Source of the DNA: Luteitalea sp.
Lineage (GTDB): Bacteria; Acidobacteriota; Vicinamibacteria; Vicinamibacterales; Vicinamibacteraceae
NCBI GenBank assembly: GCA_009377605.1
Contig: WHTT01000015.1
Coordinates: 34,562 to 88,862, forward strand
Direction: 5' to 3'
DNA length: 54,301 nucleotides
Below, piece by piece: positions 1-54,301 of this stretch. Each line of letters begins with the position of its first letter. The first letter of the stretch is position 1. The position numbers and the translations under genes were made by a program. The notes beneath the pieces were generated by a model. It had not been told where the DNA came from and searched no databases. It saw nothing but the letters and a program-made list of their open reading frames with translations.

Positions 1-695
1 CCATCCAGGACGAGATAAATCTCTTCCTCGGTCTTATGGCGATGAGGGTCGTTGGTGCCGCCCGGATCGATGTCCATGATGAACAAGCTCGTGAGCACAT
101 GACCCGCGGCGATGACGTCGCGTTTGCTATCGGTCCCGCCCATCAGCAATCGATATCGCGTTGAATCGGGGTGGTTGTCCAGCACTTGCGGCTTGGCCTG
201 GCTCGTATTCGCAATCAGCAGCTTGTCGGGAATCGTGAGCTGCGTGCCCTTGGGAATGTGATAGCCCATGACCAGAATGTGGAGCGGTTCACTCCCAGAA
301 TTCGCAACGTTGTGCTCGATGCCCGGCGGCAGGTACAAAAAGTCCTCGGCTGCAATCGAACGCTCGTCCTTACCATAGTGCAGGGTTCCCTCGCCAGAGA
401 TCACGAAGTAAGCCTGTTCTTCGTCTGGATACTGCACGCGAGCGCTCTCACCACCCGCATCGACTATCAATTCACCGAAGCGCGCCAGGCCCTTGACCAG
501 ACTCGTCTCAGTGTCGCCTTCTCCAAACAGCGGCTTGTAGCGGCAGGTTGCGGTGCTCACGTCCGAAGGCTTTGCCTGCACGCTTTCCAGCCGGCGGTAA
601 ATGAACCCAGAGTTGGCCGTGCTTTCCGCCACCTGAAGAGCGAGCACTGCCGCGATACACGCTGCGAAGAACGCCACACTACTGGTACGTGACAC
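1..695 (-). CDS. Secreted bicupin protein (3' end outside window)
   Basis: Read on the minus strand from a GTG at 695. It opens with a hydrophobic segment (FFAACIAAVLALQV) that looks like a signal peptide. A first cupin domain follows, with an ISGEGTLHYG strand and a LPPGIEHNV strand. A second cupin begins near the window edge with DPGGTNDPHRHKTEEEIYLVLDG, the classical metal-binding motif 1 (H-x-H...E). The gene runs off the left edge, so its C-terminus is not seen. Its start overlaps the last 17 bases of the upstream enolase-superfamily gene, which suggests translational coupling. Cupins beside mandelate-racemase-like enzymes often act on sugars or sugar acids; the substrate here is unknown. 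The GTG start is inferred from the signal peptide and overlap. Confidence 0.8.
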   Translation of the reverse strand, partial: MSRTSSVAFFAACIAAVLALQVAESTANSGFIYRRLESVQAKPSDVSTATCRYKPLFGEGDTETSLVKGLARFGELIVDAGGESARVQYPDEEQAYFVISGEGTLHYGKDERSIAAEDFLYLPPGIEHNVANSGSEPLHILVMGYHIPKGTQLTIPDKLLIANTSQAKPQVLDNHPDSTRYRLLMGGTDSKRDVIAAGHVLTSLFIMDIDPGGTNDPHRHKTEEEIYLVLD

Positions 696-2046
696 AATTA
701 CACCAGTTGCCTTCCTCGTCGTAATGCGGCCACGGACCGCCCGGGTTGAAACCGGAGACGATCATTTCGTCGTACATCGGCGTCGGCTCGAAGTATCCCG
801 GAATGCGCAGATGCTCCTTGAGCGCTTCGTCGTTCAGCTCGACGCCGAGGCCCGGCTTGTCGGGGACAGCGGTATGCCCGGCGTTGATAATTGGCTTCGG
901 CACCCCGTCCACCAGGTCCTGCCACCAGGGCATGTCCAGGGCGTGGTTTTCCATGGCGACGAAGTTCGTCAGTGTGGCCGAGGTGTGGACGCCCGCGTAG
1001 AAGCCCACCGGCGAGCCGGCCATGTGCATGGCACAGCCGATGCCGGCTTCGTTCGCGTAGTCGGCAATACGCTTGGTCTCCAACAGCCCGCCAGAGGTCA
1101 GCAAGTCCGGGTGCACGAAGTCCACCGCGCGGTTATCGATGAGCTCGTGGAATCCTTCCTCGAGACCAAAGGAGTTCTCACCCACCAGAATCGGCGTCGT
1201 GCTGGACTCGGTGATCTTCTTGAACCCGCGCCAGTCGCGCCAGGCGATGAAGTCTTCCGCCCACGCCAGCCGGAACTTCTCGAACGATTGCGCGTAGCGG
1301 ATGGCGTCGTCCACCGTCAAGCGCCCGAAGTGGTCGGCCGCGAGCGGTGTTTCCCAACCGAGCACGTCGCGCATCGCTTGAATGTACTCACCGAGATACT
1401 CGAGACCTTTGTCGGTCGCGGCGCCTGTGTAGTCCACCGCGCCCGGTTTATCGTTCACGAGCTCGGTGTGCAAGTCCATCTTGAAGAAGGTGAAGCCCAT
1501 CTCCTGACGCTTGCGCATGCGCTCGGCATAGACTTTGGGCTCCTTGTGCTCCGTCGTGTCGGCGTAGATGCGAATCTTGTCGCGCAGCTTGTTGCCCAGC
1601 AGCCGCCATGCCGGAACACCGTAGACTTTGCCGGCGATGTCGTGGAGCGCGATATCGACGGCGCTGAAGCCGCCGCCCATGCGCCCCTGCCCGGCAAACT
1701 GTCGGATGCGGCGCAGAATGCCTTCAATCTCGAGCGGGTTCCTGCCCACGATATGCGCCTTCAAAATCAGGGCAATCCCTTCGACGCCGGCATCGCGCAC
1801 CTCGCCGAGGCCGTAGACGTCCTGGTTCGTGTAGATCTTGATGATCGGATAGTCGTAGTTGGCGGCCACCCGGCAGGCGCGCATGTCGGTGATCTTCAGA
1901 TCACTCGGCGCAGAGAACTTGTTGACGGTGGACTGGGCGCTGACAGAGCCTGCTGTCGCCTTGAACAAGGGGCCGGCCAGCGCCGCGGCCGCGGTGCGCC
2001 GCAGCACCGCCCGCCGGCTGATTCCTCTTTTCTGAGAAGGACGCAT
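679..2046 (-). CDS. Tat-exported mandelate racemase / muconate lactonizing enzyme family protein
   Basis: About 455 residues from the ATG at 2046. This start places a twin-arginine-type signal (SRRAVLRRTAAAALAGP) at the N-terminus; the longer upstream reading frame runs through a palindromic repeat and is rejected. The body has the enolase-superfamily capping domain and barrel. Candidate metal ligands are Asp in LAADHFG, Glu in WAEDF and Glu in LVGENSFG, with a C-terminal His in CAMHMAGSP as a possible general base. Known members dehydrate or epimerise sugar acids by abstracting a proton alpha to a carboxylate. The canonical KxK strand reads FFKMDLH, so the second Lys is replaced. Export and coupling to a secreted cupin suggest a periplasmic sugar-acid step. 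Substrate is not predictable. Confidence 0.88.
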   Translation of the reverse strand: MRPSQKRGISRRAVLRRTAAAALAGPLFKATAGSVSAQSTVNKFSAPSDLKITDMRACRVAANYDYPIIKIYTNQDVYGLGEVRDAGVEGIALILKAHIVGRNPLEIEGILRRIRQFAGQGRMGGGFSAVDIALHDIAGKVYGVPAWRLLGNKLRDKIRIYADTTEHKEPKVYAERMRKRQEMGFTFFKMDLHTELVNDKPGAVDYTGAATDKGLEYLGEYIQAMRDVLGWETPLAADHFGRLTVDDAIRYAQSFEKFRLAWAEDFIAWRDWRGFKKITESSTTPILVGENSFGLEEGFHELIDNRAVDFVHPDLLTSGGLLETKRIADYANEAGIGCAMHMAGSPVGFYAGVHTSATLTNFVAMENHALDMPWWQDLVDGVPKPIINAGHTAVPDKPGLGVELNDEALKEHLRIPGYFEPTPMYDEMIVSGFNPGGPWPHYDEEGNWCNCVTYQ

Positions 2047-2080
2047 AGTTTGCCTCGACGAGTCTTGGAGGACCAGAAAC

Positions 2081-2191
2081 GGACGCCTCGGCGAGGCGTC
2101 CCTACCACCATGGCAGAGTGCCTTCGCCGCACCACGAGGGCAGAGCAAATTCGCGGAACCACGATGGTAGGGCGCGTTCGCCGAACGCGCC
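2081..2191. repeat. REPIN-like pair of inverted palindromes
   Basis: Two 21-bp hairpins (2081-2101 and 2171-2191), each with perfect 9-bp arms and a 3-base loop, face each other. Each is followed inward by the same tail, CTACCACCATGG on the left and CTACCATCGTGG read inward from the right. The stem sequences differ (GGACGCCTC versus GGCGCGTTC arms). The layout of palindrome-tail-spacer-tail-palindrome is that of REP doublets (REPINs) mobilised by REP-associated transposases. The element lies upstream of the enolase-type gene and just beyond the truncated HepT gene. Confidence 0.75.
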
Positions 2192-2220
2192 GTGAGCTGC
2201 AGTGGTTCCAGCGCAACCTC

Positions 2221-2586
2221 TTACCGGAGCGTGCTCACTCTACCTTTCCTGCTCGCCATTTTCAACGTGTTCGACGTGCCCGCATGGGCATGATTCTGTG
2301 CCTCGGCTAACGCTGGAATGATGTCGGCGTATGTCGACGGACGCGGGAGACCCAGCGCGGCGATGCAATGGGTTCCTATGTCGAAGACGGCTTCGATCGC
2401 GAGGTGCAGGAAGCGCTCAGCGGCGCCGTAGTTCCGTGGGTCCGCTATAAACGCCGGGAGGTCCAGTGCCCCGAAGGGTGCAAGAATGCGGAGGTTTTCC
2501 TCGAGCACAGACAACCGCGTCGCAATGACTTGTTCGTCAAGTTCCAAAGCGCCCCTCGCGCGCTCGCGACAGGAGGATGCGATCAA
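2221..2586 (-). pseudogene. HepT-like toxin with missing C-terminus
   Basis: 121 residues from a TTG at 2586, overlapping the 3' end of the MntA-like gene by 50 bases, the usual order of MntA/HepT pairs. Residues 15-97 resemble the HEPN toxin family (VLEENLRIL, FLHLAIEAVFDIGTHCI, STYADIIPALAEAQ). HepT proteins normally continue for about 45 residues with the RX4-6HXY RNase motif. Here that part is replaced by an unrelated tail (NHAHAGTSNTLKMASRKGR), and no R-x4-6-H-x-Y is present. It is therefore probably an inactive remnant. The REPIN-like element begins about 30 bp beyond the stop. A shorter second remnant lies at 8690-8840. Confidence 0.75.
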
Positions 2587-3010
2587 AGCGCGCGAGCACG
2601 GGTTGGAAGTCGAGATATTCGGTCAGTGCTCGCGCCTCAAAGGCCACACGCCGCCGCTCGTCGCGCGTGTACAGCAGCCGTCCGTCACGCACGACACGGT
2701 GTCGGAGCAGTGGCGGCGCCTCGTTCAGGATGGCAAGATCGACCTGCTGTTCCGTTGCGCGTTCGGCCTCCTCGACAAGCGCCGCGGCAAGCTCGAACCG
2801 GCGGGACACGTCAACGTCATCATCGAAGAGGATAGCCAAGTCGACGTCGCTCAAGGGGCCAGCGTCGCGACGTGCCACGGAGCCGAACACGTACCCGCAC
2901 ACGACGTGAAATGTCGGGCGCCCACACACGCGCGAAAGGGCCACGAGTATCGTGTCCACCGATGTGCGCTCGCTCTGGATCCCAGCGGGACGCTCAACAG
3001 GAAACCGCAT
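2537..3010 (-). CDS. MntA-type nucleotidyltransferase antitoxin
   Basis: 157 residues from the ATG at 3010; a longer upstream frame lacks family similarity. The minimal nucleotidyltransferase motif GSVARRDAGPLSDVDLAI is present (GS followed by DVD), then the expected VEEAERATEQQVDLAIL strand carrying the third acidic position. MntA proteins pair with HepT HEPN toxins and block them by AMPylation. Its 3' end overlaps the HepT-like gene. Because that partner lacks its catalytic motif, this gene may be a relic of addiction or an antitoxin acting in trans. Confidence 0.82.
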   Translation of the reverse strand: MRFPVERPAGIQSERTSVDTILVALSRVCGRPTFHVVCGYVFGSVARRDAGPLSDVDLAILFDDDVDVSRRFELAAALVEEAERATEQQVDLAILNEAPPLLRHRVVRDGRLLYTRDERRRVAFEARALTEYLDFQPVLARFDRILLSRAREGRFGT

Positions 3011-3200
3011 CGTGAGCAGTCTAACACGCTGAGTCCAGGGGCAACTGAGTCTACTCCAGCCCCGACCGGGTCGACGGATTCGACAGGGTCGACAACCTGA
3101 TCCGGCAGAAAACCCTTGCCGTCTTCCCACGCCAAACGCCGGGCCGTGGCTCCTTGTCACTGTTGCCGGACGCGTCCCTTCCATGGGACGGGTGCGATTC

Positions 3201-3217
3201 CTACGTACCTTCGTAGT
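3201..3217 (+). promoter_or_regulatory. CTACGTAC-N4-GTAGT site 1
   Basis: CTACGTACCTTCGTAGT, followed by G. It lies 134 bp upstream of the OmpA-family gene at 3351 and in the same orientation. It is one of nine copies in the window with identical fixed bases; it is a candidate operator for a LuxR/NarL-type response regulator. Confidence 0.7.
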
Positions 3218-3350
3218 GACGCCCGGTCCAGACATCGCGGGTCCTTGACCAAAGGCGACCATTCAGCTCGATCAGGTCGGACGCTGACATGCGGCCAGCG
3301 CAGTCTCCCAAAAATGCAATTGCAGGCCGCCAAAACAAGGAACGTGTGAC

Positions 3351-4433
3351 GTGTTCAGATGGATTCTCGCGATTTCACTCTTGGCGACCGCTTCTCTTGC
3401 GCTCGCCGAGGCCACGATTCCAACGGCAGACAAGAAAGGCAGCAAGGACCACCCGCTGTTGAAGCGGTACGAAGGGTCCTTCATCGTGGCATACGAACAG
3501 AAGCGCTTCGACGCCTTCACGTTGCCGCTCTCCAAATTGGAGCCTGTGCCAGAGCGGACGGACAGCCACAACAACGATTATCACGAACCGAAAGACAAGA
3601 GAGCCTTGGAAGGGGCGTACACGAGGCTCGTCTACCTCACTCCGGCAGAGCGGTCGCCTTTGGAGGTCTTGCGCAATTACCAAGACGAGCTCGAGGGGAA
3701 GGGCGCGAAGATTCTCTTCGAGTGTCAAGCTGGGGAGTGCGGCGGTGATCCGGGGCGGAGCAGCAGCGGTGGCGGCGGAAACATGAGCCTCTCCATGTAT
3801 CTCTACCCAGCGGAGCGCATCACCGAGGATGGCGATTTTTCAAACGGCTACTGCGCCATGACCGCGGACATTTCCGATCAGCGCTACATGGCCGCGGAGC
3901 TGCCGGACAGCGGCGCGCACGTGTCCGTGCTGACGTACACGCTGAAGGATGATCTGTACTGCAAAGCCTTCAACGGTAGAACCATTGCCGTCGTCGACAT
4001 CGTCGAGGGCAAGGCCCGAGAGGCGAAAATGGTGACGGTGGCGGCCGACGAGATAGCCAAGGCGATTTCCAGCGCAGGGCGGATCGCACTCTACGGGATC
4101 TATTTCGACTTCAACAAAGCAGACGTCAAGCCGGAATCCGACGCGACGCTCGAGCAGATCAGCAAGCTCCTCGAGAGCGCTCCAGCCCTGAAGCTCCTGG
4201 TCGTCGGGCATACCGACAATGTCGGAAGCCTGGCGGCCAACCAAACGCTCTCTGAGCAGCGCGCCGCCGCCGTGGTGACCGTGCTCACGACTCGCTTTGG
4301 GGTGGCGAAAGAGCGCCTCACTCCCCTCGGCGTCTCGTTTGCGAGCCCGGTGGCATCGAACACGACCGAAGACGGCCGCGCCAAGAACCGCCGGGTCGAG
4401 CTCGTGGACAATGAGCCCGCGTCGCGACCGTGA
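3351..4433 (+). CDS. OmpA-family outer-membrane protein with DUF4892-like N-terminus
   Basis: 360 residues with a signal peptide (FRWILAISLLATASLALAEA). Residues about 35-235 resemble DUF4892 proteins (SFIVAYEQKRFDAFTLPL, ALEGAYTRLVYLTP, NGYCAMTADISDQRYMA). Residues about 240-350 form an OmpA C-terminal peptidoglycan-binding domain: IYFDFNKADVKPES, VVGHTDNVGS, LSEQRAAAVV and KNRRVELV, including the Asp and Arg used to bind diaminopimelate. It probably tethers the outer membrane to the cell wall. It is monocistronic, with a 17-bp regulatory motif upstream. Confidence 0.88.
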   Translation: MFRWILAISLLATASLALAEATIPTADKKGSKDHPLLKRYEGSFIVAYEQKRFDAFTLPLSKLEPVPERTDSHNNDYHEPKDKRALEGAYTRLVYLTPAERSPLEVLRNYQDELEGKGAKILFECQAGECGGDPGRSSSGGGGNMSLSMYLYPAERITEDGDFSNGYCAMTADISDQRYMAAELPDSGAHVSVLTYTLKDDLYCKAFNGRTIAVVDIVEGKAREAKMVTVAADEIAKAISSAGRIALYGIYFDFNKADVKPESDATLEQISKLLESAPALKLLVVGHTDNVGSLAANQTLSEQRAAAVVTVLTTRFGVAKERLTPLGVSFASPVASNTTEDGRAKNRRVELVDNEPASRP

Positions 4434-4685
4434 GAGGCCGGCCACGGTGCCGGGACGTTCCGCAGAACTGCACGAAAGTCATAGGTCGTCGACAACGTAG
4501 CGCCCGCTGTTCAGCCCGCGGGGAGAATCGGATATCCTGCGCTCCAGCGGCCGGAGGATGCTTTATCCTTCCAGTCGACTACCTAGTGGGCGCGATCGTC
4601 AATCTACGGCACAAGGGGCAGGATTGTGCACAGGATACCGTCCTGGATCCCGGTCCCAGCAAACAAGTCGACGCCAAGATCGCGT

Positions 4686-5333
4686 TCAGTCGAGCAGATA
4701 CCCGGTGATCGTCGCTCCGACGGTCCCGTCCTTGCTCGGGGTGCTCGGCTGTTCTACCCTGAGGCACCAGGGGTCGGCTCCAGGGCTCAGGGGAAACACG
4801 ATTGGGACGGGATAGGTGAGCTGCACCGTGTGAAACGATGGCACGACCACGTCAACGCCCGTCGATACTATGCTGCCCTGGCAGTCGTGTACCAACAGGC
4901 GCAGGGTGACGGACCGCGTGGCGCTCGAGGAAGGTACGAAGCTGAACGCGGCGCTTGTGATTGCGTAGTGACCGGACACCTCAAAGGCATGGACGTTGGT
5001 GTCCACCAGCTCGACGACGTCCCCCGCCACTGCAAAGCCCTGCATGACTTTCTGTTGTGTGGGTGTGGGTACCGCGAGGAGATTGTCGACGCGCACCGCC
5101 CCGTTTACGGGGACGGGCTCGGCCGGCGCGTTCGTCACGGTCACCGGAAGGCCGACGGCGGCCGGGCTTCCGGGCTCGATCTGACTGACCGCTTGGACCT
5201 CCTTGGCGTTGGGGCTGTCGATGCCCTGACCGGCGTGGGTCACCCCGATGATCCCGGTCACGCCGGCCAGCAGGCCAACCACGACGATCTTCGTCACCAC
5301 GGCTTTCACGGTTGTTGTCATGTGTGCGTGCAC
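4686..5333 (-). CDS. Secreted protein, divergent member of the local secreted-paralogue family
   Basis: 215 residues from a GTG at 5333 preceded closely by AGGAGG; an ATG at 5321 is the alternative. A signal or anchor segment (VVTKIVVVGLLAGVTGIIGV) is followed by a short valine-rich repeat (LPVTVTNAPAEPVPVNGAVRV) and a globular C-terminal part ending in GATITGYLLD. The layout of signal, VTVxN-type repeat and a final ITGYxxD matches the proteins at 7026-7757 and 10664-11396, so it is probably a distant paralogue. Function unknown. A 9-bp perfect inverted repeat lies just upstream, and it lacks the CTACGTAC-type site found before its relatives. Confidence 0.75.
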   Translation of the reverse strand: MHAHMTTTVKAVVTKIVVVGLLAGVTGIIGVTHAGQGIDSPNAKEVQAVSQIEPGSPAAVGLPVTVTNAPAEPVPVNGAVRVDNLLAVPTPTQQKVMQGFAVAGDVVELVDTNVHAFEVSGHYAITSAAFSFVPSSSATRSVTLRLLVHDCQGSIVSTGVDVVVPSFHTVQLTYPVPIVFPLSPGADPWCLRVEQPSTPSKDGTVGATITGYLLD

Positions 5334-5352
5334 GTTTCCTCCTTAGCGCGGT

Positions 5353-5373
5353 CACCTCACGGCACGTGAGGTG
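5353..5373. promoter_or_regulatory. Perfect inverted repeat in promoter region
   Basis: CACCTCACG-GCA-CGTGAGGTG, two 9-bp arms with a 3-base centre, 20 bp upstream of the GTG of the minus-strand secreted protein. No T-tract follows on either side, so an operator is more likely than a terminator. Confidence 0.5.
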
Positions 5374-5433
5374 AAATCGACCCGCCAGATGCACGATGCG
5401 GTCGCCGGGCGGGTCCGAGGTGGTTCACCGACG

Positions 5434-6690
5434 TCAAGGAAACAACAACAGTTGCCGCACGAAGACGTACGCTGCCCCCTGGGAGCTGTTTCCGCCAACG
5501 TCGGCATTCGGTGCGCCAGCGACCAGTGTGTTGCCGGCGATCGCGACAGATCTGCCGAAGTCGTCGCCCGGCGCCCGGCCCAATGACACCAGCTTCCTCT
5601 GCGTCCAGCCGGTCGCGGTTAGGCTGAACACGTATGCCGCGCCCTGGTAGTCATCGGCGTAAGGCGCGCCGACCACGACCCTGTCACCGGCAACGGCGAC
5701 CGATTCGCCAAACCGATTGTCGAAGGAGCCATCCGACGCAACGAAGTAGTCGAATATCCAGCCGCTCCCGTATCGCAAGAACACGAAGGCGTGGCCAACC
5801 CCGAGGTTGCTGGTGCCCGGGTCGCCGACGACCACGCGATCGCCGTCGATCGCGACAGACCAGCCAAATGCCCCCCCACTTACCTGAGGCGGTAGCAGCT
5901 GCGCCGTTTCCGTCCAGGTGCCCGACCACCAGCTCCGCCTGAACACATACGCCGCCTTACCAATCGCGCCAACGACGACTGTCGACGGAATTGTGTTGCG
6001 GGCAATGGCCACGGATATGCCAAACCAGTCGTATGCCGCCCCATTCGACGCGGTCAGCGTGGCGGTCTCGGTCCAGACGCCGCCGACTTCCGTGAACACG
6101 TAGGCCGCGCCCTTCGTGTCATCGGCACCAATCGCGCTAACGACCACCGTGTTACCAGCAATGGCCACGGAGCCTCCAAAGAAGTCGTCCTCCGTGCCGT
6201 TGCTGGCGGTTAACTTCGCCGTCTCGGTCCAGACGCCGCCGGCTTCCGTGAACACGTAGGCTGCGCCCCGCTCCGACTCTCCGGCGACATCATCCTCAGC
6301 AAGCGCACCAACGACGACCGTGTCGCCGTCAATAGCCACCGAAATTCCAAACCGTTCGATCGAAGCGTCTGACGTTGTAAGCTGCGCCGTCTCCGTCCAC
6401 GTGTCACCGACCCGGCGAAGGATATAGGCTGCTTGGGCGCGAGGCGCACCGACAACCAGGGTGTCGCCGTCGAGGGCGACGGACCGGCCGAACTCGTCGG
6501 AGGGTGTGCCATTTGACGCGGTCAACTGCGCCTGCTCGGCCCAGTAAAACAAGGGGAAGCCCTGGGCGGACGGCTGCGCGATCATCCCTCCAAGGAGGAT
6601 GCCGAGGACGGAGACGAAACGACCCTTCGAGAACCTCAGGGTCGCCCTGAGCCCTGTCGAAGGGCGAATGCGGGTTGAGCTTCTCAGCAT
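5434..6690 (-). CDS. Secreted FG-GAP / integrin-alpha-like repeat protein
   Basis: 418 residues from the ATG at 6690, which has a clear ribosome site (AAGGAGACATC). A basic N-terminus and hydrophobic segment (FVSVLGILLGGMIAQPSAQG) form a signal peptide. The rest is seven or so beta-propeller repeats of about 50 residues of the type FGxSVAIxGDTVVVGA...GAAYVFTExGG.WTETAxLTAS. FG-GAP propellers are usually cell-surface or secreted binding modules. There is no enzyme domain. Regulatory site 2 lies 103 bp upstream in matching orientation. Confidence 0.88.
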   Translation of the reverse strand: MLRSSTRIRPSTGLRATLRFSKGRFVSVLGILLGGMIAQPSAQGFPLFYWAEQAQLTASNGTPSDEFGRSVALDGDTLVVGAPRAQAAYILRRVGDTWTETAQLTTSDASIERFGISVAIDGDTVVVGALAEDDVAGESERGAAYVFTEAGGVWTETAKLTASNGTEDDFFGGSVAIAGNTVVVSAIGADDTKGAAYVFTEVGGVWTETATLTASNGAAYDWFGISVAIARNTIPSTVVVGAIGKAAYVFRRSWWSGTWTETAQLLPPQVSGGAFGWSVAIDGDRVVVGDPGTSNLGVGHAFVFLRYGSGWIFDYFVASDGSFDNRFGESVAVAGDRVVVGAPYADDYQGAAYVFSLTATGWTQRKLVSLGRAPGDDFGRSVAIAGNTLVAGAPNADVGGNSSQGAAYVFVRQLLLFP

Positions 6691-6792
6691 GATGTCTCCT
6701 TCAATCCTCGCGTGGTCCGCGCGCCCTTCGACTCGCTCAGGGCGGCCGCGCGACGCTGTGCAATACCAATAGCCCAGCGCGGCGCGGCAAGC

Positions 6793-6809
6793 ACTACGTA
6801 CGTACGTAG
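6793..6809 (-). promoter_or_regulatory. CTACGTAC-N4-GTAGT site 2
   Basis: On the minus strand the sequence is CTACGTACGTACGTAGT then G, with fully palindromic character. It lies 103 bp upstream of the FG-GAP gene start and points toward it. Confidence 0.7.
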
Positions 6810-6827
6810 CAATCTGCTCTTGGCCAG

Positions 6828-6899
6828 GCACGTCCGGACGATCGATGCACCATGCATTGCTGGACCGTACGATTTGGGGTGACGTTTCACCCTCGGTAA
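6828..6899 (+). pseudogene. 3' stump of an outer-membrane beta-barrel gene
   Basis: The frame from 6828 reads ARPDDRCTMHCWTVRFGVTF followed by three residues and a TAA. It matches the last 20 residues of the intact beta-barrel protein at 15517-16044 (RPDDRSTIQYWTVRFGVTFL). Only the final strand remains; upstream sequence shows no continuing match. It shows that a second copy of that gene once stood directly in front of regulatory site 3. Confidence 0.7.
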
Positions 6900-6928
6900 C
6901 CAACCGATGTACGGCCGTCGTCGCTTTG

Positions 6929-6945
6929 CTACGTACCTGCGTAGT
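6929..6945 (+). promoter_or_regulatory. CTACGTAC-N4-GTAGT site 3
   Basis: CTACGTACCTGCGTAGT, ending 81 bp before the ATG of the secreted protein at 7026. The surrounding 100 bp is duplicated at 10550-10664 with the site unchanged. Confidence 0.72.
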
Positions 6946-7025
6946 CCTCTCCAGGCGGAACGTCAGTAGTCTCTATTTCAGAACGTCGCAGCGGCATGCG
7001 TGACGAATGGAAAGAGGAGGAGACG

Positions 7026-7757
7026 ATGCAAAAGTCAGATAGCACCGACAGGGCACATGAGATTCGTTCGATACGACTCCACGATAGGAGTCTCACGCTG
7101 AAGGTCGCTCTCGTGGCCGCTGGCATCGTCATCGGGGCCACCGCGATACCGCGCGGACCCGCCGCGGCGGAGAACGACGCGCCCCAGGCGCCCAAGGCTG
7201 GAGGGAACACCCAGCCCTCGGCGTCGGGCCTCCTGGGGCTCGGGGACGTGTTCGTTACCAACGACAGCGCCCATCCCGTGCCCACGATGGCGACGGGCAC
7301 GACACCCATCTCGGGGTCCGTCACCGTCGCCAACCCAAACCCGATCCCCGTCTCCGGCTCGGTCACGATTGCCAACCACAATCCGGTCGTGATCGCCGAT
7401 CCCGAGCTCGCCCGGGAGCCGACGCGCATCCCTCTCGGCTTCTATGGCGACTACCCAACCATCTACGACGTTCCCGCCGGCAAACGGCTCGTCGTCGAGT
7501 TTATCAGCGCCTGGGACTCGGACGTCGCCACGCCGCTGTGGGATCTGGTTGTCGTCGACGCTGGTAGCGGTCATGGCCGCGTCCGTTACCAGTTCGTCGG
7601 TGAGCCAGTCCCCGGCTGCTCCCCGAGCTGCTATGTCCTGAACCAAGCGATCCACTTCTACGCCGACGAGGGCGATCGGCTTATCCGAGGTGCCGGTGGC
7701 GTGGGCACCGAGGACTTGCCGCTGAACATCACTGGTTACTTCATCGACCGTCCTTGA
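7026..7757 (+). CDS. Secreted protein, intact member of the duplicated paralogue family
   Basis: 243 residues. The ATG at 7026 follows AAAGAGGAGGAGACG and is preferred over an in-frame ATG at 6996. An internal hydrophobic segment (LKVALVAAGIVIGATAIPRG) acts as signal or anchor. Residues about 75-120 carry short repeats of the type TPISGSVTVANPNPIPV and SGSVTIANHNPV. The C-terminal 120 residues are globular, with two Cys in CSPSC, and end in LNITGYFIDRP. No known domain was recognised. The near-identical but frameshifted copy is at 10664-11396. Site 3 lies upstream, so expression is probably under the regulator of that motif. Confidence 0.82.
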   Translation: MQKSDSTDRAHEIRSIRLHDRSLTLKVALVAAGIVIGATAIPRGPAAAENDAPQAPKAGGNTQPSASGLLGLGDVFVTNDSAHPVPTMATGTTPISGSVTVANPNPIPVSGSVTIANHNPVVIADPELAREPTRIPLGFYGDYPTIYDVPAGKRLVVEFISAWDSDVATPLWDLVVVDAGSGHGRVRYQFVGEPVPGCSPSCYVLNQAIHFYADEGDRLIRGAGGVGTEDLPLNITGYFIDRP

Positions 7758-7852
7758 TCTCGAACGTGGTGCCGCACGCTATCCGCGCCGTTGGCGCCAA
7801 GCCGTCTGGAAGCTGGCCGCGGCACCGGTTCCGCCTCGCATCGAGACGTGTA

Positions 7853-7869
7853 CTACGTACCCACGTAGT
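7853..7869 (+). promoter_or_regulatory. CTACGTAC-N4-GTAGT site 4
   Basis: CTACGTACCCACGTAGT then G, 71 bp upstream of the remnant ATG at 7941. The next intact gene downstream is the lipoprotein at 8308. Confidence 0.68.
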
Positions 7870-7940
7870 GCCCGCGCGGCCAAGGATCCGTTATTTGAGG
7901 GTGGAGGCTGGGAGAGACTCGGCCCTCGAAAGGCGCCGAC

Positions 7941-8099
7941 ATGATGACGAAGAAGGATTCTCGCGCCTTTACGTGGCGGAGTTGCGTGTTCTCTGAAAGC
8001 GCACTGCGTCATGTCAGTGCTCAGGCATGTACGACACGCCAGAGCGTGATCCTCGCGACCACGCTTGTGGGGGAGAGCGCGCTATATAAGATGAGGTGA
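7941..8099 (+). pseudogene. N-terminal remnant of the collagen-like gene unit
   Basis: A 52-codon frame starting MMTKKDSRAFTWRSCVFSE and continuing ACTTRQSVILATTL. The latter part matches CTTRQNVIPATALAL at 11446-11490, just before the collagen-like gene of the other copy. After the match the frame runs into GAGCGCGCTATATAAGATG, a sequence also found at 12091-12112, and stops. It appears to be the 5' end of a gene whose body was lost by recombination. Confidence 0.55.
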
Positions 8100-8105
8100 G
8101 CGACG

Positions 8106-8243
8106 ATGGCGGCGCAACGGCTCGCGGCGGCGGTGCGGACGGTGACGGCGCCGGGCCGCGATCGCGACGCATGGACGGTCATCTTCGACTGCCGGACGGC
8201 CGTCGTGCGTGCCCTGCGGGCCGTGCTTGTCTTCCACGGGTAG
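8106..8243 (+). pseudogene. Truncated copy of the HEPN-like gene
   Basis: 45 codons (AVRTVTAPGRDRDAWTVIF then DCRTAVVRALRAVLVFHG and a stop). The segment is nearly identical to residues 14-57 of the protein encoded at 12480-12884. The remaining two thirds are deleted; a short GAGCTCATC-type match resumes at about 8280. This is part of the shuffled duplication. Confidence 0.72.
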
Positions 8244-8307
8244 CGGACCGCTCGACGACCAGATCGCCACTTGGCAGGGAGCTCATCGGTTTGAAGGAGG
8301 ATTGAAT

Positions 8308-8661
8308 ATGACCGGACGGAGCCTTTGCGTGGGTGCGGCGGTGATCCTCACGCTGACTGGGTCCGGCTGCGCGATCCGGGATCGCATGACCGGCGAGGCG
8401 GAGGCGAAGCAGATCCGTGCCGTGGGTGTCGCCGCCGAGGCGACTGTCGTCCAGATCTGGGACACGGGCGTGACCGTCAACGACGATCCGGTCGTCGGTT
8501 TCCTGCTGGATGTGAAACCTGATGGACAGCCGCCGTTCCAGGCGAAGACAAAGGCGCTCGTGTCGCGCCTGGCGGTGCCGCGTGTGCAGCCGGGCGCGCA
8601 CCTGCGCGTCATGTTCGATCCGCACGACACGACGCGCGTGGCGATCGACCCGATTCGCTGA
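8308..8661 (+). CDS. Small putative lipoprotein
   Basis: 117 residues; the ATG at 8308 follows AAGGAGG by eight bases. The N-terminus (LCVGAAVILTLTGSGCAIRD) is a signal sequence ending in Cys, but Gly occupies the -3 position where lipoboxes usually have Leu, so lipidation is likely rather than certain. The mature part (VGFLLDVKPDGQPPF, VSRLAVPRVQPGAHLRV, FDPHDTTRVAID) resembles small beta-rich domains of unknown function. A truncated copy of the first 28 codons lies at 12004-12117. Confidence 0.75.
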   Translation: MTGRSLCVGAAVILTLTGSGCAIRDRMTGEAEAKQIRAVGVAAEATVVQIWDTGVTVNDDPVVGFLLDVKPDGQPPFQAKTKALVSRLAVPRVQPGAHLRVMFDPHDTTRVAIDPIR

Positions 8662-8689
8662 CCTGGCTGGGATAGATCGACCGAAATGA

Positions 8690-8840
8690 TGTCCGCGTGT
8701 GTCGAGGGACGCGAAAGACCCAGCACGGCGTGGGTCCCTCTGTCGAAGACGGCTTCGATCACGAAGCGCCCCTCGCGCGCGCGATAGGAGGATGCGATCA
8801 AAGCGCGCGACGCAGGTGGAAGTCGAGCTATTCGGTCACC
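8690..8840 (-). pseudogene. Decayed MntA/HepT fragment, second copy
   Basis: On the minus strand, GTGACCGAATAGCTCGACTT corresponds to the end of the MntA-like gene (LTEYLDF) with an in-frame stop. The frame from a TTG at 8801 reads MIASSYRAREGRFVIEAVFD and RGTHAVLGLSRPSTHADII, matching the HepT-like gene at 2221-2586 with about 50 codons deleted in the middle. Similarity ends right after ADII. Confidence 0.75.
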
Positions 8841-8889
8841 GTTTCTTCACTGCGCTACCGACGTCATCTCACAATCCTGACGTGCACCC

Positions 8890-9732
8890 TCAGCGGAGGG
8901 CAGGCTCGAGGCGTAGGGTCGCCTCCCACGCCGTGCCATCTGTGAGCAGGAGCCGCAGCTGGCCCTTGATGCCCGGGTCTTCGATGCCGACGAACATGGT
9001 GGCAAGCAGGCCACTCCCGGCGCCGACCAGGAAGTAGCCGCTGGTGGTGCCATCCCAGGCCGCCTGGCCGGCCAACGTGAGCTCGAAGCTGAGCGAATCC
9101 GGTTCCGGGGTGAACAACACGGCCCTGAGGCGCCCGCTCAACGCGCCGCTCTCCGACTGCACGATGCTGGCCTCGATTCGACCCAGGCGTTCATCCGGCT
9201 CACCCAGCATCCCCATCCACGAGCCGCCAATAGATGGTGCGCCCAGCACCGGCCGCTGGTGTACGGCGACCAGGTCACCCTCCTGACGGCCACCCGAGAG
9301 CAGAGACACCCGATAGCTGCCCGCCAGGATGCGGGCTCGAGTGCCGCCGTCCCAGGGGCCGGTGTCGATGCTGTGAGCCTGTGCCTCCACGACGTACGGC
9401 CCGTCGAAGTCGGCGCCGATTCCTTGGAGGTTGACGCTCTCGCCTGGCCCAAGAGTGCCGGAGCCGGCGGTCGAGTGGCCGGCCAGGTTGGTTTGGCCGA
9501 TGAGGACGGGCCCGGCCTGCGCCGTGATGTCGAGCGAGCCTGGCACCGTGTCCGGGTTGCCGATCGAGTCTTGGTCAGGGCCGGAGCGAGTAAAGGCGGC
9601 AAAATGGCCACGCAGGTCAGGCAGCTCGCCCGCCCTCTCGGGCTCGGCATCCGCGGAGGACGTCCCTACGGACGTGACCGCGATGAATGAGAAGGCCACA
9701 AGCGCGGTCAGTGCTCGAAGTCGGGTCTTCAT
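8890..9732 (-). CDS. Secreted protein of unknown function
   Basis: 280 residues with a clear signal peptide (RALTALVAFSFIAVTSVGTSSADA). The mature protein is rich in Gly, Ser and beta-strand patterns (GSLDITAQAGPVLIGQTN, GTRARILAGSYRVSLLSGG, GSWMGMLGEPDERLGRIEAS). The segment GSWMGML...SGALSGRLRAVLF resembles the beta-sandwich layout of secreted binding proteins, but no family was recognised. It is monocistronic, with only a kinase remnant upstream. Confidence 0.75.
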   Translation of the reverse strand: MKTRLRALTALVAFSFIAVTSVGTSSADAEPERAGELPDLRGHFAAFTRSGPDQDSIGNPDTVPGSLDITAQAGPVLIGQTNLAGHSTAGSGTLGPGESVNLQGIGADFDGPYVVEAQAHSIDTGPWDGGTRARILAGSYRVSLLSGGRQEGDLVAVHQRPVLGAPSIGGSWMGMLGEPDERLGRIEASIVQSESGALSGRLRAVLFTPEPDSLSFELTLAGQAAWDGTTSGYFLVGAGSGLLATMFVGIEDPGIKGQLRLLLTDGTAWEATLRLEPALR

Positions 9733-9741
9733 CCTTGATCC

Positions 9742-9993
9742 TTACGAACGACCACTGTCATTGCAGGCGCCGGTCCGCAGTGCTGTGACGGCGGCCTTGG
9801 TCTGAGAGGGGATGTGACGCGTCTCGTCACTGCGACCTGTGGGCGAATCGCCCCACCGGCCGTGTCGTCGGGTCGGTATCATGAGCTTCACCGAGGTGCC
9901 GTTGCGACGAGAGGACGCGATCTCGAGCTCACCACCGAGCGCGCGAGCCCGGCGGTCCATGCTCGCCAGGCCGTTTCCCTGTCCAGTCTGGGT
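9742..9993 (-). pseudogene. C-terminal remnant of a sensor histidine kinase
   Basis: The frame, opened by a stop at 9994-9996, reads GQGNGLASMDRRARALGGEL then EIASSRRNGTSVKLMIPTRR. This is the G2 box and last strands of a NarX/DegS-type HATPase_c domain. The dimerisation His, N box and G1 box are absent. The next minus-strand remnant upstream is an unrelated serine hydrolase. Confidence 0.72.
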
Positions 9994-10062
9994 TTACCAT
10001 TCGAGAGGGACAACGCATCGGCGCTCCCATGCGAACAGTTGCGGACGCCGAATCGACACAGC

Positions 10063-10476
10063 TCAACAGTGAACTTGCTGCTTCTTCGGATCGCCGGCGA
10101 GGAACGCGAGGTACTTCGCCATGTCGGGCAGCGGCGCGTTGAGGCCACCGTTGGATACCGTGATGCCGGTGTCGAAGTCGAACCGCGCCTCCTTCAGCCC
10201 CGCGTCGGTCAGGTAATAGCTATGCGAGCGGTGCCGCGTCAGATGATACGGCGCGCGATCGAAGAACGCGTCACGCATCCCGAGCGACGACAGGATGTTC
10301 TTCGTCACGTACATCTCGTAATCGTCGTTCGTCAGCGCCTCGATCGTGCGACCCAGATAGATGAACGCGGGATTCGAGTAACTGAACCTGGGTACATCAG
10401 GTAGTTGGTGCGCTGATAGTTGGGCATGGACGACTTCCAGCGGACCGCTACCGCTTGTAGGTCCTTGCCACATCAC
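10063..10476 (-). pseudogene. Fragment of a beta-lactamase-family serine hydrolase
   Basis: The frame contains FSYSNPAFIYLGRTIEALTN, the Y-x-N active-site motif of class C beta-lactamase/esterase proteins, and NILSSLGMRDAFFD and PDMAKYLAFLAGDP. The N-terminal part holding the S-x-x-K nucleophile is missing, as is the C-terminal H/KTG region. The first 25 residues of the frame do not look like the family. Confidence 0.72.
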
Positions 10477-10565
10477 GTCACTGCGAATGGACGTGGGCTT
10501 CTTTGCATCAGTTGCGTCAGCATTCGCCTCCTATGACGTACGATCTCACGGCTGTCGTCGCTTTG

Positions 10566-10582
10566 CTACGTACCTGCGTAGT
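10566..10582 (+). promoter_or_regulatory. CTACGTAC-N4-GTAGT site 5
   Basis: CTACGTACCTGCGTAGT, identical to site 3 and 82 bp before the ATG of the frameshifted paralogue at 10664. It has been duplicated along with its gene. Confidence 0.7.
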
Positions 10583-10663
10583 CCTCTCCAGCCGGAACCT
10601 CAGTAGTCTCTATTGCGAAACGTCGAACCCGGCATGCGTGACGAGTGGAAAAAGGAGGAGGCC

Positions 10664-11396
10664 ATGCAGAAGTCAGCTAGCACTGACAGGGGACATGAGA
10701 TTCGTTCCACGCGACTCGACGAGAGGAGTCTCGCGCTGAAGGTCGCCCTCGTTGCCACTGGCATCGTCATCGGGGCCACCGCGATACCGCGCGGCCCCGC
10801 CGCGGCGGAGAACGACGCGCCACAGGCGCCCAAGGCTGGAGAGAACGCCCAGCCCTCGGGCCTCGGGCCTCTTGGGGCTCGGGGACGTGTTCGTCACCAA
10901 CGACAGCGCCCATCCCGTGCCTACGATGGCGACGGGAACGACCCCCATCTCGGGGGCCGTCACCGTTGCCAACCCGAACCCGATCCCTGTCTCCGGCTCG
11001 GTCACGATTACCAACCAGAATCCGGTCGTGATCGCCGATCCCGAGCTCGCCCGGGAGCCTGCGCGCATTCTTCTCGGCTTCGATGGCGACTACCAACACA
11101 TCTACGACATTCCCGCCGGCAAACGGCTCGTCGTCGAGTTCATCAGCGCCTGGGACTCGGACGTCGCCAGGCCGCTGTGGGATCTGACTGTCGTCGACGC
11201 TGGTAGCGGTCATGGCCGCGTCCGTTACCAGTTCGTGGGCGAGCCAGTTCCCTATTGCTCCCCGAGCTGCTATGTCCTGAACCAAGCGATCCACTTCTAC
11301 GCCGACGAGGGCGATCGGCTTATCCGAGGTGCTGGTGGCGTGGGCACTGAGGACTTGCCGCTGAACATCACTGGTTACTTCATCGACCGTCCTTGA
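10664..11396 (+). pseudogene. Frameshifted copy of the secreted paralogue
   Basis: The ATG at 10664 follows AAAAAGGAGGAGGCC. The first 66 or so codons match the intact paralogue at 7026 (LALKVALVATGIVIGATAIP). A one-base insertion within 10856-10872 (GGCCTCGGGCCTCTT against GCGTCGGGCCTCCT) moves the rest, from GLLGLGDVFVTNDSAHPVP to LNITGYFIDRP, into another frame. The downstream frame is uninterrupted and highly conserved, so the insertion is recent or a sequencing error. Confidence 0.85.
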
Positions 11397-11463
11397 TCTC
11401 GAACCTGGAGCCGCACGCTATGAGTGTCGCTGGCGGCAAGCCGTATGTACGACACGCCAGAAC

Positions 11464-12004
11464 GTGATCCCCGCGACCGCGCTTGCGCTGATGCCGATCA
11501 TGAGCGCGCACGGAGCGGATCAAAGGCAGACCACCCACGGTGCCGGCCTTCACGTCACGCACGTCGCCCTCCCAGCGGCCGCGCAGGCGACGATTGCCGA
11601 CAGGATTGGCCGGGACGACCGCCGCTATCACGCCACCACTGTCGGGCGCACAGGGCGTGCAGGGCGAACCGGGCCTGCAGGGGCTGCAGGGCGAACAGGG
11701 TCCACAGGGCGAGCCGGGGCCGGCGGGACCCGGGATCACCGGCTACCAGATCGTCGAGGATGAGGTCGGTCCCAACACATGGATCGAGAAGCAAGCTGAA
11801 GCAGCCTGCCCTCTTGGCTTTCGAGTGCTCGGGGGCGGTGCGTCCACTTCCTGGATCCACATCGCGTCGATCTATGGCTCCCCCAGGACTACCACTATTG
11901 GCAAGTCGTCCTGGTTTGTCCGGGCCGCATTGCTACCCGATGTTGCCCCGGGTCTTGAATGGAGCCTCACGGTGTATGCGATCTGCGCTCAGGTCGAGGA
12001 GTGA
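11464..12004 (+). pseudogene. Collagen-like secreted protein, probable N-terminal frameshift
   Basis: One frame starts at about 11464 with a signal-like segment (VIPATALALMPIMSAHGADQ). A second frame, open from a GTG at 11540, carries ten G-X-Y triplets (GAQGVQGEPGLQGLQGEQ onward). After ITGYQIVEDEVGPNTWIEKQ comes a globular tail with two or three Cys. The signal and collagen parts lie in different frames, so either a frameshift separates them or the GTG form lacks a signal. The stop overlaps the next ATG (GTGATGA). Confidence 0.6.
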
Positions 12005-12117
12005 TGACCGGAGCGAGCCTTTTCGTGGGTGCGGCAGTGATCCTCACGTTGGCTGGGTCCGGCTGCGCGATCCGAGATCGCATGACCGGCGAGCGCGCGC
12101 TATATAAGATGGAGTGA
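12004..12117 (+). pseudogene. Truncated copy of the small lipoprotein gene
   Basis: 37 codons; the first 30 (SLFVGAAVILTLAGSGCAIR then DRMTGE) copy the lipoprotein at 8308. The frame then enters CGCGCTATATAAGATG, the same junction sequence seen at 8079-8093, and stops. It could still make a short lipopeptide, but it is best read as a recombination product. Confidence 0.65.
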
Positions 12118-12118
12118 C

Positions 12119-12469
12119 GTGTCGGGCAGTTACACGGCGCAGTGGCAGGAGTACCGACGGCGGCGGCGGTGGGCGTTCGGGCTCGCGCTTGGGATAGGGC
12201 CCTTGGCCGCGCTCTGGCTCGTCATCGATGGGCACGCGTGGCTAGAGCCGTTTGCCGTCGCGCTCAGCCTGGCCTGGATGGGCGCCATGGTGATCGCGGG
12301 CTGGCGGTTTGGCCTCTGGCCGTGCCCCCGCTGCGGGCGCCCGTTCTGTCTCACGTCCGTCAGGGACTGGTTCTGGTCCATGGGCGGCGACCGACTGCGC
12401 GCGCTCCTCACACCGCGCTGTGTGCATTGCGGCCTCCCGAAGTGGGCGACGAGAGACACGGGCTCCTGA
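12119..12469 (+). CDS. Small membrane protein with zinc-ribbon-like motif
   Basis: 116 residues from a GTG at 12119, two bases after the preceding stop. Two hydrophobic stretches (FGLALGIGPLAALWLVID and PFAVALSLAWMGAMVIAGW) are likely transmembrane helices. The C-terminal part has CPRCGRPF and CVHCGLPK, two CxxC pairs about 38 residues apart that could bind zinc. No family recognised. The gene has been lost from the other copy of this duplicated region. Confidence 0.68.
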   Translation: MSGSYTAQWQEYRRRRRWAFGLALGIGPLAALWLVIDGHAWLEPFAVALSLAWMGAMVIAGWRFGLWPCPRCGRPFCLTSVRDWFWSMGGDRLRALLTPRCVHCGLPKWATRDTGS

Positions 12470-12479
12470 GTGGGGCGAC

Positions 12480-12884
12480 ATGGATGACCGAGCGACCAAG
12501 GCAGCGCAACGTCTCGAGGAGGCGGTGCGGACGGTGACGGCGCCAGGCCGCGAGCGCGACGCATGGACCGTCATCTTCGACTGCCGGACAGCGGCCGTGC
12601 GTGCGCTTCAGGCCGTGCTCATCTTCCACGGGCAGGCGGGACACAGCAGTCGCGACCTGGGTGAGCTCATCACCCGCGTCGGTGGGATCGACGCGGAGTT
12701 CCTGAAGCTTCGAGCGCAGCGGCCACACCTTGCCCAGCCGCATCTGCGCGTGCTGGAGACCGTTGATCCTCTCGCTTCCTCCAGAGTCGACCGGGCGTTC
12801 GCGACCACCTGCACCGCCTTTGCGCTTGCACATCGCGCCCTCGACCTGTCCTACAGCGACCCTCCTCGCCCGAGTTTCAGCTAA
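12480..12884 (+). CDS. HEPN-like helical protein
   Basis: 134 residues from the ATG at 12480, ten bases after the zinc-ribbon gene. The sequence is helical. DCRTAAVRALQAVLIFHGQA followed by HSSRDLGELITRVGG resembles HEPN domains, which have a paired helix and then a H-x-L-xx-L stretch. The catalytic RX4-6H motif was not found, so an RNase role is not supported. A 45-codon truncated copy lies at 8106-8243. It may belong with the MntA/HepT debris nearby, but that is inference. Confidence 0.55.
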   Translation: MDDRATKAAQRLEEAVRTVTAPGRERDAWTVIFDCRTAAVRALQAVLIFHGQAGHSSRDLGELITRVGGIDAEFLKLRAQRPHLAQPHLRVLETVDPLASSRVDRAFATTCTAFALAHRALDLSYSDPPRPSFS

Positions 12885-13299
12885 CCAGTCGATCACCGGA
12901 TCTCGGGGTCCCAAACCCCGAGCTCGGTGACAATCTCGTCATGGAGGCGGGGGAGGATCGCTCCGTCATCGCCGTCGAACTCGAGCAGGTTGTGAAAGGC
13001 GCCGAGGGGCTCACCTTTGCGACCTCGGACGAGGCCGGAAAGCGCCTGCAAGAAATCGTCCGCACGATCGCCGAAGGATATCGAGTCGATCCCAAGAGTC
13101 AACGCTTGATCAGTGAGGGTCGCTGACTCCTGGGCTCGTCCGTCCAGACAGTTGACGCGTTGGTATGTATAGAAGTCAGGTGGGTGAGGACGAGCCCGCA
13201 ACGAGCCCGCGGGGGTCGTGACTCTCGCGCAGGCCGGATTACACATTGCCGATCATGAGGACATTCATTGCCACGGGTCGCGATCAGTCTGGTGGGCTC
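12885..13299. other. Intergenic stretch with ambiguous short frames
   Basis: A hairpin (CTCGGGGT-CCCAA-ACCCCGAG, about 12902-12922) follows the HEPN-like gene and may end its transcript. Beyond it both strands stay open for 60-115 codons: a plus frame 12941-13126 containing RLQEIVRTIAEGYRV and a minus frame 12893-13246 containing DDFLQALSGLVRGRKGE. Codon usage does not decide between them, and neither has a good ribosome site. Confidence 0.4.
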
Positions 13300-14163
13300 A
13301 TGACCATCGCGCGCGGAAGAACGCTGCCCCTCGTGTGGCTGGTCGTGGTGCTTGGCGGGGGCGTCGCACACGGGACGCGCGGCGCGCAGTCCGCGTCGCC
13401 GAAGCTGCCGCCAGACGCGTGCGCGCGCCTGACGCGGGCGGAAGCGGCGCAGGTGCTGGGTGCGCCGGTGGGCGAAGGGCGGGTGCGGACGCACGACATG
13501 GCGACCGAGTGTCGGTACGACACGGCCGGTGACACGCGCGGCCGGCTGACACTGGCGTTCGACGTCTACGAGACCGGTCGCGCGGGCCTGGACGGTTCGG
13601 CCGCGGCGTACTTCGCGCAGGTGCGCCGCGGGTCGGGCCACATGGGACTGCGGCTGGAAGCGGTGCCCGACGTGGGTGACGAAGCGTATTGGATGCGGGG
13701 GGTGTTGAACGTCCGGCAGGGAGAGGATCTCGCGCTCGCGATCGAAGTGTCCGGCGCCGGCATCGCCAGGCCAGACAATACGGCAGGCGAGCCGACGGTC
13801 GATCCCAGGGCGCTCGCACTCTCCAAGACGGCTGCCGCGATCATCCTACGAAAGGCGAACGCCGCTTCGTCTGCCCGCACGCGCACCGGCGAGACCTTGA
13901 CGATTCAATCCAACACACAGGCCCACCTGCAAGACCTGAGGATTGGGGTGGGCAACATCTGGGAAGAGGCGTACACGCCCGAGGGCGGCCAGCCGACGCG
14001 CGGGCTGACCGCCATGCTGCAGATCGTGACGTCGGACGGCGCCTCAGCGCGCCCGCGCGTGCATGTCGGTCAGACGCTGCACGTGTCCGGCTACGTCATC
14101 CGCGTGCTGTCCATCACGCCGGCGCGTGTGTCGCTGACGGTCGCGCGCGAGCCTGAGCGCTAG
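13300..14163 (+). CDS. Secreted protein of unknown function
   Basis: 287 residues from the ATG at 13300, chosen because a signal peptide follows at once (LPLVWLVVVLGGGVAHGTRG). The first mature part (PDACARLTRAEAAQVLGAPV, ATECRYD) resembles the DUF3558-like layout in which two Cys bracket a small domain. A second domain from about residue 205 starts TLTIQSNTQAHLQDLRIGVG and ends VSLTVAREPER, with beta-sandwich character. No function is known. Monocistronic. Confidence 0.75.
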   Translation: MTIARGRTLPLVWLVVVLGGGVAHGTRGAQSASPKLPPDACARLTRAEAAQVLGAPVGEGRVRTHDMATECRYDTAGDTRGRLTLAFDVYETGRAGLDGSAAAYFAQVRRGSGHMGLRLEAVPDVGDEAYWMRGVLNVRQGEDLALAIEVSGAGIARPDNTAGEPTVDPRALALSKTAAAIILRKANAASSARTRTGETLTIQSNTQAHLQDLRIGVGNIWEEAYTPEGGQPTRGLTAMLQIVTSDGASARPRVHVGQTLHVSGYVIRVLSITPARVSLTVAREPER

Positions 14164-14182
14164 ACCTGCCGGCGCTCATGTC

Positions 14183-15257
14183 TCATTGGGCGCGGCGCCC
14201 GTACAGTTGGAAGCTGCTCAGGTCCGCGACGGAAACGTTGCCAAAGATGCCCACCGAGACGCCGTTGGCGAACCCTGGGGTGTCAATGGCTCCCAGGAAC
14301 GCGGGCGCCTGATTGTCGGCAACGGAAAGGACGGACACTCCATCCAGCCCGTCGGCAATGTAAGCGACACGGCCCACCACCTGAATCTCTCTCGCATACC
14401 CGGAGGACGCCTGAGTCTCCGCCGTCGGCGCCCGTGAAGAGACGGTCGCCTTCGGCGTAGACGTCGACCTGTCCCGTCAACGGAAAGTCGATCCTGTCCA
14501 CCTCGACGATATTGGCCGGGTCACTCGCGTCGAGGGCGACCACCGCAGTGAGCGTCTCACCGACGTAGAGCATGTCGCCGATCGATGTCATCGAGCTCGG
14601 CGTCCCCTCGAGAGCGAAGACGCTGATCGGCGTTGGCGCCGAGGGGTCGGAGATGTCGACGGACGTCACGCCACCCGTCAGGGCCTGGTCGCCCAAGCCG
14701 ACCCACGCCGCGAAGAGTGTCGAGTCGTCCAGCGCGAGCGACACGATCTGCTCGGGGTCGCTGATGATCGGCAGGCTGGCGAGCTTCGTCGGATGCGTCG
14801 GATCGGAAACGTCGAGCAGGGTGATGGCGTTTCCCTCCCCGAGCGTCAACGTTGTTCCGTTGACGCGCATCGCGTGGACCCGCGATTCCATGAGGTCCGA
14901 AAACTCCCCGACGATGCGAGGCGCGAGCGGGTCACTGATGTCGATGATGCGAAGCAGGGCTTCTTCGTAGACGATCTCACCCGACAGCACGTAGGCGTAA
15001 TCGCCCGAGATCTCCAACGTGAGCGACCCGCTGCGATCGAGGAAGAGCTGCGAAAGCTGCTGCGGGTTGGAGCGGTCCGACACGTCGTAGATCACGAGCC
15101 CGGCGGTCGAGGCCATGTAGGCGATGTCGCCCGAGATGCGGACCGCGCGGGTCGAGCTGAACAGGTCCGCGACGACGGGTTGTGGCGCTGCTGAAGCAGG
15201 CGACGGGGCCAGTACGGCTCCCGCCGCGACGATAAATGCAAGCACGAATGAACGCAT
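14183..15257 (-). pseudogene. Secreted LVIVD-repeat protein with a C-terminal frameshift
   Basis: The frame begins with a signal peptide (SFVLAFIVAAGAVLAPSPAS) and carries LVIVD-type propeller repeats (GLVIYDVSDRSNPQQLSQL, LLRIIDISDPLAPRIVGEF, AITLLDVSDPTHPTKLASL). After LFTGADGGDSG near 14420 the frame turns to nonsense. The expected continuation, AREIQVVGRVAYIADGLDGV to LYGRRAQ, lies in another frame ending at 14183. One indel between about 14385 and 14425 explains this; it may be a true mutation or an assembly error. These propellers are found on surface proteins. Confidence 0.8.
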
Positions 15258-15368
15258 AGAAGTTCTGTCTCTCTCAGGCTCGCTGGCGCGCCGATTATAT
15301 CCCCGGAATGTTGAAGAGGTTCGACGCGCCGGCCACGTCCTGGGTCGCCAACGCCGAGGTAACGAAGG

Positions 15369-15385
15369 CTACGTACGTAGGTAGT
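15369..15385 (+). promoter_or_regulatory. CTACGTAC-N4-GTAGT site 6
   Basis: CTACGTACGTAGGTAGT then G. It lies between divergent genes: 132 bp before the beta-barrel gene at 15517 (same orientation) and 112 bp upstream of the LVIVD-repeat gene on the minus strand. Confidence 0.7.
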
Positions 15386-15516
15386 GCAGGTTCGTCGTGT
15401 TCGGCGCATCCTGGTCGCCAGCCGGTGGAGCGCATTTGGATCAGGCGCGCGGCCATCCGTGTAGCGTGAGCCAATTGGCGCGCGCATTTCACATTCCTCG
15501 GTAGACGAGGTGCGTT

Positions 15517-16044
15517 ATGACTTTTCAATCAGACGGAGTCCGCCCCTGGCTGGGACGGATTGGCTTGCTCATGCTTCTGTGCCCGCTGCTGGCACCACGC
15601 GCTGCGGCACAAACACCGGTAGAAGGCTATGTCTATGCTGGACCCGGTGGTTACAGTGGATTCTCCAACGACAGCTGGCTCGTGTCCCTCGGTGGGGGCG
15701 CGGAGATCTTTCCAAGCGCTGCGCCTTTGAGCGTCGGAGTGGAGCTCGGCTACCTCGGCCAGCCGACCGCGCTGAGTGGCGGACTGGCTCTCTTCTCTGC
15801 CAATGGCGGCTACCACTTCGCCCGCAGAGGAGGCCGGCAAACCGTGTCGCCGTTCGTGACGGCCGGTTACACGAGGCTCTTTCGACCGGACGTTGGCTTC
15901 AATGCCTGGAACCTTGGGGCGGGGATCAACTACCGGGTCAGCGAGCGCGTCGGCCTCCGGATAGAGCTTCGTGACCACATCCGACCCGACGATCGGTCCA
16001 CCATTCAGTACTGGACCGTACGATTCGGCGTGACGTTCCTCTGA
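15517..16044 (+). CDS. Outer-membrane beta-barrel protein
   Basis: 175 residues with a signal peptide (IGLLMLLCPLLAPRAAAQ). The mature protein has alternating amphipathic strands (EGYVYAGPGGYSGF, LSVGVELGYLG, VSPFVTAGYTRLF, LGAGINYRVSERVGLRIEL) and ends in a strand with terminal aromatic character (YWTVRFGVTFL), as expected for an eight-stranded OmpA/OmpW-like barrel. Function unknown. The stump of a second copy is at 6828-6899. Site 6 lies upstream. Confidence 0.82.
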   Translation: MTFQSDGVRPWLGRIGLLMLLCPLLAPRAAAQTPVEGYVYAGPGGYSGFSNDSWLVSLGGGAEIFPSAAPLSVGVELGYLGQPTALSGGLALFSANGGYHFARRGGRQTVSPFVTAGYTRLFRPDVGFNAWNLGAGINYRVSERVGLRIELRDHIRPDDRSTIQYWTVRFGVTFL

Positions 16045-16057
16045 GGGGGTGACGGTC

Positions 16058-16080
16058 GCTCTCCGTATTATTAGGAGAGC
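16058..16080 (+). terminator. Hairpin after the beta-barrel gene
   Basis: GCTCTCC, nine-base loop, GGAGAGC, 14 bp after the stop at 16044. The T-run that follows is short, so termination may be weak. Regulatory site 7 begins four bases later. Confidence 0.5.
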
Positions 16081-16083
16081 TTC

Positions 16084-16100
16084 CTACGTACGTGTGTAGT
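16084..16100 (+). promoter_or_regulatory. CTACGTAC-N4-GTAGT site 7
   Basis: CTACGTACGTGTGTAGT then G, 142 bp upstream of the membrane-protein gene at 16243, in the same direction. Confidence 0.7.
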
Positions 16101-16242
16101 GACAGGTACGCGATCTTGTCGTCTACTTCTTGGGTCGGAATGGCTTGGTGATCGATGATTTCTCAGCAGCTGCTGCAGGTGGTGTTCCCCGAATACGCGG
16201 ACTACACCGCTCGAACGGGAGCGCTGATTCCGAGGCTTTCAC

Positions 16243-16863
16243 GTGATGATCGCCGAGCCTGACGTTACGTTGACGGACTACGCGCTCGCCGTGGAGTGCG
16301 CGGTTCTGGCCCGGCTCGTGGCAGGCCACGGTGGCGCGGCTTCCGGCTGGTTCGCACTGTTCTTCGCCGCGCTCGGCATCGGCGCGGCCGCGGGCGGCAC
16401 GGTGCACGGCTTTCCAGGTGTGCTCGAGACCACGCTGTGGCTGGCTGCGCTGCTGGCGTTGGGCGTAGGCGCTTGGGCGGCCACTATGGCCGGTGTGCGG
16501 ATCGGCCTGCCGGCGTCCGCTGCCCGGTGGGTTGCGCGCGGCGCGAGTCTCGGGCTGGTCCTCTATGCCGTCACCGTCACGTGGATCAGTCGCGACTTCG
16601 CCTTGGCCATCGTCGGCTACTTGCCGGCCGTCGTCTTCTTGTTCGCGGTCTTCGCTTGGCGCTATGCACGTGACCGGGCGCCAGGCTCCGGAGCGGCGAT
16701 GGCAGGCCTCGCGTTGACGCTCGCGGCTGCTGCCGTGCAACACTACCGGATCGCGCCACCGCGGCTACCGCTCGACCACAACGCGCTCTATCACCTGGTC
16801 CAGGCCGTCGCGCTCTTTCTCATCTACCGCGGGGCGCGGCAGGCTGAACCGCTTGGGAGATGA
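16243..16863 (+). CDS. Polytopic membrane protein (DUF6962-like)
   Basis: 206 residues from a GTG at 16243; an ATG directly follows at 16246. Six or seven hydrophobic segments are visible, among them GWFALFFAALGIGAAAGG, TTLWLAALLALGVGAWAA, LGLVLYAVTVTW, IVGYLPAVVFLFAVFAW and MAGLALTLAAAAV. Conserved-looking polar sites are the paired His in GGTVHGF and the C-terminal LDHNALYHLVQAVALF. The pattern recalls DUF6962 membrane proteins, but the match is from memory. It ends four bases before the FAD oxidoreductase gene, so the two form an operon under site 7. Confidence 0.7.
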   Translation: MMIAEPDVTLTDYALAVECAVLARLVAGHGGAASGWFALFFAALGIGAAAGGTVHGFPGVLETTLWLAALLALGVGAWAATMAGVRIGLPASAARWVARGASLGLVLYAVTVTWISRDFALAIVGYLPAVVFLFAVFAWRYARDRAPGSGAAMAGLALTLAAAAVQHYRIAPPRLPLDHNALYHLVQAVALFLIYRGARQAEPLGR

Positions 16864-16867
16864 CGAC

Positions 16868-18349
16868 ATGTTGACCCGACGACAGTTCTTCCAGCGAGGC
16901 GCCGCCTCGACCGCGGCGATTGTGTCGGGCGCTGCACGCTGGCAACGGAGTGGCGACGACGGGATCGTCGTGAATGATATCCATTCCCAGCTCAACCAGT
17001 CGCGGGTCAACCGCGTGGTTCAGGTCGCGTCGGTCGAGGACGTTGCGCGTACGATCGCGGCGGCGCGGGAAGAGGGGCGCGCGATCAGCATCGCAGGGGG
17101 CCGCCACGCGATGGGTGGCCAGCAGTTCGGTGCCAACACGATCCTACTCGACACGACCGGTCTGAACCGCGTGTTGGCCTTCGATCGGGAGCGCGGACAT
17201 CTCGAAGTGGAGGCCGGGATCGAGTGGCCCGAGCTCGTCTCAACTCTCACCCGGACGCAAAAGGGTCAGCCGCGGTCGTGGGGGATCGTGCAGAAGCAAA
17301 CGGGTGCTGATCGCCTCACCATCGGCGGCGCGCTCGCGGCCAATGCGCATGGGCGCGGGCTCCGTTACAAGCCGATTATCCAGGACGTCGAGGCGTTGTC
17401 GCTCGTGGATGCTGCTGGCACGGTTCGGCGTTGCAGCCGCCGCGAGAACCCCGAGCTCTTTCGGATGGTCATCGGCGGTTACGGGCTCTTCGGCGTCGTC
17501 ACATCGGTGACGCTGCGGCTGGCCCGCCGACAGAAGCTCGAACGCGTCGTCCAGGTGCTCGCGGCAGACGACCTCATTCCGGCCTTCGAGCGGCGCATCG
17601 CTCAGGGGTTTCTGTACGGCGACTTCCAGTACTCGACCGACGCGGCTTCGGGCAACCTGCTGCGCAAAGGCGTTTTCTCCTGCTATCGACCGGTCGAGGA
17701 CAGCCGGCCGATGCCCGAGCGGCAGAAGGAGCTTGCCGCTGACGATTGGGGCCGGCTCTTGTACCTAGGCCACGTGGACAAGCAGCGGGCTTTCGACATG
17801 TACGCGAACTACTATCTCTCCACATCGGGGCAGCTCTACTGGTCGGATCTGCACCAGATGAGCGTCTACATGGACGACTATCACGCAGCGCTCGATCGCC
17901 GGCTCGGAGCGGCCGACCCGGCAACCGAGATGATCACCGAGATCTACGTTCCACGCGCGGCCCTCGCGAAGTTCATGGACGATACGCGCCGCGACATCAT
18001 CGAGAACCGCACCGACGTCGTGTACGGGACGATACGGCTCATCGAGCGCGATGATGAGAGTCTGCTCGCCTGGGCACGGGAGCCGTGGGCCTGTGTCATC
18101 TTCAACATCCACGCAGTGCACACACGGGAGGGGCTCGAGCAGACGAGGGCAGCCTTCCGGCGGCTCATCGGCCATGCCATCCGCTACAACGGCAGCTACT
18201 TCCTGACCTACCATCGTTGGGCGACCCGCGCGCAGGTGGAGGCCTGCCATCCTCGATTCGCCGATTTCCTCCGCCTGAAGCGCCGCTCCGATCCCGATGA
18301 GCGCTTCCAAAGCGATTGGTATCGGCACTACCGCGCCATGTTCGCCTAA
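16868..18349 (+). CDS. Exported FAD-binding oxidoreductase
   Basis: 493 residues from the ATG at 16868, which puts a Tat-like signal (LTRRQFFQRGAASTAAIVSG) at the N-terminus. An FAD_binding_4 (PCMH-type) domain spans about residues 50-220: EEGRAISIAGGRHAMGGQQF, where the His region may hold FAD covalently, then TIGGALAANAHGRGL and GGYGLFGVVTSVTLRL. The C-terminal substrate domain ends in FLRLKRRSDPDERFQSDWYR, the RFDPxxxFQ layout of D-arabinono-lactone and related oxidases. Likely a periplasmic oxidase of a sugar lactone or phenolic compound; the substrate is unknown. Operon partner of the preceding membrane protein. Confidence 0.87.
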   Translation: MLTRRQFFQRGAASTAAIVSGAARWQRSGDDGIVVNDIHSQLNQSRVNRVVQVASVEDVARTIAAAREEGRAISIAGGRHAMGGQQFGANTILLDTTGLNRVLAFDRERGHLEVEAGIEWPELVSTLTRTQKGQPRSWGIVQKQTGADRLTIGGALAANAHGRGLRYKPIIQDVEALSLVDAAGTVRRCSRRENPELFRMVIGGYGLFGVVTSVTLRLARRQKLERVVQVLAADDLIPAFERRIAQGFLYGDFQYSTDAASGNLLRKGVFSCYRPVEDSRPMPERQKELAADDWGRLLYLGHVDKQRAFDMYANYYLSTSGQLYWSDLHQMSVYMDDYHAALDRRLGAADPATEMITEIYVPRAALAKFMDDTRRDIIENRTDVVYGTIRLIERDDESLLAWAREPWACVIFNIHAVHTREGLEQTRAAFRRLIGHAIRYNGSYFLTYHRWATRAQVEACHPRFADFLRLKRRSDPDERFQSDWYRHYRAMFA

Positions 18350-18542
18350 GGACTCGTCTAGGAATACGAATCCTGAGCCCCACGAGCTGGAACGTGCTCT
18401 CCGCCAGAAATCGCATCGTGTGATCGCCCAAGATGAGGTTGACACGGTCGAGGGAGGAGACCTAGAGTCCGCGGAACACTGAACTGGGGATACGCCATAG
18501 CCCTCGGCTCTGAGGACAAGAGCTCTGAGGGGGAGGAGAGAC

Positions 18543-21500
18543 ATGCGACGTTCCGCGCTCATGGCCAGTGTGTGGGTTGTTGTCTTCTGCAGTGTGGCGG
18601 CCGCTCAAATCGGCACGTCCACGCTCGTCGGGCAGGTCTCCGACAGCAGCGGCGCGGTTCTTCCTGGTGTCTCGGTGACGGCGGTCCAACCGGATACCGG
18701 TTTCCGATTCGACGCGGTCACGAACGAGGCGGGGCTCTTCCGGATTCAGGGCCTGCAGCCAGGAGAATACCGCGTGACCTTCGACCTGACCGGGTTCGGG
18801 CGCCTGGTGCGTGAATCCATTCAGCTGAGCGCCGGCGACACCGTGCGCGTGAACGGGGCTCTCGAGGTCGGCCAGGTCACCGATGACATCGAGGTGGTGG
18901 GGAAGCCACCGCTGTTGGCCACCGAAACCTCGGACACCGGCACGGTCATGGAGGGAGAGATGCTGTACGAGCTCCCCCTCTACCAGCGCTTCGCCAACTC
19001 CGCGCTCACGTTGGTGCCGGGCACCAGCAGCCAGGGGTACGCCTATGCGGGCTCACTCGGCAACTTCCACGTGGCGGGCCAACGGAACACGGCGATTGCC
19101 TCGGTCATCGACGGCATGATTGCCAACAACCCGGTCGGCGGCACGACCACGGTGAGAGCCACACAGAATTCGGTGGCTGAAACGAAGATCTACACGGGGA
19201 CGCTGCCCGCGGAATTCGGCCATACGGCTGGCGGGGTCGTCAGCGTGACGAAGAAGACCGGGACCAATGACCTACATGGCATGGCCTCCGTGTTGTGGCG
19301 GAGTGGGCACATGCAACACAGAAATTTCTTTGACCGTGAAAGGACGGCCAACATTCGGTTCATGCAGCCCGACGCCTATTTGGGCGGGCCGGTCGTGCTC
19401 CCAGGCGTGTACGATGGGCACGGCAAAACCTTCTTCTTCGTGTCCTTCGAACGCTTGCTGGACAAGCAGGTGGTGCAGCTCCCCGGCGAGGTGCCGTCTC
19501 CCGCGATGAAGCAGGGAGATTTCTCGCTCGGCGGGATCGGCAATCCCATCTTCGATCCCGCCACGACACGTCAGCTTCCGGACGGCACATGGACGCGCGA
19601 CCCGTTTCCCGGCAATGTCATTCCGCAGGAGCGGATAGACGCGGTGGCGCGCAGGATCTTGGACGCCGATCCCTGGCTGCCCCCCAACCAGCCAGGCTCG
19701 CTGAGTCCCGAGGGCCCCGTCTCCAATCTTCTCTACGACCGGAGAGGGCGCGTGGATTGGAACGACTTCAGTGCTCGCCTCGACCACCAGTTCCGTCCCG
19801 CCTTCACGGTGTATGGCAGTTATCAACTCAACGAAAGCCGCGGCAACCCCGGCCGGCCCACGAATATGAAAGTTGAAGATGACCTGCAGGACTTCGCCGG
19901 AGGCAGCGGGCGTCAGACCGATACGCTGGTGCACATCTTCTCAGGGGGGAATACCTGGGTGCTCAGTCCTACGCTGGTCAGCAGCACTCGAGTGGGCTAC
20001 CAGCGTCGTTTCGAGGAGCAATTCGCGTTCTCCTGGGGGAAGAGCTACGGAGAGATCCTGGGCATTCCCAACATCTCCGGCGAGATGCTGCCGTCGTTTG
20101 GGACTGGCAACGAGTTCTCACCATCTTCACTGTACGGCATCACGCCGACCGGCCCCTCGCGTGACGTCAGCGAAACGTATTCCTTCCAGACAGACCTGAC
20201 CCAGGTGAAGGGCTCACACACCCTGAAGATGGGTTACCAGTTTCTCCGGCTGAGCGTCGACTCCACCAATACCAACATTCCCAGCGGTCGCTTCTCGTTC
20301 GGCGAGATGACCGCCGGGCTGCAGCCGGACGGCAACCCGATGCCCAACACGGGCAACACCTTTGCCGGCTTCCTCCTCGGATATGTGCGACAAGCGGAGT
20401 TCGATCGAGAGCTCACGAGCTGGCGGCCGCGCTCCAATATCCATGGCCTCTTCATCCAGGACGACTGGAACCTCACCTCGTCACTGACCCTGAACTTGGG
20501 TCTGCGTTACACGAACGAGAGCCCGTACAACGCGAGTCAACTGAGCAACTTCGATCCCACGGCCATCGACGAGGTGACTGGCCAGCGCGGCGCCATCGTT
20601 CATCCCGACACACCTCTGCATGCGCGCGACAATAACAACTTCCAGCCACGCGTGGGGCTGGCGTGGCATCCGCTCGAGCGCTGGGCATTCCGCGCAGGGT
20701 TTGGCGTCAACACGGTGGACGTCAAGTTTCCCCTCTCCCGCGGGAATTTCGACGAGTTCGTGGCCGTGGACAATCAACAGCGGGCGCCCGGCGACCCGCG
20801 ACCGCTCTTCCGGATCAGCGAGGGCCCTCAACCCGTTGACTTCGACGTGCGCCCCAACGGGACGGCCCCCTTCGTCGGCGAGAACTTTGGCGCCAGGGAG
20901 GTGCGATGGTGGGATCCAGAGCTGCGGAACCCGTACGTGATGAATTGGAACCTCAGCGTCCAGTTCCAGGCCGCCGACAACTACTTGATCGAAGCGATGT
21001 ACCAAGGCTCGGCAGGCGTCGGGTTAGTGGAGCAGTGGGAGGTCAACACGTTTCCGGTGGATTTCGGTGCGGACGATCCCGACCTGCGGGCCGCCGCCTT
21101 CCGTGCGCCACAGGACTTCAGGCCGTACCCGCACTTCGGGAGCATTCAGATGCGTTCCAACTTCGGCCACTCCACCTACCACGGTGGAACGCTGAAGGTA
21201 CAGAAACGTTACTCGCACGGGCTGACCTTCCTGAGCCACTACACCTTCTCGAAGGCCATCAACACGCAGGATGGCGACAACGATGGGAACGGCGTGGCCC
21301 CGATCCAGAACCGCTCGCTGGAAAAAGCGCGCGCGAGCTATGACCGCACACACGTGTTCACGTCGAGCATCCTCTACGAGCTGCCCATAGGTCAGGGCCG
21401 CGCGTTCTTGAACCGAGGCGGGCCGGTCAACGCGATCCTGGGCGGCTGGGACATCTCCTGGATCCAGACCTTCCAAAGTGGCAATCCTTTGACCTTTGCC

Positions 21501-21947
21501 TTCGCGGGCAGCCCGAACAACTACTACCCGGAGTGGGTGGGCGCGCGCCGCCCGGACCTCGTCAGCCGGCCGGAGCTGGTGGACAACTGGAGAGAGTTTG
21601 GTGACGATCGCTTCAACACGGCCAATATCAATCCCATCATCGACATCAACCACTTCGCCTACCCCGACGCGTTTACGCCCGGAAATACAGGGCGGAATAT
21701 CCTGACCGGTACGCCGCTGATCTGGAGCGCCGCGTCGGTACAGAAGAACCTGACACTGTCGGGGCAGACACGGCTCCAAGTGCGTCTCGACTTCAACAAC
21801 CCGCTCAAGACCTGGAACTTCAATCCTCCGAACACCACGGTGAACCTGCAGACCCCCGAGACGTTCGGAAAGGTGACGGGGAATCCGGTGACAGCAAATT
21901 TCGGCGGCTTGCCGCTGATGAACCTGTCCGTCAGGGTGATCTTCTAA
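18543..21947 (+). CDS. Oar-like TonB-dependent receptor
   Basis: 1134 residues with a strong ribosome site (GGGGGAGGAGAG) before the ATG at 18543. A signal peptide (ALMASVWVVVFCSVAAAQ) is followed by a CarboxypepD_reg domain at about 25-105 (LVGQVSDSSGAVLPGVSVTA, FRIQGLQPGEYRVTF). The plug follows (GQRNTAIASVIDGMIANNPV, GTLPAEFGHTAGGVVSVTKK). A long beta-barrel ends in PLMNLSVRVIF with terminal Phe. Such receptors move large substrates, often glycans or metal complexes, across the outer membrane using TonB energy. Full length and apparently intact. Its stop overlaps the stop of a decayed TonB gene on the other strand. Confidence 0.92.
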   Translation: MRRSALMASVWVVVFCSVAAAQIGTSTLVGQVSDSSGAVLPGVSVTAVQPDTGFRFDAVTNEAGLFRIQGLQPGEYRVTFDLTGFGRLVRESIQLSAGDTVRVNGALEVGQVTDDIEVVGKPPLLATETSDTGTVMEGEMLYELPLYQRFANSALTLVPGTSSQGYAYAGSLGNFHVAGQRNTAIASVIDGMIANNPVGGTTTVRATQNSVAETKIYTGTLPAEFGHTAGGVVSVTKKTGTNDLHGMASVLWRSGHMQHRNFFDRERTANIRFMQPDAYLGGPVVLPGVYDGHGKTFFFVSFERLLDKQVVQLPGEVPSPAMKQGDFSLGGIGNPIFDPATTRQLPDGTWTRDPFPGNVIPQERIDAVARRILDADPWLPPNQPGSLSPEGPVSNLLYDRRGRVDWNDFSARLDHQFRPAFTVYGSYQLNESRGNPGRPTNMKVEDDLQDFAGGSGRQTDTLVHIFSGGNTWVLSPTLVSSTRVGYQRRFEEQFAFSWGKSYGEILGIPNISGEMLPSFGTGNEFSPSSLYGITPTGPSRDVSETYSFQTDLTQVKGSHTLKMGYQFLRLSVDSTNTNIPSGRFSFGEMTAGLQPDGNPMPNTGNTFAGFLLGYVRQAEFDRELTSWRPRSNIHGLFIQDDWNLTSSLTLNLGLRYTNESPYNASQLSNFDPTAIDEVTGQRGAIVHPDTPLHARDNNNFQPRVGLAWHPLERWAFRAGFGVNTVDVKFPLSRGNFDEFVAVDNQQRAPGDPRPLFRISEGPQPVDFDVRPNGTAPFVGENFGAREVRWWDPELRNPYVMNWNLSVQFQAADNYLIEAMYQGSAGVGLVEQWEVNTFPVDFGADDPDLRAAAFRAPQDFRPYPHFGSIQMRSNFGHSTYHGGTLKVQKRYSHGLTFLSHYTFSKAINTQDGDNDGNGVAPIQNRSLEKARASYDRTHVFTSSILYELPIGQGRAFLNRGGPVNAILGGWDISWIQTFQSGNPLTFAFAGSPNNYYPEWVGARRPDLVSRPELVDNWREFGDDRFNTANINPIIDINHFAYPDAFTPGNTGRNILTGTPLIWSAASVQKNLTLSGQTRLQVRLDFNNPLKTWNFNPPNTTVNLQTPETFGKVTGNPVTANFGGLPLMNLSVRVIF

Positions 21948-22259
21948 AAGATGTAGCGGGCCATCACCTGGACGGAGCGTGCGTCATTCGCCTGGCCCGT
22001 GATCTGACCAAAGTTCTCGCTGGCAAAGTTGGCGCTCGGGAAGCCCCACTGGCGCCGATTGAACACGTTGTAGAGCTCGAGCCTGAGCAACAGGCGATCG
22101 TTGGTCGGCATCTGAAAGCTCTTGGACCGCGACACCCGGAAGGCCCGAGCCTGTCGTGTCCGTGACGGTTCCCCGAACCGTTCCCGTGACCGTCTGGGCT
22201 GAGACGCCGGCAGGAGCCGCCAGGAACACCGCTGCTGACGATAACGAAACAGGCGGCAA
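21944..22259 (-). pseudogene. TonB-dependent receptor with a very large internal deletion
   Basis: The N-terminal frame (to about 22135) reads SSAAVFLAAPAGVSAQTVTG then TVRGTVTDTTGSGLPGVAV: a signal peptide and the start of a CarboxypepD_reg domain. A second frame, 21944-22135, reads LLLRLELYNVFNRRQWGFPS, ANFASENFGQITGQANDARS and VQVMARYIF, the last two strands of an Oar-like barrel. About 900-1000 codons that normally lie between are missing. It is a scar of a second receptor gene convergent with the intact one. Confidence 0.82.
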
Positions 22260-22741
22260 GGCGGGTGCCGCGCGGGCGAGGGGCCTAAAGGCCCCTCCCT
22301 CCTGGTTCGGGCTTCGCGGCCGCAGAACCTGTGGTGAGGTCCGTCAGATGCCGATGCATGATCGCGTCGCCCCTTGCTTCAGATGAAGCGAATGCGTTGC
22401 GCGCACCCGCGCCGCTCAGGTGACCTCGGACCCTTCGCGAAACAGCGCGGGATCATCCCGACGTTGTGACCGTGGCTCGAGCCCCATGGTGGGCCATGGC
22501 CCGGTGGTTGTCACTACCTAGGTACGTAGGATCTGTAGGCGGCACAGGACCGTACGCCTGCACCTTCGATGGGTAAATCGCTCTGTAGGTAAATGGCTGT
22601 AAATGGCTCTTGACTTGCCCGAGACGACGATGGCATCGTCGTCGTCGTGGGAGGTGGGGAGTCATGAAGCCAGCAAACGTGCAACACGCAGTGTCAGTTG
22701 GTGAATCGTCCCGTCACCACCTCCAGAGAGGAGGCTCGCGT
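22260..22741. other. Intergenic stretch with regulatory site 8
   Basis: No gene is supported here. It holds the likely upstream region of the decayed TonB gene, the 17-bp motif at 22513-22529, and a short direct repeat (GTAAATGGCT twice near 22590-22610). The Uma2-like gene's ribosome site (AGAGAGGAGG) lies near its end. Confidence 0.5.
22513..22529 (-). promoter_or_regulatory. CTACGTAC-N4-GTAGT site 8
   Basis: On the minus strand CTACGTACCTAGGTAGT then G. It points toward the decayed TonB receptor gene about 250 bp away; on the plus side the Uma2-like gene starts 213 bp away. Confidence 0.65.
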
Positions 22742-23275
22742 ATGACCACGATGGAGTATCTCGCAACGCCCGAGACCGCGTTTCCTCAGGAGCTGGCCTA
22801 TGGCGTCCTGCATGTCGCCGAGTCGCCGACCGCACGGCATCAGGCTGCAGTCGGCGATCTGTATGTGGCATTGCGCGAACACGCGCAGACATCCGGGCTT
22901 GGGCAGGTCTGGCTCTCGCCGCTCGACGTCATCCTCAACTTCGACAAGCACCTCGTGGTTCAGCCCGACCTATTGTTCATCTCAAACGCGCGATCACATA
23001 TCGTGTCCGATCGCGTGCGAGGCGCACCTGACCTCGTCATCGAGGTGCTCTCGCCGAATCTCCGTGTCGGCAAGGTGATCGATCATCTTCGATGGTTTGC
23101 CGAATGCGGCGTGCCCGAGTGCTGGCACGTTCACCAGACTCAGCGGTGGGTCGAGGTGATCCGCTTCGGGGGCGGGGTAATCGCGAGCCGCCGGCGCTTC
23201 CATGACGATGAACGAATCCGTTCGTCCGTGTTGCCAGCGTTCGACCGGACTCTCACGTCGATCATCGGGTACTGA
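22742..23275 (+). CDS. Uma2 family endonuclease-like protein (DUF820)
   Basis: 177 residues from the ATG at 22742, with AGAGAGGAGG eight bases upstream. The restriction-endonuclease-like fold of Uma2 is visible: HQAAVGDLYVALREHAQ, LNFDKHLVVQPDLLFIS, APDLVIEVLSPNLRVGKVID and WFAECGVPECWHVHQ. The catalytic PD-(D/E)xK type residues would be Asp in QPDLLF and Glu in VIEVLS, with the Lys in RVGKVID in place of the usual EKxxxY position. Biological role unknown; such genes are numerous in cyanobacteria, planctomycetes and acidobacteria. Monocistronic. Confidence 0.83.
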   Translation: MTTMEYLATPETAFPQELAYGVLHVAESPTARHQAAVGDLYVALREHAQTSGLGQVWLSPLDVILNFDKHLVVQPDLLFISNARSHIVSDRVRGAPDLVIEVLSPNLRVGKVIDHLRWFAECGVPECWHVHQTQRWVEVIRFGGGVIASRRRFHDDERIRSSVLPAFDRTLTSIIGY

Positions 23276-23358
23276 TCAATGCAACGCCGCGACGGATCGC
23301 GGCACAGCGGGTGCGGCGGCCGCGCCGTACCATCGGGCGCGGCCGACCGGCGGCGTTA

Positions 23359-23515
23359 GGGCCTGTCAGGGAATAAGTGCACCATTCTGGCTGCCGATGC
23401 ATCCCGTCCGGCAGCGTTGCTCGTCGCTTACATACTCCCGGTATGCGCACTCCTCGCGCCTTGCCAGACGGGCGCCTCGACACCCAGAACGGCACACTTA
23501 TTCCCTGACAGGCCC
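23359..23515. mobile_element. 157-bp MITE-like palindromic element with TTA target duplication
   Basis: Terminal inverted repeats of 21 bp: GGGCCTGTCAGGGAATAAGT at the left and its complement at the right, extended by a further imperfect match into the interior. The inner arms (CCCGTCCGGCAGCG against CCCGTCTGGCAAGG) also pair, so the whole element can fold on itself. It is flanked by TTA on both sides (23356-23358 and 23516-23518). The right TTA is the complement of the TAA stop codon of the M16 peptidase gene. There is no coding capacity; it must have been mobilised in trans. Confidence 0.8.
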
Positions 23516-26368
23516 TTACTGCGCGGCTGGCGCCGGTACGAGCGTCGCGACCGTGTAGCGATCGAGCGAAAAGTACCTCCGAAAGGCCTCCTGAACGGTC
23601 TGCGGCGTAATGGCGTCGATCCGCGCGCCGCGGCTCAGGATCTCACTCGGGTCGCGCCGGAACATCTGCACCGCCTGAAGACGGCTCACCCAGTAATCGT
23701 TCTGCTGGAGCGCGGTTTCGTGCCTTCGTCGGGTCGACTCCTTGGCACGGCCTATCAGATCGGCAGATGGCCCTTCCTGCTGCAGACGCTTGATCTCCTG
23801 GAGGACATGCTCGGTCATCGATCCGATGTTCTCGGGAGCCGCGCCGAAGCTCACTTGGATGTGCCCCCCGCCGCGCTGCGGCAAGCGTTGCAGGAGGCCG
23901 ACCGACACGGTGTAAGTCTGGCCCAATTCCTCCCTGAGCATGTCCCGCAGGGCGATGTTCAGAACCGTTGTCGCCGCCGCGGTGTTCTCTTGCTCAACTG
24001 GGTCAGGGGGCGGGTCGGCGAAGAAACTGATCACGACATCACCTTTCGGCTCGCGCCCCATCTCGACCGTCGCACGGTCCACCGAGGATGGAAACCGTAT
24101 CCCGACATCACGGAATTGCGAGGCAGGCTTCCCTTTCGATGGCAGAGAGCCGACGTACTGCGCCAGTAGCGGCACCGCCTCGTCAATCTTGAACGCGCCG
24201 ACCATGAACAATGTGAAGTCGGCGGCATTCGCGAACAGCTCGCGGTAAGAGGCCGTCATCTTCTGACGGTCGAGCGCGGCGACCCGCTCGGCCGTGAGCG
24301 GCTCTGACGTCCAGTGGTTGGACGTATTGAGCTGCGTCAGCCGCTCGCCGAAGACCTGTCCTGGTGACCGGCCGCGATTCGCCGCGGCGGCCCCCATTTG
24401 CCGCTTCATCACGGCAAAGGCCTCGGGATCGTCACCGGGAGCTGTGAACGCTTGGTGGAGGAGCTGGAGGCTGGTCTCGAGGTCCGCCGGTGTTGCTCTC
24501 CCTGAAATGCCGTGCGTGGACATCGTGGCGAACGGTGACGCGCCAGCAAGCTTCCCCGCGAGAAGCTTCTGGAGATCGACGGCCTTCAGACCGCCGACTC
24601 CAGAGGCGCGAACGTAGGCCGGCGACAGCGAAGCCTCGATAAAGTCGGGTCGCGACGCGAGCGACACTCCGCCCAGCGCGCGCAGCGTGAAGAGGATCTG
24701 ATCGTTCTTGAACGTCGTCGGCTTGAGCCACGCTTCGACGCCGTTGGCGAACCGCACGACGGTGACGCCGACGTCAGAGATCTCCCGTCTGGAGGAGACG
24801 CGAGAGGGTGTGGGCTTTGCCTCCATCAACTCGCGTCCCAGCGGAGCGTCGCTCCAGGCCGTCACCGCTCGCGCGTCGGCGGCTGTCAGCGCCGCCTGGA
24901 GCTCACGCTCGGTCGGCACCCGCAGGCCCCTCTTTTGCGGCGAGACGGCGAGGACCATGCGGCCGTCGTCCGCAAGCAGCGACCGAGCCATGGTGGAGAT
25001 CTCGGCGGTCGAAATGCTCGGCACGAGCCGCTGTACTAGCCGATACTCGTACTCGATGCCTGGCGACGGCTCGTCCTCCAGAAAGAGGTTCAGGTATTCC
25101 TGGGCAAAAGCGCCGCTCTCGGACTTGTCGCGCTCGGCGTACGCCCGCTTGTAGAACGCCGCCATCGATTTCTTGGCGCGATCGACCTCAGACTCAGTAA
25201 ATCCGAGCTCGCGCGCGCGCTTCGCTTCGACGGCCAACAGTTCGACGCCGTCTTCGATCCGTCCGTCTGCCACACGCGCACTGAGCCCGAATGCGGCGAC
25301 CGTCGAGCTGATTGCGCCATCGTTGGCGCTGGCGCCGAGAAATTTCGCGTCGGGCTCCCGCGCGAGCACGTCCAGGCGCTCGTTGAGCATCCGCTCGACC
25401 ATCCGTTCGATGAGTGCGCGGCGGTAATCCGCGACCCGATAGTCGGCCTGTTTGGCGCGCTTGCGAAGGACCTGCACCGACGACCGCGTCATCTCTGGGT
25501 CGGTCACGACGCTCGCGAGCAAGCGGTGCCTGAGAGGGACGGTCGCGGTCGGGTCAGGCGCGACGGCCGCACGTGCCTTCAGCGATGCAAATTCCGACGT
25601 CACGGCCGCCTGAAGCAGAACGGGATCGACGTCACCGACGATGATGAGGGCCATTCGTTCTGGGCGATACCAGGTGTCGTAGTAGGCGCGCAAGTGCTCC
25701 ACTGGCGCGTTCTTCAGGATGTCGGGCTTGCCTATGGGCAGGCGTTCGGCATAGCGTGACTTGAAGAAGATGATCGGCAGCTGCTCGTCTCGAATGCGCG
25801 AGCTCACTCCAAGACGGCCCCGCCACTCTTCGACGACGACACCTCTCTCCTTGTCCACTTCCTTTGGATCGAGCGTCAGGCCGCCAGCGACGTCCGCCAG
25901 CGCCGTCAAGCCCTTGGCGATGACGTCTGCCTTGTCGCTTGGCAAAGCGAGGCTATAAACCGTGTGGTCGAAGCTCGTGTAGGCGTTGACGTGGGGGCCT
26001 AGCCTGGCGCCGATCGACTCGAAGTAAGACACCATCTCGCCCGGCTTGAAATGTGTGCTTCCATTGAACGCCATGTGCTCGATGAAATGCGCCAGGCCTT
26101 GCTGGTCGTCGGCTTCTTGGAGCGAGCCGGATTTCACCGCCAGTCGCAAAGAGACGCGCTGCGCCGGGCGATCATTGTGGCGGATGAAGTACTTCAGGCC
26201 GTTTGGCAGCGTCCCAGTCCGGACAGCGGGATCCAGCGGGAGCGCAGCTCGTGGATCCAAGGGCTGTGCGGGAACCTCTGGCGCCTGCGCGAACAGCCAG
26301 GACGCACCGCACGACAGCACGGCGAGTGTGAACAAGGCGATGGCACGGCGTGCAACGCGTGTACGCAT
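23516..26368 (-). CDS. M16B family zinc metallopeptidase (pitrilysin type)
   Basis: 950 residues from the ATG at 26368, where a signal peptide begins (ARRAIALFTLAVLSCGASWL); the longer frame runs back through the response-regulator gene. The inverted zinc motif H94-F-I-E97-H98 is followed 76 residues after H98 by E174 in VDKERGVVVEEWRG, the standard spacing of M16 enzymes. A second M16 half with an R/Y substrate-binding region (FADPPPDPVEQEN, LREELGQTYTVSVGLLQR) completes the clam-shell. It would degrade peptides in the periplasm. It begins 11 bp after the response regulator, so the two are probably co-transcribed. Its stop codon lies at the edge of the MITE. Confidence 0.92.
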   Translation of the reverse strand: MRTRVARRAIALFTLAVLSCGASWLFAQAPEVPAQPLDPRAALPLDPAVRTGTLPNGLKYFIRHNDRPAQRVSLRLAVKSGSLQEADDQQGLAHFIEHMAFNGSTHFKPGEMVSYFESIGARLGPHVNAYTSFDHTVYSLALPSDKADVIAKGLTALADVAGGLTLDPKEVDKERGVVVEEWRGRLGVSSRIRDEQLPIIFFKSRYAERLPIGKPDILKNAPVEHLRAYYDTWYRPERMALIIVGDVDPVLLQAAVTSEFASLKARAAVAPDPTATVPLRHRLLASVVTDPEMTRSSVQVLRKRAKQADYRVADYRRALIERMVERMLNERLDVLAREPDAKFLGASANDGAISSTVAAFGLSARVADGRIEDGVELLAVEAKRARELGFTESEVDRAKKSMAAFYKRAYAERDKSESGAFAQEYLNLFLEDEPSPGIEYEYRLVQRLVPSISTAEISTMARSLLADDGRMVLAVSPQKRGLRVPTERELQAALTAADARAVTAWSDAPLGRELMEAKPTPSRVSSRREISDVGVTVVRFANGVEAWLKPTTFKNDQILFTLRALGGVSLASRPDFIEASLSPAYVRASGVGGLKAVDLQKLLAGKLAGASPFATMSTHGISGRATPADLETSLQLLHQAFTAPGDDPEAFAVMKRQMGAAAANRGRSPGQVFGERLTQLNTSNHWTSEPLTAERVAALDRQKMTASYRELFANAADFTLFMVGAFKIDEAVPLLAQYVGSLPSKGKPASQFRDVGIRFPSSVDRATVEMGREPKGDVVISFFADPPPDPVEQENTAAATTVLNIALRDMLREELGQTYTVSVGLLQRLPQRGGGHIQVSFGAAPENIGSMTEHVLQEIKRLQQEGPSADLIGRAKESTRRRHETALQQNDYWVSRLQAVQMFRRDPSEILSRGARIDAITPQTVQEAFRRYFSLDRYTVATLVPAPAAQ

Positions 26369-26379
26369 GTGATCATCTT

Positions 26380-27063
26380 TCACCGCAGCAGGCGATGTTG
26401 CACCGCCTTGGCGACGGCCTCGGTCTTGCTGTGGACCTGGAGCTTCTCGTAGATACGGCGGAGGTGAAACGAGATCGCGTGCACGGTGACGCCGAGCTCC
26501 GTGGCGGCCGTCTTGTAGTTGTAGCCGTCGGCAAAGAGGCGGAGCACGCGGATCTCGTGCGGTGTCAGGTTGTAGTCGGCCTGTGCTGGCGGGCGGATAT
26601 CGCGAAAGATCGTGATGACACGGTGTGCCACCTCCGGTGACATTGGGGCTCCACCAGCGACGGCTTCTTTGAGGGAGTCGAGCATCCCCGCCGGCAGCGT
26701 CTTCTTGAGCAGGTACCCGCACGCGCCAGCACACAGCGCTTCGAAGATGCGTGCGTCGTCCTCGTACACCGTGAGCATCAGGCACAAGAGCTTCGGGGCG
26801 GCGGCCGTCAGGCGACGAACGCCGTCGATGCCTGACATGCCCGGGAGGCCAATGTCGAGCAGGGCAATATCGGGCGGATCGCCGAGCACCGGGCCAAGGG
26901 CCGCTTCCATGGAGCGATAGGATCCCGAACAGTGAAACCCGGGCGTGCTGTCGAGCAGGGTCGCGAGGTATTCGCGAATCTCTCGTTGATCTTCGACGAT
27001 GGCCACCCGGATGGGTGGCGCGGTGGTGCGAAGCGCTTCCGTGGGTGGCAACTGGTCGGGCAT
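26380..27063 (-). CDS. NarL/LuxR-type response regulator
   Basis: 227 residues from the ATG at 27063; a GTG at 27111 would add 16 residues. The receiver domain (about 18-135) has the acidic pair ED at 24-25, phospho-acceptor D70 in IALLDIGLPGMSGID, T98 in LTVYEDD and Lys in GYLLKK. A LuxR-type helix-turn-helix spans about 165-225 (LTPHEIRVLRLFADGYNYKT, HAISFHLRRIYEKLQVHSKT). Only a stump of a histidine kinase remains upstream. Regulatory site 9 sits 57 bp before the start, so autoregulation is possible. The M16 peptidase gene follows in the same operon. The regulated signal is unknown. Confidence 0.9.
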   Translation of the reverse strand: MPDQLPPTEALRTTAPPIRVAIVEDQREIREYLATLLDSTPGFHCSGSYRSMEAALGPVLGDPPDIALLDIGLPGMSGIDGVRRLTAAAPKLLCLMLTVYEDDARIFEALCAGACGYLLKKTLPAGMLDSLKEAVAGGAPMSPEVAHRVITIFRDIRPPAQADYNLTPHEIRVLRLFADGYNYKTAATELGVTVHAISFHLRRIYEKLQVHSKTEAVAKAVQHRLLR

Positions 27064-27112
27064 GATGGGTCTCACGCGGTCGTTACTCCACAGCTTGTCC
27101 GCGCGCGGCACA

Positions 27113-27244
27113 TCACGTCACTACCAAAGTACGTAGCTTTCGGCGTAGGGGGATGCATAACGTGACGCGTGTGCCCTCGTCCAGGGCAGAAACCACGTTG
27201 AGTGTGCCACCGAGCTGGCTGGAAACGAAATTCTGCAGACGAGG
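27113..27244 (-). pseudogene. C-terminal stump of a histidine kinase upstream of the response regulator
   Basis: The frame between a TAG and a TGA reads LQNFVSSQLGGTLNVVSALD and EGTRVTLCIPLRRKLRTLVV. This is the end of a HATPase_c domain (LGGxLxVxSxxxxGTRVTLxIP). Everything upstream, including the phospho-acceptor His, is replaced by rdgB, whose stop is only 7 bp away. The regulator has apparently lost its cognate kinase. Site 9 lies within the last codons. Confidence 0.72.
27120..27136 (-). promoter_or_regulatory. CTACGTAC-N4-GTAGT site 9
   Basis: On the minus strand CTACGTACTTTGGTAGT then G, ending 57 bp before the response-regulator ATG and inside the kinase stump. Confidence 0.7.
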
Positions 27245-27250
27245 CTAGTA

Positions 27251-27847
27251 CTAGAGCGTGGCCCGCGCGAGCCAGGCGCGGAGCTGGCGAAACGCCTGGC
27301 CGCGATGGCTGACGGCCGCTTTTTCGTCCTGTGAGACTTCGGCGAGCGTCCGGCCATAGGGTGGGTAGAGGAACATCGGGTCGTAGCCGAAGCCGCCTGT
27401 GCCTCGCGGTTCTGGGGCGACGGCGCCTTCGACGGTGCAACGCGTCTCGAACAACACGGCTCCCGATGAGGCGAGCGCCACAGCGCAGACGAAGCGTGCG
27501 CGAGACTCGCGTGGGCCGCGCGCCTCGAGCTCGGCGTAGAGCGTCGCCATGCGCTCGGCGTAGTCGCGGCCAGGGTGCCTGGCCGAACGCACGCCTGGCG
27601 CGCGATCCAGCCGGTCGATTTCGAAGCCGGAGTCCTCGGCGACAACGACCTCGCCGGTTGCCGCGGCATAGTGCAGCGCCTTCTGGCGTGCGTTGGCCTC
27701 GAACGTCTCCTGATCTTCCGGCGCTGGAGACACGCCGGGATAGGCGGAGAGCGGTACCAGCTCCAGCGGCAGATCTGTGAGGATCTGCTCAATCTCCCTT
27801 AGCTTGTCTGAATTCGTCGTGGCAATGACGATGCGGGAGAGCGACAT
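27251..27847 (-). CDS. rdgB: RdgB/HAM1 non-canonical purine NTP pyrophosphatase
   Basis: 198 residues, normal for the family. It hydrolyses ITP, dITP and XTP to the monophosphates, keeping damaged purines out of nucleic acid. Motifs seen are IVIATTNSDKLREIEQIL at the N-terminus (nucleotide binding), VAEDSGFEIDRL with the catalytic acidic pair, APGVRSARHPG, GTGGFGYDPMF and the C-terminal VSHRGQAFRQL. It lies downstream of rph on the same strand with a palindromic repeat between; rdgB-rph neighbours are common in bacteria. Confidence 0.95.
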   Translation of the reverse strand: MSLSRIVIATTNSDKLREIEQILTDLPLELVPLSAYPGVSPAPEDQETFEANARQKALHYAAATGEVVVAEDSGFEIDRLDRAPGVRSARHPGRDYAERMATLYAELEARGPRESRARFVCAVALASSGAVLFETRCTVEGAVAPEPRGTGGFGYDPMFLYPPYGRTLAEVSQDEKAAVSHRGQAFRQLRAWLARATL

Positions 27848-27858
27848 GTCTCGATACA

Positions 27859-27915
27859 GAAACGGGGACAGCCCCCGTTTTCCGTCATGCGAAAAACGGG
27901 GGCTGTCCCGTTTTC
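27859..27915. repeat. Nested GGGGACAGCCCC-type palindrome between rph and rdgB
   Basis: Two units, AACGGGGACAGCCCCCGTT and AACGGGGGCTGTCCCGTT, each able to form a short hairpin, are arranged head to head so the pair forms a 22-bp arm hairpin. The same unit appears once at 45715-45740. With flanking T-runs it could also end transcripts in both directions. Confidence 0.7.
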
Positions 27916-27918
27916 TCG

Positions 27919-28650
27919 TCAGACGTCCAGATAGCGGCCGACGACCTGGCGCTGGTGCTCGATCAGCCGCTCGATGCCCCTCGTCGCGACGTCGAGGAGC
28001 TCGTCGAGCGCGGTGCGCGGAAATGGCGTGCCCTCGGCCGTGCCCTGCACCTCCACGAATCGGCCGTCCCCCGTTTGCACGACGTTCATATCCACTTCAG
28101 CGCGCGAGTCCTCGTCGTAAGCGAGGTCGAGCATGGGCGTTCCCTCGACAATCCCGACGCTCGTGGCGGCCACGTAGTCGCGAACGGGCATGGTCTCGAT
28201 GACCTTCTTCTCGCGCATGCGCTGCAGGGCGAGGACGAGCGCGACGAAGCCCCCGGTGATCGCCGCCGTACGGGTGCCGCCGTCGGCCTGGATGACGTCG
28301 CAGTCGACCCACAGCGCACGCTCGCCCAGCGCCGCCCTGTCGACGACCGCGCGCAGCGAGCGTCCGATGAGCCGCTGGATCTCCATGGTCCGTCCACCGA
28401 CCTTGCCCGCTGCCGCCTCCCGCTGCGTCCGCGTCGTGGTCGCGCGTGGCAGCATGCCGTACTCGGCCGTGACCCAGCCCGTACCGGATCCGCGCAAGAA
28501 GGGGGGCACACGATCGTCGAGGCTCGCCGAGCACACGACGCGCGTCCGACCGATCTCGATCAGCACGGAGCCTTCGGCGTGGATTAGGTAATCCGGCGTG
28601 ATGACGCAGGGCCGGGGATCGACTGACGTGCGGTTGTCCAAGCGAACCAT
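27919..28650 (-). CDS. rph: Ribonuclease PH
   Basis: 243 residues from the ATG at 28650; the longer frame adds sequence unlike the family. It is a phosphate-dependent 3'-5' exoribonuclease that trims tRNA 3' ends and forms a hexamer. Motifs include [69 protein letters not shown] (phosphate and metal site) and [20 protein letters not shown]. Full length. Confidence 0.96.
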
Positions 28651-28687
28651 AGGCGCACTAGTGTATGTGAAAGTGACGAGATGCCTG

Positions 28688-29272
28688 TCATCTTTTCTCT
28701 TCACTTTCACGGGGGCGGAGCGGACGGCGGATGTCGACGTGGCCCGCGAGGGTTTCCACTTCTTTGCCTTCGACGAGTACTTGCACCGCGGTGATCGCCG
28801 GCAAGTTTGTCGTCAGCACGTTCACGATGGCATGAACGGTGAGCAGCTCGTTGAGCGATCCTCCTGGGTGGGCCGTAATCAGCTCTCGGCTGAAATCGAC
28901 GTAGGCCTCGCCGCGATCCGTCACATAGACCTGCCGGAGCCGTGTGCCCGCCGGGATCGCCGGTACAAGCGGCTCGGGAGGAGCGGTGAGCTCGGCTTCG
29001 AGCAGCCGCCTTGCCTGATCGGCGGTCGCCTCGGCAAATGGAACCTCGCGATCGACCGTCGCGAGCTCCTGGCCGTCCTCCGAGACGTAGAGCAGCTTGG
29101 CCCGAATTCGCCGCTCGGCGTCCCGCGGGGTGGGCGCAGCGGCAGACGTCGTCGGCTGGGCTTCCGGCGGTCCTGCCGGGCGGGAGAAGCTCGCGGCAAT
29201 GAGCCAACCGATGAGGAGCGCCGTGAGCACGCCGGCTACGCCTACCAGTAGCGGCCGTCCTAAGCGCGTCAT
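28688..29272 (-). CDS. GerMN domain membrane-anchored protein
   Basis: 194 residues. The N-terminal hydrophobic segment ([20 protein letters not shown]) is an uncleaved anchor or signal. It is followed by a Pro/Ala-rich linker and a GerMN domain from about residue 60: [40 protein letters not shown] and [20 protein letters not shown]. GerMN domains occur in envelope and cell-wall proteins. Its ATG overlaps the stop of the upstream amidase gene by four bases, which supports a joint role in peptidoglycan. Confidence 0.87.
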
Positions 29273-30918
29273 CGAGAGCGCTCCGCATCCTGCGTGGCGT
29301 TCGCCGCCGGAACCATCACGTCGGCGCCAGGCGTTTCTGCCTGCCTCACTGCAGCTGCCCGAAACCGTTCGATCGCCTGGTAGAGAGCCTGGACGATGTT
29401 GCTCTGGAACTCGCTGGACGCCAGTCGGCGTTCCTCATCCACGTTGCTCAAGAAGCCCATTTCTACCAGGACAGCGGGCATGTTCGCCCCCACGAGCACG
29501 CCGAGCGGCGCCTGCTGCAGGGCTCGGCCGCTCATCGAAAGGCGCTGTCGCAACGATGCGTCAACCAGGCGGGCCAGCTGCGCGGAGCGGTCGATGTGAC
29601 GTGCCTGTGCGAGATCCCACGGGACGATGGCGATAGTGCGCGTGCTTCCACCGAGCGCCGGAATGGTATCGGCCGACTGCAGCGCCGCGCTCTGCGCTTC
29701 TGGACCATACTCGGCGAGGCTCAAATACAGCACCTCTGCCCCCGACACGTCAGACTGCATGGAGGCGTTCGTGTGCAGGCTGATAAACAGATCCGCCTTG
29801 TTGTTGTTCGCGAACGCTGCGCGCTGATCGAGCGACATGGTCTCATCGCTGCTCCTCGTCAGCAGGACGCGGAGGCCGAGCTTGTTCTCGATGAGCGTCT
29901 TCAGCTGCCGTGCAACGACCAGCGTGATCTCCTTCTCGAATGTGCCGCCCGGTCCTCTGGCGCCAGTCTCAGCGCCGCCGTGGCCCGGATCGAGGACGAT
30001 CGTGCGGATCCCCGGCGCTGCGGTGAGAAGCGGCGGCGGTTCCCCCGCGGGCAGGGCGGGCTCAGGACTGCTGGGCGTTGGAGTGCTTGGTGCCGGAGCA
30101 CTGGGTGTGGCGGTGTCAGGCGCGGTGGGTGCGAGGTCCAGTGTGACCTCGAGCGTGTCGCCTTCGCTCGTTTGGGAGGCACGGTAAGTGCTGAAGCGAC
30201 GTCCGAGCTCGAGGACCAGCGACGAGGGTTGTGCGACGCGTACGTTTTGGACGTAACCATCGCCTTTGATGGGACCGATCTTTGCGTCGATCGCCGGCGC
30301 CGCAAAACGGACGATGAGCTGGCGCCCCTCGAGCGCGACGGTGGGCTCGGCGCTCGGTGTGGCCTCCACGACCAATCGCGACATATTGGCATCGGTTTTC
30401 TGCGCCACGGTGACACGCGGCACACGGACTTTGCCTACGATGACCAGCCCAGATGGACGGAGCTCGATGGGCACGTCGTAGATTGGGGCGAGGGCGCGGC
30501 TCACGAAGTCGAGCGGTACGAGCCAGGTATCGCCCGTGCGCGTGGCTGCGGCCGACAGCGAGACGACGCGCCCCTGCACCGACGCGAGGTTTTGATTGGG
30601 CGCAAGGACGATGGTCTTGCCCTTGTAGCTGACCGTGACCCCTCCCGCGATTGTGTCCTCCCGTACCGTCAACTGGAACGCGGGACCGAGATCTCCCAAC
30701 GACAGCATTGGACGGCCCTTCGCGCGCGTCAGTGGGAGCTCGCTGCGCCCCTCGGCACGAATGACCACGAGCGCACGTAGCTCAGGCGGGGCCTGCGCGA
30801 CGAGCACGCCGACGGCACCGACGATCACGAGCAAGCACGTGGCGAGACGGCGAAAGGTGCGAGGTGCAACGGGCGAGGAGCGAGGGGCGAGGGGCAAGGT
30901 GCGAGGTCCAAGGTTCAA
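29269..30918 (-). CDS. N-acetylmuramoyl-L-alanine amidase (AmiC type) with AMIN domain
   Basis: Up to 549 residues. The open frame begins at a TTG at 30918 inside the last unit of a heptamer repeat, immediately after a TGA, so the true start is there or a little later. A signal segment (RRLATCLLVIVGAVGVLVAQ) is followed by a stalk-like domain, an AMIN domain (about 165-260), a Pro/Ser linker and an Amidase_3 domain. Zinc-site motifs are IVLDPGHGGAETGARG (His, Glu), LFISLHTNAS (His) and VLVEMGFLSN (Glu). It cleaves the amide bond between MurNAc and L-Ala during cell separation. Confidence 0.92.
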   Translation of the reverse strand: MNLGPRTLPLAPRSSPVAPRTFRRLATCLLVIVGAVGVLVAQAPPELRALVVIRAEGRSELPLTRAKGRPMLSLGDLGPAFQLTVREDTIAGGVTVSYKGKTIVLAPNQNLASVQGRVVSLSAAATRTGDTWLVPLDFVSRALAPIYDVPIELRPSGLVIVGKVRVPRVTVAQKTDANMSRLVVEATPSAEPTVALEGRQLIVRFAAPAIDAKIGPIKGDGYVQNVRVAQPSSLVLELGRRFSTYRASQTSEGDTLEVTLDLAPTAPDTATPSAPAPSTPTPSSPEPALPAGEPPPLLTAAPGIRTIVLDPGHGGAETGARGPGGTFEKEITLVVARQLKTLIENKLGLRVLLTRSSDETMSLDQRAAFANNNKADLFISLHTNASMQSDVSGAEVLYLSLAEYGPEAQSAALQSADTIPALGGSTRTIAIVPWDLAQARHIDRSAQLARLVDASLRQRLSMSGRALQQAPLGVLVGANMPAVLVEMGFLSNVDEERRLASSEFQSNIVQALYQAIERFRAAAVRQAETPGADVMVPAANATQDAERSR

Positions 30919-30995
30919 GGTTCAAGGTTCAAGGTTCAAGGTTCAAGGTTCAAGGTTCAAGGTTCAAGGTTCAAGGTTCAAGGTTCAAGGTTCAA
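30912..30995. repeat. Heptanucleotide array, 12 perfect GGTTCAA units
   Basis: Twelve uninterrupted GGTTCAA units with degenerate units at each end (GGTCCAA and GGCTCAG). It lies at the 5' edge of the amidase gene. On the minus strand each 21 bases holds a TGA in every frame, so the array cannot be translated through. Confidence 0.9.
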
Positions 30996-31030
30996 GGCTC
31001 AGGGTACGAGGTGCAAGGTACGAGTTGCAA

Positions 31031-31235
31031 GGTTCTAGCGGGCCGCGGCCTTCGGTCGCGCCCCACGACGCTCACTTGTGAGCCCCGAAACTTGACCCAA
31101 ATGCGTCAAGTTTCGGGTTCTCAAGGGTTCTAGCGGACTGCGGCCTCCGGCCGCACTCCCCGACGCTCACTCGAGAGCTCGAAACTTGACACAACTCGAA
31201 ACTTGACACAATACGTCAAGTTTCTCGCTCTCAAG
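31031..31235. repeat. Two direct imperfect copies of a ~100-bp hairpin element
   Basis: Copies at 31031-31125 and 31126-31235 both begin GGTTCTAGCGG and end TCTCAAG. Each contains a GC-rich inverted repeat near its start and a second hairpin, GAAACTTGAC-loop-GTCAAGTTTC, at 31086-31115 and 31198-31224. They fill the gap between the amidase and the cupin gene and could act as terminators. No coding frame is supported. Confidence 0.7.
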
Positions 31236-31307
31236 GGTTCTCGGATGGCTGCCCTGGCCCGAGTCGTAGAAATCACCCACCTGGCCCTTGCCCCTGGCCC
31301 CTTGGCC

Positions 31308-32048
31308 CTACTGTTTGCATGGTGCGCCCGCCAGAGTTACGAGGACGGCGAGCGGTCGACGCCCCTCGCGTCGGATGGCGTACGAGACGCCGCGCGGAAT
31401 CACGACGACCATCGATTCGACGAGCGGGTGGTGCGCTTCGCCGAGCCGGAGCACGCCTTCGCCCTCGACGACGGTCAAGACGGCGTCAGCGTCTCGATGG
31501 AGTTGATTTTCGAGCAGATCGCGGAGCTGGTGCAGCACGACCGTCGCGGCGGCCGTGCAGCCGATTTGCGTTTCCTGATTTGGCTCATCGCCCTTGATCC
31601 GATGCTTGTCGAGGAACGCCTCGATGACAAGGGATGTCGGCTCCGCGGGCTCTTCCGGCGGCGACGCAGGCGGCTCCTCGGGCTCTGGCAGAGGCTTGTC
31701 GACGGCGGAAGGCTGCGCTGCGAGCGCGGCGCGCACCTCATTCACCCGACCGGCTCCAAGGTCGGCTTCGCGGTCGAGCGAGGCAAAGCCCTCGGCATCG
31801 AACCGGAAGTGGTAGGTCCCGGGGGGCAAGCCGGTGAACCGTGCCTGGCCCGTCGCGCCGGTCACACCGTGGCGCTCGGCCGGTCCGGTCACCGTGATGT
31901 CCGCACCGACCAGCCTGTCGCCAGATTTGTTCGTGACGATGACCACGACCGCGGTGGCGGCCGCTCCGGCTTTCTTTGCCTGTTGGGCTGCCGCCTGAGC
32001 CGGCAGGACCAAGACGAGGGCGCAGAGGAAAGAGCTCACCACACGCAT
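31308..32048 (-). CDS. Secreted CarboxypepD_reg plus cupin-like protein
   Basis: 246 residues from the second in-frame ATG at 32048, followed by a signal peptide (SSFLCALVLVLPAQAAAQ). Residues about 35-105 form a carboxypeptidase-regulatory-like beta-sandwich (DRLVGADITVTGPAERHGVT, ARFTGLPPGTYHFRFDAEGF). A Pro/Glu linker leads to a cupin-like C-terminal domain (VLTVVEGEGVLRLGE, VVIPRGVSYAI). The first cupin His motif is poor, so metal binding is doubtful. Probably a periplasmic binding protein. Confidence 0.8.
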   Translation of the reverse strand: MRVVSSFLCALVLVLPAQAAAQQAKKAGAAATAVVVIVTNKSGDRLVGADITVTGPAERHGVTGATGQARFTGLPPGTYHFRFDAEGFASLDREADLGAGRVNEVRAALAAQPSAVDKPLPEPEEPPASPPEEPAEPTSLVIEAFLDKHRIKGDEPNQETQIGCTAAATVVLHQLRDLLENQLHRDADAVLTVVEGEGVLRLGEAHHPLVESMVVVIPRGVSYAIRREGRRPLAVLVTLAGAPCKQ

Positions 32049-32119
32049 GTGATGCATCTAACCGCCGAACGCGCGCCCAGTCAAGGCCTGCCTGGGGCCT
32101 GCCTGGGGCCTGCTCGGGC

Positions 32120-32626
32120 CTACTCGGACTCGATGACCGCTTCCCGCTGCGACTCGCGGCCCTCGAGCTCCGGATGACGCATCAGCGTCCGCGCGCACGC
32201 ATTGAACCGCAAGACCGCATCGTCATTGCCCGCCGGCCGCTGTGCCACGGCCAGCTCGAAGACCCTCAGCGCGGCCTTGAGCCAGTCATACGCGAGGAAG
32301 CCGCCGCCGGGGCCGCTCTGCGCGAGGTGTGCGCGTGCGCGTCGTTCGTAGACGATGCCCTCGTAGTACCGACGCTCGTATTCGCTGTCGAGGCGAGGAA
32401 CGAGGGAGAGCGCCCGGCTGACGTTTCCGCTGATGCCGTGGTCGCGGAACTGATCAGTGACGGCGAGCAGCATGGTGACCAACGCCCGCTGGTTGGCCGG
32501 CTCGGCCGAGAGGATGTCCTCACAGATGCTTTCGGCCATTTCGCCTTCGTTCAACAGGCGATAGCGCTCGGCCATGGCCAATGCAGCCGGGATCGCCTCC
32601 GTCGAGAGCGGCTTCGGCTCGTACAT
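32120..32626 (-). CDS. Conserved hypothetical helical protein
   Basis: 168 residues from the ATG at 32626, preferred because it begins with a regular MYEPKPLSTEAIPAALAMAE helix. The sequence is mostly helical with paired-helix spacing (AESICEDILSAEPANQRALV, AALRVFELAVAQRPAGNDDA) typical of tetratricopeptide-like proteins. No enzyme motif or signal peptide. A family seen in acidobacteria is possible but not confirmed. Confidence 0.7.
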   Translation of the reverse strand: MYEPKPLSTEAIPAALAMAERYRLLNEGEMAESICEDILSAEPANQRALVTMLLAVTDQFRDHGISGNVSRALSLVPRLDSEYERRYYEGIVYERRARAHLAQSGPGGGFLAYDWLKAALRVFELAVAQRPAGNDDAVLRFNACARTLMRHPELEGRESQREAVIESE

Positions 32627-32692
32627 GCAGACCTCCGAACGAATGGATAGGGGCATCATAGCAGCTTTGCGGCGTCGGGGGTTGGAGGAGTC

Positions 32693-32742
32693 AAGGGGTC
32701 AAGGGATCAAGGGATCAAGGGATCAAGGGGCAAAGGGCAAAG
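32693..32742. repeat. Degenerate TCAAGGGA tandem repeat
   Basis: About four 8-bp units of the type ATCAAGGG followed by GCAAAGG units. It is the inverse complement in type of the array at 32851-32925, about 110 bp away; together they could fold into a long hairpin upstream of frdA. Confidence 0.75.
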
Positions 32743-32850
32743 GATCGAGGGCAGGCGTGCGACGGTTCAAGCGCGCAAGGTATTCGTTGGAGAGCCGGCA
32801 GAGTCGGACCTAGCCCAAAACTGAGCGAGCTACCAGTTGCTGATCCCTAG

Positions 32851-32925
32851 ATCCCTTGATCCCTTGATCCCTTGATCCCTTGCCCCTTGCCCCTTGCCCC
32901 TTGCCCCTTGCCCCTTGATCCCTCG
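32851..32925. repeat. Mixed octamer/heptamer tandem repeat upstream of frdA
   Basis: Four ATCCCTTG units (32851-32882), five CCCCTTG units (32883-32917), and a final ATCCCTCG. The array ends 29 bp before the frdA ATG, where a promoter or leader would be expected, so copy number could influence frd expression. The rest of 32627-32954 holds no gene. Confidence 0.85.
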
Positions 32926-32954
32926 AACCTGTATGCTCTTCCGCGACTTTCCCA

Positions 32955-34709
32955 ATGGATCTCTTTTCCTGCGACCTGCTCGTGGTTGGCGGCGGTGGGG
33001 CGGGGCTGCGCGCAGCCATTGCGGCTGCCGAAGCGCAGCCAACCCTGAAGATCAGCGTCGTGTCGAAGGTGTATCCCATGCGGAGCCACACGGTCTCCGC
33101 GGAAGGCGGGGCGGCGGCTGTCATCAAGCCGGGCGACAGCCTCGATGAGCACGCCTACGACACGATCTCCGGCGGCGATTGGTTGAGCGATCAGGACGCC
33201 GTGGAGGCGTTCGTTCGCGAGGCGCCGGCCGAGATGTTACAGCTCGAGCACTGGGGCTGCCCGTGGAGCCGTGAGCCGGATGGCCACGTTGCTGTCCGGC
33301 CGTTCGGCGGCATGAAGGTCAAGCGGACCTGGTTCGCCGCCGACAAGACCGGCTTTCACATGCTGCACACGCTGTTCCAAACCAGCTTGAAATACGAGCA
33401 GATCCACCGGTTCGACGAGTACTTCGTGACGAAGTTGGTGGTTGACGACGGCCGGTGCCGAGGCGTGGTGGCGATCGAGCTGGCGACAGGTAAGGTCGTG
33501 GGGATCGCGGCGAAGGTGGTCATCCTGTGCACCGGCGGGTGCGGCAAGATCTTTCCGTTCACCACGAACGCCAGCATCAAGAACGGTGACGGGATGGCGC
33601 TGGCATATCGGGCGGGCGTGCCGCTCAAGGACATGGAGTTCGTTCAGTACCATCCGACCGGTCTTCCGTTCACGGGCATCCTGATCACGGAAGCCGCCCG
33701 CGCCGAGGGTGGATGGATGCTCAACAAGGAGGGTTATCGGTACCTGCAGGACTACGACCTCGGCAAGCCGGAGCCGACACCGGTGCTGCGCTCGATGGAG
33801 CTGGGCCCGCGCGACCGGCTGTCGCAAGCCTTCATCAAGGAGCAGGAAAGGGGCCGCACGCTGGAAGGGCCATACGGGCACTACGTGCATCTCGACGTGC
33901 GGCACCTCGGCAAGGATGTGATCGACAAGAAGCTGCCTTTCGTCCGCGAGCTGTGCCTCAAGTATGTCAATCTCGATCCGGTGACGGAGATGATACCTGT
34001 CCGGCCCGTCGTCCATTACATGATGGGTGGGATTCACACGGACCTCGACGGCGCGACGCCGCTGCCTGGCTTGTACGCCGCCGGTGAGGTGGCGTGCGTG
34101 AGCATCAACGGCGCCAACCGACTTGGCTCGAACTCGCTGACCGAGCTGCTGGTCTTCGGCGCGCGGGCGGGGAGAGCGGCGGCGGCCTTCAGCGTCGAGT
34201 CCCGTGACGGCTCATCCGCGGTGGCAACCCAGGCACACGACGAGGAGCAACGCCTCGAGCAGCAATTTCGGCGGCGCGAGCGCGCTGGATCCGGCAGCAC
34301 GGAGCGGATCGCGACGCTTCGGACCGAGATGCAGGTGGTGATGGAAGAGAGCGCGGGCATTTACCGGCACGCCGCTTCGCTCGAGCAGGGAGCCGCCCAG
34401 CTTCAACGCTTGCAGGAGCGTCTGACTCATGTGGGCGTGGACGACAGCAGCTATACGTTCAACACGGAGGTCACCGCTGCGCTCGAGTTGTCGTACATGC
34501 TCGATCTGGCTGCCGGCATCGTGCGCTCTGCCCTCGCGCGCACGGAATCGCGCGGCTCCCATCAGCGTACGGATTATCCCGATCGCGACGATACACGATT
34601 TCTTGCGCACTCCCTGGTCTATCGCACATCGTCAGGGGACCCGCGAATCGAGTACGCGCCCGTGACGATCACCCGATGGCCGCCCGGCAAACGCGTCTAT
34701 GGAAAGTAG
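32955..34709 (+). CDS. frdA: Fumarate reductase / succinate dehydrogenase flavoprotein subunit
   Basis: 584 residues, close to FrdA of quinol:fumarate reductases. FAD-binding [18 protein letters not shown] (10-27) is followed by [14 protein letters not shown], with H45 at the position of the covalently bound FAD. Catalytic-region motifs are [34 protein letters not shown] and [20 protein letters not shown]. It interconverts succinate and fumarate. The order with the iron-sulfur subunit and two short membrane subunits (FrdC and FrdD) identifies a fumarate reductase type operon, though direction in vivo cannot be told. No strong ribosome site precedes the ATG; a tandem repeat lies just upstream. 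Confidence 0.93.
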
Positions 34710-34715
34710 GGCTGC

Positions 34716-35459
34716 ATGGCCTCGACGATCACGCTCGCCGTCACGCGCTACCGGCCGGAAGAGGAAGCCGAGCCAACCGTCCAGAGCTACACCGTTCCGT
34801 TCCGAAAAGACTGGGTTGTCCTCGATGCGCTGAACCACATCAAGGACACGCAGGACGGCACGCTGTCGTATCGGTGGTCCTGCCGGATGGGCGTATGTGG
34901 CAGCTGCGGGATGATGGTGAACGGATCACCGAAGCTGACCTGCGCGGCGTTTCTGTCCGACTATGCGCCGGGCCCGCTCCGCGTGGAACCGCTGCAGTTC
35001 TTTCCAATCATCCGTGATCTCGTTGTCGACGTCGGAGAGTTCCTGCACAAGCTCAAGAAGGTCAAGCCGTGGATCGTGCGTGCGGAGGAGGCGCCGCTTT
35101 CAGACGGGGAGTATCGTCAGACGCCCGATGAGCTCGACGCCTACAAGCAGTTCAGCATGTGCATCAATTGCATGCTTTGCTACGCGGCCTGTCCCGTCGT
35201 TGGCCTCGAGTCAAATTTCGTCGGGCCTGCCGCGATCGCGCTTGCACAGCGCTACAACCTGGACTCGCGCGATCAGGGGGCGCCCGAGCGGCTCGATCTG
35301 CTGTCGGATCACGAAGGTATCTGGGGTTGCGTGTTCGTGGGCGACTGCACGAAGGTGTGCCCGAAGAACGTCGACCCGGCCGGCTCCATCCAGCAGTACA
35401 AGCTCACGACTGCCATTGACTCGCTGAAATCCTGGCTGTTGCCTTGGGGGGCGCGATGA
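34716..35459 (+). CDS. frdB: Fumarate reductase iron-sulfur subunit
   Basis: 247 residues, starting six bases after frdA. Cysteines for the [2Fe-2S] cluster are C56, C61, C64 and C76. Those for the [4Fe-4S] and [3Fe-4S] clusters are C149, C152, C155, C159, C205, C211 and C215, matching FrdB/SdhB. It passes electrons between the flavoprotein and the membrane quinone site. Its stop overlaps the frdC start (ATGA). Confidence 0.94.
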
Positions 35460-35938
35460 ACGGAGATACCAGCGGTGACGCCGGGTTCTCGCCTGTGCGC
35501 TCCGCCTCGACCGCTGGTCCGGCGGGCCATCTCTATACGCCGTATCACCCGAAGTGGTATAGGCGCCGGCTGTCGGTCTGGTGGTGGCTGCAGCAGGGGA
35601 GCTATGCCAGGTTCGTCATTCGCGAGCTCACGAGTGTCGCCGTCGCGTTCTTCGCGCTCGTCTTCCTGTGGCTGGTGTGGGCGCTTCGGCAGGGTCCAGA
35701 GGTGTATGCGCAGGTCGTCGATCGACTTGGTACGCCGCTCTGGGTCTGCGTCAGCGTGGCCGGCTTCGTTCTGGTGCTCTACCACACGGTGACCTGGTTC
35801 AACCTTGCGCCGGCAGCGATGGTCGTTCGCATCTCCGGAAAGCGCGTGCCGGACTGGGTGGTGGCCGGGGCGAACTACGCCGCGTGGGCGCTCATCTCTG
35901 CCATCGTTGCGTGGTTCCTCATTGGAGCGGGACAATGA
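35456..35938 (+). CDS. frdC: Fumarate reductase membrane anchor subunit C
   Basis: 160 residues from the ATG at 35456. After a hydrophilic head comes the FrdC signature ([20 protein letters not shown] then [19 protein letters not shown]). Three transmembrane helices follow: [38 protein letters not shown] and [20 protein letters not shown]. FrdC and FrdD hold the quinone-reducing site; no haem-binding layout was seen, as in the FrdABCD type. It overlaps the neighbouring genes at both ends by four bases. Confidence 0.9.
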
Positions 35939-36288
35939 GCGAGCGACTGACACCGTTTCTCTGGCTGCTCTTCAGCGCGGGGGGGACCGTGGCGGCGTTG
36001 CTGTTTCCCATGCATGCCCTCCTGATCGCGTTGGCCTTCCCGTTGGGCTGGTTGCCGGCGCCCAGCTACGAGGCTCTGCACGCATTGGTCCAACATCCGA
36101 TCACGCGAATATATATATTCGTGCTGATTTCCCTGCCCCTCTTTCATTGGGCGCATCGCTTTCGCTATACCTTGTACGATGGACTTCAGCTCTATCACCT
36201 CACCAACTTCATTGCCGTTCTCTGCTACGGCGCCGCGCTGGCAGGATCGGCGGCGATGGCCTACGTCCTGTTGACCTTTGCACAGTAG
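35935..36288 (+). CDS. frdD: Fumarate reductase membrane anchor subunit D
   Basis: 117 residues with three transmembrane helices (FLWLLFSAGGTVAALLFPMH, IYIFVLISLPLFHWAHRF, FIAVLCYGAALAGSAAMAYV) and the FrdD-type stretch ALAFPLGWLPAPSYEALHAL. The His-rich loop LPLFHWAHRFRYTLYDGLQL resembles FrdD. The ATG lies inside the frdC stop (ATGA), completing a tightly packed four-gene operon. Confidence 0.9.
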   Translation: MSERLTPFLWLLFSAGGTVAALLFPMHALLIALAFPLGWLPAPSYEALHALVQHPITRIYIFVLISLPLFHWAHRFRYTLYDGLQLYHLTNFIAVLCYGAALAGSAAMAYVLLTFAQ

Positions 36289-36409
36289 CCCGCGTCCCTC
36301 GAGGAGCCTCCCGCGCGGCCTGACCGCCTCCGCCGTGGCTACGGCGAGTCCCCTCGTCCGTACGCGACCGGTTGGTGGCTCTGAGATAATCGACAGAAAG
36401 GAGGAGCCG

Positions 36410-37519
36410 ATGCCGTTGACGGTGACTCGCGACGTCGATGCCTTACTAACGCGGTTATCGCGATTCGAGCCATGCGATGCGCCCGTGCTGAGCCTTTACT
36501 TGAACGCACAGCCAGACGAGCACGGCCGCGATCACTTCAAGGCTTTCGTGAGGAAGGAGCTTCAGGAGCGCGTCGTTCAATTCCAGGCGTCGCGCGAGGT
36601 TCGCGACAAGCTCGAGACGGATGCGACGCGTGTCGAATACTTTCTGCGCGAGGAGCTCCAGCCCTCCGCAAATGGCGTCGCGCTCTTCGCCTGCAGCAGC
36701 GCAGGCCTGTTCGAGACCCTTCAGACCCAGGCGCCGTTCGAGGCGCATGCGTTGTATCTGACCCCCACACCTCACCTCTATCCGCTCGCGCGGCTGAGTG
36801 AGAAGTATCCGCGCTACGCCGTCCTGCTCACGGACACGAACACGGCGCGCATCCTCGTCTTTGCGCTCAACCGGCGCGTTGACGAGCAAGTCGTGGAGAG
36901 CCCGAAGACGGCGCGCACCAGCGGCAGCGGCTGGTCACAGATGCGTTACCAACGCCATGTCGATCACGAGCGCCTCCATCACGTGAAGGACGTGGTCGAG
37001 CGCCTGGAGCTCATCACGCGAGCAGACAAGATCGACAAGGTGGTGCTAGCGGGCGAGGAACGCGTGCTCCCAATGGTGCGCGATCAGTTGCCACCGGCGC
37101 TCGCCGCCCTGGTGGTCGACAGATTGCGCCTGGATGTCGGCGCGCCCGAGCGTGAAGTGTTGGAGCGTACGCTTGACGCGATTCGCCAGCGGCACGTGCG
37201 AACCGATCGGGAGATCGTCGAGCACACTTTCGATAATTACCAGGCGGGCGGCTTGGCGGTGGTCGGGCTCCAGCCCACACGCCGGGCGCTCGAGCGCGGG
37301 CAGGTGCACGTGCTGCTACTGTCGGCGCAGCCCGAGCCAGGCGATAACGGGTTCTCTCCGAACCAGCGGGAGAGCGGCCCAGGCGATCTCTCGGGAGAGG
37401 TTGCAGATGAGCTGCTGCGCCGCGCGCACCAGACCGACGCGCAGGTCCGGGTCATCGAGGACCCAGAGCTCTTGCGTAAAGTGGGAGGAGTGGCCGCGCA
37501 ATTGCGCTTCCGACTGTAG
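36410..37519 (+). CDS. Bacterial archaeo-eukaryotic release factor (baeRF) family protein
   Basis: 369 residues from the ATG at 36410, with AAAGGAGG upstream. The fold of eRF1 domains 2 and 3 is suggested by PVLSLYLNAQPDEHGRDHFK, LARLSEKYPRYAVLLTDTNT and ARILVFALNRRVDEQVVESP, then SGSGWSQMRYQRHVDHERLH and LAGEERVLPMVRDQLP. The catalytic GGQ of true release factors is absent; a GxGx2Q-like motif (SGSGWSQ) sits at the equivalent place, as in Vms1-like relatives. A role in ribosome rescue or nascent-chain release is plausible but unproven. Monocistronic, with a strong hairpin terminator after it. Confidence 0.82.
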   Translation: MPLTVTRDVDALLTRLSRFEPCDAPVLSLYLNAQPDEHGRDHFKAFVRKELQERVVQFQASREVRDKLETDATRVEYFLREELQPSANGVALFACSSAGLFETLQTQAPFEAHALYLTPTPHLYPLARLSEKYPRYAVLLTDTNTARILVFALNRRVDEQVVESPKTARTSGSGWSQMRYQRHVDHERLHHVKDVVERLELITRADKIDKVVLAGEERVLPMVRDQLPPALAALVVDRLRLDVGAPEREVLERTLDAIRQRHVRTDREIVEHTFDNYQAGGLAVVGLQPTRRALERGQVHVLLLSAQPEPGDNGFSPNQRESGPGDLSGEVADELLRRAHQTDAQVRVIEDPELLRKVGGVAAQLRFRL

Positions 37520-37526
37520 CCGAAGT

Positions 37527-37568
37527 GGAACCGGGTACCTTTTCGCGCCCGAAAAGATACCCGGTTCC
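37527..37568. terminator. Bidirectional hairpin terminator
   Basis: GGAACCGGGTACCTTTTCG pairs with CGAAAAGATACCCGGTTCC (19-bp arms, one mismatch, four-base loop). It is followed by GTTTTCT on the plus strand. It lies between two convergent genes, 7 bp after one stop and 5 bp from the other. A related half-site lies inside the start region of the metallophosphoesterase gene near 48370-48418. Confidence 0.82.
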
Positions 37569-37573
37569 GTTTT

Positions 37574-38914
37574 CTACCCGCGCAGCGTCTGCACGAGCTG
37601 ATAAATCCCGATCGCGATCATCGAGACGGCGGAGATCCAGAGCATCGCACCCCAGCTACGACCTGGGCGGAGATCGGCCGTGGTGCGATGGCGATGGAAG
37701 TACAGCGCCGCACCAGCGAGAAACGGCAGCATCACGCCCTGCCCGACGGCACCAACGATGACCAACGTGACCGGCCGCGGCCATAGCGTGTAAACGAGCG
37801 CTGACGCGAGGGGCAGCAGGACGCAAGCCCACTGTATGCCTCGGCGCCGATGTTGCTCGGTCTGCCAGCGCGCGACACGGGCGAGTCCCAACACATCGAC
37901 CAGGAGCCGTGCGTTCCCGGCCGTGGAGACGAAGAACGTCGAGTAGAGGACGACGAGCGCACCGCCGAGAAAGAACAGGGTGCTCCAGGGGCCGAGAGAG
38001 TCGCCGTACATGTGCGCGAGCGTGGGCACGAGCGCATCATCCGTCACCGGAGTGCCGCGGGCATGGAGCACGGCCGCTCCGAGCAAATAGAATGCGGCGG
38101 TTGCCGCCGCATAGACGGCCAGCGAGCACCAGGCATCCACCTGCATCACGCGTAGCCAGCCCCGAGCCCGGGCGCGCCACTCGGCCGTCTCGACGCGCGG
38201 GCCGACCTGCCGCCCATAGCCTTTCTCCAGGCACCAATAAGGGTAGTAGACCAGCTCCGACGCGCCCACGCCCGTAATGCCAAACGCGGCAAAGGCGACC
38301 GTGAACGACGGCGGCAGCGAGAAGCTCAGGCCTTCGGCGAGGTCGCCGGCGGTCACTCGGTAGGGCGTCCACTGCAAGGCAATCACCGCGACGATCGTGC
38401 AGAGCGTGAAGCCACCCACCATCATGGTCGACCAGCGTTCGACCGGCCGATAGCGCCCGGACCACAGCAACAGCACGCAGGAGGTCGTCACGAGCACCAC
38501 CCAGAAGCCTTGGGATTGCGCGAAGCCAAGCTCAGCGAGAACATTTACAATGCCGCCGATGATGCCGCCGACCTGAAGCACCGTGCCGACATACATCCCC
38601 AGCCATATCCAGACGACCCACGACACGCGCCAGCGCGGTCCTGGGATGCTATCGAGCGCCGCGAGCGTGGTGGTGTGCGTCGCGACGGCGTACCGCGCGA
38701 GCGCGATCTGCACGAAGACCTTGAGAAAGCAGCCGAGGATCACGAACCAGAGTAGGCCGAAGCCGACGTCTGCACCGAGCTTCGGCACGACGATGAGCTC
38801 CCCTGAGCCGACAATGCTTGCCGTGAGGATCAGCCCCGGTCCGAGCTGGGCGAGGGTGCCTGACAGCGAGCGGGGTGGCGGCTGCGCGACGGGTCCTTGC
38901 GGCGCGTCAGTCAC
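37574..38914 (-). CDS. Divergent Nramp-family transporter
   Basis: 446 residues with about eleven transmembrane helices. Similarity to Nramp Mn/Fe transporters is clear in LGPGLILTASIVGSGELIVV, GFGLLWFVILGCFLKVFVQI and AAFGITGVGASELVYYP. However, the TM1 metal motif DPGN is replaced by VGSGE, and the TM6 MPH motif by ASE. Known transporters with altered motifs carry other substrates, so manganese import should not be assumed. Overlaps the FAH-family gene upstream by four bases, in one operon. Confidence 0.83.
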   Translation of the reverse strand: MTDAPQGPVAQPPPRSLSGTLAQLGPGLILTASIVGSGELIVVPKLGADVGFGLLWFVILGCFLKVFVQIALARYAVATHTTTLAALDSIPGPRWRVSWVVWIWLGMYVGTVLQVGGIIGGIVNVLAELGFAQSQGFWVVLVTTSCVLLLWSGRYRPVERWSTMMVGGFTLCTIVAVIALQWTPYRVTAGDLAEGLSFSLPPSFTVAFAAFGITGVGASELVYYPYWCLEKGYGRQVGPRVETAEWRARARGWLRVMQVDAWCSLAVYAAATAAFYLLGAAVLHARGTPVTDDALVPTLAHMYGDSLGPWSTLFFLGGALVVLYSTFFVSTAGNARLLVDVLGLARVARWQTEQHRRRGIQWACVLLPLASALVYTLWPRPVTLVIVGAVGQGVMLPFLAGAALYFHRHRTTADLRPGRSWGAMLWISAVSMIAIGIYQLVQTLRG

Positions 38915-39714
38915 GGTTCCATGACAACCGGGTTGCTGAGCTCGCCAATCCCGTCGATGGCGACGGTGACCTGATCGCCCGGCTGAAGCCAGCGCGGCGG
39001 CGTCCGCGCCATGCCGACGCCTTGCGGCGTCCCGGTCAGGACCACGGTGCCCGGCAGTAGCGTCGAGCTCTCGCTCAGGAACGAGACGAGCGTCGCGACA
39101 TCGAAGATCATGTCGCTGGTGTTCGAGTCTTGCATGGTCTCGCCGTTCAAGGTCGTGCGTATGCCGAGCGCTTGGGGATCCGGAATCTCATCGGTCGTGA
39201 CGAGCGTCGGACCAAGCGGTGCGAAGGTGTCGAACGTCTTTCCCCGACACCACTGCCCGCCGCCGCGCTTGATCTGCCAGTCGCGGGCGCTGACGTCGTT
39301 CGCGCAGGTGTAGCCGAGCACGTAGTCGAGGGCCTTGTCTTTTGGTACATTCTTGCAACGCCGACCGATGACCACCGCCAGCTCGCACTCATAGTCCACC
39401 TCGGCGCTCGCGGCGACACGAGGCAGCTCGATGGGATCACCCGGGTGCTGAAGAGCGTTGGGCCCCTTCGCAAAGAGAATGGGCTGTGCCGGTACCTTGC
39501 CACCGGTCTCCTGGGCGTGTTGCGTGTAGTTCAGGCCAATGCACCAGATCATCGGCGGTTCGACTGGCGCAAGCAGCTTCTCGATCGTGACGACGCGGTC
39601 GGTCGGACGCGGGTGGTCGAACAGGTTGCCCTCGAGCAGCCGGGCGGAGTCGTCTGGCTGCAGGGCGGCGTGGACGATGCGATTCCCTTCGGTCAGGCAG
39701 CGAATAATCCTCAT
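38911..39714 (-). CDS. Fumarylacetoacetate hydrolase family protein
   Basis: 267 residues from the ATG at 39714. Motifs are MIWCIGLNYTQHAQETG, EVDYECELAVVIGRRCKNVP (the acidic pair binding Mg), YTCANDVSARDWQ (third metal ligand Asp) and VVLTGTPQGVGMARTPPRWL. Family members hydrolyse or decarboxylate C-C bonds of beta-diketo acids, or hydrate sugar-acid intermediates such as 2-keto-3-deoxy-L-fuconate products. Sugar-acid use would fit the glycosidase-rich setting but is inference. First gene of a pair with the Nramp-like transporter. Confidence 0.88.
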   Translation of the reverse strand: MRIIRCLTEGNRIVHAALQPDDSARLLEGNLFDHPRPTDRVVTIEKLLAPVEPPMIWCIGLNYTQHAQETGGKVPAQPILFAKGPNALQHPGDPIELPRVAASAEVDYECELAVVIGRRCKNVPKDKALDYVLGYTCANDVSARDWQIKRGGGQWCRGKTFDTFAPLGPTLVTTDEIPDPQALGIRTTLNGETMQDSNTSDMIFDVATLVSFLSESSTLLPGTVVLTGTPQGVGMARTPPRWLQPGDQVTVAIDGIGELSNPVVMEP

Positions 39715-39794
39715 GGGGCAAGATAATGCCACAAGCTGTTCGAATTGCGGTCACTGGCAGGGCAAGCCCATTGGCTTGCGGGATCATCTTGCCC
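39715..39794. repeat. Imperfect 80-bp palindromic element between divergent genes
   Basis: Outer arms (39715-39735 and 39775-39794) match with about four mismatches, sharing GGGCAAGAT. An internal perfect hairpin GCAAGCC-CATT-GGCTTGC lies at 39762-39779. It occupies the shared promoter space of the FAH gene and the DUF2461 gene. It could be a mobile palindrome or an operator. Confidence 0.6.
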
Positions 39795-39810
39795 AGGACG
39801 GAAAGGGGCT

Positions 39811-40563
39811 ATGCCCAGCATCTTCACCCCAGCGACGCTTCGGTTCCTTCGCGCGTTGAAGCGAAACAACGATCGAGATTGGTTCAAGGCCCATCGCGAC
39901 GAGTACGAGCGGTCCGTGCGCGCGCCGATGGTGGCGCTCATCGAGCGGCTGGCCGAGGAGCTGCAGCGCTTTGCACCGGATCTGGTCGCGTCTCCCCGCG
40001 AGTCGCTTTACCGGATCTATCGCGACACGCGCTTCAGCGCGGACAAATCGCCGCTCAAGACGTACGTTTCTGCCGTCTTCCCGTCACGCGGCCTGTCGAA
40101 AAAGAATGGCGCTGGCTTGTATGTCGAGGTGACGCCGAGCCACGTCTGGGCCGGCGGAGGGATCTATCGACCTCAGTCGCGCGAGCTCCTGCGCATTCGC
40201 GAGCACATTGCCGCTCACCTCGACCGCTTTCGCGCCATTGTCGACTCACCTCGCCTGGCGCGCCGGACGGGCGGGGTGAGCGGCGAGCGCCTGCAGCGTG
40301 TCCCGCGCGGTTTCAGCGTGGATCACCCGGCTGCGGAATACCTGAAGTTGAAGCAGTTTCTGGCTGGGCGTGAGTATCCCGCCGCGTTTGCCACGAGCCC
40401 ACGCTTCCTGCCGGCGCTCCTGGGGGTCTTCGAGGCTGTGGCGCCCCTCGTGACGTTCCTCAACGAACCGTTGCTCACGCCGCCCCGCGCGCCGCTCGGG
40501 TTGGATCTGCTGACGCCGATGCCCCCGAGCACGACGCGGCGGAAGGTGCGAGGTTCGAGGTAA
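39811..40563 (+). CDS. DUF2461 (TIGR02453) family protein
   Basis: 250 residues from the ATG at 39811. It opens FTPATLRFLRALKRNNDRDW FKAHR-type, then LYRIYRDTRFSADKSPLKTY and GLYVEVTPSHVWAGGGIYRP, the core of this conserved family of unknown function. The C-terminal part runs to ALLGVFEAVAPLVTFLNEPL. No signal peptide. Monocistronic. Confidence 0.9.
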   Translation: MPSIFTPATLRFLRALKRNNDRDWFKAHRDEYERSVRAPMVALIERLAEELQRFAPDLVASPRESLYRIYRDTRFSADKSPLKTYVSAVFPSRGLSKKNGAGLYVEVTPSHVWAGGGIYRPQSRELLRIREHIAAHLDRFRAIVDSPRLARRTGGVSGERLQRVPRGFSVDHPAAEYLKLKQFLAGREYPAAFATSPRFLPALLGVFEAVAPLVTFLNEPLLTPPRAPLGLDLLTPMPPSTTRRKVRGSR

Positions 40564-40632
40564 GAGGCCTTGACTGCCTGACCGGTTGGCCGCATAAATG
40601 AGCATTCGTCTCTCGAGGCACAGATGTAGGCC

Positions 40633-40646
40633 CGACCTTCAGGTCG
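40633..40646. repeat. Short REP-like hairpin
   Basis: CGACCT-TC-AGGTCG preceded by GTAGGCC, resembling in layout the GTAGGG-tailed palindromes at 2081-2191. It lies 28 bp before the glycosidase ATG. Confidence 0.5.
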
Positions 40647-40673
40647 AGCGCTGCCGGGATTATCGGACACCCC

Positions 40674-42899
40674 ATGAACGAGCGCGATACGGTCCAACAT
40701 CTTTCGCGTCGGCAGTTTCTCGCTGGCGCGGTTGTCACAACCGCGGCGGGTTTCACATCACCTGCCGCAGCGGCGGTCCAGGAGGCTCGAGACGATGACG
40801 CGCGATCCGACCCAGGCTGGTTCGACCGGCCGATGCGATGGGCGCAGCTCACGCTGGTCGAGAACGATCCAGGGAGGTACGACCCGCAGTTTTGGCTCGA
40901 CTACTTCAAGAGGCTGCATGCTGACGCTGCCTGCCTGAGCGCCGGCGGCTGTGTGGCGTATTACCCCACGCGCGTCCCGTTGCACCACCGCAGCGCGTGG
41001 ATGGGAGACGGCGATCCGTTCGGGGAGCTCCTGACCGGTTGCCGCGAGCTTGGCATGGTGGTGATCGCGCGCACCGATCCGCACGCCGTGCACCAGGATG
41101 TGTACGACGCGCATCCCGACTGGATTGCCGTCGACGCCGAAGGGCGCAAGCGGCGGCATTGGGCCTCGCCGGAGATGTGGGTGACCTGCGCGCTCGGGCC
41201 GTACACCTTCGACCTCATGACCACGGTGCACGACGAGATCGTCTCCCGGTATCACGTGGACGGCATCTTCTCGAACCGCTGGGCAGGCTCTGGCATGTGC
41301 TATTGCGAGCACTGCGAGCGCAACTTCAAGACGGCGACCGGCCTGGATCTTCCGCGGACGTCGAATCCCCAGGATCCAGCTCGCCGGGCCTACATCGTGT
41401 GGCGACAGGAGCGGCTCTTCGAGCTGTGGCGCGTCTGGGATCAGGCGATCCAGCGGCAGAACCCGGAGGCGCGGTTCATTGCCAATGCAGGCGGCGGCGC
41501 GCTCAGTTCGCTCGACATGAAGACGATCGGCGAGCTGGCGCCGACCTTGTTTGCGGATCGCCAGGCGCGGCGTGGCCTCGCGGCTCCCTGGTCCAATGGG
41601 AAGGCGGCCAAGGAGTATCGCGCAACGCTCGGCCAGAAGGCGACTGCCGGTATCTTCAGCGTCGGGGTCGAAGAGCCGTATCGCTGGAAGGATTCCGTGC
41701 AAAACGAGGCGGAGATTCGGATCTGGGTTGCGGAAGGCACCGCAAACGGCACGCGGCCTTGGTTCACCAAGTTCGGAGGCACGCTCTACGACCGTCGATG
41801 GCTCGAGCCGGTGGCCAAGATGTACGAGTGGCACTACCAGCATGAGCGCTATCTGCGGAACGAAGCATCGCTGGCGCGCGTCGCGCTCGTCTATTCGCAG
41901 CAGACCGGGCTGTTCTACGGTGGCGAGCAGGCCCGCGAGAAGGTCGAGGATCACATCCTCGGCTTCTATCACGCGCTGGTCGAGGCGCGCGTGCCCTTCG
42001 AGATGGTGCACGATCGGCTGCTCGACGCGGCTCATCTGGAGCCGTACAAGGTGATCATCCTGCCGAACATCGCCGCGCTGTCCGACGCGCAATGCGACCA
42101 GATCCGAGCGTTCGTGGCCAGGGGAGGCAGCGTCATCGCCACCTTCGAGACGTCGCTCTATGACGAGTGGGGCGTCCGGCGTGCAGATTTTGGTCTCGCC
42201 GATCTCTTCGGCGCCAGCTGGAAGAAAGGCCCCGAGGGCCCGCAGCAGAATTCTTACCTCACGGTGGAAGCCGGCCGCGATTCCACCTCTGCCCACCCGG
42301 TCCTCGCCGGCCTCGAGGACGCGGGCCGCATCATCAACGGCGTTGGATGGATCGACGTGGCCCGCCTCGACGACACGGCGGACCCGCCCCTGACGCTCGT
42401 GCCCTCCTATCCAGACCTACCGATGGAGAAGGTGTTCCCGCGCGTGCCGCACACCGACATCCCGGCGCTGCTGCTGCGGGAGCAGGGTGCCGCGCGCGTG
42501 GCGTATTTTCCCTGGGATGTCGATCGCACCTTTTGGGAAGTCATGTGCGTCGACCATGGCCATCTGCTTCGCAACGTCGTTCACTGGGCGATGAACGAGG
42601 AGCCGCCGGTGACCGTCAGCGGACCCGGTTTGCTCGACGTCACCGTCTGGCGCCAGCGCAACTCACTCACCGTCCATTTGGTCAATCTCACCAACCCGAT
42701 GACCATGAAGGGCCCGTACCGGGAGCTGATTCCTCTGGGGGCGCAGCGCGTTCGGGTGCAGCTCCCGGAGGTTGCGCAGGCCAGAGAGGTGCGCTTGCTG
42801 GTGCACGGCGGCACGCCCCCAATAGCCAAGTCGGAAGGGGCGGTCGAGCTCACCGTGCCATCGATTCTCGACCACGAGGTCGTGGCAATCGATCTCTGA
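40674..42899 (+). CDS. Tat-exported GHL6-type glycoside hydrolase with beta-galactosidase trimerisation-like domain
   Basis: 741 residues with a Tat signal (LSRRQFLAGAVVTTAAGFTS). The N-terminal barrel (about 50-400) resembles hypothetical glycosyl hydrolase 6 (GHL6) proteins: MRWAQLTLVENDPGRYDPQF, YHVDGIFSNRWAGSGMCYCE and HCERNFKTATGLDLP. A central domain (about 430-620) resembles the Glyco_hydro_42M domain (VALVYSQQTGLFYGG, IILPNIAALSDAQCDQIRAF). A small beta-sandwich ends the protein. Catalytic residues cannot be assigned with certainty. It lies at the head of a polysaccharide-related stretch. Confidence 0.82.
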   Translation: MNERDTVQHLSRRQFLAGAVVTTAAGFTSPAAAAVQEARDDDARSDPGWFDRPMRWAQLTLVENDPGRYDPQFWLDYFKRLHADAACLSAGGCVAYYPTRVPLHHRSAWMGDGDPFGELLTGCRELGMVVIARTDPHAVHQDVYDAHPDWIAVDAEGRKRRHWASPEMWVTCALGPYTFDLMTTVHDEIVSRYHVDGIFSNRWAGSGMCYCEHCERNFKTATGLDLPRTSNPQDPARRAYIVWRQERLFELWRVWDQAIQRQNPEARFIANAGGGALSSLDMKTIGELAPTLFADRQARRGLAAPWSNGKAAKEYRATLGQKATAGIFSVGVEEPYRWKDSVQNEAEIRIWVAEGTANGTRPWFTKFGGTLYDRRWLEPVAKMYEWHYQHERYLRNEASLARVALVYSQQTGLFYGGEQAREKVEDHILGFYHALVEARVPFEMVHDRLLDAAHLEPYKVIILPNIAALSDAQCDQIRAFVARGGSVIATFETSLYDEWGVRRADFGLADLFGASWKKGPEGPQQNSYLTVEAGRDSTSAHPVLAGLEDAGRIINGVGWIDVARLDDTADPPLTLVPSYPDLPMEKVFPRVPHTDIPALLLREQGAARVAYFPWDVDRTFWEVMCVDHGHLLRNVVHWAMNEEPPVTVSGPGLLDVTVWRQRNSLTVHLVNLTNPMTMKGPYRELIPLGAQRVRVQLPEVAQAREVRLLVHGGTPPIAKSEGAVELTVPSILDHEVVAIDL

Positions 42900-43524
42900 A
42901 TCGTCGCGCGCGCTACTGACGAGGAAGAGGTTGACGCCGTGTGTTCTTCTTTAGCCGGGCGGCGTAGTGGGCGCTCCACGCACGAAGGGAAGATCGTTCC
43001 AGCCAGGCTTCGAGGCCCTGGCAGAGCTCGAGGACGCGCCGCGGTGTGAAGTCCGCAGGAACGTGAAGAAGTCGATCGATCGCTGCCAGTGAGCACCATC
43101 GACCGGCGGTAGTTCGGCGTTCGGGTGCAGTTGCCGTAGTTATCTCGATGATGCGGATCCAACGCTTGGGAGTTGCCAGACCGGTCGCAGATCAAGAAGG
43201 AATCCTGGTAGAAGCGGTTCCCCGGACAGTTCCAGCGGTTTGTCCAGACGCTCGACGGCCACGTCTGGGCGATAGATGTGGACGCACTCGGTGAGCCTCC
43301 ATTGATCTCTCTTGACCCTGCCGTTTTCCTCTGCACAACGCCGGAAAGTAGCTAGAAGCGATTGACGGTGTGCTGGTTATCGTGAGCAGCACTATGACTG
43401 AGTGGTGTGCTCTGCGAAATATCGCTGTATCGACTGATTGTCGGTGTATCCGGGGGACCGCTGGTGTTCAATCGTTGGAGAACGAACAAGCTCGAGCCCT
43501 CACAACGCCACGGCCCGTCGACGA
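42900..43524. other. Gene-poor stretch with fragmentary frames
   Basis: No intact gene is supported. On the minus strand a frame from about 43180 down to 42913 reads ...CSLAAIDRLLHVPADFTPRR then VLELCQGLEAWLERSSLRAW; it is protein-like but starts right after an in-frame stop, has no ribosome site and was not recognised. The region probably holds debris of a deletion that removed the 5' part of the following TonB gene. Confidence 0.45.
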
Positions 43525-44472
43525 GCCCGAGGGTTCCTCTCGAATCAGCTCGATCCGAGATTCTTGGCGCTGGGCAACCTGCTCACCGAGCCGGCGACGC
43601 CAGAGAACATCTCGACCGCGCGGGCGATCGTGCCGGACATCGGCCTGCCTTACGAAGGGTTCTCTGGCACCATCGCACAGATGCTCCGGCCCTTCCCACA
43701 GTACAGCAGTGTGACCGACGTGTACGGCAACGTCGCGCGCTCCAACTATCACTCGCTGCAGATCACGGTCGACCAGCGGCAGTTCCATGGGCTCACTCTG
43801 AGCTTCAACTACACGCTCAGTCGAACGGAGGACGATCTGAGCGTGCGCAGCGGCTACAACCGCGAGCCCGACTGGGCCGTGGGGACCAACGATCAGCCGC
43901 ACGTCCTGAACGCCATCGTTGTCTACGATCTCCCGTTTGGTGGGGAAGGGCAGCCGGGCAGCGCGAATCCACTCGTGCGGGCAATCGCGAGCGGATGGCA
44001 GATCTCGGGCATTACGCAGTTTCGATCCGGCCGTCCGCTCGGGCCGATTGAGGCGGCGTGCAACCTGCCGAGCGCGGGCACGTGCTACGCTGATTTCAAT
44101 CCGGACTTCTCGGGCTCGGTGCGCATCAACGGTGACTACGGTGACGGCGATGTCCTTGGCGTGAATCCGCCGTCGTACATCAACCGCGACGCGTTCGTCT
44201 CACCGGCGTCCTTCACGTATGGCAACACATCACGGACGCTCGCGCACGATCTGAGAAACCCCAGCTTCTACAATCAGGACCTCAGCGTGCGCCGTGATTT
44301 CCGGATCGGTGGAGGGGTGAAGCTCATGATCGGCGCGGAGGTCTTCAATGTGTTCAACACCGTGGTGTTTGGCGACATTCAGACGAACATCACCAACGAG
44401 AGCTTTGGCCAGGTCGGCCGGCAGGTCAACACACCGCGCGTGGTACAAGTCAAGGCGCGGATTCAGTTTTAG
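43525..44472 (+). pseudogene. C-terminal third of an Oar-like TonB-dependent receptor
   Basis: From about 43534 the frame reads LSNQLDPRFLALGNLLTEPA, then FNYTLSRTEDDL, AIVVYDLPFGGEGQPGSANP, IASGWQISGITQFRSGRPLG, and ends VNTPRVVQVKARIQF with terminal Phe. This is the last 310 residues of an Oar-like barrel. Signal peptide, CarboxypepD_reg domain, plug and most of the barrel (some 800 residues) are absent. Sequence before 43525 shows no match, so it is a 5'-truncated relic. Confidence 0.85.
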
Positions 44473-44477
44473 TGACG

Positions 44478-44595
44478 AGTGACGAGTGGGGTGTACCCAC
44501 TGGATCGTCTGACGACATGAAACGGGGCGCCCTCAATCCTGCGTCGTCAGCCGGAGCGCCGCGAAGCTGCGGCTCGTCACTCGCCACTCGTCACT
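44478..44595. repeat. Inverted repeat of AGTGACGAGTGG type
   Basis: AGTGACGAGTGG at 44478-44489 is the exact complement of CCACTCGTCACT at 44584-44595. Partial extra copies (GTGACGAG, GCTCGTCACTC) lie beside them. It brackets the gap between the truncated receptor and the lyase-like gene and may act as a terminator or mark a mobile palindrome. Confidence 0.6.
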
Positions 44596-44614
44596 GAAAC
44601 TAATGGGGAGAACC

Positions 44615-45700
44615 ATGCATCAACGGATCTTTGTCATCCTGTTGTTGGCCTTGCCCAGCGTGTTGCTGCAGGCCAGCGACGAGCCGCCCACATCTTGGAT
44701 CGATCCAGATACGGGCCACCGCGTGGTACGGCTCACGAGCGAGCCCGGGAGTGCGAGCCTCTACTTCAACCAGAATGGCTACACCGCCGATGGCAGCCGT
44801 CTCGTCTATACGACGCCCGACGGCATCTCGGTGCTCGATCTGACGACCCGTGAGGCGCGGCAGGTGGTCAAAGGACGAGCACGAATGGTCGACGCTGGCC
44901 GGAAGACGCCGCGAATTTACTACACGCGTGACGAGGCGGTGTACTCGACAAACGTGGATACCGGCGAAACGCGCAAGATTGCCACGCTGCCCCCACGGGG
45001 ATCGATCGACACCGTCAACGCCGACGAGACGCTGTTGGCCGGCACGTATATCGAGGGCGACGGGAAGGACTACAACAACCGGCGCCCCACGCCGAGCCGC
45101 CGCGGCCGGCAGGCCGCCGCTCAGCAGGGGCATTCGCTCGACCAGCCGCGCAACAAAGGACAGATGATGGAGGAGCGCTGGGCTGCGCGCCTCCCAATGG
45201 GTCTCTTCACGGTCGATATCGAGACCGGCGAGGTCAAGACCATCCACCGGAGCAATGATTGGCTCAATCATCTGCTGTTCTCTCCGACGGATCCCACGCT
45301 ACTGATGTTTTGCCACGAGGGCCCCTGGCACAAGGTGGATCGCATCTGGACGATCCGCACGGACGATACCGACGTCACCAAGATCCATACGCGCACGATG
45401 GCCATGGAGATCTTCGGACACGAGTTCTGGGGCGCCGATGGCAAGACCATCTGGTACGACCTCCAGACACCGCGCGGTGAGGACTTCTGGCTGGCGTCAT
45501 ACAACGTCGACACCAAGCTCGAGGAACTGAGCCCGCTCGTCAAACACGAGTTCCTCGACGGACAGGTGTGGGCGATGGCCGGCGGAAGTCCCGATCATGC
45601 CGCGATTGCCGGTAACGTGCTCCGCGCAGCACTTTTGCAGTCGTTGTCCTGCTCGCTGCCCCTCGACGACGTGTACCGCAACCCGCCGGCGTCCAGGTAA
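44615..45700 (+). CDS. Oligogalacturonate lyase-like (PL22) secreted protein with replaced C-terminus
   Basis: 361 residues from the ATG at 44615, which has GGGGAG upstream. A signal peptide (IFVILLLALPSVLLQAS) leads into the seven-bladed propeller of PL22 lyases: SWIDPDTGHRVVRLTSEPGS, LYFNQNGYTADGSRLVYTTP, LNHLLFSPTDPTLLMFCHEG and IFGHEFWGADGKTIWYDLQT. His and metal-site segments are present, but after YNVDTKLEELSPLV (about 45540) the expected last blade is missing. The tail GQVWAMAGGSPDHAAIAGNV fits poorly with PL22. It may be inactive. Substrate by family would be unsaturated galacturonate disaccharides from pectin. Confidence 0.75.
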   Translation: MHQRIFVILLLALPSVLLQASDEPPTSWIDPDTGHRVVRLTSEPGSASLYFNQNGYTADGSRLVYTTPDGISVLDLTTREARQVVKGRARMVDAGRKTPRIYYTRDEAVYSTNVDTGETRKIATLPPRGSIDTVNADETLLAGTYIEGDGKDYNNRRPTPSRRGRQAAAQQGHSLDQPRNKGQMMEERWAARLPMGLFTVDIETGEVKTIHRSNDWLNHLLFSPTDPTLLMFCHEGPWHKVDRIWTIRTDDTDVTKIHTRTMAMEIFGHEFWGADGKTIWYDLQTPRGEDFWLASYNVDTKLEELSPLVKHEFLDGQVWAMAGGSPDHAAIAGNVLRAALLQSLSCSLPLDDVYRNPPASR

Positions 45701-45714
45701 ACAGGGAAAAACGT

Positions 45715-45740
45715 AAAAAACGGGGACAGCCCCCGTTTTC
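45715..45740 (+). terminator. Hairpin terminator, GGGGACAGCCCC family
   Basis: AAAAAACGGGG-ACAGC-CCCCGTTTTC, 15 bp after the stop of the lyase-like gene. It is a single copy of the unit found doubled at 27859-27915. Confidence 0.75.
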
Positions 45741-45867
45741 CGACCCTGCTGGACGGGACGAGCTCGTCGTGACATAATGCCGTGAGATCGCCCGGCTCCG
45801 ATCTCGTGTTGATTCCCGCCTTTCTGCTGAATCCACACCGCTTTCCTTGGGCCGCAGTTGATTTCGC

Positions 45868-47112
45868 TTGACCTTACAGACCAATCCTCTTCCTCGCGGC
45901 CGACGGCGCCGCACCGTTCGTTCTTCGTCATCCGCTCCTCGCTCGCGGCGGGCACGTCCCGAGGCGCCGGCGCTCACATTGGTGCCCGAAGCGGCCCCGC
46001 CCGAGCCGCCGCTGGCCTTCGACTCCCTTGGCCTCGACCCGGCGGTGCAGCTCGGCATTGCCGATCGGGGGTTCTCGCACACGACGCCGGTTCAGACCGC
46101 CGTCCTGCCACTGATTCGTGAAGGGCGCGATCTCGTGGCCTGTGCCGAGACCGGGACCGGGAAGACGGCAGCGTTCGTCCTGCCTATCCTGGACCGCCTG
46201 CTACAGCAGTCGCTCTCTGGTCACGCGGGCGCGACGAAAGTACTGGTTCTCACACCCACGCGTGAGCTGGCTGTCCAAGTGGACGATGACGTGCAAGGCT
46301 TCGGCTACCATGCCGGCATCAGCAGCATGGCCGTGTACGGAGGCGTTCCCATGGATCCTCAGGTGCGTGCGCTCGCCGCCGGCGTGCCGGTGGTCGTGGC
46401 AACACCCGGCCGGTTGATCGACCACATGCGCTCGGGCGGCACGTCGTTTGACGGTCTCGAGGTGCTCGTGCTCGACGAGGCCGACCGGATGCTCGACATG
46501 GGCTTCTGGCCCGATGTCCGGCGCATCGTCGGTGCCCTGCCGCGGGAACGTCAGACGCTCCTCTTCTCAGCGACCATGCCGGACGAGGTGATGCAGTTTG
46601 CCAACGCGATCATGCGTGAGCCGGCGTTCGTGCAGGTGGGTCAGCGCAATGCCGCGGCCCGCACGATCACACACGCGGTCGAGCACGTGCCGAGGGGCCA
46701 GAAGACCGACTGGCTGGTTCGCTTCCTGCGGGACGAGACCGGTCCAATCCTCGTGTTCGTGCGCACCAGGCGCGGCGCAGAGCAATTGGCACGCGCCCTG
46801 GCCGGCCGGCGCATCCGCACGGCTGCCTTGCATGCCGATCGCACACAGCGAGAGCGGATGGCCGCCGTGGAGGGCTTTCGCTCGGGACAGTATCGAGTGC
46901 TCGTTGCCACCGATATCGCGGCGCGCGGGTTGGACATCGATGGCATTACGCACGTGATCAACTACGACGTGCCGCATTCTTCAAACGCGTACGTGCACCG
47001 AGTAGGCCGCACCGGCCGCGCCCTCAGCACCGGCACCGCGCTGACGCTCGTGTCGCCCGGTGACGAGCGCGCGCTCCAAGCGGTCGCCGATCACATCCCC
47101 CTCGCCGGCTGA
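45868..47112 (+). CDS. DEAD-box RNA helicase (RhlE type)
   Basis: 414 residues from a TTG at 45868; no ATG fits and the following basic tail (RGRRRRTVRSSSSAPRSRRA) is typical of these proteins. Q motif PVQTAVLPLIREGRDLV, Walker A AETGTGKT (93-100), PTRELAVQ, DEAD at 203-206, SAT, and in the second domain VATDIAARGLDIDG and HRVGRTGRA are all present. It unwinds RNA, probably in ribosome assembly or decay. The usual long C-terminal extension is missing. Its last 132 bp overlap the convergent metallophosphoesterase gene. Confidence 0.93.
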   Translation: MTLQTNPLPRGRRRRTVRSSSSAPRSRRARPEAPALTLVPEAAPPEPPLAFDSLGLDPAVQLGIADRGFSHTTPVQTAVLPLIREGRDLVACAETGTGKTAAFVLPILDRLLQQSLSGHAGATKVLVLTPTRELAVQVDDDVQGFGYHAGISSMAVYGGVPMDPQVRALAAGVPVVVATPGRLIDHMRSGGTSFDGLEVLVLDEADRMLDMGFWPDVRRIVGALPRERQTLLFSATMPDEVMQFANAIMREPAFVQVGQRNAAARTITHAVEHVPRGQKTDWLVRFLRDETGPILVFVRTRRGAEQLARALAGRRIRTAALHADRTQRERMAAVEGFRSGQYRVLVATDIAARGLDIDGITHVINYDVPHSSNAYVHRVGRTGRALSTGTALTLVSPGDERALQAVADHIPLAG

Positions 47113-48435
47113 CAAAGTATTACTAGCCACCCGATACCGAAACAGTGTGGCGCCGGAGCGGTCCTTGAACGCAATCTCCAGGTGCGTGGCATGGACGGCA
47201 AGGCGCGTGTATCCGTAGCCGGAATGGTAGAACAACGTACCGTTCCCCCGCGTGACCGGATCGAGCTTGGCAGCGACACCGCTCACCACCTGCAGTATTG
47301 ACCGACTGCCCCCGGGCGCGTCGAGCTCGATGAGCTGCGAGTTGTGATCATGACCGGAGAGCACCACCGCCGCGTGGTGCCGCTCGAGGCGCTCCAGCAG
47401 GGCTTTGCGGTAGGCACGGTTCGCGGACGAGTGAGAGTCTTGGTTCGAGGCGATGGCCCAGCGCACGGTCGTGGCCAGCGTCCCGAGCGGCGGGATCGCC
47501 AGCACGACTTCCCACGGGCTGCGGAACTGACGCCAGCCTGGTCCTAGGAGAAAGCGCGCCGGCATCGTCACATGATGCGCCCCGTACGACTCGACCGGGT
47601 GGTGCGTCGCGACCAGGCGCCAGCGAGCCGATGCGGCTCGCGCGAGCTCGCGATCGAGCGCCTCCAGATAGCGTGCCGCGAGGTCGTCTCTGCCGGCTGC
47701 GAAAAGATCAATCAATAGCTGGCTGTCGATAGCGACGATGGCGAGCGACGCAGGCGTGTGCGGGATACGGCGCGGCCGCATGAACTCTGACAGCCGCTCC
47801 GGCGCTTCATACAGGCGCTCGTAGAGCTTGGCCGCATCGCCCGCTTCCTTCGGCCGCTCGCCTGGCAGCATCGTCCAGTGCGACACGCCGCCGATTCCCA
47901 GATCATCCAGATAGTACCAACGTGTGATGTCGCCCTCGTCTCGATCGCGTGGAAGTGCCCGATCTCCGTAATCGTGATTGCCTGGAACCAGGACGAGCGG
48001 TGCCGGGCGCCCGCCGAACCGGCATCTCGCGAGGAGGTCGGCGATGCGACCCAGCCGTCTGATGGGCGCCGTGTCGCCGGTCCCAGGCCGAGGCAGCCCG
48101 ACCTCGTACAGGTTGTCTCCCAAGCCGAGGAGCAGCGGCGACTCCTTGACGTGGCCGCCGGCATGGTCGGCGGCCAGCTCCTTGGCCATGGCGGCAGTCA
48201 CGTCGGCAAGGCCCGGCGTCGGCGCACCCATGTCGCCAAAGGCGTAGACGACCCCCTCGGTGGCTGACGTGGGCTCCGCCTGCGCCGGCGTGCGCTGGCT
48301 CGGCGCGATGTAGAGCGGCGCGCAGGCGACGAGTGTGCTGAGGAGCGTCGCAAGCAGCGTGCGTCTTGCCCGCACCGAAAAGGTTCCCGCCCTCACCGAA
48401 AACGTACCCGGTTCCTTTTTCTCACGCGAAGTCAT
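46981..48435 (-). CDS. Metallophosphoesterase lipoprotein
   Basis: About 484 residues from the ATG at 48435; GTG and TTG alternatives lie just upstream. A lipobox (LLSTLVAC, cleavage before Cys) follows a start region built partly from a repeated palindrome (GTFSVRAGTFSVRARR). Calcineurin-like motifs are VYAFGDMG, LLGLGDNLY, VLVPGNHDYGD, LVATHHPVESYG and VVLSGHDHNSQ. It hydrolyses phosphoesters at the cell surface. The 3' end runs 132 bp into the DEAD-box gene on the other strand, encoding an extra 44 residues unlike the family; whether they are made is uncertain. Confidence 0.87.
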   Translation of the reverse strand: MTSREKKEPGTFSVRAGTFSVRARRTLLATLLSTLVACAPLYIAPSQRTPAQAEPTSATEGVVYAFGDMGAPTPGLADVTAAMAKELAADHAGGHVKESPLLLGLGDNLYEVGLPRPGTGDTAPIRRLGRIADLLARCRFGGRPAPLVLVPGNHDYGDRALPRDRDEGDITRWYYLDDLGIGGVSHWTMLPGERPKEAGDAAKLYERLYEAPERLSEFMRPRRIPHTPASLAIVAIDSQLLIDLFAAGRDDLAARYLEALDRELARAASARWRLVATHHPVESYGAHHVTMPARFLLGPGWRQFRSPWEVVLAIPPLGTLATTVRWAIASNQDSHSSANRAYRKALLERLERHHAAVVLSGHDHNSQLIELDAPGGSRSILQVVSGVAAKLDPVTRGNGTLFYHSGYGYTRLAVHATHLEIAFKDRSGATLFRYRVASNTLSAGEGDVIGDRLERALVTGRHERQRGAGAEGAAGAAYSVHVRV

Positions 48436-48621
48436 CAACACGATAACACTCGTGGTATAGGCGGCGTGTCAAGTCTTCTCCTGCTGACAGGGCTACCAAG
48501 ACAACGATTGGTGATATAGAAAATCGATATCGCGCGCGGGATTGAGGGGACGACTGCACGCCGCGCGACCAGAATCGATGCGATGGAGGCGCTCAGATAC
48601 GAGTAGCTCGACGCTTGGCTT

Positions 48622-49527
48622 TCACCGTGCGCCCACTCCAGCGCGTGTCTGGTAGACGCGCACGTAGTCCACTTCGTAGCGCGCGGGGAACTGGGTCATT
48701 GACGGATCACCCCCTTGGGTTCCTCCGACGGCGAGATTCAGGATGATGTAGTGCGGCTGTCGAAGCGGGTTCTTTCCAGACCCATCCTCATTGGACGTTT
48801 CTGCGAGCGGAATCGCGTTCAGCAGGACGTCGTCCACGTACAGGCGGATCTCGTCTTCAGTCCAATCCATGCGCCAGACGTGGAATCTGTCGGCCCAGGC
48901 GGAATCCCCGAGCTCAGTGATCGGTTTCCTCGTGTCGTCCCACTTAGGACGTCTCGCATTGTCGGCCCATGCGACGTTGGCCAGCAGCATGCCGCGGTAG
49001 TACTCCATGATGTCGATCTCTCCGTTGGCAGGCCATCGACCCTCCACGCCGAGTGTCCAAAACGCAGGCCACAATCCGGGGCGGGTGTCGATCTTCGCCC
49101 GCATCTCGAATCGACCATATTGCCAACTATGGAGTCCGCGCGATGTCAGCGACGCGGACGTGTGCTCGGCGTACTGCTGCTGGCTCGCCCAGTCGGTACC
49201 GTTCGGTTCGTATTCAGGGTTCGCTCGGCGTTCGCGTCGCGCCTCGATAATGAGTAATCCGTCCTCGCACCACGCGTTGTCTGGCTGGTACCACTGCAGC
49301 TCCTGGTTACGCACGAACCCCGTTTCATACGTCCAGTTCCGTGGGTCCGGCTTGCCATCAGGCTCGAACTCATCCGACCAGACGAGCTCATATGCGGCGG
49401 ACGCCGGATCATCCTGACCGGCCCGAACGCTCTCCCTGTGCTCGGCCACGAGAGCAACGCTCGCGCATACGAGCAGTGGAATGGAGACGATGGCGCTGCG
49501 CAGGTGCATCACGTGAGGTGCTGTCAT
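48622..49527 (-). CDS. Secreted glycoside hydrolase family 16 (laminarinase-like)
   Basis: 301 residues with a signal peptide (RSAIVSIPLLVCASVALVAE). The GH16 core starts YELVWSDEFEPDGKPDPRNW. The catalytic motif is E170-I-D172-I-M-E175 within GEIDIMEYYRG, where E170 is the nucleophile and E175 the acid/base; the inserted Met marks the laminarinase-type subgroup. The fold ends LRQPHYIILNLAVGGTQGG and EVDYVRVYQTR. It cleaves beta-1,3 or mixed beta-1,3/1,4-glucans outside the cell. The ATG lies one base after the fucosidase stop, placing it last in a TonB receptor-GH29-GH16 operon. Confidence 0.93.
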   Translation of the reverse strand: MTAPHVMHLRSAIVSIPLLVCASVALVAEHRESVRAGQDDPASAAYELVWSDEFEPDGKPDPRNWTYETGFVRNQELQWYQPDNAWCEDGLLIIEARRERRANPEYEPNGTDWASQQQYAEHTSASLTSRGLHSWQYGRFEMRAKIDTRPGLWPAFWTLGVEGRWPANGEIDIMEYYRGMLLANVAWADNARRPKWDDTRKPITELGDSAWADRFHVWRMDWTEDEIRLYVDDVLLNAIPLAETSNEDGSGKNPLRQPHYIILNLAVGGTQGGDPSMTQFPARYEVDYVRVYQTRAGVGAR

Positions 49528-49528
49528 A

Positions 49529-50875
49529 TCAACTGGGTCGTTCGTCGTAACTCAAGACGATAATGCTGTTGACCGGATCCGGGGGCTCCGGGGGAACATG
49601 GATCATCAGGCTTCGGCGGGACACGTCCACCTTCAAGTCGGCCTGGGCCGGGTCTGCCAGCAAGTACGCCTTCTTCAGACGATGCCTGAAATCGAAGTAG
49701 AAGACTCTCTGATCCTGCGGCCAGTCGACAACGTGCAGGTACTCTTTCCCTGGTCTTCGTGTCACCATCTTGACGCTCTGCTCCCAACGCATGTTGGGAC
49801 CGGGCGTCGTGTCGTAAATGGCCTCACCGTTCACCTTCAGCCACTGACCGACTTCCCTGAGCGTGCGCACCTCCTCGTCGCGTATCAAGCCTTCTTCCGT
49901 GGGACCGACGTTCAACAGGTAATTGCCGCCCTTGCCAGCGATATCGGAGAGATTGAAAATGATGGTCTTGCCATCCTTGAACTCGTCGTTCCTGCTGTAG
50001 CCCCAACTGCGACCGATTGTCATGCAGACTTCGAATGCCGTTTCACCACCGCCCTCGGGAATCTGCTGCTCCGGCGTTCCGTAATCCGCGCCGATGCCCG
50101 CAAGCCGGTTGTTAATGGCACAGGTCGGCTGCAGCTCGTGGACCATGTCGACGATCTCCTGAGCGCGCCGGCGTTCTAGCTCACTCTCGAATGCATCGCC
50201 ATACCAGTCGAAGAAGAGCGTGCCAATCGGCCCGTAGCCTGTCATCAGCTCCCGCAACTGGCCCTGCATGTAATCGAGATACTTCATGAAGTCGGCCTTC
50301 GGATTGGGAAAGCCGTGAAAGCCGTCTGGATGCTTCTTCTCTCTGCGCGTGTAGAGTGTGGGATATTCCGGGTGATGCCAGTCCTTGACGGAATAGTAGA
50401 CACCCAATGTCACGCCTTGACGACGACATTCCTCGGCGAGCTCCTTTAAGGGATCGCGGCCGAACGGTGCCGCCTTGACAATGGTGTAGTCCGTCAATTT
50501 CGAGTCCCACATACAGAAGCCATCGTGGTGTTTGGTGGTCAACACCATGTACTTCTGACCTGCCTCCTTGGCGAGCGCTACCCACTCGCGCGCATTGAAC
50601 TTCGTGGGATTGAACCGGGCGGCATACTTCTCGTACTCCGGACCCGATATGCCGCGGTGGAACTGCACCCATTCCCCTCGCGCGGGGATGGCGTACAGGC
50701 CCCAATGGATGAACATGCCGAACTTGGCCTCTCGGAACCAGCCAAGACGATTGGCTTCGCCGTGGTCTGCCTGCCCGCGGCTCGCTCCTCGTGCCGTAGT
50801 GGTTGGCACTACTGGCTGGGCCGCGGTGACGACTCCCGCTGCCGCAAGTGATTTCCAGAACGATCGACGTTGCAT
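49529..50875 (-). CDS. Alpha-L-fucosidase, GH29
   Basis: 448 residues from the ATG at 50875, followed by a Tat-like or Sec signal (QRRSFWKSLAAAGVVTAAQP). GH29 landmarks are KFGMFIHWGLYAIPARGEWV, MVLTTKHHDGFCMWDS, and FFDWYGD with nucleophile D223; ISDIAGKGGNYLLNVGP-like sequence (NLSDIAGKGGNYLLNVGPTE) is highly typical. It releases alpha-L-fucose from glycans. A C-terminal beta-sandwich follows from about 350. It lies 60 bp after the TonB receptor and directly before the GH16 gene. Confidence 0.93.
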   Translation of the reverse strand: MQRRSFWKSLAAAGVVTAAQPVVPTTTARGASRGQADHGEANRLGWFREAKFGMFIHWGLYAIPARGEWVQFHRGISGPEYEKYAARFNPTKFNAREWVALAKEAGQKYMVLTTKHHDGFCMWDSKLTDYTIVKAAPFGRDPLKELAEECRRQGVTLGVYYSVKDWHHPEYPTLYTRREKKHPDGFHGFPNPKADFMKYLDYMQGQLRELMTGYGPIGTLFFDWYGDAFESELERRRAQEIVDMVHELQPTCAINNRLAGIGADYGTPEQQIPEGGGETAFEVCMTIGRSWGYSRNDEFKDGKTIIFNLSDIAGKGGNYLLNVGPTEEGLIRDEEVRTLREVGQWLKVNGEAIYDTTPGPNMRWEQSVKMVTRRPGKEYLHVVDWPQDQRVFYFDFRHRLKKAYLLADPAQADLKVDVSRRSLMIHVPPEPPDPVNSIIVLSYDERPS

Positions 50876-50935
50876 GTCCTCTCTCCATGGAGCGCGGGAC
50901 GCCAACCCCGCCCATTCGCCTGGCGACGCGTGCTC

Positions 50936-53900
50936 TCAGAAGTTCACGCGCGCCATCAGTTGCAGCGATCGGGGCCCGTACGCCGGCTCGTTGATGAGGC
51001 CGAAGTCGGGGCTGGTGAAGTTGGTGTTCGGGTTGCCGCGCCCGGCGCGGTTGAACAGGTTGAAGGCGTCCAGGCGTACGTCGATGCTGACGCCGGCTGC
51101 GAGCGCGAACCGCTTCTGCAGACCGAAGTCCTCGGAGGCTCGCCCTGGACCGCGAACATCTTCCAACAGGCGCGGACTGTTGCCGAGCCGAAGCGGCACG
51201 CCTCCCGCGGTCACAGGTGGCATTACGAAGGCGTCTGGATTGAGGTAGCGCGTGCCGTTCTCGAAGTCGACGCCACCCTCGTCCACGACGACATCGACGC
51301 CTGGTACCACGTCCGGCCGGATACCGCCACCGAACATTGTCGTGTCCGTATTGATGCTGCTGGTGATGCCGAGAGGCGATCCGGACCGGTAGTTGTGCAC
51401 GCCCGTGATCGTCCAGCCTCCCAGCAGGGTGTTGAGCAGACCGCCGCGGTCCATGAACCGTCGCCCCTCGCCGAACGGCAGGTCGTAGACCCAGGTCAGC
51501 TTGAGGAAGTGCGGAACGTTGAACGACGCTACGGAGTACTCGGCGTCGATGTCGTACACGTTCACCGCGCCGGCACTGAGCTGCGAGTCGGTGTTGGTCA
51601 TGGCCTTCGACCACGTATACGCCGCGAGGAAGCTGAAGCCCTCGCTCAGCCGCTTGGTCACGGTCGCTTGTAGCGAGTCGTATCGGGAACGGCCGCCCTT
51701 CGCGAGGAACGTCCCAACACCGGTGTACTGCGGAAACGGGCGCAGCGCCTGAGCCACGGTGCCGGTGAAGCTTGGGTACGGCGTCGGCACCTGGTCTGAG
51801 AGCGGCTCTCGCAGCGTGTCACCCATCGCCAGGACCTCGGGACGGTTCTGGTTGAGACGCCCTGCACTATCGAACCAGAGGTTCTCGCCCTTGTTCCCGA
51901 CGTAGGCGAGCTCGAGCACGCTCCGCCACGGGAGCTCGTACTGGAATCCGATATTCCAGTTGTGCGTGCGCGACTGCTCCGTCGAATCGGATGGAGTGAA
52001 CTGGATCCCTTGCCCGTTGCGGAGCGCCGAGTCCTTGTTCGGCAGCGTCGCTTCGAACGCCGGATAACCCGCATCCCAATAGAGAACCGGATCCTGTGGG
52101 ACGCCAGACGAGGCCGTGCCGGACACCAAGCCCTGACCCGCGTTGAAGCCGTCGATGCTCGGGGTTTCGAAGTTCAACACCGGTGCGCCGAACGTGAGAC
52201 CGTATCCGCCACGGAGGATCAGCTTGTCGGTGAGGCCGTAGGCCACGCCGACACGCGGCCCGATCTGCTGGTAGTAGGTCTCCTGGAACGAGCGCCTGCC
52301 CAGATCTTCGAGGAACACGAGCGCGCCGGGCACGCCATCAGCACCCGGATTGGGCAGCGTCGGATCGAGCCCGGACAACCGATTGTGCGCCTCCGTGATG
52401 GCCGTCGGGATCTCCCATCGCAACCCGAGATTGACGGTGAGCCTGGGTGTCGGCTTCCAGTCGTCCTGCACGAACGACGCAACGTACCACTGGCGGAACC
52501 CGGGTGAGGTCGTGATGACGTTGCGACTGGCGTTATCAACGGCGCCGAGCAGGAAGCTCCCAAACGAGAATCCGGTCTGGAGGTCGAAGCCTGGCAGCGC
52601 GGTCTGCGCAGGACCGAACGCAAAGGTGCCGGACGTGTTGTTCTGCGACCGGTTGTTGAGCCGGTACCGGCGCACCTCGCCGCCGACTTGAATCGTGTGG
52701 CGTCCTTTCAGCCACGTGAACGTGTCGGAAACGATGTAGCTTTCATTGACAGTGAAGTCGTTGAGGGACACGCCGAGGCGTGCCAGGTCGCCGCCCTGCA
52801 CGGCCTCGCCCGTAAAACTGATCTGCGGGAAGTGCGACTCGGTGACGCCGCCCAAGCCGATCTGGTCCGCCCATCCCTGGTCGGCTACGACCGACCGGTT
52901 GGGATTCTCGAAGCGGTTGTAGCCGACCACCACGTGGTTGAACTTGTCGCTGCCGATGGTCCAGTCTTCGCTGAGGCGCACGATGTAGCCGCCGACCTCT
53001 TGCAGTTGCCACGTTGACGAGGCGGAGCCGGGCGCCGGCAAATAGCTGAACGAGGAGTTGAACCGTGGCCGCCGGTTCCAGTTGAAGAAGCCGCTCAGCT
53101 TGTGCCGCTGGGTGAGCACGTGCGTCAGCTTCGTGCCGACGTTGTTGACGTCGAGCTTGGGCTGGCCACCGAGACCAGGATAGTTGTCGAGGAACCGTGG
53201 AAGGTCGGGATCCGGATGGGGGAGCTCGTCAACAGCGAAGCGGCTGACGGTGCTCCACTGATCGCGTGGAATACGGTTGCCCGGAAACGAATCGCGCACC
53301 GCCGTTCCGTCTGCCAGCTGGCGCGTCGTCCGTGGATCGTAGAGCTGGCCGAAGATGACGGGCCGGCCGAGCGCGTCCACACCGACCTGGGTACCCGACC
53401 GCGGGTCGCCCGTGAAGCGCGGATCGAGGAGCGCCGAGAAGTCGCCCGCCCCCATCGCCTCCGTGGGCATTGTCCGAAAGCCGCTCGTGGAGGCTGTTGT
53501 TCGCCGCGTGTGCTCGGAGAATGCGAAGAAGAAGGTCTTGTTGTGGCCGTCGTAGAGCTTTGGCAAGACGACGGGACCGCCGAGCGTCCAGCCACTGTTC
53601 TTCATGTTGAGCGCCGGCTTCTCACGCCCCAAGAAGTTGTCGAGCGCGTGGGTCGCGGTGAGGCTGCGGTCCTGATAATAGAAGTACGCACCGCCTTCGA
53701 GCCGGTTCGTGCCCGACTTCAGCGCGAAGTTGGCCACCGCGGTCTGCGTGCCACCGTACTGCGCGCCGATGGTGCCGGTTTGCACGCTGAACTCGCTGAT
53801 CGCATCAGCCGTCGGTGTGAACTCATTGTTCGACCCACCGGTCAGATCCCACCGACCGAGTGAGATGCCTTCGAGCACGATCTCGTGCGAGTACTGTTGG

Positions 53901-54301
53901 CCGCCGTTGATCGATCCCTGGAACGATCCGCCGACCGAGCCGGGAAGATTGCGGAAGATGAAGTCCTGCGGGAGGCGCAGGCCATCACCGCTCACAGGGA
54001 CCGTCCACTTCTTGAACTCATCGGGCGAGACGCTGCGTCGGATCTCGGCGCTGCCGCGGTCGAGCAGGGCGCCGGCGGTGACCGTCACTGATTCCGCGAG
54101 CTCGCCCACCTCCAACGCGAAGTCCACCGTTGCCGTCTGCGCCACGCTGATGACGACGTTCTCGACCACACTGGCCCTGAAGCCCTCGAGCTCAGCGCGC
54201 ACGTGATACGTCCCAGGCGTCAGCGCGGAAATGCGATAGACACCGGCATCGCTCGTGACGCCCACGTTCTCGACGTTGGTTGCCACGTTGGTCGCGGTGA
54301 C
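50936..54301 (-). CDS. Oar-like TonB-dependent receptor (5' end outside window)
   Basis: More than 1120 residues; the frame continues through the right edge (VTATNVATNVENVGVTSD), so the signal peptide is not seen. It enters a CarboxypepD_reg domain (VYRISALTPGTYHVRAELEG), then a plug (GSINGGQQYSHEIVLEGISL, VQTGTIGAQYGGTQTAVANF) and a long barrel ending LQLMARVNF. It is upstream of GH29 and GH16 genes, so it probably imports the glycan they attack. Such receptor-hydrolase groups replace SusC/SusD systems in acidobacteria; no SusD gene is seen here. Confidence 0.92.
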   Translation of the reverse strand, partial: VTATNVATNVENVGVTSDAGVYRISALTPGTYHVRAELEGFRASVVENVVISVAQTATVDFALEVGELAESVTVTAGALLDRGSAEIRRSVSPDEFKKWTVPVSGDGLRLPQDFIFRNLPGSVGGSFQGSINGGQQYSHEIVLEGISLGRWDLTGGSNNEFTPTADAISEFSVQTGTIGAQYGGTQTAVANFALKSGTNRLEGGAYFYYQDRSLTATHALDNFLGREKPALNMKNSGWTLGGPVVLPKLYDGHNKTFFFAFSEHTRRTTASTSGFRTMPTEAMGAGDFSALLDPRFTGDPRSGTQVGVDALGRPVIFGQLYDPRTTRQLADGTAVRDSFPGNRIPRDQWSTVSRFAVDELPHPDPDLPRFLDNYPGLGGQPKLDVNNVGTKLTHVLTQRHKLSGFFNWNRRPRFNSSFSYLPAPGSASSTWQLQEVGGYIVRLSEDWTIGSDKFNHVVVGYNRFENPNRSVVADQGWADQIGLGGVTESHFPQISFTGEAVQGGDLARLGVSLNDFTVNESYIVSDTFTWLKGRHTIQVGGEVRRYRLNNRSQNNTSGTFAFGPAQTALPGFDLQTGFSFGSFLLGAVDNASRNVITTSPGFRQWYVASFVQDDWKPTPRLTVNLGLRWEIPTAITEAHNRLSGLDPTLPNPGADGVPGALVFLEDLGRRSFQETYYQQIGPRVGVAYGLTDKLILRGGYGLTFGAPVLNFETPSIDGFNAGQGLVSGTASSGVPQDPVLYWDAGYPAFEATLPNKDSALRNGQGIQFTPSDSTEQSRTHNWNIGFQYELPWRSVLELAYVGNKGENLWFDSAGRLNQNRPEVLAMGDTLREPLSDQVPTPYPSFTGTVAQALRPFPQYTGVGTFLAKGGRSRYDSLQATVTKRLSEGFSFLAAYTWSKAMTNTDSQLSAGAVNVYDIDAEYSVASFNVPHFLKLTWVYDLPFGEGRRFMDRGGLLNTLLGGWTITGVHNYRSGSPLGITSSINTDTTMFGGGIRPDVVPGVDVVVDEGGVDFENGTRYLNPDAFVMPPVTAGGVPLRLGNSPRLLEDVRGPGRASEDFGLQKRFALAAGVSIDVRLDAFNLFNRAGRGNPNTNFTSPDFGLINEPAYGPRSLQLMARVNF

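Follow-up and report, generated by a model that had tools for sequence, protein, structure and literature searches.

Which regulator reads a 16-bp dyad that recurs along a Luteitalea contig, and what would drive that regulator when only a fragment of a kinase gene lies beside it? The question is raised by P0001, a NarL/FixJ (LuxR-type) response regulator encoded in the stretch of 54,301 nucleotides analysed here (hereafter the window; G000:C15:34562-88862, from a source genome of 6.8 Mb in 382 contigs). Positions given without a contig label are those of the window.

P0001 (227 aa; 26380..27063, minus strand, start ATG at 27063, stop codon ending at 26380) matched the Pfam families Response_reg (1.2e-17) and GerE (5.8e-12), giving the N-terminal receiver and C-terminal GerE helix-turn-helix expected of its family. 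The phospho-acceptor D70, which a sequence-only reading of this DNA had described as intact, lies within LLDIGLPGMSG, and T98 and YLLKKT are likewise present, so that the conserved Asp, Thr/Ser and Lys are all in place. The recognition helix of the GerE domain is TVHAISFHLRRIYEKL. NarL was the best-scoring NCBIfam model (E 9e-29), with 100.2 bits where its cut-off is 250, and as all models shown scored below their cut-offs we rejected an identification of P0001 as NarL or another named regulator. A viral origin was also rejected, since no relative of P0001 was found in viral contigs. Downstream, a gene for an M16 peptidase (Peptidase_M16 and M16_C; 23516..26368, minus) starts ~11 bp past the P0001 stop; the two genes therefore form a probable operon, of which the peptidase is probably the second gene.

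Upstream, P0001 has no adjacent intact kinase of the kind found in Reg_prop/Y_Y_Y kinase-linked systems. What is present instead is a sensor-kinase remnant of 43 codons plus a stop (PRLQNFVSSQLGGTLNVVSALDEGTRVTLCIPLRRKLRTLVVT; 27113..27244, minus, frame 27244-27113), corresponding to the 44 kinase codons previously noted there and aligning, as a C-terminal ATPase end, with the C-termini of family kinases. It aligns best (E 1.5e-4 over 22 residues) with a full-length kinase encoded on contig C46 of this genome, whose domains are Reg_prop, Y_Y_Y, HisKA_3 and HATPase_c, and this match to the C-terminal end of such kinases points to descent of P0001 from a Reg_prop/Y_Y_Y kinase-linked pair. Comparison with relatives, the check that had been recommended for this locus, gave the same picture: a search of 84,980 species genomes returned 80 loci with P0001 relatives, and most of the closer homologues lie directly behind an intact sensor kinase of ~1050 aa whose C-terminus ends in a typical GTxVxLxxPL stretch. 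The kinase-less state of P0001 is therefore derived.

The last codons of the remnant are overlapped by a motif site (site 9, CTACGTACTTTGGTAG then TGAC; 27121..27136, minus), 57 bp before the P0001 start codon, just where it had first been reported. The motif upstream of P0001 is a 16-bp dyad, CTACGTAC-N4-GTAG; the form typical of the genus is GATT-CTACGTACCTNCGTAG-TGAC and that of the regulator family is CTAC-N8-GTAG. Six other sites in the window are on the plus strand: site 1 (3201..3216) stands before an exported OmpA-domain protein (3351-4433, plus), site 3 (6929..6944) before an exported protein (6996-7757, plus), site 4 (7853..7868) before an ORF with a hydrophobic N-terminal part (8209-8661, plus), site 5 (10566..10581) within a second copy of the site-3 module, at 92% identity (C15:45109-46008), site 6 (15369..15384) before an outer-membrane beta-barrel protein (15517-16044, plus), and site 7 (16084..16099) before a DUF6962 membrane protein (16243-16863, plus). 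On the minus strand, site 2 (6794..6809) is a perfect palindrome whose TG flank is directed towards an exported FG-GAP protein (ORF 5434-6903, minus), and site 8 (22514..22529) faces only the C-terminal remnant of an OMP_b-brl_4 outer-membrane protein (21944-22135, minus), the sole ORF found downstream of it. Site 8 is a probable relict.

Within the window, CTACGTA has 11 strand-matches against 1.1 expected, and the 16-mer CTACGTACTTTGGTAG, allowing up to three mismatches, has 9 against 0.05 expected; together these matches mark nine distinct places. The earlier count of nine sites thus stands for the window, far above expectation, while the total in the genome is about 19: the pattern CTACGTACNNNNGTAG occurs genome-wide at 19 places (the reversed control at 2), and 15 of the 19 fall in the 39 kb of C15:23032-61697, at the right edge of which the kinase remnant is found. 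Such clustering would have a probability of ~1e-30 under random placement, a figure that shared descent of duplicated modules explains in part. Chance and base composition were rejected as sources of the motif by shuffles and by the reversed-pattern control. Column statistics over 25 sites from this genome and its congener G006 showed conservation of the core, of GATT upstream and of TGAC downstream. Signals at 40-45 bp, measured from where the site begins, are weak, and a -10 element is only weakly visible. The TGAC resembles a portion of a -35 element, in which case the site would abut the -35 as that of a class II activator does.

The distance from site to gene start is mostly 50-180 bp, and most of the downstream genes encode a hydrophobic N-terminal stretch. 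Under a simple, home-made procedure for gene finding and hydrophobicity, such an N-terminus was seen in 10 of the 13 site-linked genes on C15 and in 18 of 48 others (Fisher p 0.013); two of the three site-linked genes that have none are regulator loci. Collagen repeats (three genes, one on C11), OmpA, outer-membrane barrels, FG-GAP and a gp19-like protein make up the site-linked families. A duplicated exported protein in the same region (C15:26171-26943 and 39146-39927; 89% DNA identity) has no exact site upstream of either copy.

Usable upstream DNA was available for 77 of the loci with P0001 relatives. An exact CTAC-N8-GTAG lies within 150 bp upstream of the regulator at 12 of these (dinucleotide shuffles give an expectation of 0.06), and at least seven of its eight fixed bases are present at 28 (1.19 expected). 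The signal is strongest in the SFH recognition-helix class, which includes P0001 (exact site at 9 of 28 loci; 0.03 expected), and the exact site is missing in many homologues. Site form appears to track helix class, as judged by eye and without a tree: SFH regulators mostly have CTAC..GTAG, KFH regulators mostly CTACCC..GGGTGG (the form CTACCCAAACGGGTGG), and the FHTVSFHLKN group CTGC..GCAG. At several loci (L123, L135 and L138) the regulator is closely followed by a second site, which precedes the gene of a neighbouring exported protein; in G011, a genome of the same order, CTACGTATCTACGTAG precedes the exported-protein gene next to a 57% identical regulator (L237); and the TGAC flank recurs outside the genus at L124, L126 and L135. 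From the conserved 16-bp dyad upstream of this gene family we predict that P0001 binds the dyad as a dimer, and, on the same comparison of sequences, it is highly probable that the family of P0001 reads the motif.

Within the order, the extended motif is confined to this genus. Across 162 genomes, the TGAC-flanked form was counted 13 times in the source genome, 6 times in G006 and 2 times in all others. Counts above the control were seen in this genus alone, and an order-wide occurrence of the motif was rejected. A large regulon of TGA-flanked motifs in other members of the phylum was also rejected, with 0-4 per genome and numbers not clearly above the control.

P0001 has a paralogue, 84% identical, 36 kb away (C15:24663-25343), which carries CTACGTACCTTCGTAG at the corresponding upstream place and has a further motif site just downstream. 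No kinase adjoins either copy. Upstream of the two, DNA similarity sets in exactly with the first base of the site. The proteins themselves are almost the same in the DNA-binding domain and more diverged in the receiver. The motif sites may be read by either copy or by both, and deletion of one regulator alone may show little because its paralogue carries the same upstream site. The sequence-only reading had taken P0001 for the obvious candidate reader of all nine sites; attribution to its family gains from the own-promoter site across Acidobacteriota, but P0001 is not the sole candidate, as the paralogue and a regulator on contig C1, discussed below, also come into question.

The 39-kb stretch contains internal duplications that include the site (for example C15:41472-42369 with 45109-46008, 92%). 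In G006, the gene to the left of the cluster (C15:20996-22864) and the right-hand rdgB-rph block are separated by two small genes only. The stretch is thus absent from the syntenic place in that genome, and was therefore either expanded in the lineage of the source genome or lost in G006. A small gene inside the expanded stretch (12119-12469) is also found between the flanks in G006 (G006:C10:54459-54842, L232), and the stretch therefore probably grew by more than one insertion. Between rdgB and rph, the window carries an inverted repeat (AAACGGGGGCTGTCCC type) at 27861-27915 that resembles a REP element.

A distant kinase, raised earlier as a possible driver of P0001, is a plausible partner. 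Searching the genome with a family kinase yielded three full-length members: one at C46:3207-6551, which lies between two motif sites and is the closest match to the remnant; one at C23:3397-6777; and one at C11:87008-90160, ~1.4 kb before a motif site. No response regulator adjoins any of the three in the stretches read. They are the natural candidates, that on C46 first. Elsewhere, on C123, a truncated response regulator (G000:C123:812-1252) abuts a truncated family kinase (1135-3621) on opposite strands with slight overlap (L234), an arrangement that is either an inversion or an assembly join.

We propose that the ancestral module likely comprised a sensor kinase (Reg_prop/Y_Y_Y/HisKA_3/HATPase), a site, the response regulator, a second site and an exported-protein gene, and that the phosphorylated regulator would have switched on itself and its neighbour; this layout is present in the genomes, and we infer binding, the activating sign and the pairing of kinase with regulator. 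In this lineage the module would have broken up, leaving a duplicated regulator with no adjoining kinases, family kinases standing alone elsewhere, and a site that now precedes about twenty genes, mostly for exported proteins, with 15 sites in the 39-kb stretch. P0001 would then most likely be an activator that depends on phosphorylation by a distant kinase, controlling itself and the M16 peptidase, and the other site-linked genes jointly with its paralogue.

It is rather unlikely, although worth serious consideration, that after loss of the kinase the regulator came to read its sites unphosphorylated and constitutively, at a level set by autoregulation. Neither copy has a kinase beside it, and response regulators can bind and activate in the unphosphorylated state, as does AgrR, though with a 6-4-6 box (PMC7380067); but D70, T98 and the conserved lysine region of P0001 are intact, and the genome holds family kinases that are themselves partnerless. 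Action in the absence of phosphate had been suggested for P0001 from the start, and it keeps a precedent in AgrR, whereas the intact receiver speaks against this being the default mode.

The main rival to P0001 as reader is the regulator at G000:C1:143572, whose ortholog in the congener is G006:C24:69338; we find it doubtful that the motif is read mainly by this regulator, with P0001 as a copy that is minor or in decay. The C1 regulator is intact in both motif-carrying genomes (88.6% identity between the two), whereas no intact close ortholog of P0001 was found in G006, where the closest full-length relatives share 51% identity and a relict of 48 codons (C41:3107-3250) is 71% identical to the P0001 DNA-binding domain. 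In G006, moreover, the gene that follows the C24 regulator resembles the site-bearing exported genes. On the other hand, its recognition helix differs (ETIRFHI, compared to HAISFHL in P0001), and the exact CTAC-N8-GTAG is absent from its upstream region, where the best candidates are divergent; both P0001 copies have the exact site upstream, and they have kept nearly identical DNA-binding domains while their receivers diverged. A regulator that co-occurs better with the motif had been named in advance as what would overturn the assignment to P0001, and the C1 regulator literally shows such better co-occurrence, in a sample of two, with a single congeneric genome compared that is ~90% complete and in which an intact P0001 copy may be unassembled. 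Small exported proteins of the type MSLFM...PCRLVDTRG recur in G006 on C39, C27 and C24 (L116, L120 and L122), two of them following motif sites and one following the rival regulator.

It is very improbable that the motif represents an element of recombination or a repeat, copied with gene cassettes and not bound by a regulator: several duplicated stretches do start at or within ~20 bp of a site, and the stretch that G006 lacks has sites at either end, but conservation of the core and the GATT/TGAC flanks far exceeds that of the remaining copied sequence, the sites face gene starts, the same palindrome precedes response regulator genes in distant Acidobacteriota, and no integrase or transposase was seen among the scanned genes of the 39-kb stretch (a subset of its ORFs).

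With the family of P0001 as the predicted reader, we tentatively suggest, as an interpretation that could well prove too broad, that a two-component system has here been split into a network, with duplicated kinase-less regulators, separate sister kinases and a signature spread by duplication of gene-plus-promoter modules to about twenty genes for exported proteins, the majority within a single lineage-specific stretch, and that the helix and site variants form a readable recognition code for the LuxR-type regulators of Acidobacteriota. If so, a whole family of sensor-regulator pairs would gain a predicted DNA site from sequence alone, the helix classes and site variants could be tested in vitro, and one genus would show a two-gene switch growing into a dispersed surface-protein regulon.

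As far as the literature searched shows, regulators of Acidobacteriota and their binding sites are little described, and searches on this phylum and on this sensor family returned no account of a comparable Acidobacteria regulon. Systems of this general kind are known; for this member, its site and its split layout, the literature searched yielded no description. By sequence, the best solved-structure match to P0001 is VraR of Staphylococcus aureus (E 4.5e-23), which has the same domain order and an envelope-related regulon, but the overall similarity is low, the kinase is of a different type and the phylum is different. AgrR of Cupriavidus metallidurans combines a 16-bp imperfect inverted repeat with positive autoregulation and is active unphosphorylated (PMC7380067); the box, though, is a 6-4-6 repeat of ATTACA and the function of AgrR is in silver resistance, so that the analogy extends to phosphate-free action only. 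NarL and NarP of E. coli resemble P0001 in pairing a receiver and GerE helix-turn-helix with 16-bp dyad sites, those of NarL being 7-2-7 (TACCCCTAAAGGGGTA, 16 bp; PMC4549865). Compared to the TAC-N10-GTA of NarL, the TAC triplets here are spaced as TAC-N8-GTA, one base nearer the dyad centre, and, unlike in NarL/NarP, the linked kinases carry Reg_prop/Y_Y_Y sensors and the targets are exported proteins.
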